Shown: positions 1 to 35,987, counted from the first letter of the stretch. The stretch is 35,987 bases of DNA from Nitrospirae bacterium JdFR-81 (GCA_002011735.1 MTOQ01000007.1:1-35987); one strand, 5' to 3'. Made by a program: numbers and translations. Notes: a model not told the origin generated them from the letters alone.

Positions 1-405
1 ATTTTTATCACGAAGCTAAACTCATCAGGCAATGCCCTTGTCTATTCCACCTACCTTGGTGGAAGCGATGGTGATCATGGCGGTGGCATAGCGGTAGATG
101 CTTCTCAGAATGTCTATGTGGCAGGATATACGTTATCAACGGACTTTCCCACCCAGAATCCTGTTCAGGGTTCGAATGCAGGCAATACAGATGTTTTTAT
201 CACGAAGCTAAACTCATCAGGCAGTGCCCTTGTCTATTCCACATATCTTGGTGGAAGCGGTGATGATTTTTGCTTTAACATAGTAGTAGATACCTTTCAG
301 AATGTCTATGTGGCAGGATATACATGGTCAACGGACTTTCCCACCCAGAACCCCTATCAGGGCTCAATTGCAGGGGGTTGGGATGTCTTTATCACGAAGA
401 TAATG
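1..405 (+). repeat. 192-bp in-frame tandem repeat
   Basis: The motif ATCACGAAG recurs at about 7, 199 and 391, giving an exact 192-bp period (64 codons). The units are 1-192 and 193-384, with a partial third copy. Long stretches are identical between copies. The array continues beyond the left edge of the window. It encodes the SBBP units of the overlapping gene; near-identity at DNA level suggests recent expansion or homogenisation. Confidence 0.9.
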
Positions 406-810
406 GATGACCCTTCTCCTGACATAAAGGCTAATGGTTCAGATGGGCCTGTTAATCTTCAGCATGGAGAGGTGCTTTCAGTGACTGTCTCCCTTGCACC
501 AGGTGGTATGGCAGGGCAGGATACAGACTGGTGGGTTGTGGTAGATACGCCACTTGGCTGGTATCACTATGATTCAGACAGTGACACATGGGGGCCGGGC
601 ATTTCATATTCATATCAGGGGCCACTTGTCAATCTGAGTTCCTATGAGGTCCTCAACACCACTGTTGGGCCACAGATGCTTGGTGTCAACACGGCTGATT
701 TGCCCACAGGGACATACACCTTCTATTTTGGGGTTGATCTGGACATGGACGGGAGGATAGACATGGATCAGATGTATTATGACAGCGTGGAGGTTAGCGT
801 AGTGCCATAA
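1..810 (+). CDS. SBBP (beta-propeller) repeat protein, 3' fragment
   Basis: The reading frame is open from the first base, so the gene begins outside the window. The N-terminal part consists of 64-residue repeats, each with the run VYSTYLGGS, then QNVYVAGYT, then STDFPTQNP, then DVFITK. This is the signature of SBBP repeats, which build β-propeller-like surface or secreted proteins. After the last repeat (about residue 137 of the visible part) comes a different domain of about 130 residues, rich in Asp, Gly, Tyr and Trp, with the run DLDMDGRIDMDQ that resembles a calcium-binding loop. The gene ends at TAA 808-810. The family is usually extracytoplasmic; the signal peptide, if any, lies upstream. 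Function unknown. It is followed by a 127-bp gap before the aro operon and probably belongs to an upstream transcription unit. Confidence 0.85.
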   Translation: MFITKLNSSGNALVYSTYLGGSDGDHGGGIAVDASQNVYVAGYTLSTDFPTQNPVQGSNAGNTDVFITKLNSSGSALVYSTYLGGSGDDFCFNIVVDTFQNVYVAGYTWSTDFPTQNPYQGSIAGGWDVFITKIMDDPSPDIKANGSDGPVNLQHGEVLSVTVSLAPGGMAGQDTDWWVVVDTPLGWYHYDSDSDTWGPGISYSYQGPLVNLSSYEVLNTTVGPQMLGVNTADLPTGTYTFYFGVDLDMDGRIDMDQMYYDSVEVSVVP

Positions 811-893
811 TAAGAGGCACTGGCAGCCGTCTCCTGACAAGGCCAGATCCCTCCTTCAGGGTAACCTTCACTTTACATTAAAGGAGATTTTTA

Positions 894-922
894 ATAACAT
901 AATTGCATGTCCCTTTTATATT
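894..922 (+). promoter_or_regulatory. Candidate sigma-70 promoter for aroC operon
   Basis: ATAACA (894-899, 4/6 match to the -35 consensus) and TATATT (917-922, 5/6 match to the -10) are separated by 17 nt. Transcription would start near 929, only about 9 nt before the aroC ATG at 938. No Shine-Dalgarno is visible before that ATG, so the message may have a very short leader. Confidence 0.4.
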
Positions 923-937
923 CTGGTTTCTGGTCAT

Positions 938-2125
938 ATGCCACATCTTAGGTACATCACATCAGGTGAGTCACATGGAAGGGCAATGGCGGTGATAATT
1001 GAGGGTGTGCCGTCAGGGCTTGAGATATCCCCATCGGACATAGACAGCGAACTCATGAGGAGGCAGGGGGGTTATGGCAGGGGAGGAAGGATGAGGATAG
1101 AGTCTGACACCGTCCAGATCCTCTCCGGTATAAGGCTTGGAAGGACGATCGGTTCACCGATCACTCTCCTTGTGGAGAACAGGGACTGGGCTAACTGGGA
1201 GGAGGTGATGGCCGTTGAGCCACAGAAGGGCCAGCCACATCCTGTTACACGGCCAAGGCCAGGGCATGCAGACCTTGCCGGCGCGATGAAATACAACACC
1301 CATGATATAAGGGATGTGCTTGAACGCTCAAGTGCAAGGGAGACCGTCTCAAGGGTTGCAGCAGGTGCGGTTGCGAAGAGGTTTCTGTCGGAGTTCGACA
1401 TAAGGGTGGTGAGTTATGTGACAGAGATAGGAGGGGTTGGGTCTCGGATCTCGAATCTTGTATCTCAGGGATCAGAAAAGAGGATCATGGGACTGTTTAA
1501 GAAGGCGGAGAGGTCACGGGTCAGGTGCCCTGATAAGGAGGCAGAGAGGGCCATGATCAGGAGGATTGATCAGGCAAGGACAGATGGTGATACCCTTGGA
1601 GGGGTCTTTGAGGTTGTGGTCTTGGGTGTACCTGCAGGGCTTGGAAGTTACGCCCAGTGGGACAGGAGGCTCAACGCAAGGCTTGCCCATGCTGTTATGG
1701 GTATTCAGGCGATAAAGGGGGTTGAGATAGGGCTCGGTTTTGAGATGGCAGGAAGGTGTGGTTCAGAGGTGATGGATGAGATATATTACAGGCAGAGGAC
1801 GGGCAGGTTTTACAGGAAGACGAATAATGCAGGGGGTATTGAGGGGGGTATGAGCAACGGGATGCCGATAGTCGTGAGGGCAGCCATGAAGCCCATACCA
1901 ACCCTGAGGAATCCCCTCTCATCAGTGGATATCGTCACAAAGAGGAGCTTCAGGGCCGTGTATGAGAGGTCAGACATCTGTGCTGTCCCATCGGCCTCTG
2001 TTATCGGTGAGGCAGTGGTTGCGCTTGTCATTGCCGATGCCTTTCTTGAGAAGTTTGGTGGTGACAGCATGGAGGAGGTCAGGAGGAATTATAAGGGATA
2101 TATAAGGCAGATCAGCAGGTTTTAG
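938..2125 (+). CDS. aroC: Chorismate synthase
   Basis: Catalyses the last shikimate-pathway step, 5-enolpyruvylshikimate-3-phosphate to chorismate, using reduced FMN, in the cytoplasm. The 395-residue length is normal for the family. Recognisable motifs are SGESHG near the N-terminus, RPGHADLAG around residues 105-113 and RSSARET around 130, all FMN/substrate-site segments of chorismate synthases. The ATG at 938 fits the conserved N-terminus, although no Shine-Dalgarno precedes it. It is the first gene of a tight operon: only 4 nt separate its stop from the aroK-aroB fusion, so three aromatic-biosynthesis activities are co-expressed. Confidence 0.97.
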   Translation: MPHLRYITSGESHGRAMAVIIEGVPSGLEISPSDIDSELMRRQGGYGRGGRMRIESDTVQILSGIRLGRTIGSPITLLVENRDWANWEEVMAVEPQKGQPHPVTRPRPGHADLAGAMKYNTHDIRDVLERSSARETVSRVAAGAVAKRFLSEFDIRVVSYVTEIGGVGSRISNLVSQGSEKRIMGLFKKAERSRVRCPDKEAERAMIRRIDQARTDGDTLGGVFEVVVLGVPAGLGSYAQWDRRLNARLAHAVMGIQAIKGVEIGLGFEMAGRCGSEVMDEIYYRQRTGRFYRKTNNAGGIEGGMSNGMPIVVRAAMKPIPTLRNPLSSVDIVTKRSFRAVYERSDICAVPSASVIGEAVVALVIADAFLEKFGGDSMEEVRRNYKGYIRQISRF

Positions 2126-2129
2126 CAGT

Positions 2130-3710
2130 ATGAAGATCGTGCTTACAGGCTTTATGGGAACGGGCAAGACCTCTGTTGGCAGGGAGCTCAGCAGGAGGCT
2201 TGGCTATCCATTCATAGACACCGATGACCTTATAGAGGAGAGGGAGGGTATGCCCATCTCCATGATATTCAAGGAGAAGGGCGAGCCCTACTTCAGAAGG
2301 GTTGAGAAGGAGGTCGTGCACGAGGTATCGGGGATGAGGGATGTGGTGGTTGCAACAGGCGGGGGCGTCATCAAGGACAGGGATAATGTGGAGGCCCTCA
2401 GGGAGAGGGGCATCCTCATATGGCTTAGGACCGAGCCGATGGTCATACTCAGGAGGGTGATGGCAGAGGGAGGCAAGAGGCCACTGCTTAATGTTGATGA
2501 GCCATTGAAGGAGATAAACAGGCTCCTTTCAGAGAGGGAGGCCCTGTATAGGCAGGCCGATATATCGGTTGAGACGAGTTATATAACACCTGGGGAGGCT
2601 GCCGAGGAGATAATAGAGATGCTCTGTCTTGATTCCATGGTCGTGGATGTGGGTCTCAGAGAGAGGGGGTATAAGATCATCATCGGCAGGGGGATACTCA
2701 AGAGGCTGGGCCTGAGGGTCAGGGAGTTCAGGCCCACAAAGGTGGGTATAATAAGCAACCACAGGATATACACCATTCATGGTGATTCACTCAACGAATC
2801 CCTGAGACAGTATGGCATAGAGCCTGAGGTGATACTCATACCTGATGGTGAGGAATACAAGGATATATTATGGGCGTATTACCTCCACGGGAGGTTGCTC
2901 CAGTGCAGGTTTGATCGTGGCTCCCTGCTCATAGCATTCGGTGGTGGTGTTGTCGGTGATATAGCAGGCTTTGTCGCCTCCACATATATGAGGGGGATCA
3001 GATACATCCAGGTGCCAACGACGCTCCTTGCACAGGTTGATAGCTCTGTGGGTGGCAAGACAGGAGTGAACCATCCAATGGGCAAGAATATGATAGGGAC
3101 ATTTTACCAGCCCTCCCTTGTATTCATAGATATCGCCACGCTCAGGAGCCTGCCTGAGAGGGAGTTTCTTGCCAGTATGGCAGAGGTCATAAAGTACGGC
3201 GTTATGGCTGACAGGGGGCTCTTTGATTATCTGAGGGACAACAGAGAGGATATAATGGGGTTCGGTGACTCGCTGATGACCATTATAAAGCGTTCCTGTG
3301 AGATAAAGGCCGATGTCGTCTCAAGGGATGAGAGGGAGGCAGGTCTGCGGGCCATACTCAACCTTGGCCATACAGTGGGGCACGCTATAGAGACGGTCAC
3401 AGGCTACAGCAGGTTCCTGCATGGAGAGGCGATCTCGATCGGGATGTGTGTGGTCTCGGAGATGGCCGCTGAGATGGGTATGTTGGGCAGGGAGGAGGCA
3501 TCTGATATAAAGGGGCTGTTACAGATGTACAGACTCCCTGTGAGGTTGCCTTCTGACATTGATGTATCAGAGGTCATTAGGGCAATGGAGGTGGATAAGA
3601 AGGCGAGGGCAGGCAGGCTGAGGTTTGTCCTGCCCGAGGCTATAGGCAGGGTCAGGATAGTGGAGGATGTGGACAGGGATGTAATCAGGAGGGCACTGGT
3701 TAATCACTGA
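2130..3710 (+). CDS. aroKB: Shikimate kinase / 3-dehydroquinate synthase fusion
   Basis: A 526-residue bifunctional enzyme. Residues 1 to about 166 are shikimate kinase: Walker A GFMGTGKTSVG at 7-17, the shikimate-binding DTDD segment, the GGGV motif, and the lid region with RPLLN. Residues from about 170 to the end are 3-dehydroquinate synthase, with GGGVVGD, the NAD/substrate segment PTTLLAQVDSSVGGKTGVN, and zinc-ligand motifs AEVIKYG, GHTVGHAIE and LHGE. The two enzymes act at non-adjacent steps (second and fifth) of the shikimate pathway. Both active sites look intact and each domain is full length, so this is a genuine in-frame fusion. It lies 4 nt after aroC and 1 nt before the Fur-family gene. 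Confidence 0.95.
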   Translation: MKIVLTGFMGTGKTSVGRELSRRLGYPFIDTDDLIEEREGMPISMIFKEKGEPYFRRVEKEVVHEVSGMRDVVVATGGGVIKDRDNVEALRERGILIWLRTEPMVILRRVMAEGGKRPLLNVDEPLKEINRLLSEREALYRQADISVETSYITPGEAAEEIIEMLCLDSMVVDVGLRERGYKIIIGRGILKRLGLRVREFRPTKVGIISNHRIYTIHGDSLNESLRQYGIEPEVILIPDGEEYKDILWAYYLHGRLLQCRFDRGSLLIAFGGGVVGDIAGFVASTYMRGIRYIQVPTTLLAQVDSSVGGKTGVNHPMGKNMIGTFYQPSLVFIDIATLRSLPEREFLASMAEVIKYGVMADRGLFDYLRDNREDIMGFGDSLMTIIKRSCEIKADVVSRDEREAGLRAILNLGHTVGHAIETVTGYSRFLHGEAISIGMCVVSEMAAEMGMLGREEASDIKGLLQMYRLPVRLPSDIDVSEVIRAMEVDKKARAGRLRFVLPEAIGRVRIVEDVDRDVIRRALVNH

Positions 3711-3711
3711 G

Positions 3712-4146
3712 ATGTCGTTTGCCGAGGAACAGAGGATATTCGATGACTTTGTAAGGCGGAGGGGCCTTAAGCACAGCAGGCAGAGGAGGGAGATACTCAG
3801 GACCTTTCTCAAGACCGAGAGGCACCTCACCGCAGAGGAGCTCTACAGACTGGTCAAGAAGGGTCTACCCTCGATAGGCTTCTCAACGATCTATCGCACC
3901 CTGAAGCTCCTCTGCGAATGCGGGCTGTGCAGGGAGCTGAAGCTTGAGGATGGCACGGTGAGGTATGAACACCTGCATGGCCATGAGCACCATGACCACC
4001 TGATATGTGTGAAGTGCGGGAAGTTTGTGGAGGTCGTTGATCCTGAGATCGAGAGGCTTCAGGAGAGGCTGGCGAAGAAGGAAGGGTTTATACTCGAGGG
4101 GCATAAGCTGTTGATGTATGGCGTATGCAGGGAGTGCAGGGATTAA
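3712..4146 (+). CDS. Fur-family transcriptional regulator
   Basis: A 144-residue Fur/PerR/Zur-type repressor. The N-terminal winged helix (about residues 10-80) contains the recognition-helix segment GFSTIYRTLKLL. The dimerisation domain carries the His-rich regulatory metal site (H87, H89, H91, H93, H94, H96) and a structural zinc site of two CxxC pairs, C99/C102 and C139/C142. Which metal or signal it senses cannot be told from sequence. The ATG lies 1 nt after the aroKB stop, so it is translationally coupled to the aro genes; this placement looks like a housekeeping arrangement and does not imply control of aro. Its 3' end overlaps the convergent recR by 4 nt. Confidence 0.93.
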   Translation: MSFAEEQRIFDDFVRRRGLKHSRQRREILRTFLKTERHLTAEELYRLVKKGLPSIGFSTIYRTLKLLCECGLCRELKLEDGTVRYEHLHGHEHHDHLICVKCGKFVEVVDPEIERLQERLAKKEGFILEGHKLLMYGVCRECRD

Positions 4147-4736
4147 AGCTCCCTGCGGCCTTCGAGGGCCTTTGTGAGGGTCACCTCATCTGCAAATTCG
4201 ATGTCTCCACCGATTGGAAGGCCATAGGCGATACGGGTAATCCTCACACCCATGGGTTTAAGCTGTTCCGAGATATACTGGGCAGTGGCCTCGCCCTTCG
4301 TGTTCGGGTTTGTTGCGATGATCACCTCTGAGATATTACCCCTTTTTACCCTCTCTATCAGCTCCCTTATCTTCAGGCTTTCGGGTGTTATGCCGTCTAC
4401 AGGTGATAGTGCTCCAAGCAGGACATGATAGAGGCCCCTGTATATGCCGGTCCTTTCGATCACTATCAGATTGCTTGGCTCCTCGACCACACATATCCTG
4501 GTGTGATCCCTCTTTGGGTCGCTACATATGCTGCACAGGTCGTCCTCTGTGATGCTGAAACACTCCCGGCAGAATCGTGCCCGCTCCTTGAGCTCACGGA
4601 TGGCCTCTGCTATGGAGATGGCCTCCTCCTTTGGCATGGCCATGATGAAGAAGGCGAGCCTCTGGGCGGTCTTCCTGCCTATGCCAGGCAGTCTCGTCAG
4701 CTCATTTATCAGGTTCTCAATGACGCCCTTATGCAT
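4143..4736 (-). CDS. recR: Recombination mediator RecR
   Basis: A 197-residue DNA-binding protein of the RecFOR pathway, which loads RecA at gaps. It shows the N-terminal helix-hairpin-helix LPGIGRKTAQRLAF (16-29), a four-cysteine zinc finger (C56, C59, C68, C71) and a Toprim domain starting at ICVVEEPSNL (81-90). Length and order match the family. Its ATG overlaps the TGA of ybaB by one base (TGATG), so the genes are translationally coupled. The dnaX-ybaB-recR order is conserved in many bacteria. The stop codon overlaps the converging fur-family gene, leaving no room for an intergenic terminator. Confidence 0.97.
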   Translation of the reverse strand: MHKGVIENLINELTRLPGIGRKTAQRLAFFIMAMPKEEAISIAEAIRELKERARFCRECFSITEDDLCSICSDPKRDHTRICVVEEPSNLIVIERTGIYRGLYHVLLGALSPVDGITPESLKIRELIERVKRGNISEVIIATNPNTKGEATAQYISEQLKPMGVRITRIAYGLPIGGDIEFADEVTLTKALEGRREL

Positions 4737-5065
4737 CAGCCAAGGATATTGCCGAGACCAGGGATGTTCAGCCCTCCGGTGATCTTGCTCATCTCCTCTG
4801 TGACCATCTGCTGTGCCCTCCTCAGGGCCTCATTCGTAGCAGCCAGTATCAGGTCCTGGAGCATCTCTATGTCATCGGGATTGACAACCTCAGGTTCGAT
4901 CTTTATAGAGACGATCTCCATGGCCCCATTGGCGGTAACGGTCACCATCCCGCCTCCTGCAGAGGCCTCAACGGTCTTCTTTCGGGTCTCCTCCTGGATC
5001 CTGCTTATCTCCTGCTGCATCTTCTGTGCCTGTTTCATGAGATCTCCAAACATCTTCCTTGACAT
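4736..5065 (-). CDS. ybaB: Nucleoid-associated protein, YbaB/EbfC family
   Basis: A 109-residue protein with the family's Met/Gln-rich N-terminal helix ([16 protein letters not shown]), the central [11 protein letters not shown] strand pair and a C-terminal helical tail. YbaB/EbfC proteins are dimeric DNA-binding proteins. The start is well supported: AGGAGGAG lies just upstream of the ATG at 5065. It sits 15 nt after dnaX and overlaps recR by one base, as in the classic dnaX-ybaB-recR operon. Confidence 0.96.
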
Positions 5066-5080
5066 ATACTCCTCCTATCC

Positions 5081-6697
5081 TTATTCTTGTTTGTCAGAAT
5101 TCTTGAGTGGTCTTACCTCGACGATGGAGCTGTTAAACAGCCTTATCACCCCCTGCACAACCGGATCTGCTATGACCCTCTCCCTTATGCTCTTGTTGTT
5201 TCCTCTGGTCTTCTCTTCAGGGAGGTCTATGATCTTGAGGTTGAGCCTCTTACCAGTGATACGGTATAGCCCTTCCTCGATCAACGGGGTCTTGTCCTTT
5301 ATCAGCCCTGCGAGCATGGACATCCCGCCATTGAAGCCAATGGTGAAGTCCTTATCAGATACGTCCACGGCTCGGGCGTGCATGAGCTTTCCTGCGAGCA
5401 GGTGATCCTCGGAGTCGATCGTCTCCACCAGGGCCTGCCAGATACCATCACGATCGTTTATGTCGGTCCCCCTGTCTGGTGGAGCTGTTGAGGGCCTCTG
5501 CCTCTCCTCTGCAGGCTCCTTCTCCTCTTCTGCTGCTGGTGTGGATGGTGTGGCATCACGGGATGTGCTGAGGTTATCAAGCCTCTTCAGTATATCAGAG
5601 ACCGAAGCCATCCCTTTTATAAATGACATCCTGAGCAGGCCGAGCTCGAGCGTATACCTGGGGTTTTGGGAGGTTCTGACCTCGGGCTCAAGCCTCAGGA
5701 GCTCTGTCATGAGGAGTGTCAGTTGTTCTACACCAAGGCCTGAGGCCTGTGATCTCAGCCTCTCGATCTCATCCTCCGTGAGTTCGAGTATGCCACCTGC
5801 ATCCTTTGTGATCTTCACTATCGTGAGGTTCCTGAAGTGTTCTATGAGCTCCCTTATGAGGAACCTCATGTCATAACCCTTATCTGTTAGCCCCTTTATA
5901 AGGGAGATGGTCTTCGAGGTGTCACCATCTATAATGGCGTCTGATAGGGCCTGGATGACCTCGGCATCAGGCAGACCAAGGATCTCCCTCACCTCATCCA
6001 CGGTGATCTCCTCGCTGAATGATGAGATCTGATCCAGCAGTGTCAGTGCGTCCCTCATACTGCCGTCAGCCGCCCTTGCTATCATCTCCAGGGAGTCATC
6101 CCTTATCCTTATACCCTCACCCTTTATGACCTCTCTGAGCTGGCTCATTATTATGTCCTTTGGTATCTTGCGGAATGCGTGGTGCTGGCATCGGGAGTGG
6201 ATGGTAGGGGGTATCTTCTTTGGCTCGGTTGTCGCAAAGATGAATATCACATGCGAGGGGGGCTCTTCAAGGGTCTTAAGCAGTGCGTTGAACGCGGATG
6301 TGCTGAGCATGTGGACCTCATCGATTATATATACCTTATACCTCCCGCTCGAGGGGGCGTATTTGACAGACTCGCGGAGCTCCCTTATCGAGTCAACCTG
6401 TGTGTTTGATGCACCATCGATCTCGATCACATCGACCGATGTGCCCTCTGTTATGGAGATGCACTGGTCGCAGACGCCGCATGGCTCGCTTGTGGGCCCA
6501 TTGACGCAGTTCAGTGCCTTGGCGAGTATCCTTGCAGTTGAGGTCTTCCCAACGCCCCTCGGCCCTGAGAAGAGGTAGGCGTGGACTATCCTCCCCGAGG
6601 AGAGTGCGTTCTTCAGGGTGTGGACTATTGTGTCCTGACCCCTGAGGTCATCAAATATCCTGGGTCGCCATTTCCGTGCAAGGACGATATAGCTCAT
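5081..6697 (-). CDS. dnaX: DNA polymerase III subunit gamma/tau
   Basis: Clamp-loader ATPase, 538 residues from the ATG at 6697. An open frame extends upstream to a GTG at 6745, but that stretch lies inside the SRP RNA gene, and the family N-terminus (SYIVLARKWRP) begins exactly at 6697. Motifs: Walker A GPRGVGKT at 45-52, zinc-binding cysteines C64, C73, C76 and C79, Walker B with DEVH around 122-131, sensor-1 FATTEP around 154-159, and the SRC arginine finger at 168-170. The C-terminal third is a tau-like extension with a Ser/Pro/Glu-rich linker. I saw no run of six or more A that could serve as a frameshift site making a short gamma form. No strong Shine-Dalgarno is visible. Confidence 0.95.
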   Translation of the reverse strand: MSYIVLARKWRPRIFDDLRGQDTIVHTLKNALSSGRIVHAYLFSGPRGVGKTSTARILAKALNCVNGPTSEPCGVCDQCISITEGTSVDVIEIDGASNTQVDSIRELRESVKYAPSSGRYKVYIIDEVHMLSTSAFNALLKTLEEPPSHVIFIFATTEPKKIPPTIHSRCQHHAFRKIPKDIIMSQLREVIKGEGIRIRDDSLEMIARAADGSMRDALTLLDQISSFSEEITVDEVREILGLPDAEVIQALSDAIIDGDTSKTISLIKGLTDKGYDMRFLIRELIEHFRNLTIVKITKDAGGILELTEDEIERLRSQASGLGVEQLTLLMTELLRLEPEVRTSQNPRYTLELGLLRMSFIKGMASVSDILKRLDNLSTSRDATPSTPAAEEEKEPAEERQRPSTAPPDRGTDINDRDGIWQALVETIDSEDHLLAGKLMHARAVDVSDKDFTIGFNGGMSMLAGLIKDKTPLIEEGLYRITGKRLNLKIIDLPEEKTRGNNKSIRERVIADPVVQGVIRLFNSSIVEVRPLKNSDKQE

Positions 6698-6716
6698 CTG
6701 TGGAACTTTTTTAAAC

Positions 6717-6828
6717 AGCCACGCCTTCAGGTTTGCCTGCGGCACCCAGGATAACTGCTTACCGTTGCTTCCTCCCGGACCTGGCGGGGTTCACAGCATC
6801 CTGTTGCACAGGGCCCGAAGGCCTGGCT
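6717..6828 (-). ncRNA. ffs: Signal recognition particle RNA (small bacterial 4.5S type)
   Basis: Read on the minus strand, this stretch contains the universal SRP helix-8 core: GTGAACCCCGCCAGGTCC, then GGGAGGAAGCAACGGTAAGC. The ends pair: the first 15 nt (AGCCAGGCCTTCGGG) and last 15 nt (CCTGAAGGCGTGGCT) form a stem with 14 of 15 positions paired, giving a 112-nt hairpin. The GGAA-type tetraloop is GGGA here. It lies between tRNA-Ser(GGA) and dnaX, a common bacterial arrangement. No U-tract follows the stem, so it may be processed from a longer transcript that includes the tRNAs and dnaX. Confidence 0.93.
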
Positions 6829-6846
6829 GTATCAATTGACAAGTGA

Positions 6847-6938
6847 CGGAGAGGGAGGGATTCGAACCCTCGGTCCCGATCTTACTCGGGACACACGATT
6901 TCCAGTCGTGCCCCTTCAGCCAGCTCGGGCACCTCTCC
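6847..6938 (-). tRNA. tRNA-Ser (anticodon GGA)
   Basis: The minus strand folds as a class II tRNA. The acceptor GGAGAGG (6938-6932) pairs with CCTCTCC (6854-6848), with discriminator G at 6847. The anticodon loop CTGGAAA gives GGA, there is a long variable arm with a TCCCGA/TCGGGA stem, and the T-loop is GGTTCGAATCC. CCA is not encoded (the next bases are TCA), unlike its neighbour tRNA-Ser(CGA). Confidence 0.96.
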
Positions 6939-6995
6939 ATGATATTCTTGTCTATTAAGTGTAACATAATGTGGTCATTTAATCATCGCACAGAC

Positions 6996-7009
6996 CGTGC
7001 CCCTTCAGC
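6996..7009 (-). repeat. 14-nt tRNA-Ser fragment in spacer
   Basis: The bases 6996-7009 are identical to 6907-6920, the D-arm/anticodon-stem part of tRNA-Ser(GGA) (minus-strand GCTGAAGGGGCACG). The surrounding spacer between the two tRNA-Ser genes shows no complete cloverleaf. It is probably a remnant of a degenerate tRNA copy or a recombination scar. Confidence 0.45.
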
Positions 7010-7030
7010 TGCTGTGAATGTCTCATCGCG

Positions 7031-7120
7031 TGGCGGAGGAGGCAGGATTTGAACCTGCGTCCCGATTACTCGGGAAGCGGTTTTCGAGACCGCCGCCTTA
7101 AGCCACTCGGCCACTCCTCC
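7031..7120 (-). tRNA. tRNA-Ser (anticodon CGA)
   Basis: The minus strand shows a class II tRNA. Acceptor GGAGGAG pairs with CTCCTCC, followed by discriminator G and an encoded CCA (7033-7031). The anticodon loop CTCGAAA gives CGA, with a long variable arm (TCCCGAGTAATCGGGA) and T-loop GGTTCAAATCC. It lies 24 nt downstream of tadA and upstream of tRNA-Ser(GGA) and ffs. Confidence 0.96.
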
Positions 7121-7144
7121 AAAGGAAGTAAAATCAGGAGACGG

Positions 7145-7759
7145 TTATAGTTGGTCTCTTCTTAAATTTACAAAGAACCTCTTTAACATCTCACTGCATT
7201 CATCCTCGAGGATGCCTGATGCAACCTCCACCTGATGGTTCAGCCCCCTGTCGGACAGCAGCCTGAATCTGCTCTCCACCGCACCATACCTTGTGTCCCT
7301 GCATCCATATACAAGCCTCCTGAGCCTTGCATTGATCATCGCACCGGCACACATTATGCACGGCTCCTTTGTCACATACAGTGTGGCATCATTCAGGCGC
7401 CACCTCTCCATCCTTGATGCCCCTGCCCTTAATGCGATTATCTCTGCGTGGGCGGTTGGGTCGTTCAGTGCCTCCTTTGCATTGTGTGCACTCGCTATGA
7501 CCTGGCCATCGATCACAAGCACCGCTCCAACAGGGACCTCTCCCTCCGCGAAGGCCTCCTCGGCCTCCCTGAGGGCGTGTCTCATGAAGTCCTCGTCTGT
7601 CCTTCCATTGTTGCCACCTACACTGCGAGGGAGGCAGACAGGACAGTAGTATTCTCCCATATCAAGGCTGCATATATGGCCACATTCAGGACAACATATG
7701 CATTTATCAACGGGTCTGTTACAAACCTCACATCTCTCCATCCCTAATAAGTTTAACAT
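7145..7759 (-). CDS. tadA: tRNA adenosine-34 deaminase with N-terminal zinc ribbon
   Basis: Residues from about 54 to the end are a standard TadA cytidine-deaminase-fold enzyme, which converts A34 of tRNA-Arg(ACG) to inosine. The zinc site is HAE at 104-106 and PCIMC at 133-137 (H104, C134, C137; E106 as proton shuttle). Unusually, residues 7-43 add a Cys-rich module: C10, C13, C20, C22, C23, C26, C30, C39 and C42, with the zinc-ribbon-like pairs CPEC and CPVC. Typical TadA proteins are about 150-170 residues and lack it. The start could be ATG 7759 or the internal ATG at residue 7, just before the cysteines. The gene begins 13 nt after the radical SAM gene and precedes the tRNA-Ser genes. 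Confidence 0.9.
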   Translation of the reverse strand: MLNLLGMERCEVCNRPVDKCICCPECGHICSLDMGEYYCPVCLPRSVGGNNGRTDEDFMRHALREAEEAFAEGEVPVGAVLVIDGQVIASAHNAKEALNDPTAHAEIIALRAGASRMERWRLNDATLYVTKEPCIMCAGAMINARLRRLVYGCRDTRYGAVESRFRLLSDRGLNHQVEVASGILEDECSEMLKRFFVNLRRDQL

Positions 7760-7772
7760 ATCAGTCCAATTT

Positions 7773-9248
7773 TTATGGGACAGCAGGGCCGGTGCTCAAT
7801 CTGAGGAGTATGGCCCTGACCGTGCGCGAGGGATTGTAGTGGTTTGACCTCGCTATGGTGAAGGAGTCGAACAATGGCTTGATGATCACCCTGGTGAGGA
7901 TATAGAGGATGTTCAAAAGCAATGCATGGTGTATGCCCCTGTCCTTTGCAGGTCTGTTGAGATGCCGTATCAGGAGGCGTGGTATATAGGGGGTGATCAG
8001 GAGGAGCCTGTCGAGATAATGGTCGTGTTCCGGTCTGTCCAGTCCTGATATACCTGCCTGTTCGGCCATCTCCCTGAGCGGGGTGCCTGGTATAAATGTG
8101 AAGGGGAGGGTGTGGATTATAAAGGGTTTTTTCAGGCCTGACATTATATTTATGGCCTCTATCCGGTCTTCATCGGTCTCAAGAGGGTTGCCTGTGAGTA
8201 TCTCGTATGAGGCAGCCACCCTTGAGTCAGACAGTATCTCGGAGCTCAGCACCAGGTATGAATGGCTTATCCTCCTCTGGAAGAACTCCCTGTTGACCCT
8301 CTCACTACAGCTCTTGATGTCCACTGTCACCATGATGAGCCCTGCCTTCCTCAGGCGCATGAGCTTGACCCTGTCGAGTGTCTGCGGGTCTACCCTCAGC
8401 ATGAATGGCAGACCTATATGCCTCCTGTACTCCTCCGAGAACCTCTCTATCCACTCCCTGTTATGCAGGAGAAAACAGTGGTCCTCAAAGCCTATGTACC
8501 TGATCCCGCCGTATCCCTTGACACCCTTTAACTCTTCAATACAATCCCCCACCGTCCTCTCCCTGAAGAGGCCGCCATATGTATCAGCAAGATAGGCATT
8601 GGCACAGTATCCACAGCTGAACGGGCATCCCCTTGTGGTCACTGTCAGGTATATCCTGCCATTATGGAGGGAGTATCTCCTGAAGACCTCGGGTGTCTTC
8701 CTCAGGTTATAGATACTACCCCTATAAAGACAATAGATATACTCAGGCATGAACTCCTGCTTGGGGAGGTCGGCAGGTTTTACAGGCGGGCTGACCCTCT
8801 CACCACCGTATATCCTTCCATCCCTGAGCAACCATATGCCGGGTATATCAGGGACATCGGTGCTGGACCTGCTCTTCAGGTGATCCAGGAGCGATACGAT
8901 CGGGTATTCACCCTCTCCCACGCATATATAATCCGCATGCCTCAGACATTCCTCAGGATAGAGGGTTACATGGACACCTCCCCAGAGTATCGGGATATCG
9001 AACTCCCTGCGGATGAGGGAGGTGAGCATGGCTGTGTTATGGAAGTCTGTGGACATCAGGCTGAAGCCTATCAGGTCAGGGTCATACTCCCTGATGAATC
9101 CTTCTACAGGTGGGATCAGTCTCTGCTCATTATAGCCAGGGAGGATGAGTATCCTTGTGTCATATCCTGCCCTTGTGATACTTGAGGCGATGTATTTCAG
9201 GCCTATAACATGCACATCCTCCTGGAGTGTGATGAGCAGACACCTCAT
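7773..9248 (-). CDS. B12-binding radical SAM protein
   Basis: A 491-residue class B radical SAM enzyme. The N-terminal cobalamin-binding Rossmann domain (1 to about 130) keeps the base-off motif D11-x-H13-x-x-G16 right after the first strand, followed by GFSLMS (61-66) and WGGVH (89-93). The radical SAM core carries the cluster motif C208-x3-C212-x2-C215 (CPFSCGYC). The last ~80 residues are basic and hydrophobic and may touch the membrane. Members methylate or rearrange lipids, cofactors or secondary metabolites; the substrate cannot be read from sequence. It starts 33 nt after the PgsB-like gene on the same strand, so it may belong to that operon or use its own weak promoter. Confidence 0.9.
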   Translation of the reverse strand: MRCLLITLQEDVHVIGLKYIASSITRAGYDTRILILPGYNEQRLIPPVEGFIREYDPDLIGFSLMSTDFHNTAMLTSLIRREFDIPILWGGVHVTLYPEECLRHADYICVGEGEYPIVSLLDHLKSRSSTDVPDIPGIWLLRDGRIYGGERVSPPVKPADLPKQEFMPEYIYCLYRGSIYNLRKTPEVFRRYSLHNGRIYLTVTTRGCPFSCGYCANAYLADTYGGLFRERTVGDCIEELKGVKGYGGIRYIGFEDHCFLLHNREWIERFSEEYRRHIGLPFMLRVDPQTLDRVKLMRLRKAGLIMVTVDIKSCSERVNREFFQRRISHSYLVLSSEILSDSRVAASYEILTGNPLETDEDRIEAINIMSGLKKPFIIHTLPFTFIPGTPLREMAEQAGISGLDRPEHDHYLDRLLLITPYIPRLLIRHLNRPAKDRGIHHALLLNILYILTRVIIKPLFDSFTIARSNHYNPSRTVRAILLRLSTGPAVP

Positions 9249-9253
9249 ACTTT

Positions 9254-9282
9254 AGTATATAACAAACCAGGGGTATATTCAT
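9254..9282 (-). promoter_or_regulatory. Candidate promoter for the radical SAM gene
   Basis: On the minus strand, ATGAAT (9282-9277, 3/6) and TATACT (9259-9254, 5/6) are 17 nt apart. Only 5 nt separate the -10 box from the ATG at 9248, and there is no Shine-Dalgarno. If used, the mRNA would be leaderless. The -35 is weak. Confidence 0.3.
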
Positions 9283-12200
9283 CATCCCTTTAGTAGATAC
9301 TCCCTCAACCATCCACCCTTCTGTCTCATATTGAGATTGCTCAGCTCCTTTGCAGCCCTTTCGAGGCTTATCCGCTCATCTGATAGGTCCTTATATATCC
9401 TGTCTGCCTTCTTCCTCCTCTTTACCGCATCGCCTATGTCCATGAATGATTCGATGGCATCTATCACCTTCACCATGAGGCCTGACCTCGGGTGTATCCC
9501 TGCCCTCTCCTTCACCCACTTCATCTGATTCTCAAGGTTGGACAGGGTGACCGTCAGCTCTGCCTGTGCCTTCTCGTTCTGTGCATGGGGCAGTGTCCTT
9601 GCCTTCTCGATGGTCTCCCTGACGAACTCCTCACACAGGATACCGAAATCCTGAAACACGGAGAGGCTGGACAGGGCCTCCTCAAACTCCTTCTCATCCC
9701 CTTTAAGTAGCTGGGTGCAGTAGTGGTGACATTTGTCCCATGCCTGCCACCTGTAAACAAAGTCCATACCCGTGCCCTTTATATTCTGTATGCCCATGAT
9801 GCGGTTGTGGAGTCCAGGGGGCGTCTCCTCTGTTATGATGTTTATTATCGTGTTGCCACTTGCATGAGGGTCCCATATGACGTGTATCTTTTTATTGAAC
9901 CATCTCCACATGGTCTCCCTGAACTCGGCCTCAAGCCTTTCATCCCCTGATGACCCTGCCTCCCTGACCTTCTTGATCAGGGATTCATATTCCCTGTTCA
10001 TATCACTGTAGTCTCTTATGTGTCTTATTATCCCCTCGCTGTAATCCCCGTATCCAAGCTCATTCAGCCTCTCCCTGAGCCTGTCTAAATCATCGGACAT
10101 GGAGACAAGGGCCTCTATCTGTTCATCCGGTTTAATCCCTATACCAGAGAGCATGGCCCTTAACCTGTTATCCACCTGCTCCTTTGTTATCGGTATCCTT
10201 AGTCTCCTTGCCAGTCTCTCCACGACCGACTCGGGTGAATGTGAGGCTGAGGGGCCTGACCAGGGGGATATGCGTGAGATATAGTCGTCCCATGCCTGTC
10301 TGATGTATCCAAGCAACCCCTTCAGGTTCGTCCCGATGAGGAAGTGTCTGTCTGCACTTATGTCCTCAACGATGATCCTTGCAAATACCTGTGATCTGGC
10401 GATCCTGTCAGCCCTGTTGTTGACAACGGTGCTGATCAGCTCACCTGGCCTGTTCATGTAGTCATGATCCCTGAACCCCATCCTTGCCCAGTTGGTGAGG
10501 CATCCATACCGTTCATTCGCGGACATACCATTGACGAACTCAAGCCTCCTTGTCCTTACAGGTGCAGGAGGGAATGCCTTGAGCACCCCGATATCAGGGA
10601 TCACCCTGTCCGCCATCTCCTTTATGGCAAAGTCCCTGTCTATGCCCAGCTCGTCGGCAAGGGCTAGGACGAGCGCGATGTTGTAGGGATGCTCTTCATA
10701 CGGGAACCTCTCCATGATGTCAGGGGTCAGGAGGCCGGCATCAAGCCAGTTTACAAACCTTACCCTCGTCCCGAGCTTCTTTGCAGCCTCTGCAAGGATG
10801 GGTTTCATCTCCTCCTCACTGCTGAGGAGGATCGCCGACTCAGGTATAAACTCGGTCATGACCTCTGCTATATTGATCCCTGCAGGCCCCTGGATGTCCT
10901 CGTGATCAGGGTATGTGTTTGTTATTGTGGATATATCATCCCTCGCCCACTTTCTCTGGAGTATCCTCACATATGAGGGTGTCAGACCCATACATTCCCA
11001 GAGGAAGACGTCGCACCTGAGTTTCTCGGCAAGCCGCATGAGGTTGTCCTGCTCCCATATGGTTGCCTTGTCATAGGGACGGAAGATAAAGAGTTCCGTG
11101 AGCTTGCTGAACTGGGTGCTGTAGAGGAAGAAGGCCTCACACCCGGTGGTCTTTGATATAAGGCTGTAGCCAAGTGCATTTATCAATGCTGCCTTGAGCC
11201 TCTCGGTGCCTGACTTCCCTCTGGTGCCCCAGCCCCCTATGACGAGGGGGAAGTTCGTCCTGGCCCTTCTTATGGTGATGCTCTGGAAGATGATGCTGAG
11301 GACAAAGGCTATTATGATGATACCTGTGAAGACGGCGAGCTCATAGAGGGAGTTCTTGTATACAGAGAAGAAGTAGTCCTTTATATTATTCAGTATATCA
11401 GGGCTCAGGAATCCTATCACAGGCACAAAGAACCTCCTGACAGCAGGATCCACAGGTGTCTCCTCTGTCCTCAGGGTCCACCCTGTGTGTGTGATCTTGA
11501 AGCCGAGCTTTGATATGGCCTCGATGTAAGCAGATGGCTTGAGCTGCATATCCTCATGCCAGTTTCTCAGCCTCGCATAATGTGCAAACCTGAGGGTGAG
11601 CTTCAGATATGCCTTCAGCCTCTTGAATAATGAGTCAGGTGGTTTTATCTCTGTGATACCCTCACTCGTGTATAACCTTACAGGGCCTTTATAGCCACGC
11701 CTCAGGGAGGAGATCAGTTCATCAACCAGGGGCAGGTATGGCCTCCAGCCTCCCTCTGAGGATATGTATAACGGCTCTCCAGGGACCTTTGTCTCGGTGA
11801 GTTCTGCCATAATGGAGGAGGGGATGTGTATGTTGCCATAGAAGCACCTCCCTGTTGTGTGTGGAAATGCCTGTCTCTTGTCAGGTGATGGGTGCAGGAA
11901 TTCATGGATGAGCCTCCAGAGTTTGAACCTGAAGACAGGCCCTTTTGTAATAAAGTATCTGCCTGTTATCTCCCTGCCAAGGTGGTATTCGAACTCCTCC
12001 TGACTCATCAGGGAGAGCACCCTGCACAGCCTCTCCTCTCCGAACTCCCTGATGAGGTCAGATGGGAGGTATCTCTTCTTCCCCCTCTCAAGCCCTTCCA
12101 GTTCGGTCTCCAGTATCTTTATCAGCCTCTGTGCACCGGTGTCATACAGGCCCCACAGCCTCTCCCTGCATCGTGATGCCCAGCGTCTCACAGGGATGCT

Positions 12201-13463
12201 TTCAGCGTTCTGGTGTAACCACTCCACCTCCTCCTTTATGGTGTTGAACCACTCCATGGCCATGTATTTATCGAGCGTGTTCAGCGCTGCCTCTGATGTC
12301 CTCACCACGGCCTCAAGGCCTGCCCGCTGGACGAACTCGTCCTTTTCGTTCCTGAGGCTCTCTGTGATGATCATGAGCATATCGTCAAATAGCTCGCCTG
12401 TCTTGATCACATTCTCTATCTCAAGCAGTGCCATGGCCCTGACCTGGGGCGAGGGGTCTTTGATGGCGAGCCTGTATAGCCACTCCCTTACATAATCTGC
12501 CGGTGCCTCTATCAGGGCGTGTGGCAGGGCCTGTCTCACATAGGGTGAGGGGTCCTCTGATGCCACGGGTATGAGGTCAAGGAGCTGGGGGAGCCTCCTG
12601 AGGTTGTTACCAAGCAGCCTTACGCAGTGCCTCCTCACAAAGAGGTCATCACCCCTCTGTGGCTCCTCAAGCCTCCTCCTGAGGGCCTTTACGAATGATG
12701 ATGGTGAGAGGCTCTCAAGGAGGTCAAGGGCCTCACGCTGGATCCAGACGTCCTGGTTGATATCGAGTGCGGAGCGGTAGATGTACTGGAGTATGCTGTC
12801 CTCCACAGCACCCTCCTGATACTCCTGGGGCATCGCCTTGAGTATCCTGCTCATGGCCCTGAAGGCGTTTAGACGGATGTTGGTCGGCACCTCATAGGAG
12901 AAGAAGGGGGTCAGTAGCTGTTCGATCTTGAAGTGGCGCCAGAGCCTTCTATAACCGAGCGCCTCACCATGTATGGAGATGAAGTCAGCGGCTATCCTGC
13001 CGAGGCAGTCAAGGCTGAGGGCGATCATCTTCTCTGTCTCAAGGAGTATCCTCCTGTATCTATCCGTGACGGCATCCTGGCCGAACCAGCGATTGAATGC
13101 ACGCCTGTCGCCCTTCAGTTGCCTTGGTGATGCACCAAGGTCCCTGGCATACTCAAGTATGTGTCTCCTTATGTCCTCGGTCGTGACGAGGCTCTGGAGG
13201 CCCTTTATGAACTCAAGGTGCTGCTTCTTCAGCTCCTCTGTCCTTGAGAGCTTGGTTTTTATGTTGTATGAGAGGAAGGCTATGAGCTCCCTCTGGAGCT
13301 CTGTGCGTTCATCAGGCAGTGGCCTGTCCGAGGCAGAAAGCCAGCTGAGGAATTCGTTGATGATCCCCTCTATCCTCCTTGCCTCCATCTTTGTGAAGAA
13401 TGGAGGCATGCCGGTGATCAGTAGCTCCTTTACCCTCTCTAACCCCTCTGCCTCTACCCTCAT
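9282..13463 (-). CDS. HEAT-repeat / PgsB (CapB)-like Mur-ligase-family amide ligase fusion
   Basis: A 1393-residue protein. Residues ~170-470 are helical HEAT-like repeats; ~470-700 is unassigned; a membrane segment lies at ~709-728 (GIIIIAFVLSIIF). The following ~380 residues match the poly-γ-glutamate synthase ligase PgsB/CapB: P-loop GGWGTRGKSGTERL with K750, KTTGCEAF, WECMGLTPSY (C824), NTYPDHEDIQGP, EFVNGMSANE and NNRADRIARSQVFAR. Each has a close counterpart in Bacillus PgsB, including the single membrane anchor directly before the catalytic domain. PgsB ligases use ATP to join glutamate residues by γ-amide bonds. Ordinary PgsB is ~390-450 residues, so the ~700-residue front and ~280-residue helical tail are extra. 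The ATG overlaps the previous stop by 4 nt. The substrate being glutamate is inferred. Confidence 0.85.
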   Translation of the reverse strand: MRVEAEGLERVKELLITGMPPFFTKMEARRIEGIINEFLSWLSASDRPLPDERTELQRELIAFLSYNIKTKLSRTEELKKQHLEFIKGLQSLVTTEDIRRHILEYARDLGASPRQLKGDRRAFNRWFGQDAVTDRYRRILLETEKMIALSLDCLGRIAADFISIHGEALGYRRLWRHFKIEQLLTPFFSYEVPTNIRLNAFRAMSRILKAMPQEYQEGAVEDSILQYIYRSALDINQDVWIQREALDLLESLSPSSFVKALRRRLEEPQRGDDLFVRRHCVRLLGNNLRRLPQLLDLIPVASEDPSPYVRQALPHALIEAPADYVREWLYRLAIKDPSPQVRAMALLEIENVIKTGELFDDMLMIITESLRNEKDEFVQRAGLEAVVRTSEAALNTLDKYMAMEWFNTIKEEVEWLHQNAESIPVRRWASRCRERLWGLYDTGAQRLIKILETELEGLERGKKRYLPSDLIREFGEERLCRVLSLMSQEEFEYHLGREITGRYFITKGPVFRFKLWRLIHEFLHPSPDKRQAFPHTTGRCFYGNIHIPSSIMAELTETKVPGEPLYISSEGGWRPYLPLVDELISSLRRGYKGPVRLYTSEGITEIKPPDSLFKRLKAYLKLTLRFAHYARLRNWHEDMQLKPSAYIEAISKLGFKITHTGWTLRTEETPVDPAVRRFFVPVIGFLSPDILNNIKDYFFSVYKNSLYELAVFTGIIIIAFVLSIIFQSITIRRARTNFPLVIGGWGTRGKSGTERLKAALINALGYSLISKTTGCEAFFLYSTQFSKLTELFIFRPYDKATIWEQDNLMRLAEKLRCDVFLWECMGLTPSYVRILQRKWARDDISTITNTYPDHEDIQGPAGINIAEVMTEFIPESAILLSSEEEMKPILAEAAKKLGTRVRFVNWLDAGLLTPDIMERFPYEEHPYNIALVLALADELGIDRDFAIKEMADRVIPDIGVLKAFPPAPVRTRRLEFVNGMSANERYGCLTNWARMGFRDHDYMNRPGELISTVVNNRADRIARSQVFARIIVEDISADRHFLIGTNLKGLLGYIRQAWDDYISRISPWSGPSASHSPESVVERLARRLRIPITKEQVDNRLRAMLSGIGIKPDEQIEALVSMSDDLDRLRERLNELGYGDYSEGIIRHIRDYSDMNREYESLIKKVREAGSSGDERLEAEFRETMWRWFNKKIHVIWDPHASGNTIINIITEETPPGLHNRIMGIQNIKGTGMDFVYRWQAWDKCHHYCTQLLKGDEKEFEEALSSLSVFQDFGILCEEFVRETIEKARTLPHAQNEKAQAELTVTLSNLENQMKWVKERAGIHPRSGLMVKVIDAIESFMDIGDAVKRRKKADRIYKDLSDERISLERAAKELSNLNMRQKGGWLREYLLKG

Positions 13464-16400
13464 CTCAAGACCTCTTTTATTATCCTGTTGTTCTCCTCCT
13501 CATAGGAGATATGCATCTGCCGCAGATCCCTGAAGCCTGTCTCTCCATAGGCAAAGTCCCTGTACCCCCTTGCCCTGCTGAGGTGGATGCTGAGATAGAA
13601 CCTGCCCGAGAAGCGGTTGATATTCAGGTGCCAGATGAATCTCAGTCCAGCCTCCACCCTCTTATAGAGGTTCAGCCACCTCTCAAATGATAGATCGAGC
13701 CCAATCCTCCTTGTGGTTATGTGGTCGCCCCTGTCCCTGTCAGGCAGGTAGTGCGTCTCCTGATACGAGAGGCCTGCCTGGAGGGGACCAATGAGCTGTC
13801 TCCAGCCTGCCTCGAGGCCGATGTTGTCAGGCCTGAGGGGGTTCAGGTCTTCATTGAGCACGACCTCTCCATGGAGTGAGATTATGCTGTCGAGCCATGG
13901 TCTGTAGAATAATGTGTCAGAGGCCCTCAGGCCGTATCTATGCTCTGCCTTATAAGGCGTGAATATATCCTGATCCACATCCTGGGGGCTGTAACCATTG
14001 TGGTCATCCATGCTCATCATCCTCAGGAAGGCGGCGATAGAGGGGGTGTGGTATGTCTTTGTCCCCAGCTCCTTCCTGTCTATGACAGAGGCATCCATGT
14101 TCAGGGAGTATTCATACCCTCCATCGATCGTGGGCCTCTGGACATACAGGGATGCATTGAGGTTATAGTTGTAAGGTGTCTCCAGGGGCCTGTATGTGAT
14201 GTGTCCTGAGGCACCGATGACAGGCCCTCCATGCTCCCTTATACGGCCAAGGAGCCTGAACCTCTTCAGGTTCCTTGAGGGTTCGTCAAAGAATCTGTGG
14301 GTGAGTCTGAATTCGATGAACTCCTCCATCCTCTCCTCTATCTCCACCTGCCTCCTCTTTACAAAGGCACCTGTTATGCTCCACGTCCCGTCCTCCTGTG
14401 AGCCAAGGGGGATTGCGTCATCAAATTCAAGGTGTCTTATCACAGGTGGCCCGTTCACCCTTACAGAGGGCCTCTCGGCCTCTTTATACTCAACGACAAA
14501 CCTCCTGCGTGGTGTCAATGGCCTCTCAGGTGCAGGCACCCTCCTGTAGAATCTGTACAGGGCCTCTCTCCAGGAGCCTCCTGGGTAGAAGTCGATGGTG
14601 TGGAGGCCTTCGTCTATACCCATGAAGCTCATGGTCTGTTGACCGTTGACCCTCTTCTCTATATAGAGCATCAAAGGCCCCTGAACCGCAATGGTCACAG
14701 GCTCATCCTGCGTTGCGAGGTAGTATCGCCTCTCGATCGTCTTTATCAATGGCCTCTCTTTGCCCTGGGCGTCCTCCCACAGCCTGACACGGAGGAACTG
14801 GTTTGTCACAGGCCTGTTTATACCTATCCTCAAATAGTGCTCCCCCTCGCCGACCCTGAGGTGGAGCCTCACGATCCTCTTGCCATCCTCACCGATCCGC
14901 AGATCCCTCACCCTCTCGCCGTCGATCTCAAAGGATATTCCCATGGGCTCAATCGGAAGGTATGCGATGCCCTCAAGCGATATCTCTGCCTCTATATCCT
15001 TCTCCCTGAGGTTTTTCATGTCCAGGACGATCCTCTCATAGCCATAAAGCAGTTGTTCTCCTATCATGAGTGGTCGTAGCATCGATGTCCTGATCCTCAT
15101 CTCAGGCACGGATGATGCCTCACCTGTTGTCCTCAGGATCCTGATCCCTGCTGAGCTCAGTATGTCCTCAAGCAGGACGAGCCTGGTCTTCCTGTAGAAC
15201 CTGCTGATCAGCCTCTTAAGCCTGGGGATGTGGCGATTATTTATGAATATCTCCTCTGCCCTCTTGAGATTGGAACCGAATGATCCAGGTTCATGCTCTG
15301 CCTTCCACAGGAGCTCGATCATCTCCCTTATGGGCTCCTGACCGTATCGATCCCTTATGGAGAGTAACGGGGAGGCCTCGGTCTTTACAAAGACCTCATC
15401 GATGATAGACCTTATCAGCTCCCTGAGGCCACCACCTGTGATGGCAGAGAGTGTATCTATGCTGAGGGGTGGGAGTATGGAGACCCTTACCTCGGGCTCG
15501 GCTGAATACAGGCTTACAAGCAGGGGGATGGTGTCTGAATACACCTCAATGTGGTGGAGGCCTTCTGTCACATCATACGCGAGCATAACCCTCTGCCCTG
15601 CCTTTAGTCCCCTCCTTCCTGAGACCATGAAGGTGTCTGAGGGGAGGTTGTCTATCAGGGGATAATGCCTTGCCACGCCATTGTCCCTCAGCTCTATCCA
15701 TCCGTTGTATGCATCGGCAGGCCCTTTGTCGAAGAGGGGCCTCACCTCTATCCTGAGCCTTGTCGGTCCGTAGACCCTGAATCTCACGGTCCTTCCCTTT
15801 TTAGACAGGAACATCCTGTGGTACAGGTTTCTTGCCCTGTTGTAGAGGATGAGGGCGCCAGAGGAGTCGATGAGGAGTTCATCGGCGGTCCTCCATCTGA
15901 ATGGCCCTGGATGGGCCTTCTGCCACCTCTGCCACCTCTTTATCAGGGCATATATATCCCTGTCACCCGCATTCCTGAGACCCCTGTATATTGAGTCTGC
16001 CTCAACCATGGAGTTATACCACTCAATGCCCTCTCCCCCTGCCTTCATGAACAGGTCGAGGGCCTCCCTGTACCTTCCCTGCCTGAGCATACTCTTCGCC
16101 ATCCAGAGGTTCCTCTCTTCGGGTGTCCTGAGCCTCTCTATGAGGAGGTTAAATGCCTGCCACCATGACTCAACAAGGCATGCCCTCAGGAGGGCCTGGA
16201 CAGGCTGGGACTCCTCGGGTAGCAGGAGGCCTGCCTTGAGTGCCATCTCGTACTCACCCTCATCTATGAGCAGTCCGAGGAACTCAGGGAGTATGCTCAT
16301 ATCATGGGTCTTCAATATATAGGTGGAGTACAACCCGATGAGCCCTTCGTCATCTCTGACCTCTTTATAGTAGTCTGAGAGCCTGTGGAAGGCCTTGTTA

Positions 16401-18823
16401 CTTATCTTCTTGGATCGTGAATATACAAAGAGCCCCTTCAGGATGTTCTCCATAAGAAAGTGCTCTCCAGCAGACCTCAATATATCGGCCTGTAATAACT
16501 CCAGCCTCTCCCTATCGATCCCCTCTGCCTGATACAGGAGTGGCTGCAGTCTCTCAAGGGCACCGATGTATCTGCCTTCTTTATAGAGCCCTATCACGGT
16601 ATCAAGGGTATCATTGGAGGCCCTATATGCGTTGTCGTTCGGGTTTGACTCTGGCTTTGCGATGCCTGCCTTGAACCTCCTTGCCCTTGACTCGATGAGC
16701 CGATACAGGGGGATGAGGTCATTGAGCATCTCGATCCTTATAATATCCTCCATCTCAAGGAACCTCATGGGGAGGTATATCCTCTCTCCTGGACGGAGGG
16801 TATTTATATCCCCTATGTGGGGGTTGAGTATCCTGAACCTCTCTATATATTCGTTGTATATCTCGCTCGCCTTCAGTCCCATCACCCTCCTGAGTATACC
16901 CTCAAGGGTGTCACCTGGCATTATCGTATAGATATGGGGGAAGCCCCAGTGCTGGCTGTGCCTCAGCCTTTTGATCGCACCCTCACCATATCTTATGAGT
17001 TCATACAGGAGCTCTGACCGCGCCGGGATTGACTTTATATACCTCATGTATGCACTCGGGGGGAGGCTGTAGGGCCTTGATACCCTGAGCTGCAGGGATA
17101 CAAGGGGTGTGCTGCTGCCTTCCTTCCATAGCCTTATTGTCCTTGTGTCTTCAGGAAGGGGTATCTCGATGTATCCTGCATCGATAAGCCGAGATGGTGG
17201 CCTCAGGGATGAGAACCTTCCACTGAGTGTGGGGGGCATAGCACTGTATTGCATGGATGAGAGCATCCTCAGTGCCTCCTCGGACTGTGTGGGCATGAGA
17301 TCGTCCTCTCCTGTCTCCTCTGCTTTTAGTCTCAGTATCCTTGGGGCCCTATCATCCATCTGTAACATCAACACGGTGCCTTCCATCCCATCCTTCCCAA
17401 CCACTATCCTCAGGAAGGATGGTGATGGCCTCTCAGGGAGATGGTATGTGAGTGGGTCGTCCCTGTGGTTGGAGAGCCCCGTGAAGACAGAGGAGGGCAG
17501 GAGGCTCAGGGTGTCCTCAAGGTGTTCTGGATGGAGGAGGATATCGGATGGCTGGTCTGGATCCCTCAGTGATCGGGTTATGAAGTAGTAGAGCCTGTTT
17601 CCTGCGGATGGGGCCTGGCTGTCAGATGGTATGTCCCTGTAGAAGGTGTGTGATAGATAGTATAGGCGTGCAATATCTGAGGCATCGTGGATATCCCTGG
17701 TGATATCCCTTAAAAGCATCGTCCCAACGATCCCGCCCTCATACAGGGTGTTGTCCTTTATGAGGGCGTATGTCAGGGATTCTGAGAGGCCTGGTGAGGG
17801 GGTGTCGTTGATCAGGTCAAAGAGCCTGTGTCTGTCCACACCCCATGGAGACTTCCTGAGCAGAGGAGGGAGTCCCAGCCGTCTGACATCCCTTGCCCTG
17901 ATACATGGTTCATTTATGGACAGGAGGTGGTCAGGCTCATCCCTCCTGAGGAGCCTTATGTAGAGTATCGCATCTGACTCTATGGTCAGATCATGTTCTC
18001 CCTCAGGTATATTCATAAAGTCCCTCTGTCTCCTCCCGATGGTCTGTTCCTTTCCGTCCACATAGACAGGTGTGGTTATGTAGGGGAGGGTTTCATGGTC
18101 CAGGTTCTTGAATATCATCCCGTCTATCCTTACCTGTATGTGGTATGGCTGTAGCCTCACAGGATCAGAGGGGTTATAGAGGAGCATGCTCTCAAGGGAG
18201 AAGGTGGCACCACCCTCCACCCTTACAGTGATGGGTCTGTAGGGCATAAGGAGATAGAAGGCCTCTGAGGGGTGTTTATCAGCCATGCCTATCCAGACCC
18301 TCTCGGTGGGTAACCCTATCAGGTTCCTGTAGGGTGCAACCTGATCTATGTATTCGTGCCTTGAATAAAAGAGCCCTATCTCCACCCCCTTCCTGCAGGT
18401 GCCCTCGATCATCACGACATAGGAGAGCTTCTCAGGAGGAGTGATGAGGATGGACCTCTTTTCGTGATCCATAGTGTATGGATATGTGATGTACAGACCT
18501 GAGCCGTTTGAGAGGTATATGCTTGGCTCATCTCCATTGAAGGCCCCACGGATATTGTATATCCTCAGAGAGCTGCCCTTATAGAGCCTTACCCTCACAT
18601 AGTCTCTACAGCCGAGGCTGACCGTGTGGAATCCGTATTCTCTGTTATAAGATGGTCTCTTGCCATCGAGCCACGGCTCCTTATCCTCTATGTTGTCCCA
18701 TCTGAGGGGGATATGGAACTGTGCGTTCAGCCTCAGCGCGGTCTCATCAATCGCCCCTCGGGCACTGAGGGGAAAGAGGACGAGGATCATGATTATGAAG
18801 AGTCTCGTCACTGGATGAGGCAT
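13460..18823 (-). CDS. Giant secreted LysM protein with β-barrel-like C-terminus
   Basis: A 1787-residue protein of unknown function. It begins with a signal peptide (LFIIMILVLFPLSARGA). Residues ~30-620 are β-rich. A LysM domain at ~629-690 (IYTIMPGDTLEGILRR to GERIYLP) suggests peptidoglycan binding. About 710-960 is TPR-like helical repeat. From ~1020 it returns to β-sandwich-like segments with a recurring EGxHxxxI motif near 270, 1088, 1324 and 1404. The last ~300 residues alternate hydrophobic and polar residues with aromatic belts, as in outer-membrane β-barrels, but the C-terminus lacks the usual terminal Phe. It overlaps the hydrolase gene upstream by 16 nt and the PgsB-like gene downstream by 4 nt. 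I infer a periplasm-to-outer-membrane component of the polymer export system. Confidence 0.75.
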   Translation of the reverse strand: MPHPVTRLFIIMILVLFPLSARGAIDETALRLNAQFHIPLRWDNIEDKEPWLDGKRPSYNREYGFHTVSLGCRDYVRVRLYKGSSLRIYNIRGAFNGDEPSIYLSNGSGLYITYPYTMDHEKRSILITPPEKLSYVVMIEGTCRKGVEIGLFYSRHEYIDQVAPYRNLIGLPTERVWIGMADKHPSEAFYLLMPYRPITVRVEGGATFSLESMLLYNPSDPVRLQPYHIQVRIDGMIFKNLDHETLPYITTPVYVDGKEQTIGRRQRDFMNIPEGEHDLTIESDAILYIRLLRRDEPDHLLSINEPCIRARDVRRLGLPPLLRKSPWGVDRHRLFDLINDTPSPGLSESLTYALIKDNTLYEGGIVGTMLLRDITRDIHDASDIARLYYLSHTFYRDIPSDSQAPSAGNRLYYFITRSLRDPDQPSDILLHPEHLEDTLSLLPSSVFTGLSNHRDDPLTYHLPERPSPSFLRIVVGKDGMEGTVLMLQMDDRAPRILRLKAEETGEDDLMPTQSEEALRMLSSMQYSAMPPTLSGRFSSLRPPSRLIDAGYIEIPLPEDTRTIRLWKEGSSTPLVSLQLRVSRPYSLPPSAYMRYIKSIPARSELLYELIRYGEGAIKRLRHSQHWGFPHIYTIMPGDTLEGILRRVMGLKASEIYNEYIERFRILNPHIGDINTLRPGERIYLPMRFLEMEDIIRIEMLNDLIPLYRLIESRARRFKAGIAKPESNPNDNAYRASNDTLDTVIGLYKEGRYIGALERLQPLLYQAEGIDRERLELLQADILRSAGEHFLMENILKGLFVYSRSKKISNKAFHRLSDYYKEVRDDEGLIGLYSTYILKTHDMSILPEFLGLLIDEGEYEMALKAGLLLPEESQPVQALLRACLVESWWQAFNLLIERLRTPEERNLWMAKSMLRQGRYREALDLFMKAGGEGIEWYNSMVEADSIYRGLRNAGDRDIYALIKRWQRWQKAHPGPFRWRTADELLIDSSGALILYNRARNLYHRMFLSKKGRTVRFRVYGPTRLRIEVRPLFDKGPADAYNGWIELRDNGVARHYPLIDNLPSDTFMVSGRRGLKAGQRVMLAYDVTEGLHHIEVYSDTIPLLVSLYSAEPEVRVSILPPLSIDTLSAITGGGLRELIRSIIDEVFVKTEASPLLSIRDRYGQEPIREMIELLWKAEHEPGSFGSNLKRAEEIFINNRHIPRLKRLISRFYRKTRLVLLEDILSSAGIRILRTTGEASSVPEMRIRTSMLRPLMIGEQLLYGYERIVLDMKNLREKDIEAEISLEGIAYLPIEPMGISFEIDGERVRDLRIGEDGKRIVRLHLRVGEGEHYLRIGINRPVTNQFLRVRLWEDAQGKERPLIKTIERRYYLATQDEPVTIAVQGPLMLYIEKRVNGQQTMSFMGIDEGLHTIDFYPGGSWREALYRFYRRVPAPERPLTPRRRFVVEYKEAERPSVRVNGPPVIRHLEFDDAIPLGSQEDGTWSITGAFVKRRQVEIEERMEEFIEFRLTHRFFDEPSRNLKRFRLLGRIREHGGPVIGASGHITYRPLETPYNYNLNASLYVQRPTIDGGYEYSLNMDASVIDRKELGTKTYHTPSIAAFLRMMSMDDHNGYSPQDVDQDIFTPYKAEHRYGLRASDTLFYRPWLDSIISLHGEVVLNEDLNPLRPDNIGLEAGWRQLIGPLQAGLSYQETHYLPDRDRGDHITTRRIGLDLSFERWLNLYKRVEAGLRFIWHLNINRFSGRFYLSIHLSRARGYRDFAYGETGFRDLRQMHISYEEENNRIIKEVLR

Positions 18824-19683
18824 CCCTCGAATCCCCTGTAAAGTGATCTATCATTTACCAGCCTGTCCCGTATCGCCCTGCTCATCTCTATATGCACAAA
18901 GCCATTGAAGCCCATCTCATTCAGTATCCCTGCGATCGAATTCTTTCGCCCCCCAAGCTCCCTTACATCGTATGGATAGAGGTTCACTCTCTCTCCCATG
19001 CTATTTTTGAGACACCTGTATATAGTGGTGGTTATGGAGGAGGCGGTCGATCTGCCAGAGCTTATAATCACATCACTCTCCCTCCCTGATGGCGTCTTCC
19101 TCTTTGCCCTTGAGAAACCATGTAGCTGGATTATATAGCCTGATGGATGGGTCTCTGCGAATGTCTTTGCAAACACGGTGAAATAGCTTTCCCTGATGTG
19201 TGCCATGTCTGCATCAACGGTGGTGCCACTGTCTGAATACTGCCGTCTTACGGTATTGAATATCACGGCCTCTGCCCTGCTATCAAGGAACAGCCTGAGG
19301 CCGATCTTGCGGGTGTGGATGTCTGTGAATGAATGTGGCACCTGTATGACAAACCCCCTGTAATCCTCAAGCCTGAATATCATGAGCCCCCTGCCTGTCT
19401 TCCTCTCATCCTCCATGAGTATTATGAGCCTTTCACCGTCATGGCTTATCTGGATGGGCCTGAGGCCGATCTTCCTTGACAGTGCCTCCACCCTCTCGTT
19501 CAGTACCCCCCTGAACAACGATCCAAGGAGGGTCTCTGCATCCTTCAACTCCTCATCTGTTGGGGGGATATATATACCACCCTTAAATGCATCAGAGAGG
19601 ATGCCCTCTATATCCGAGACCTCACCCCTTAATGGCAGGATAAGGATTGTTATGATGGTCAAGACACTAATATATATCCTCAT
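18808..19683 (-). CDS. Secreted N-formylglutamate-amidohydrolase-like hydrolase
   Basis: A 291-residue protein from ATG 19683, chosen because it starts a clear signal peptide (MRIYISVLTIITILILPL); an upstream in-frame ATG lies at 19728. The mature part has the three motifs of the N-formylglutamate amidohydrolase/zinc-carboxypeptidase-like fold: VPHSFTDIHT (H117), IIQLHGF (H188) and GFVHIEMSRAIR (E266). The family cleaves amide bonds next to glutamate. In a PgsB/PgsC-like operon, and secreted, it is a natural candidate for trimming, releasing or recycling a γ-glutamyl-type polymer; that role is inferred. Its sequence is also related to two domains inside the PgsC-like protein of this operon. 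It overlaps the genes on both sides, so it is translationally coupled. Confidence 0.7.
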   Translation of the reverse strand: MRIYISVLTIITILILPLRGEVSDIEGILSDAFKGGIYIPPTDEELKDAETLLGSLFRGVLNERVEALSRKIGLRPIQISHDGERLIILMEDERKTGRGLMIFRLEDYRGFVIQVPHSFTDIHTRKIGLRLFLDSRAEAVIFNTVRRQYSDSGTTVDADMAHIRESYFTVFAKTFAETHPSGYIIQLHGFSRAKRKTPSGRESDVIISSGRSTASSITTTIYRCLKNSMGERVNLYPYDVRELGGRKNSIAGILNEMGFNGFVHIEMSRAIRDRLVNDRSLYRGFEGCLIQ

Positions 19684-22123
19684 AGTGTAAGGCCCTTTCA
19701 TTGTAGAATCTGAACTCCTCATACTCACCAGGGGTGACCCTGTGGAGGGAGATGTAGCCCGTGCCTGAGACAGGCCTGAACTCTATCGTGTATTGGCCCT
19801 GTGGCAGGTCATCCCCTATCGGGATAAAGAATAACTGCCCTGGCTGGAGGCGTATGCTTCGGGCGTGTAAAACGGAGAGAGACCCTGAGTTATCAGGTCT
19901 TATGCTGAATCGCCTCCTGAGGAATGTCCATTTATTGAATGGCCTGAAGCCTGCCTGCCTGATGGCCTCTATGCTCACATCGATGATGCTCCTCTGATCA
20001 CTCCCTGAGGGCGCATAGAACCTGACACTGAGGATGTCCTCAATGGGTTTATCCTTCGTATATATAAACCTGAGCCCCTCCCTCTTCAGCCTGTTTGTGA
20101 GTCTCTTGAAGAGCACAGGGCCACCCTGATGATATATGTTGTTTATATAGAATCCTCCAGCACGGGTGGTCTCAATCCGTATCCTGTGTTCACCTCCCTT
20201 TACAGGGGGTAGTCTCACCTCCCCTGTCCTTCCGTAGAGGGTCCTATCCAGTGCAGGGAGACCATCTATATACACCCTCAATCCTGCCTCGCCCTCTTCC
20301 CTGAATATATATAGTAGCCTCAGGGGTATCATCTCAAGCCCCTTGATCTCCCTGACGGTGATGTTGTGTTCTGCCCCTGGCTCTAAAGGGAAGTAATAAT
20401 CAGGTGATAGCCTCTCAGGTCTCACCACCTTTATCTCATCTGTAAGGACATAGTATGCCTGGTAGTCGCCCACAGGTGTATAGTCCTCCCAGGCGTATCT
20501 GCCCTGTATCAGCTCCTCCCTCCTCTGGGGTGGTCTCCTGTTTATAATGATTATCATGGATCGGGCATCGTATATGAGTGACCAGTACCTCTCGGGCCTC
20601 AATGCATACCAGGATGGCTCCTTCTCCTCGATGGGTGTTGATGGTAGATAGTCCTCAGGGACCCTTGTGGTCTTGGCCATCCCCTCCGGCCTTGTATAGC
20701 CTGCCACCAGCACCTCTGTAGTGGATGACAGGACCATCCTCCTTGCCTCGGATGGCAGATAGAAATAGTATTCCTGTGGCTCTGAGACCTCGACATCAGG
20801 ATAGTTCCCTGACAATACATCATAGCCTGATGGGATGGGATTGAGGGGGAGGCTGCCTGTGTGTATTACCCTGTTGTCCTCATTTAGTATCTCGTATCTT
20901 ACATGTGTGTCAGGCACGATGCCCTTCCTCAGCAAGACCCTGAGCGTGAGCTTGAAGGGCGTGGGGGTCTTGTTATGATGGGATATACGGAATGTCACGG
21001 GTCTATCGTGGCTGGTGATGAATGTCCTTATATAGATGGGCTCGGGTGTTATGTCCGTCACTCCTTTATCATTTATAAGGAAGACCTTCATCCCGACAGG
21101 GTCCTCACTGTAGATATCTATGAGGCCTGTGTCGAAGAAGGACTCCATCGTCGTCTCCTCCCTGCTCCTCCATCTGATGGTCCTCTCAATATACTGATCT
21201 ATCCCCCTCCCGTACCAGGAGAGCCTCAGGTCATGGGGTTGTTCTGTTGAGTTGTTGTGGAACTCCATCCTGATCCTGCCCCCTCCTTCCGGAACAGGGA
21301 CGGTTACATGATGCCCTTCTTTTATGAACACGCCTATCGGTGGGATGTATACATCCACTTCTTCTGCCTCAACCTCCTTCAGGACATATAGCTTTCTTGA
21401 GATGAAGTCCCTTCCCTCAGCGCCCAGTGGGCCAAGGGGTCTCCACTGGCGCTGTAGGAGCTGTTTCTTCTCAAACTCTGTCAGGAGCTGTGGTGGATAG
21501 ACATTACCCATTGCCATCCTCTCCTTCTTCTTCTCGCTGAATCGCCTCCACATGTAGCCGGGCACCTCTTTTTTTGGTTCATACCTTATATAGACCCTTA
21601 TGCACACGTCTCTTATATCCCTGTCCTTCTTTATGAGTTTGAACCTTATGGCATCAGCGTCACCGAGGCTGGAGATGTTTATCCTGAACTCCCTTGAATC
21701 TGCAGGTATGAGGTCTGGTTCTGTGTAAAAGGATGAGGTGAACTCCCCCCACCTTTCATTTCTGTAGAATGTCACCTTTGAACGGAGATGGTGTGTCCTG
21801 TCTATGAGCACCTCTCCATCTCCACCTGTTATCTGATACCTGAGTGTATACCACCAGTCCCTGTCTCCCTTGAGGTCTATACGCCTTGGGAGGTTTGCAT
21901 TTGTTACGACCCTCAGGAGCCTGCCCCTGAACTCAAAGGGGAAGACCAGCCATCCATCCTCTGTTATCACATAGGAGAGGCTGATGGTGGACTCTTCTAT
22001 CATCTCCCTGTTGACATATGCCCTGATCTTCTTGCCCGTAACAATAAAGTAATAAAGGGGTAAGAACCTGTAGAGGAGGTAGATGATAACGAGTCCTGCT
22101 ATGAAGAGCTTAATATACCTCAA
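19667..22123 (-). CDS. Inner-membrane-anchored β-rich periplasmic protein, unknown function
   Basis: An 818-residue protein not matching any family I recognise. One N-terminal membrane segment (LFIAGLVIIYLLYRFLPLYYFIV, here split as residues 5-27) is followed by ~790 residues predicted to face the periplasm, mostly β-strand-like, with repeated short sandwich motifs. One of these, KGGEHRIRIETT near residue 650, resembles the EGxHxxxI motif of the 1787-residue partner. There are no cysteines in obvious pairs and no catalytic motif. Its ATG overlaps the end of the PgsC-like gene by 14 nt, and its end overlaps the hydrolase gene. It may be a periplasmic scaffold or polymer-binding arm that links the inner-membrane exporter to the LysM/barrel protein; this is inference from position and architecture only. 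Confidence 0.7.
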   Translation of the reverse strand: MRYIKLFIAGLVIIYLLYRFLPLYYFIVTGKKIRAYVNREMIEESTISLSYVITEDGWLVFPFEFRGRLLRVVTNANLPRRIDLKGDRDWWYTLRYQITGGDGEVLIDRTHHLRSKVTFYRNERWGEFTSSFYTEPDLIPADSREFRINISSLGDADAIRFKLIKKDRDIRDVCIRVYIRYEPKKEVPGYMWRRFSEKKKERMAMGNVYPPQLLTEFEKKQLLQRQWRPLGPLGAEGRDFISRKLYVLKEVEAEEVDVYIPPIGVFIKEGHHVTVPVPEGGGRIRMEFHNNSTEQPHDLRLSWYGRGIDQYIERTIRWRSREETTMESFFDTGLIDIYSEDPVGMKVFLINDKGVTDITPEPIYIRTFITSHDRPVTFRISHHNKTPTPFKLTLRVLLRKGIVPDTHVRYEILNEDNRVIHTGSLPLNPIPSGYDVLSGNYPDVEVSEPQEYYFYLPSEARRMVLSSTTEVLVAGYTRPEGMAKTTRVPEDYLPSTPIEEKEPSWYALRPERYWSLIYDARSMIIIINRRPPQRREELIQGRYAWEDYTPVGDYQAYYVLTDEIKVVRPERLSPDYYFPLEPGAEHNITVREIKGLEMIPLRLLYIFREEGEAGLRVYIDGLPALDRTLYGRTGEVRLPPVKGGEHRIRIETTRAGGFYINNIYHQGGPVLFKRLTNRLKREGLRFIYTKDKPIEDILSVRFYAPSGSDQRSIIDVSIEAIRQAGFRPFNKWTFLRRRFSIRPDNSGSLSVLHARSIRLQPGQLFFIPIGDDLPQGQYTIEFRPVSGTGYISLHRVTPGEYEEFRFYNERALHYEDIY

Positions 22124-25100
22124 ACTCCCCCCTGAATTTTAAGAATCCTGCCTTTGTGTCTATAAATCGCGAGACCTCCCTCCTGTGCAGTGTCTCCCTG
22201 CTCAGAGTGATCTCTGCCTCGGGTTGCCTTGGCAGGAGGTTGGCGACCATGACGAGCCTGTCGGTGAAATAGACAAAGAGGAAGGACTGTTTTGTATTTA
22301 TGTCGATGACCCTCCTGAGCCTGAAGAGCCTCCAGCCTGACCTTATGTTATACAGCTCAACGATATCCTGGGTCTCAGCGTATCTCTTTATGGCCTCGAT
22401 CATTGGCGACGGCACTATGGAGGAGTCCCCGATGAGGCCTGAGCCCATTATATAGCTATACAGGTCAGCCTCTGTGGTCGGGATGCCGAGGGCCCTGAAC
22501 TGGGCATTCTGCCATCTGTTTTCGGTCTGTTGTCTGTAGGTGGTCCTTGCAAAGGGCGAGAGCCACAGGATGGCGAACTCCTTGTTTGAGGTCTGATCGA
22601 TGTAGAACAGTGGTGGTGTGAAGCTCGTCTCATACCCTGATGTCTCCTCCCTTCCATCCACAAAACCGCTCCTCAGGCCATCCTCATCCAGTATATCTAT
22701 CAATGCCCTGCCAAGCGGGCTGAGGGCGTCCCTCTGCATGATGCCGCTGTCAAAGGTGAGCAGGACATCCTCCTTTGGCAGCTTCCTCTCAGGCCTCAGG
22801 CCAAGTGCCCTGCACTGGAGGCTCATAAAGGCCTCTTCTCTGAACTCCCTCAACAGGACCTGGTTAACGAGGTTAAAGAGGTTCTCCTTGTTGTCCATGA
22901 TTATAAGGTCTGAGCTCAGATCGGCGTTTGCATGGGGGTGGGTGCCTCCGATGAGCAGCGCCTTTGCCTTGAGCCTTGCAAAGAGGGATACACCATACTC
23001 AAAGACATTGAGCTCAAAGAGTGGACGGGGTATCTGTATAATATAGTTATTCGCCTCACCGAGCCTGAATACATAGGTACCCCAGTATCTCCTGTGCCTG
23101 AGGTTCTCGTCCTCAACCAGTATTATGAAGTCCTCCCCGGACAGCCTGTCCCTGTAGAGGACTATCCTGTATCCAAGCATGGCAGAGGCAGAGGCGATCA
23201 CCCTGAGCTCACCAAGGCCCTTTGCCGTCCACCTGCCATCTGAATATTCGGTCTGTGACACCCTGATGAGGGGGGTGAGGACCTCCTCATCCATAAAGAG
23301 GAGTTCCTCAAGCATGGCCTTTTTGTACAGGTTTGAGCCCTTCTCTGCAATCAACCACTTGCTTCTGAGGAGCCAGTCCTGGAGGTAGCCGTCGATCCGC
23401 TGCTGTCGGATCGTCACCGAGACGTCGTATTGTGCATATACAGGCTTAAATAGTAGCTCCTTTATATCACTCCTGTTGAGGAAGATCTCTGCAAACCCTG
23501 ATGCCATGGACTCCCTCTGGATGTTCGGGAACGGTGTCCTGCCCCAATCCACTGTGATCCCTCCGATCAGGCCTCTCAATGTGGAGAGGTCGAGCCCATA
23601 GGGCAGTCTCGCCTTTACAAGCAGTAATGATCCAGGCTCCTTGAGCTCCACCCCTTTGATCTCAGGCCTCTGGCCTGTCACCCATCTGATACTCTCAATG
23701 TTGTATCCCCTCACCTGGAGGATGTTCTGATGCGCGATCAGCCTGTGGAACTCCTGGAACAGTGAGTCGTGCCTGATGAGGGGGTTGTGTGTCTTGCCCT
23801 GAGGTGTCTTTATGCTTATGCCACCGATTGCCATGGCATATCCGTTCAGGGTCTTAAAGAGCCTCGCACCTGCCTCAAGACTCCCCCATTCATCAATGGG
23901 CAGCGGGACCTCGATCACCAGGCCACCATCCCTTTCAGGGTTGAAGACATAGGAGCCCCATCCGTGGTTTGCCTCATCCTGACTGATATAGATGTAACCC
24001 TCTTTCAGTATATGTATCGTGTAGTCTATCTTTGAGAATAACGCCTGTGCCCTGGACAGATACGAACGGTCATTGTTCCTGATATAATCCATCACCTCCC
24101 TCATGCCCGCCTTGAATATCTCTGTCTCCTTTGGTGTCGGTGGAGAGAGGGTGGTCATCCTGATGCTCTGGTATATCCTCACCTTCTCCTCCCTCACCAT
24201 ATCAAAGATGCCCTTCTCCACCCTGAGTATCTCTTCCTTCCCTTCCTCACCTGCCTGCAGTCCTGTGGTGAAGAAGGATATATTCAGGAATGTGAGGCTG
24301 AAGCCGATGACACTGGCTATGATCATCGCCACGAACGAGGTCTGGACGACGGATCTTGTCACCTTGATGGTTATGTCCTTGTCGTGCATCTTTATTGCAA
24401 CGAGCGTGGGCAGGAGATAGCCGAATCCGTAGTAGTCGGATATCTTCTCCCCTGGCATGAGGTAGATGATGAGATAGGAGATCATGTATTTATACAGGAA
24501 GCTTATGGTGAAGAAGAGGAGTATCTTCCTTCCCTTCTCTATCGTTATGTCTCTGAATATGGGCAGCCTCAGTGCGAGCTTACCAAGCTGGAGTATGATG
24601 AGTGACTCCACCATGGTAGCCGCTATCTTGAGGGGGTTATACCAGAGCAGGGCGAGGAGCGAAGGGATCAGGATGCCGCTGTATTCCCAGCCATACTGTA
24701 GGTTCATCCTTGAGGCTATGAAGCTTGTGGTTATAAGTATGATATAGGACTTGGGGCTTGCGAGTATGGAGGTGGCGATGTCCTCATATATATAGCTAAG
24801 GTTGCTTATGGTGAAGTTTGTGTATCCCATCAAGAGGTATTTGACCGCTATGTAGGTCGCTGCAATCGTGATGAACTGCGGGATCACACCCCTGAAGAAG
24901 CCTGGCTTCCAGTACTGGTTTGCCATTAATGCAACGATGATGAGGCCGAAGCTGTGGAGGTTGTTACGATAGTCGAAGTTTATATAGAACCTGTTGTTCA
25001 GGAATTCTCCTATGTACGGGAGCAGGAAGACATCGAAGAGGATCCTCACAAACATGCTGAATATGAGGAAGGCAAAGAAGCGGTCCCTCCCGAACAGGTT

Positions 25101-25364
25101 CGTGAGCCTCAAAGGGCCTGAGATATACTCGGACAGCGCCCATACCAGGAAATAGGTGACAGCGCTCTCTATGAATATCACAAACGCCGCCCATGGCTTT
25201 ACAATGAGCAGGGGCACGAGGTAGCCTGGCACCACAAGCCCTGACAGCACCCATCCAAAACGGAGATTAAAGAAGACCGATACTATTACCCCGATAAAGA
25301 CAGTGGTTGTTACTGAACTGGCGAGGCTTCCTTCTGGGAAGATATTGAGGATTCCATGTTCCAT
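22110..25364 (-). CDS. PgsC (CapC)-like membrane protein with duplicated TM unit and two pseudo-hydrolase domains
   Basis: A 1084-residue protein. Residues ~20-180 match PgsC/CapC, the membrane subunit of poly-γ-glutamate synthase: SGLVVPGYLVPL (41-52), RDRFFAFLIF, and HSFGLIIVALMANQYWKPG. Residues ~205-360 repeat the same plan (YSGILIPSLLALL at 228-240, GFGYLLPTLVAIK at 313-325), so the membrane part is a tandem duplication; ordinary PgsC is ~150 residues. The soluble remainder (~375-1084) contains two copies (~406-640 and ~680-945) of the fold of the hydrolase encoded downstream, both without its catalytic His motifs (VPH becomes VPL at 486-488 and IPR at 778-780). GAGGT lies just before the ATG. 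First of five overlapping genes; 32 nt follow the response regulator. Confidence 0.85.
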   Translation of the reverse strand: MEHGILNIFPEGSLASSVTTTVFIGVIVSVFFNLRFGWVLSGLVVPGYLVPLLIVKPWAAFVIFIESAVTYFLVWALSEYISGPLRLTNLFGRDRFFAFLIFSMFVRILFDVFLLPYIGEFLNNRFYINFDYRNNLHSFGLIIVALMANQYWKPGFFRGVIPQFITIAATYIAVKYLLMGYTNFTISNLSYIYEDIATSILASPKSYIILITTSFIASRMNLQYGWEYSGILIPSLLALLWYNPLKIAATMVESLIILQLGKLALRLPIFRDITIEKGRKILLFFTISFLYKYMISYLIIYLMPGEKISDYYGFGYLLPTLVAIKMHDKDITIKVTRSVVQTSFVAMIIASVIGFSLTFLNISFFTTGLQAGEEGKEEILRVEKGIFDMVREEKVRIYQSIRMTTLSPPTPKETEIFKAGMREVMDYIRNNDRSYLSRAQALFSKIDYTIHILKEGYIYISQDEANHGWGSYVFNPERDGGLVIEVPLPIDEWGSLEAGARLFKTLNGYAMAIGGISIKTPQGKTHNPLIRHDSLFQEFHRLIAHQNILQVRGYNIESIRWVTGQRPEIKGVELKEPGSLLLVKARLPYGLDLSTLRGLIGGITVDWGRTPFPNIQRESMASGFAEIFLNRSDIKELLFKPVYAQYDVSVTIRQQRIDGYLQDWLLRSKWLIAEKGSNLYKKAMLEELLFMDEEVLTPLIRVSQTEYSDGRWTAKGLGELRVIASASAMLGYRIVLYRDRLSGEDFIILVEDENLRHRRYWGTYVFRLGEANNYIIQIPRPLFELNVFEYGVSLFARLKAKALLIGGTHPHANADLSSDLIIMDNKENLFNLVNQVLLREFREEAFMSLQCRALGLRPERKLPKEDVLLTFDSGIMQRDALSPLGRALIDILDEDGLRSGFVDGREETSGYETSFTPPLFYIDQTSNKEFAILWLSPFARTTYRQQTENRWQNAQFRALGIPTTEADLYSYIMGSGLIGDSSIVPSPMIEAIKRYAETQDIVELYNIRSGWRLFRLRRVIDINTKQSFLFVYFTDRLVMVANLLPRQPEAEITLSRETLHRREVSRFIDTKAGFLKFRGEFEVY

Positions 25365-25396
25365 CTTACCTCAATCGAAATGGATGGTAGATATGC

Positions 25397-25765
25397 CTAA
25401 ATCCCCTCCAGTCTCTTGAAGAGCTCCTGTACGGCTACAGGTTTATATATAATGTCCGTTGCACCTGCATTGAGTATATCCTCCCTTATCTTCGGGTCAT
25501 TTACGGATGTCAGGACGATCACAGGAAGGTCCATCTTTACCTCGTTCCTCAGCCACTTTATAAACCTGAGGCCGTCCATGAAGGGCATCATCATGTCACA
25601 TATTATGATGTCGAACCTCTCCCTCTGCAGTAGCTCGATCGCCTTCAGTCCGTGCTCTGCGATGGAGGTCTCATACCCATGGGAGTTGAGCATCATGGAC
25701 AGAAGGCTCTGTATCGCAAGGTCATCCTCGACTATGAGTATCCTCTTCTTGCTCTCCATGGCCAC
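25397..25765 (-). CDS. Single-domain response regulator
   Basis: A 122-residue CheY-like receiver domain with no output domain. All key residues are present: acidic pair E13/D14-D15, phospho-acceptor D57 (IIICDMMMP), T86 and K108 (YKP). Start is GTG 25765 or ATG 25759; neither has a strong Shine-Dalgarno. It follows the histidine kinase by 50 nt and precedes the PgsC-like gene by 32 nt on the same strand, so it probably receives phosphate from that kinase. Having no DNA-binding domain, it must act through protein contacts, for instance on the capsule-type machinery, another kinase or a downstream relay. Confidence 0.93.
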   Translation of the reverse strand: MAMESKKRILIVEDDLAIQSLLSMMLNSHGYETSIAEHGLKAIELLQRERFDIIICDMMMPFMDGLRFIKWLRNEVKMDLPVIVLTSVNDPKIREDILNAGATDIIYKPVAVQELFKRLEGI

Positions 25766-25815
25766 TCACACCCACAGGTCTTTAGCTTACAAAAAAATAC
25801 ATAAATCTTCCATAC

Positions 25816-28494
25816 TTATTTAACCCTCTTTAACCTTATTGTGAAGGCCATGCCCTTACCGACATCGCTACTGACCATTATATCACCCTTCCACTGCCTC
25901 ACCTGTCTTATCGCTGCCTTGATGGCCTTCAGCTCAGCCGACCTCGTCTCATCTGAATCTGAAAACAGGTACCTATCCATGATCTCCTGGGGTAGCCCTA
26001 TGCCCTTGTTGGATATGCTTAGCTCAAACACCTCCATGCCCTCCTGTAGCCTCACATCTATCTCGCTCCCGTCAATCGCATCATGCAGGATCACATTCAT
26101 TATCTCTATTATCACATCCCTGAGCCTGGGGGAGGCATATACAAGTCCGGCAAGTTCAGGCACCTCCACATTTATCCTTATCCCCCTCTTTGATGCCTTT
26201 TCAGAGATGTGTTCGATCGCAGACAGGAGGGGGGCCTTTATATCCACGGGATAGTGTTCGAGGTCGCTGACGAATATGTCCTTAAGCAGGTGCTCCTTCA
26301 TGTCCCTTATGAATTCATTGGTTGTGTCAACCTTCTCTGTCAGTATCTGGAGTGCCATCTCCTTCTGCTTCTCAGGGAGGGACTCCTGCCTGAGTAGTGA
26401 TGCTGCAAGGTTTATGGCCTCTATATGGTTTCTCAGTCTGTAGTCGAGGTCTGTGAAGAGGTCGTTCTTGAATGCCTCCAAGGACTTGAGGTAGCTCACA
26501 TCCACAAGCACAAATATAATACCCATTATCATGAATGGGTACACCCCCATGGCAGGCATCTCACCACCCTCATAGACTATGGGCCTCATGTAGAGCATAT
26601 ACATCTTGTTTATATCCGATGGCATGGTGACAGAGAGGGAGACCTCATCACGCTCAAGGATTATCCTCTGGAGGAACCCCCTGAACCTCTCAGGCCTGAT
26701 GCCGGTGAGTTTGACCCCCAGGTCAAGGGCCGAGATATCATAGGGCTTGATGCCGAGGGGAGAGAGTATGTCCGTCATCTGTCTGTTTATATATATGACC
26801 CTTCCGAAGAGGTCATACAGGATGGTTGCGGTGTTCATCCTCTCGAGCACCTTCTCAAGCAGAAGGAGCCTTGTCTCGAGGACCGAGAGGTTCTCCCAGA
26901 GCTCCCTGTAGAAGAGCTTTGTTGCCTCGAACCTTAGGAGCCTCCTCCACCATGTCTGTCTCTTGAGTCTCATCTGTTGCTGCTGTCTGAAATACAGGAG
27001 CTCACTGATCTGGAAGGCGTAGTCCCTCACCATGCTCAGGAAGACAGGGATGTCCTGCACCTTTGAGTGTTCGATACTCAACGCCCAGAAGCCAAGCACC
27101 CTGTTTGCAAATATAAGGGGCACTATATACTCCCTTTCACCCTCTTTCACATCCTTGAAGAAGGGCCTCTTCTCTATCTCCACAGGGCCATTCTCGAGTA
27201 TGGCCGTGCTGTAGGGCTCCCTCTCATAGTCCCTCCTTCTTTCATATATATCCTCAAGGGAACAGTTCAGCGCCTTCACCTCCCTCACCCTGTGGTCATC
27301 CTCTACCTTTTCAAGGAAGATCGCACGGTTGAGCTCAAGGCTCTGGCTCACAAAGGTGATGAGCTGTGACCAGTGGTCTTCTGTCCTGTAGAAGCTCTCT
27401 GGCAGGAGCCTCTTCTCAAGCTTTATGGTCGTCTCAAGCAGCATCCTCCTCAGACCCTCCTCCTCCATCATCGCCTTCCTCGTTATCAGGGCCGCAGAGG
27501 TGATTATATGGAGGGTCAGGATCTCCACAATGGGTATCCATAGGTTCAGATAGGAGAACAGGGCGTAACAGGCAAATAGATAGAATATCAGCAGGAGGAT
27601 GCTGTAAGGCAGGATCAGGGAGAGTCTTATCCTGAATATCTGTGATATGGTCAGATACAGTATCACCATGCCCATGAGTATGATGAGCCTTGTCAACGGG
27701 GATGTGGTCCTGATCATATTCCCGGACAGGAGTGTATCCAGTGCATATCCACGGAACTCCAGCGGGGAGAGGAGGAGACCCCTTGATGAGAGTGGCGTAT
27801 GGAGTGATGGCATGGCCTCTGAGGCCTTGAAGCCCACGAGTACCACCCTCTCCTTTACAAGTTCGGGTATAAGCTTGCCTGCCAGTACATCCTCGATATC
27901 CATATTTGGTAGCCCGTTGAATTTGCCATTGAAGTTGATGAGGAAGACTCCCGGCAGTTTGACATCAGGTATGACATCCCTCATCACAGCAGCCTCCAGA
28001 GAGGGATAGACCCTGCCATTCACTGAGAAGGAGGTCTGTGCATATCTATAGACACCATAAAATGCCTCTGGCAGGTTGGTGATCCCGAACTTTAATCCAT
28101 GGATGGATGGATAGGGCAGGGGCTCTAACTCTATCGTATCTTCCTGCCTGTCTCTGACGGTCTCCCTGCCGAATATGATCCGTCCGTCCTTTATGGCCTC
28201 TCTGTAGAAGTCCTCGGAGACAGAGGGGGGTAGAAATGTGAAGGCGATCCTTAGGGGCGAGAAGTCCCTTAATATCCCAAGCAGTCTCAGCCACCTCTCA
28301 TCTCCGCTGTATTTATCCTTGAGTTCACAGTTGATGAGGAGTATCCTTGAGGATGACCTCTCGACCTCGGGTGCCAGGCTCACATACCTGTCATACAGCA
28401 CACCTTCTGGCAGTCTGAAGATACCGGTTATACTCAGTAGCCATACAAAGACGGCGATGGTGAGGTTCAGTAACAGAAAATTCTTAACGAACAT
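25816..28494 (-). CDS. CHASE2 sensor histidine kinase
   Basis: An 892-residue membrane sensor. Residues 7-25 are the first membrane segment, ~30-265 a periplasmic CHASE2 domain (including VVLVGFKA and the PLEFRGYALDTLL helix), then three membrane segments (~270-345). Inside follow a GAF-like region (~365-500), a linker, a PAS-like region (~540-650) and the kinase. The likely phospho-acceptor is H690 in RLRNHIEAINLAASLL. The ATPase domain shows an N box-like EIMNVILHDAID, a G box ISNKGIGLP and the terminal GKGMAFTIRL. CHASE2 domains sense unknown extracytoplasmic signals. The adjacent receiver protein is the probable partner. A perfect TATAAT lies 8 nt before the ATG without a Shine-Dalgarno. 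Confidence 0.9.
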   Translation of the reverse strand: MFVKNFLLLNLTIAVFVWLLSITGIFRLPEGVLYDRYVSLAPEVERSSSRILLINCELKDKYSGDERWLRLLGILRDFSPLRIAFTFLPPSVSEDFYREAIKDGRIIFGRETVRDRQEDTIELEPLPYPSIHGLKFGITNLPEAFYGVYRYAQTSFSVNGRVYPSLEAAVMRDVIPDVKLPGVFLINFNGKFNGLPNMDIEDVLAGKLIPELVKERVVLVGFKASEAMPSLHTPLSSRGLLLSPLEFRGYALDTLLSGNMIRTTSPLTRLIILMGMVILYLTISQIFRIRLSLILPYSILLLIFYLFACYALFSYLNLWIPIVEILTLHIITSAALITRKAMMEEEGLRRMLLETTIKLEKRLLPESFYRTEDHWSQLITFVSQSLELNRAIFLEKVEDDHRVREVKALNCSLEDIYERRRDYEREPYSTAILENGPVEIEKRPFFKDVKEGEREYIVPLIFANRVLGFWALSIEHSKVQDIPVFLSMVRDYAFQISELLYFRQQQQMRLKRQTWWRRLLRFEATKLFYRELWENLSVLETRLLLLEKVLERMNTATILYDLFGRVIYINRQMTDILSPLGIKPYDISALDLGVKLTGIRPERFRGFLQRIILERDEVSLSVTMPSDINKMYMLYMRPIVYEGGEMPAMGVYPFMIMGIIFVLVDVSYLKSLEAFKNDLFTDLDYRLRNHIEAINLAASLLRQESLPEKQKEMALQILTEKVDTTNEFIRDMKEHLLKDIFVSDLEHYPVDIKAPLLSAIEHISEKASKRGIRINVEVPELAGLVYASPRLRDVIIEIMNVILHDAIDGSEIDVRLQEGMEVFELSISNKGIGLPQEIMDRYLFSDSDETRSAELKAIKAAIRQVRQWKGDIMVSSDVGKGMAFTIRLKRVK

Positions 28495-28502
28495 TTTGTT
28501 TT

Positions 28503-28531
28503 ATTATAAAATTAGTGATATATTTTTGCAT
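28503..28531 (-). promoter_or_regulatory. Promoter for the CHASE2 kinase (and possibly the capsule-like operon)
   Basis: On the minus strand, a consensus TATAAT (28508-28503) lies 17 nt from ATGCAA (28531-28526, 3/6 to -35), within an AT-rich 80-bp gap after glgP. The -10 ends 8 nt before the ATG at 28494, so the start site would fall about at +1 to +3 of the message. Because downstream gaps are small (50 and 32 nt), this promoter could drive the kinase, regulator and all PgsB/PgsC-like genes. Confidence 0.6.
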
Positions 28532-28574
28532 TAATCCGCATACTTGAGGGTGGCGATAAGGGTAATATTACAGA

Positions 28575-30287
28575 CTATCTGATATATGCCTCTGTTACAT
28601 ACCTCCGCATCATCCTGTGGGTATTGAAGTAATAGGCATTCTTGCCGATAGCATTCTGCATCATCCTTATCCAGGTCTTGCGGTCATTATAGTAGGTGGG
28701 GATTATGAGGTTCTCAAGCTTGTGGTAGATATCTTCAGCATCGACCCTGTTTATATCATCTATATGCTTGGCCTCCTCAGGCCCCGGCCCTATGGACCAG
28801 CCTGTGTAGCCCTCTATATGGCCTTCGATCCACCATCCATCAAGCACGCTGAAATTGAGCACCCCATTGTGTGCTGCCTTCATCCCGCTTGTGCCTGATG
28901 CCTCAAGCGGCCTGAGGGGGGTATTCAACCAGACATCCACGCCAGAGATGACCCTGAGGGCTATCTCCATACTGTAGTTCTTTAAGAAGACGATGTTTAT
29001 CTTCCCTCTCAGCCTCTTCATCGCTGAGTATATCTTCTCTATCAGGTGTTTCCCCTCGATATCCTTGGGGTGGGCCTTGCCCGCATAGATTATCTGGAGC
29101 CTCCCGGTCCCGATCCTCTCAAGCCTCTCTATATCATAAAACAGGAGATCCGCCCTCTTGTAGGCCGTTGCCCTCCTTGCAAACCCTATGGTGAGTGTGT
29201 GGTAATCCATACCTGCGTTGTAGACTGTATTTACGTAATCTATCAACCTCCTCTTGGCCTCCATGTGTGCATCCCACAGCTCCTCATCAGGTATTACCCC
29301 GACCCTGACGAATATCTCAGGCTCATTTGCCCATCCAGGAAGGTATTTATCATACAGCCTCCTGAAGCTCTCGGCTGTCCATGTATATGAATGCACCCCA
29401 TTTGTTATTGCATTTATCTGGTAACCAGGGAACATATCCTGTGATACCTCGCCATGCCTCTTTGCCACCCCGTTGATGTATTTACTGAGGTTCAGGGCGA
29501 GGAGTGTCATATTGAGGTTCTCCTCACCTGCGAGCCTCTTGAGCACATTCTTTGGGAAGTAGTCGCCCAGGATGCGATCGTAAAGCTCATAGGAGAACTT
29601 GTCATGGCCTGCCTCCACAGGTGTATGGGTCGTGAATACACAGAGTTCCTTCACGCTCTCCACATCCCATATGTATGATTCATCCCAGACCGACTCTATG
29701 TCCCTTTTATAGTCATGCAGGAGTTCAAGTGTTAAAAAGGCCGCATGCCCCTCGTTCATATGATACTTCTTTATCTTGAAGCCAAGCCTTCTGAGCATCC
29801 TCACACCACCGATCCCGAGGACGGCCTCCTGTTTCATCCTGTAGGCATCATCACCACCATAGAGATAGTCTGTTATCTGTCGGTCTTCCTCAGAGTTTTC
29901 TGGCAGGTCGGTATCAAGGAATATGACAGGCACGCTCCCACCCCTCAGGCTCTCGACAAAATATACCCACGCCTGGATATGGACGGTCCTGCCCTCGATC
30001 CTGACACTCACCCTCTCGGGTGCGGTGTTCATGTGTCTTGAGGGCTCCCATATGGCAGGTAGCTCTATCTGGTGCCCGTCTTCGTCTATCTCCTGATTGA
30101 AGTATCCCTTCCGACTTATGAGGGTTACCGCCACAAATGGTATGTTGAGGTCAGCGGCAGACCTCACGATATCTCCTGCAAGCACACCAAGTCCACCACT
30201 GTATGTATACATGTCGTCCCTAAGACCTATCTCCATTGAGAAGTAGGCGATCTTTGGTTCCCTTATGTAATCCTTGAGGAGAGGCAT
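28575..30287 (-). CDS. glgP: Alpha-glucan phosphorylase (short GT35 form)
   Basis: Releases glucose-1-phosphate from glycogen or maltodextrin. The 570-residue length and the N-terminal EPKIAYFSMEIGL followed by YSGGLGVLAGD mark the short bacterial/archaeal GT35 subfamily rather than the ~800-residue classical enzyme. The pyridoxal-phosphate lysine lies in GTSGMKAAHNG near the C-terminus, and the phosphate-site region RRATAYKRADL is present. I prefer the ATG at 30287 (protein begins MPLLKDYIREPKIAYFSME) to upstream starts at 30311 or 30317, because a TATAAT box sits only 6 nt before it; no Shine-Dalgarno is seen before any of the three. It is divergent from proA and separated by 80 nt from the sensor kinase downstream. 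Confidence 0.93.
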   Translation of the reverse strand: MPLLKDYIREPKIAYFSMEIGLRDDMYTYSGGLGVLAGDIVRSAADLNIPFVAVTLISRKGYFNQEIDEDGHQIELPAIWEPSRHMNTAPERVSVRIEGRTVHIQAWVYFVESLRGGSVPVIFLDTDLPENSEEDRQITDYLYGGDDAYRMKQEAVLGIGGVRMLRRLGFKIKKYHMNEGHAAFLTLELLHDYKRDIESVWDESYIWDVESVKELCVFTTHTPVEAGHDKFSYELYDRILGDYFPKNVLKRLAGEENLNMTLLALNLSKYINGVAKRHGEVSQDMFPGYQINAITNGVHSYTWTAESFRRLYDKYLPGWANEPEIFVRVGVIPDEELWDAHMEAKRRLIDYVNTVYNAGMDYHTLTIGFARRATAYKRADLLFYDIERLERIGTGRLQIIYAGKAHPKDIEGKHLIEKIYSAMKRLRGKINIVFLKNYSMEIALRVISGVDVWLNTPLRPLEASGTSGMKAAHNGVLNFSVLDGWWIEGHIEGYTGWSIGPGPEEAKHIDDINRVDAEDIYHKLENLIIPTYYNDRKTWIRMMQNAIGKNAYYFNTHRMMRRYVTEAYIR

Positions 30288-30293
30288 GGGTTT

Positions 30294-30299
30294 ATTATA
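30294..30299 (-). promoter_or_regulatory. -10 box for glgP
   Basis: A perfect TATAAT on the minus strand ends 6 nt before the ATG at 30287. No good -35 is visible 16-18 nt upstream. If functional, the transcript would begin at the start codon (leaderless). Confidence 0.4.
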
Positions 30300-30372
30300 A
30301 CAGAAGCCCATAAGCACGCAGTATATCGATTGTGATAAAATGATTAATCAAAAAACCGAGGGAGGTCTGAGT

Positions 30373-31629
30373 ATGGATATAAGATCCTATGTCCTTGGGA
30401 AGGCCATGGATGCAAAGGAGGGTGCGAGGGCTATTGCGAGGGTATCATCTGAAGGAAAGAACAATGCCCTAAGGCAGATGGCAGAGGCATTGAGGAGGAA
30501 GAGGAGGGAGCTTCAGAGGGCAAACAAAAAGGATATCGAGTTTGCAAAAGGGAAGGGGCTTTCAGGTGCATTGATCGACAGGCTCACGCTTACAGATAAG
30601 AGGATAGAAGAGATGGCAAAGGGGCTCGAGGAGATCGCTGCCCTGCCTGACCCTGTTGGTGAGGTCACGAAGATGTGGAAGAGGCCCAACGGGATGATGG
30701 TGGGGAGGATGAGGGTGCCCATAGGTGTTATAGGGATCATATATGAGTCAAGGCCCAATGTCACGGCCGATGCAACTGCCCTGTGTCTGAAGGCAGGAAA
30801 TGCGGTCATCTTGAGGGGTGGTTCCGAGGCAATAAACTCAAACCGTGCCATCGTAAGGGTGCTCAGGGATGTTGCAAGGGCAAATGGTATACATGAGGGG
30901 GTCGTGACCTTTATCGATATTCCAGAGAGAGAGGCGATCATGGAGATGCTCAAGTTGGAGGGTCTGATCGACCTGATCATACCCCGTGGTGGGGAAGGGC
31001 TCATAAGAACGGTTACCGAGAACTCAAGGATACCCGTGCTCAAACACTACAAGGGTGTGTGTCATATCTTTGTGGACAGGGATGCAGACCTCAGGATGGC
31101 AGAGGATGTCTGTTTCAATGCGAAGGTCCAGAGGCCAGGGACATGCAACGCAATGGAGACCATGCTTGTTGATGAGAAGATTGCAAGACGGTTCCTGCCA
31201 GGCATGATCAGGAGGTTCAGGTCAGCAGGTGTGGAGCTCAAGGGTTGTGCGAGGACGAGGAGGATTGACAGGCATGTTGCCCCGGCAAAGGAGGAGGACT
31301 ACTACAATGAATACCTTGACAAGATACTGAATATAAAGATAGTGAAGGGTATCGACGAGGCAATAGCGCATATAGAGAGATATGGTTCTGCACACACAGA
31401 CTCCATAATCACAAAGGACTATTCAAAGGCAATGAGGTTTCTGAAGGAGGTGGATTCATCCTCTGTGTTTGTGAATGTCTCCACAAGGCTGAGTGATGGA
31501 TTTCAATACGGCCTTGGTGCGGAGATGGGCATCTCCACAGACAAGATCCACGCAAGGGGGCCGATGGGCCTCGAGGAACTGACATGCACAAAGTTCATTG
31601 TCATCGGGAATGGACAGCTGAGGGAGTGA
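30373..31629 (+). CDS. proA: Gamma-glutamyl phosphate reductase
   Basis: Reduces γ-glutamyl phosphate to glutamate-5-semialdehyde with NADPH in proline synthesis. The 418-residue length is standard. The catalytic cysteine is C258 in QRPGTCNAMET; other family segments are GVIGIIYESRPNVTADA (118-134) and LIIPRGG (201-207). The start is set by GGAGG at 30361-30365, 7 nt before the ATG at 30373; an upstream in-frame ATG at 30340 has no such signal and its 11 extra residues include the Shine-Dalgarno itself. ProB is not in the window. Divergent from glgP. Although it acts on a glutamyl phosphate, it is a normal proline enzyme and need not belong to the polymer system. Confidence 0.96.
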   Translation: MDIRSYVLGKAMDAKEGARAIARVSSEGKNNALRQMAEALRRKRRELQRANKKDIEFAKGKGLSGALIDRLTLTDKRIEEMAKGLEEIAALPDPVGEVTKMWKRPNGMMVGRMRVPIGVIGIIYESRPNVTADATALCLKAGNAVILRGGSEAINSNRAIVRVLRDVARANGIHEGVVTFIDIPEREAIMEMLKLEGLIDLIIPRGGEGLIRTVTENSRIPVLKHYKGVCHIFVDRDADLRMAEDVCFNAKVQRPGTCNAMETMLVDEKIARRFLPGMIRRFRSAGVELKGCARTRRIDRHVAPAKEEDYYNEYLDKILNIKIVKGIDEAIAHIERYGSAHTDSIITKDYSKAMRFLKEVDSSSVFVNVSTRLSDGFQYGLGAEMGISTDKIHARGPMGLEELTCTKFIVIGNGQLRE

Positions 31630-31655
31630 GGCATCCTCTTTTATATTAGGCGCCC

Positions 31656-31959
31656 ATGGTTTTGGATTATCTATTGTTCGGGACACATCCGCTTGGTAAA
31701 TCCAAGGCTAAGTATCTACGTTCGTTCGGTTTTAGTAAGGAACTATTGAAAGAGGACTTAATAGCTGTTGCTCGGACAGGAGGATGTTAGAGAGGCAATA
31801 ACCTCTCCACATGGTGTAAAATATGTTTATGTTGTAGATGGTTTTATACAGACGCCGTTAAAGACCTCTATTAAGGCGAGGACAATTTAGATAATTGAGA
31901 AAGGCAGAGAGAGACCACGTTTCGTAACCGCTTATCCAATAAAAGGGGTGGAGGAGTAG
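31656..31959 (+). pseudogene. Frameshifted DUF6883-like gene
   Basis: The first frame (ATG 31656 to TAG 31788) reads 44 residues containing THPLGKSKAKYLRSFGF, which resembles the N-terminus of small DUF6883-type proteins. Removing one G from the GGAGGATG run near 31780 joins it to a second frame from 31786 that continues VREAITSPHGVKYV and RPRFVTAYP, the expected remainder. That second frame is itself cut by TAG at 31888, at a place where TGG (Trp) would fit (ARTI-stop-IIEKG), and ends at TAG 31957. Two independent lesions indicate a decayed gene. It sits directly upstream of a DUF4926-like gene, a pairing I recall for these families. The family name is from memory and should be treated as tentative. 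Confidence 0.6.
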
Positions 31960-31960
31960 G

Positions 31961-32128
31961 ATGATCAAAGAATTAGACACCGTTGTCTTGACCCGTGACA
32001 TTAAAGAATATGGATTAACAAAAGGTGATATAGGGGCAGTGGTGCATTGCTATAAAGATAGCGATGTCTATGGGGTGGAGTTTACCACTGCTGATGGAAA
32101 GACAATACCTGTCCTTACCCTCTTTTGA
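31961..32128 (+). CDS. DUF4926-like small protein, probably C-terminally frameshifted
   Basis: A 55-residue ORF starting 1 nt after the pseudogene, with GGAGGAG just upstream. Its sequence, with TVVLTRDIKEYGLTKGD, IGAVVHCY, VYGVEF and DGKTIPVLTLF, fits DUF4926, a small β-barrel-like family often next to DUF6883-type or other toxin-like genes. The stop at 32126 follows a TTTT run; with one T fewer the frame continues for 22 more residues (FDDVRLMKDREILHVREIA) to TAA 32193-32195, which looks like natural coding sequence. So this gene is probably also damaged. The spacer 32196-32304 holds nothing I can name; a 32-codon open stretch there has no family resemblance. Confidence 0.6.
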   Translation: MIKELDTVVLTRDIKEYGLTKGDIGAVVHCYKDSDVYGVEFTTADGKTIPVLTLF

Positions 32129-32304
32129 TGATGTCAGGTTGATGAAAGATAGAGAGATATTACATGTGCGAGAAATAGCACAACATACGATATAATTGAA
32201 AATTGAAAGGCCTTCTTGTCAGACCTCAGCAGTTTGCAAAAAAATTCAAAGAGGATTTGAATTGTCAGGCCTCTCTAAATTTGTCTAAACAAAGGGGATA
32301 GATT

Positions 32305-32982
32305 ATGAAGACCGGTATCTTTGGTGGCACATTTAACCCCGTGCATTATGGACATCTAAGGGCCGCTGAGGAGGTGTCTGAACTGATCGGACTCGATAGG
32401 GTCTTTTTCATACCCTCTGGCAGGCCACCATTTGATAAACCTGATCTTGCAGATGCCGAGCATAGATACAATATGTTGAGTATCGCAACAAAGGGGAATC
32501 CATACTTCATCGTCTCTGATATAGAGATGAAGAGGCGTGGAAGGTCATACACCATAGATACACTGAAGAGGCTCAGACGGAGATACAGGGATGATGAGTT
32601 CTACCTCATACTCGGCATAGACGCATTCCTTGATCTACCAAAGTGGAAGGACCCAGATGAGCTTATAACCCTCACAAACATTGTCATAATATCAAGACCT
32701 GGTTTTGGCTTTGTTGATCTTGTCTCTTCCCCCTACCTAAAAGGTGTCTCAAGGCAGGCGATGAAGGGGCTTGACAGTGGAAAGAGGAGGGGGTTTTCAC
32801 ACCCGCTCTCAGGGGATAAGGAGGCGATCTTCTGCAGGGTTACAGGGTTGGAGATATCGGCCTCATGCATAAGGGGATTGATCAGGGAGGGCAGGAGTGT
32901 GAGGTATCTCTTGCCTGATTCTGTCAAATCCTATATAATTTCACATAAACTATATGCGATGCGGGATGAGTTAAGGCCCTAA
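32305..32982 (+). CDS. nadD: Nicotinate-nucleotide adenylyltransferase
   Basis: Transfers AMP to nicotinate mononucleotide in NAD synthesis. The 225-residue protein begins with GIFGGTFNPVHYGHLRAAEEV, which contains the nucleotidyltransferase HxGH motif (HYGH), and ends with the second signature ISASCIRGLIREGRSV, equivalent to ISSTxIR. AAAGGGGA lies before the ATG at 32305. It is the first of a nadD-rsfS pair, an association seen in many bacteria, and is followed after 32 nt by rsfS. Confidence 0.95.
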   Translation: MKTGIFGGTFNPVHYGHLRAAEEVSELIGLDRVFFIPSGRPPFDKPDLADAEHRYNMLSIATKGNPYFIVSDIEMKRRGRSYTIDTLKRLRRRYRDDEFYLILGIDAFLDLPKWKDPDELITLTNIVIISRPGFGFVDLVSSPYLKGVSRQAMKGLDSGKRRGFSHPLSGDKEAIFCRVTGLEISASCIRGLIREGRSVRYLLPDSVKSYIISHKLYAMRDELRP

Positions 32983-33000
32983 TCCATTACAGATTATCAG

Positions 33001-33007
33001 GGAGGAG
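33001..33007 (+). promoter_or_regulatory. Strong Shine-Dalgarno that fixes the rsfS start
   Basis: GGAGGAG at 33001-33007 lies 7 nt upstream of an ATA codon at 33015. No ATG, GTG or TTG occurs in the rsfS frame near here, so this ribosome-binding site is the main evidence for the non-standard start. Confidence 0.65.
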
Positions 33008-33014
33008 AAGGGAG

Positions 33015-33392
33015 ATAACCTTAGGCGTCAGAGAGAGGGCGATAAAGGCGGCAAGGATAGCCATTGATAAAAAGGCAAAGGATACGGTTATCCTCGAACT
33101 TAAAGGCCTTTCCACGATAACCGATTATTTTGTAATCTGTTCAGGTGAGAACCCCTTACAGATAAAGGCCATAGTAGAGGCGATAGAGGAAGGACTTGCA
33201 AAAAACAGGATCTATCCAATGGGTATAGAGGGGCTCGAGTTTGCCCGCTGGGTGTTGATGGACTATGGTGATGTGGTCATCCATATATTTAATGAAGAGG
33301 CGAGGGCATATTATGAGCTTGAGAAGCTCTGGATGGATGCACCAAGGGTGGAGATTCCCCTGATTGAGTCAACAAAAAAGGTGAAAGGATAA
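33015..33392 (+). CDS. rsfS: Ribosomal silencing factor RsfS, apparent ATA start
   Basis: A frame ending at TAA 33390-33392 encodes 125 residues typical of RsfS/Iojap: TITDYFVICSGENPLQIKAI, then GIEGLEFARWVLMDYGDVV, then EARAYYELEKLW. RsfS binds ribosomal protein uL14 on the large subunit and blocks subunit joining in starvation. The expected N-terminus (RERAIKAARIAIDKKAKDT) begins just after 33015, yet the frame has no ATG, GTG or TTG there. The first in-frame ATG would remove more than half of the protein. ATA at 33015, correctly spaced from a strong Shine-Dalgarno, is the best start; an assembly error is the main alternative. Flanked by nadD and the LapAB-like gene (3-nt gap). Confidence 0.85.
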   Translation: MTLGVRERAIKAARIAIDKKAKDTVILELKGLSTITDYFVICSGENPLQIKAIVEAIEEGLAKNRIYPMGIEGLEFARWVLMDYGDVVIHIFNEEARAYYELEKLWMDAPRVEIPLIESTKKVKG

Positions 33393-33395
33393 GAG

Positions 33396-34697
33396 ATGGC
33401 AAAATTTACAGCATTTCTATTTATAATCTTTCTCATCATACTCAGCCTCCTTGCATTCTTCAACAAACACTCTGTGGATCTGACGGTCTGGGAGGGTGTC
33501 ACCTATAATATACCCGTGGTTGCACTCATCCTGATCTCTGCCGCTGTGGGCACATTCACGGTGCTTATTGCCGTGGCGATCCGTGATGCGAGGCGATACC
33601 TTGAACACTGGAAGGAACAACGCGTTCATAAGAAGGTGCTGAAGGTGCAGGACCTCTATTCCAAGGGTATGGAGGCATTCTTTGCATCGCGCAATGAGGA
33701 GGCGAGGGACCTCTTTCTGAAGGTCGTGGATGAAGACCCTGGCCATGTCAATGCCCTCCTCAGGCTGGGGGATATCCACTTTAACAACGGAGACTTTGTG
33801 AGGGCGAGGGAGTTCTATGCAAAGGCCAATGAGGTCAGGCCAAGGAATATCGAGGTGCTGTTCTCCCTTGAGAGGCTGTTTGAGGCACAGGAGAGGTGGC
33901 AGGAGGCCTTGAGATATCTTGATAACATCCTCGAGATAGACGACGAAAACCCCAAGGCCCTCTACAGGAAGAGGGAGATATTCGAGAGGACCGGCAGGTG
34001 GGAGGACGTGATAGATGTCCAGAACAGGATCATAAAGGGTAGTGTATCCTCAGATCAGAAGGAGAAGGAGGAGAGGAACCTCAATGGTTACAGATATGAG
34101 CTTGGCCTATATTATCTTGGCAGGGAAGAGACTGACAAGGCCATCAAGACGTTTAAATCAATAATCAAGACAGACAAGGATTTTGTCCCGGCCTATCTTG
34201 CACTGGCTGATGCATACCTCAAACACGGCGATTCAGACGAGGCAGAGGAGATACTCAGAAAGGGTTTTGCAGAGACCTCCTCCCTTGTTATACTCACACG
34301 GCTTGAAGATCATCTGATGGGGATGGGAGAGCCTGATAAGGCCATTGATCTGTATCAGAAGGCCCTCCAGCAGAGGCCTCAGGATGCAAGGCTCCAGTTT
34401 CTGCTCGCAAAGCTTTATTACAGGCTTGAGATGATAGATCATGCCTTTGAGACTGCCACGTCTATTGATACAGCCTCATTCGATTCGACCAGCCTCCACG
34501 TCCTGCTCGGCAGTATATACGAGAGGCGTACCCAGCATGATAAGGCGGTGGAGGAGTTCAGGAAGGCCTTCAATATCGAGAGGCCACTCATGGTGCCATT
34601 CTCGTGTAGAGAATGTGGGCATATCTCAAAGGACTGGGTGGGCAGGTGTCCTGGCTGCAGGCAGTGGAATACCCTTACGCTTGACGGTCTTGGCTGA
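33396..34697 (+). CDS. lapB: LapA-LapB fusion, lipopolysaccharide assembly protein
   Basis: A 433-residue inner-membrane protein. Residues 1-75 contain two membrane segments (about 5-21 and 41-61) and match LapA (DUF1049) in FFNKHSVDLTVWEG; from ~85 to ~395 are TPR repeats, and the end is a rubredoxin-like zinc ribbon (C404, C407, C418, C421: CRECGHISKDWVGRCPGC). TPR plus C-terminal rubredoxin is the plan of LapB/YciM, which in E. coli adjusts LPS synthesis by delivering LpxC to FtsH. LapB normally has one N-terminal membrane helix and LapA is a separate neighbour gene; here they are one chain. AAAGGAT precedes the ATG. It implies an LPS-containing outer membrane. Confidence 0.87.
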   Translation: MAKFTAFLFIIFLIILSLLAFFNKHSVDLTVWEGVTYNIPVVALILISAAVGTFTVLIAVAIRDARRYLEHWKEQRVHKKVLKVQDLYSKGMEAFFASRNEEARDLFLKVVDEDPGHVNALLRLGDIHFNNGDFVRAREFYAKANEVRPRNIEVLFSLERLFEAQERWQEALRYLDNILEIDDENPKALYRKREIFERTGRWEDVIDVQNRIIKGSVSSDQKEKEERNLNGYRYELGLYYLGREETDKAIKTFKSIIKTDKDFVPAYLALADAYLKHGDSDEAEEILRKGFAETSSLVILTRLEDHLMGMGEPDKAIDLYQKALQQRPQDARLQFLLAKLYYRLEMIDHAFETATSIDTASFDSTSLHVLLGSIYERRTQHDKAVEEFRKAFNIERPLMVPFSCRECGHISKDWVGRCPGCRQWNTLTLDGLG

Positions 34698-34702
34698 TTT
34701 TG

Positions 34703-35305
34703 ATGCAACGCACAAGGCTTAAAGGAGACAGGATAGTCCTTGATACAAGCCTCTTTGTAAACCCTGATGTGAGAGATGACTTCGGGAGGACCCCCACAGA
34801 GGCCATAAATACATTTCTGGGACTGGCCGAGAGACTGCCACATATCGAATTCTACATGCCATCCTCCATCTTTAAGGAACTGATGCATTTTATTGACAGG
34901 GACAAGATACCCGCAAGGCTCCTGACAGTGCTTCACCAGAAATCACCCAGCAAACACGAGCTTACATGCCCTGCCTTTCTCCTGTATGAGTTGATAGAGG
35001 AGATGAGGGGAAGGATTAACAAGGGGTTGAGGTTCGCCGAGAAGGCGGTCAGGAGTGTGGGCAAGCAGGATGAAAGGGAGGTGATCCAGAACCTCAGGAA
35101 GAACTACAGGGAGGCCCTCAGAGAGGGGATAATAGACAGCAAGGAGGATGTTGATCTTATACTCCTTGCAAAGGAGCTGGACGCCCTGCTCGTTACAGCC
35201 GACAGGGGGGCAATAAACTGGGCAGAGAAGATGGGTATAAGATGGCTACTGCCCGAGAGGTTCAGGGATTACCTGCTCGATATGATCGAGAGGACAGGGG
35301 GATAA
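34703..35305 (+). CDS. Protein-only RNase P of the Aquifex type (HARP)
   Basis: A 200-residue PIN-domain nuclease matching Homologs of Aquifex RNase P, once labelled RNA ligase partner protein. The conserved segments are IVLDTSLFVNPDV (D14), YMPSSIFKE, LLYELIEEMRGRINKGLR, YREALREGIIDSKEDVD (D145, D149, D151) and LLVTADRGAINWAEK (D167). In the Aquifex enzyme the corresponding aspartates bind metal and cleave the 5' leader of pre-tRNA, and the helical hairpin (about 90-140) drives oligomerisation. Start ATG 34703; a TTG at 34700 is possible and no Shine-Dalgarno is clear. It lies 5 nt after the LapAB gene and converges on tRNA-Leu, 2 nt apart. Confidence 0.9.
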   Translation: MQRTRLKGDRIVLDTSLFVNPDVRDDFGRTPTEAINTFLGLAERLPHIEFYMPSSIFKELMHFIDRDKIPARLLTVLHQKSPSKHELTCPAFLLYELIEEMRGRINKGLRFAEKAVRSVGKQDEREVIQNLRKNYREALREGIIDSKEDVDLILLAKELDALLVTADRGAINWAEKMGIRWLLPERFRDYLLDMIERTGG

Positions 35306-35307
35306 TA

Positions 35308-35394
35308 TGGTGCCGAAGGCGGGAGTCGAACCCGCACGGCCTTTCGACCACCAGACCCTGAACCTGGCGCGTCTGCCAGTTCCGCCACTTCGGC
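35308..35394 (-). tRNA. tRNA-Leu (anticodon CAG)
   Basis: The minus strand gives a class II tRNA. Acceptor GCCGAAG (35394-35388) pairs with CTTCGGC, followed by discriminator A and encoded CCA (35310-35308). The D-arm is TGGCGGAACTGGCAGACGC, the anticodon loop TTCAGGG gives CAG, there is a variable arm, and the T-loop is GGTTCGACTCC. It converges with the HARP gene. Confidence 0.95.
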
Positions 35395-35403
35395 ACAAAT
35401 GAT

Positions 35404-35838
35404 CTATTCAAGACCAGAGTCACCATGGGGTATGAGGAAGGGATTATCGCCCTCTATCCTTATCAACCTCATATCCCTCTTCTCATATGCCAGGGTTGTG
35501 ACCCCCCTCTCGCTCAGCCTCTTCCCATCCACAAGCCACTCGCCTGTCCAGTTAAGATTGATCCTCACCTCAGCAGGGGTTATCCTGATCATCATTATGT
35601 TAAATGAGAGCCTTGCCTCCTCAAAAACGAGGGAGTCCAGTAAGGTATCTGCAACAGAAGGCTTGACCTTCTCTCTTATCAATGCATCATCCTTCCTCTC
35701 ATAGGCCTCCCTTATGGTGCTGGTCAGGTCGATCGCATTCTGCGAAAGGAGAAAGTCGGCAGAAGGCCTTATCTCCTTGCCCTTACAGCCTGAATAAAAG
35801 AGAGATACAATTATCAGGATAAAAGGGATCCTTCTCAT
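35404..35838 (-). CDS. Small lipoprotein, unknown function
   Basis: A 144-residue protein from ATG 35838 (an adjacent ATG at 35841 adds one Met). It starts with a lipoprotein signal peptide: RRIP, a hydrophobic stretch, then the lipobox FYSGC, so the mature protein begins at the Cys near residue 18 and would be lipid-anchored. The mature part, ~125 residues, alternates helix and strand and contains VRINLNWTGEWLVDGKR; it resembles small periplasmic nuclear-transport-factor-like or lipocalin-like lipoproteins but I do not recognise the family. It lies 9 nt upstream of tRNA-Leu on the same strand and has its own candidate promoter. Confidence 0.8.
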   Translation of the reverse strand: MRRIPFILIIVSLFYSGCKGKEIRPSADFLLSQNAIDLTSTIREAYERKDDALIREKVKPSVADTLLDSLVFEEARLSFNIMMIRITPAEVRINLNWTGEWLVDGKRLSERGVTTLAYEKRDMRLIRIEGDNPFLIPHGDSGLE

Positions 35839-35852
35839 CATGGTTTACTGTG

Positions 35853-35882
35853 ATTTTACATCTTTCGGTGATCCTAATTCAA
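35853..35882 (-). promoter_or_regulatory. Candidate promoter for the lipoprotein gene
   Basis: On the minus strand TTGAAT (35882-35877, 4/6) and TAAAAT (35858-35853, 5/6) are 18 nt apart. The predicted start site is about 5-8 nt before the ATG pair at 35841/35838, and there is no Shine-Dalgarno. Confidence 0.5.
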
Positions 35883-35890
35883 CTGATCGA

Positions 35891-35987
35891 ATTGCCTCAT
35901 CAAAAATCTATCCGAAAGGGGTATCGTTGCCTCATTTAAAAATCTATCCCAAAAATAAGACAATTGCCTCTCAGAAACGAATAATGG
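35891..35987. repeat. Three short direct repeats at the window edge
   Basis: TTGCCTCAT(N)AAAAATCTATCC occurs at about 35892 and 35927, and a third, more diverged TTGCCTC at 35964; the period is 35-37 bp. The stretch is AT-rich with no open frame on either strand. It continues beyond the right edge, so neither its full size nor its nature can be decided. Confidence 0.5.

Follow-up and report, generated by a model that had tools for sequence, protein, structure and literature searches.

The window, a 35,987-nt stretch of DNA, comes from a bacterial genome of 2.05 Mb whose family is common to two groundwater 'Nitrospirae' bins. Running down its minus strand from 25364 to 9282 are five overlapping open reading frames, here called genes A to E, with overlaps of 14 nt (A/B), 17 nt (B/C), 16 nt (C/D) and 4 nt (D/E), and two signalling genes on the same strand precede them:

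25816..28494, minus strand: CHASE2 sensor histidine kinase, 892 aa (CHASE2 4.2e-11, HATPase_c 2.2e-7)
25397..25765, minus strand: single-domain response regulator, 122 aa (PF00072 2.4e-29)
22110..25364, minus strand: gene A, 1084 aa, two tandem CapC/PgsC domains and a periplasmic tail (PF14102 1.8e-43)
19667..22123, minus strand: gene B, 818 aa, TTG start, predicted N-terminal membrane anchor and beta-rich periplasmic body
18808..19683, minus strand: gene C, 291 aa from ATG, predicted secreted zinc-amidohydrolase-like protein
13460..18823, minus strand: gene D, 1787 aa, predicted secreted, with signal peptide, beta-rich regions, LysM-like segment, alpha-solenoid and C-terminal beta-barrel
9282..13463, minus strand: gene E, 1393 aa, long PgsB/CapB-type Mur ligase with HEAT-repeat N-terminal part, transmembrane helix, ligase and C-terminal extension

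Gene C has an alternative start, a GTG at 19728, that would lengthen its product to 306 aa. The signal peptides or membrane anchors of B, C and D are sequence predictions, and none of these three proteins could be assigned to a known sequence family. The beta-rich character of the periplasmic body of B rests on inspection of its sequence only, and a sequence profile of B compared with the PDB returned nothing meaningful.

The catalytic end of the gene set is most readily recognised in gene E, whose two principal features are as follows:

12309..12578, minus strand: HEAT-repeat match (PF13646, HEAT_2; 39.8 bits, 5.5e-10)
10314..11321, minus strand: ligase domain with P-loop GTRGKS, ECM, TNTYPDHED and NNRADR motifs

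Residues 715-1050 of E match the PgsB family model TIGR04012 at 2.4e-60 and 204.3 bits, short of the equivalog cut-off of 222.7, and six E relatives likewise remain below that cut-off at 173-216 bits. Across 72 long E proteins, 43 ligase positions are conserved to 90% or more and carry the identical residue in two canonical PgsB proteins from the same class as the window genome, among them positions in the elements GxRGKS (the P-loop), KTTG, TNxxxDH and RxDR; the enzyme therefore looks intact, as far as can be inferred from its sequence. In a phylogenetic tree the long E proteins are separated from canonical PgsB by a very long branch with support of 100/100. A single clear transmembrane segment (residues 708-726) follows an N-terminal part of about 700 residues that holds the HEAT match, and the C-terminal extension is conserved. 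Searching the PDB with the E alignment found nothing, and no long E was found on 72,556 plasmids, where matches were confined to the ligase domain.

Gene C is best understood through its predicted structure. Its AlphaFold model (pLDDT 92.2) has as top fold match in the PDB the deglutamylase CCP5 (8v3p) bound to a Glu-peptide transition-state analogue; the match is supported by an E-value of 6.6e-5 and a probability of 1.0, but the TM-score is low, about 0.38. Further matches are Csd4 and Atu2144 (2odf), an N-formylglutamate-amidohydrolase-like protein, and N-formylglutamate amidohydrolase entries of a viral library match as well. C probably belongs, on this modelled evidence, to the carboxypeptidase/N-formylglutamate-amidohydrolase fold class, and any activity is inferred; because the TM-scores are low, the matches point to a fold class and not to a particular enzyme. 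An alignment of 49 family members has invariant H132, D136, R162, D174, H203, N263, E281 and R287 (306-aa numbering), of which H132, D136, H203 and E281 are taken, by analogy with M14 enzymes, to be of metal-binding or catalytic kinds. C thereby resembles CCP5/M14 carboxypeptidases and N-formylglutamate amidohydrolase-type proteins in its predicted fold class and in a similar conserved pattern of His, Asp/Glu, Glu and Arg, and it differs from them in that the similarity is local, no PDB sequence matches it, and no Pfam family is common to the 49 members beyond scattered single matches.

Gene A combines a doubled membrane subunit with a tail that resembles C:

24891..25295, minus strand: CapC domain 1 (PF14102 1.0e-27)
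24372..24719, minus strand: CapC domain 2 (PF14102 2.2e-18)
23658..24053, minus strand: putative pseudo-amidohydrolase repeat 1, C-like (BLASTP against C, E 3e-5; QLHG replaced by LQVR)
22494..23342, minus strand: putative pseudo-amidohydrolase repeat 2 (profile-profile comparison with C, 98% probability, E 2e-13)

The two CapC copies together bring the PF14102 score of A to 148.2 bits against a cut-off of 27, and the PgsC equivalog model TIGR04011 gives 65.6 bits, below its cut-off of 96.45. Relatives of A were present in all 21 operon genomes searched, the full-length ones being 31-47% identical to the window copy. In the tail, the position of H203 in C is occupied by an invariant arginine (R852), that of E281 by a tryptophan, which is not an acid, and that of H132 by arginine in most members. 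Sequence alignment and profile comparison thus make it likely, by inference, that the tail of A holds catalytically dead copies of C, and it is expected to be unable to cut because the putative metal-ligand histidine and the catalytic glutamate have been lost. That it instead binds an acidic chain is a possibility inferred without binding data. Comparison of a sequence profile of A with the PDB yielded nothing meaningful.

Gene D is the candidate for the outermost component. It begins with a signal-peptide-like segment, and two regions further along are of particular relevance:

15869..17026, minus strand: middle of D, weak LysM-like segment and then an alpha-solenoid/TPR-like region
13463..14476, minus strand: predicted C-terminal beta-barrel (residues 1450-1787), 14 predicted strands, AlphaFold pLDDT 91.8

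The last 338 residues match the folds of OmpG (3.2e-9), AlgE (4.9e-7) and BcsC (1.1e-6) in the PDB; because OmpG-type porins score best, the barrel fold by itself is no specific mark of an exporter, and a sequence profile of the barrel found nothing meaningful in the PDB. The evidence for the solenoid is weak: TPR_2 matches window D at only 0.038, TPR matches elsewhere are weak and confined to few members, and the D profile matches designed solenoid/TPR/PPR proteins at up to 2.7e-4. Barrel model and profile matches together predict, with less support for the solenoid than for the barrel, an alpha-solenoid in D with a terminal 14-strand outer-membrane beta-barrel behind it, an arrangement resembling that of BcsC. 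LysM was considered as a defining feature of D and rejected, as the match (0.0041; 17.5 bits against a cut-off of 20.9) is weak and occurs in 1 of 33 relatives, the window copy itself; one Halomonadaceae D carries a SPOR domain in the corresponding region. In Methylococcales D is split into two genes, and the second of them begins with a lipobox-like sequence. No D barrel was found anywhere in nine alphaproteobacterial operon genomes, which keep A, B and E and in eight of which B is short; either these organisms use another porin, therefore, or D is not the export route in every carrier.

An earlier note on the window, made without database searches, had described five genes of 1084, 818, 291, 1787 and 1393 residues overlapping by 4-17 nt, and this held exactly. 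Its assignment of PgsC/CapC signatures to the first gene and PgsB/CapB signatures to the last also held, though both genes score below the equivalog cut-offs, and to the former are now added a second CapC domain and the pseudo-amidohydrolase domains. The note would have been refuted had profile searches placed the end genes in other families, and they did not. Its secreted amidohydrolase is supported, at the level of prediction, by the AlphaFold model and PDB fold matches of C; of its LysM/beta-barrel-like protein the barrel is similarly supported and the LysM part is not family-wide. What the note missed was a conserved sensor kinase, often accompanied by a response regulator, directly upstream of A. 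Its statement that no PgsA/CapA-type gene is present is true of the window, where PF09587 has no match, and not of the genome, for which 'no CapA' had to be rejected: a 769-aa CapA lipoprotein is encoded on another contig (G000:C10) together with a second C-like gene.

The wider distribution of CapA suggests that it is likely an optional partner. Of 24 operon genomes, 8 have strong or moderate relatives of the long CapA, whereas the 40 relatives compared gave no more than weak matches to it, and CapA is adjacent or close to the operon in Silicimonas, Sulfidibacter and Ramlibacter. A requirement for CapA was rejected, given that a PF09587 match is absent from 9 of 22 operon genomes. Nor is its absence from the operon an obstacle to synthesis, since Bacillus pgsBC without pgsA yields L-rich PGA (PMC6029982), and a product rich in the L form would be predicted where CapA is lacking.

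That genes A to E travel together is shown by their recurrence. A scan of 84,980 species for long E found 254 relatives, the best 80 of which were inspected; all 80 are named from diderm groups and fall in Pseudomonadota, Planctomycetota, Acidobacteriota, Thermodesulfobacteriota, Verrucomicrobiota, Campylobacterota and Myxococcota, with the lineage of the window as an eighth. All eight phyla are regarded as diderm. Upstream DNA reached 9 kb or more at 55 loci, and 38 of these have the order A-B-C-D-E on one strand, across several diderm phyla and with median intergenic gaps of -4, -9.5, -6 and -6 nt, and chance is excluded as the origin of the five-gene set because of this recurrence. Among 201 Halomonadaceae genomes, A, B, D and E are all confined to one identical set of 3, apart from short and weak matches to E and B. 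The earlier note would also have failed had the five genes not co-occurred in related genomes; they do co-occur with their order kept across diderm phyla, and the perfect Halomonadaceae pattern supports its claim of one machine. Occurrence is nonetheless sporadic: long E is found in 3 of 296 genomes of the window's phylum, and no P0001 orthologue was found among 40 relatives. Loci that depart from the standard order mostly keep the genes close to one another: Acidobacteriota and Silicimonas have a rearranged order and still hold A, B and E, and Sulfidibacter reads E-kinase-regulator-A-B, then CapA, then D. Two assemblies with long E lack A (G008 and G019); in the first of these B and C are also absent, small toxin-antitoxin-like genes lie between D and E, and D is at a contig end. 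Spearman correlations of distances among the five families are positive (0.34-0.70) but confounded by species relatedness, and were consequently rejected as proof of linkage.

The functional unit likely reaches upstream to 28494, taking in the response regulator and the CHASE2 histidine kinase. Of 21 loci, 20 have a kinase relative directly upstream of A (1e-86 to 4e-17) and 9 have a relative of the response regulator at the matching position; the order kinase-regulator-A is also found in sphingomonads and Acidobacteriota. The conserved block comprises five to seven genes.

Taken as a whole, the locus likely encodes a machine with which diderm bacteria synthesise a gamma-linked, polyglutamate-type polyamide and secrete it across the whole envelope, a reading to which a probability of about 0.68 may be given and in which both function and chemistry are inferred. 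E and the CapC part of A would make the chain at the inner membrane, in the manner of PgsB-PgsC in Bacillus. The tail of A, with its conserved arginine at the putative metal-ligand histidine position, would bind the acidic chain rather than cut it; B, from its inner-membrane anchor, and the solenoid of D would bridge the periplasm; and the chain would leave through the D barrel as cellulose does through BcsC. C may trim, release or clear the polymer, and the CHASE2 kinase, with the regulator where present, would turn the system on in response to an envelope signal. The claim of the earlier note that the five genes form one polyglutamate-type machine from cytoplasm to outer membrane is thus supported. 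The identity of the polymer as polyglutamate remains an inference, there being no chemistry on any member, because E forms a clade apart from PgsB and both E and A fall below their equivalog cut-offs. A bolder reading would make this a separate, ancient class of diderm polyamide export machine, with a Mur-type ligase and a doubled CapC passing the chain along a pseudo-hydrolase-guided periplasmic path to a dedicated solenoid-barrel pore, under the control of its own CHASE2 kinase; the balance of evidence tips only slightly in its favour.

Among the alternatives, the one that survives best is that the machine is the same and the monomer different, E joining another amino or hydroxy acid, or glutamate with something else, into an unknown anionic polyamide. 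The sub-threshold scores of both end genes and the very long E branch mean that the joined amino acid could indeed differ from glutamate, and B, C and D are without Bacillus counterparts. This is nevertheless unlikely in view of the 43 ligase positions common to E and canonical PgsB and of the best structural match of C, a deglutamylase, accompanied by an N-formylglutamate-amidohydrolase-like protein. Less plausible still, and very unlikely, is that the polymer has an osmotic or mechanical role while retained in the periplasm or attached to peptidoglycan or the outer membrane, with D as an anchor and not a pore. The LysM-like segment of window D and the SPOR domain of the Halomonadaceae D hint at peptidoglycan binding, and the nine alphaproteobacteria keep A, B and E without a D barrel; against this, the combination predicted for D, a solenoid with a 14-strand barrel after it, follows the plan of polymer exporters such as BcsC, and D is found in most loci. 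That the genes are mere neighbours with separate envelope functions, or a decayed or moonlighting relic, draws on the G008 arrangement and the rearranged orders but is all but excluded and largely refuted by co-occurrence, given overlapping genes in conserved order across phyla, the Halomonadaceae pattern, the retention of A, B and E in rearranged loci (with D nearby in Sulfidibacter), and the contig end at which the G008 D sits.

The preferred reading, a polyglutamate-type trans-envelope machine, has relatives on two sides. With the PgsBC(A)E/CapBC(A)DE systems of B. subtilis and B. anthracis (TIGR04012, TIGR04011, PF14102, PF09587) it has in common a Mur-type ligase and a CapC membrane unit, the ligase motifs being kept in E and a CapA-type protein sometimes present with the operon. 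It differs from them in that E is three times longer, has a HEAT region and forms a separate deep clade; CapC is doubled and fused to the putative pseudo-amidohydrolase domains; three unrelated envelope proteins, including the predicted outer-membrane barrel, are added, with a kinase upstream; and CapA lies outside the operon core. With the export systems for cellulose (BcsC), alginate (AlgK-AlgE) and PNAG (PgaA) the proposed machine would share the plan of an inner-membrane synthase, outer-membrane barrel and periplasmic hydrolase, with a periplasmic solenoid only weakly supported, and the D barrel matches the AlgE and BcsC structures. Unlike theirs, its synthase is an ATP-dependent amide ligase and not a glycosyltransferase, profile searches of the five proteins having found no glycosyltransferase family match; B has no counterpart there, and a search for sequence similarity between D and these exporters was negative. 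By inference, then, the operon couples the working of a polyglutamate synthase to an exit of the BcsC type, yet it fails the PgsB and PgsC equivalog tests.

No published account of the A-E gene set, nor of a polyglutamate chain crossing an outer membrane, was found in the literature searched, which left out most subscription papers and all bioRxiv preprints, so that the earlier claim of no described system with these components held within that scope. Surveys of capsules record CapB/CapC in many diderms (PMC5542703), and a capB-capC-capA set in the diderm Cloacimonadota is described as having the typical Gram-positive organisation (PMC13082233). The 'CapCone' name in the eLife Lipocone paper (PMC12419801) proved unrelated to CapC. 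Two diderm genomes of the window's own class (G127 and G155) encode short canonical PgsB and PgsC, and neither has B, C, D or a long E next to these genes.

The best-known polyglutamate capsules are those of Bacillus, which has a single membrane, and the operon offers a candidate answer to how such a chain might cross an outer membrane, one that is testable in cultured, harmless bacteria. Methylovulum miyakonense and Halomonas daqiaonensis each have the full set of genes A to E. It would join a ligase-driven polymerase to a solenoid-barrel exit of the cellulose/alginate type, and it adds three unnamed protein families as well as a conserved fusion of a membrane synthase subunit with apparently inactive hydrolase domains. 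Its carriers, which could be screened for new anionic biopolymers, include methanotrophs, halophiles, sulfur oxidisers and Pirellulaceae.

The Sphingomonad and Erythrobacter version of the operon (L086, L092, L093, L098, L100, L102, L103, L107) consists of the CHASE2 sensor histidine kinase gene, A (two CapC/PgsC domains and a tail), a short B of about 260 aa, the amidohydrolase-like C and the ligase E, and the outer-membrane beta-barrel of D is absent from the whole genome. Beyond E in the window, starting 33 nt past it, lies one further gene, which did not show up beside E as a recurrent neighbour at other loci:

7773-9248, same strand as E: B12-binding radical SAM gene

Accessory parts of the A-E system may lie elsewhere in the window's own genome. 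Two proteins on another contig (G000:C10), whose genes are about 1 kb apart, are possible candidates:

L137:9138-11447: CapA lipoprotein, 769 aa
L137:12475-14025: C-like secreted protein, 516 aa

A further large protein was found at L063:

L063:2368-8715, minus strand: 2115-aa protein with DUF748/TamB-like, POTRA and Omp85 matches

It resembles TamA and TamB joined in a single chain; its similarity to TamB and DUF748 is weak.

The apparent D split in Vreelandella massiliensis is probably an assembly artefact, because the peptides found there, RSEEHTSELQSQ and DRKSTRLNSSH (L058:6634-6724), are what we take to be translated sequencing-adapter read-through. This species carries two operon copies (L072 and L058), and Sulfidibacter corallicola two copies each of A and D. 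In Methylococcales D is a two-gene arrangement, the second gene having a lipoprotein-like start of LLSGCS type (L040, L042, L045, L061). In G008, a related genome with a long E, the operon is broken between D and E by small opposite-strand genes, some of them toxin-antitoxin-like (L025:9086-12605).
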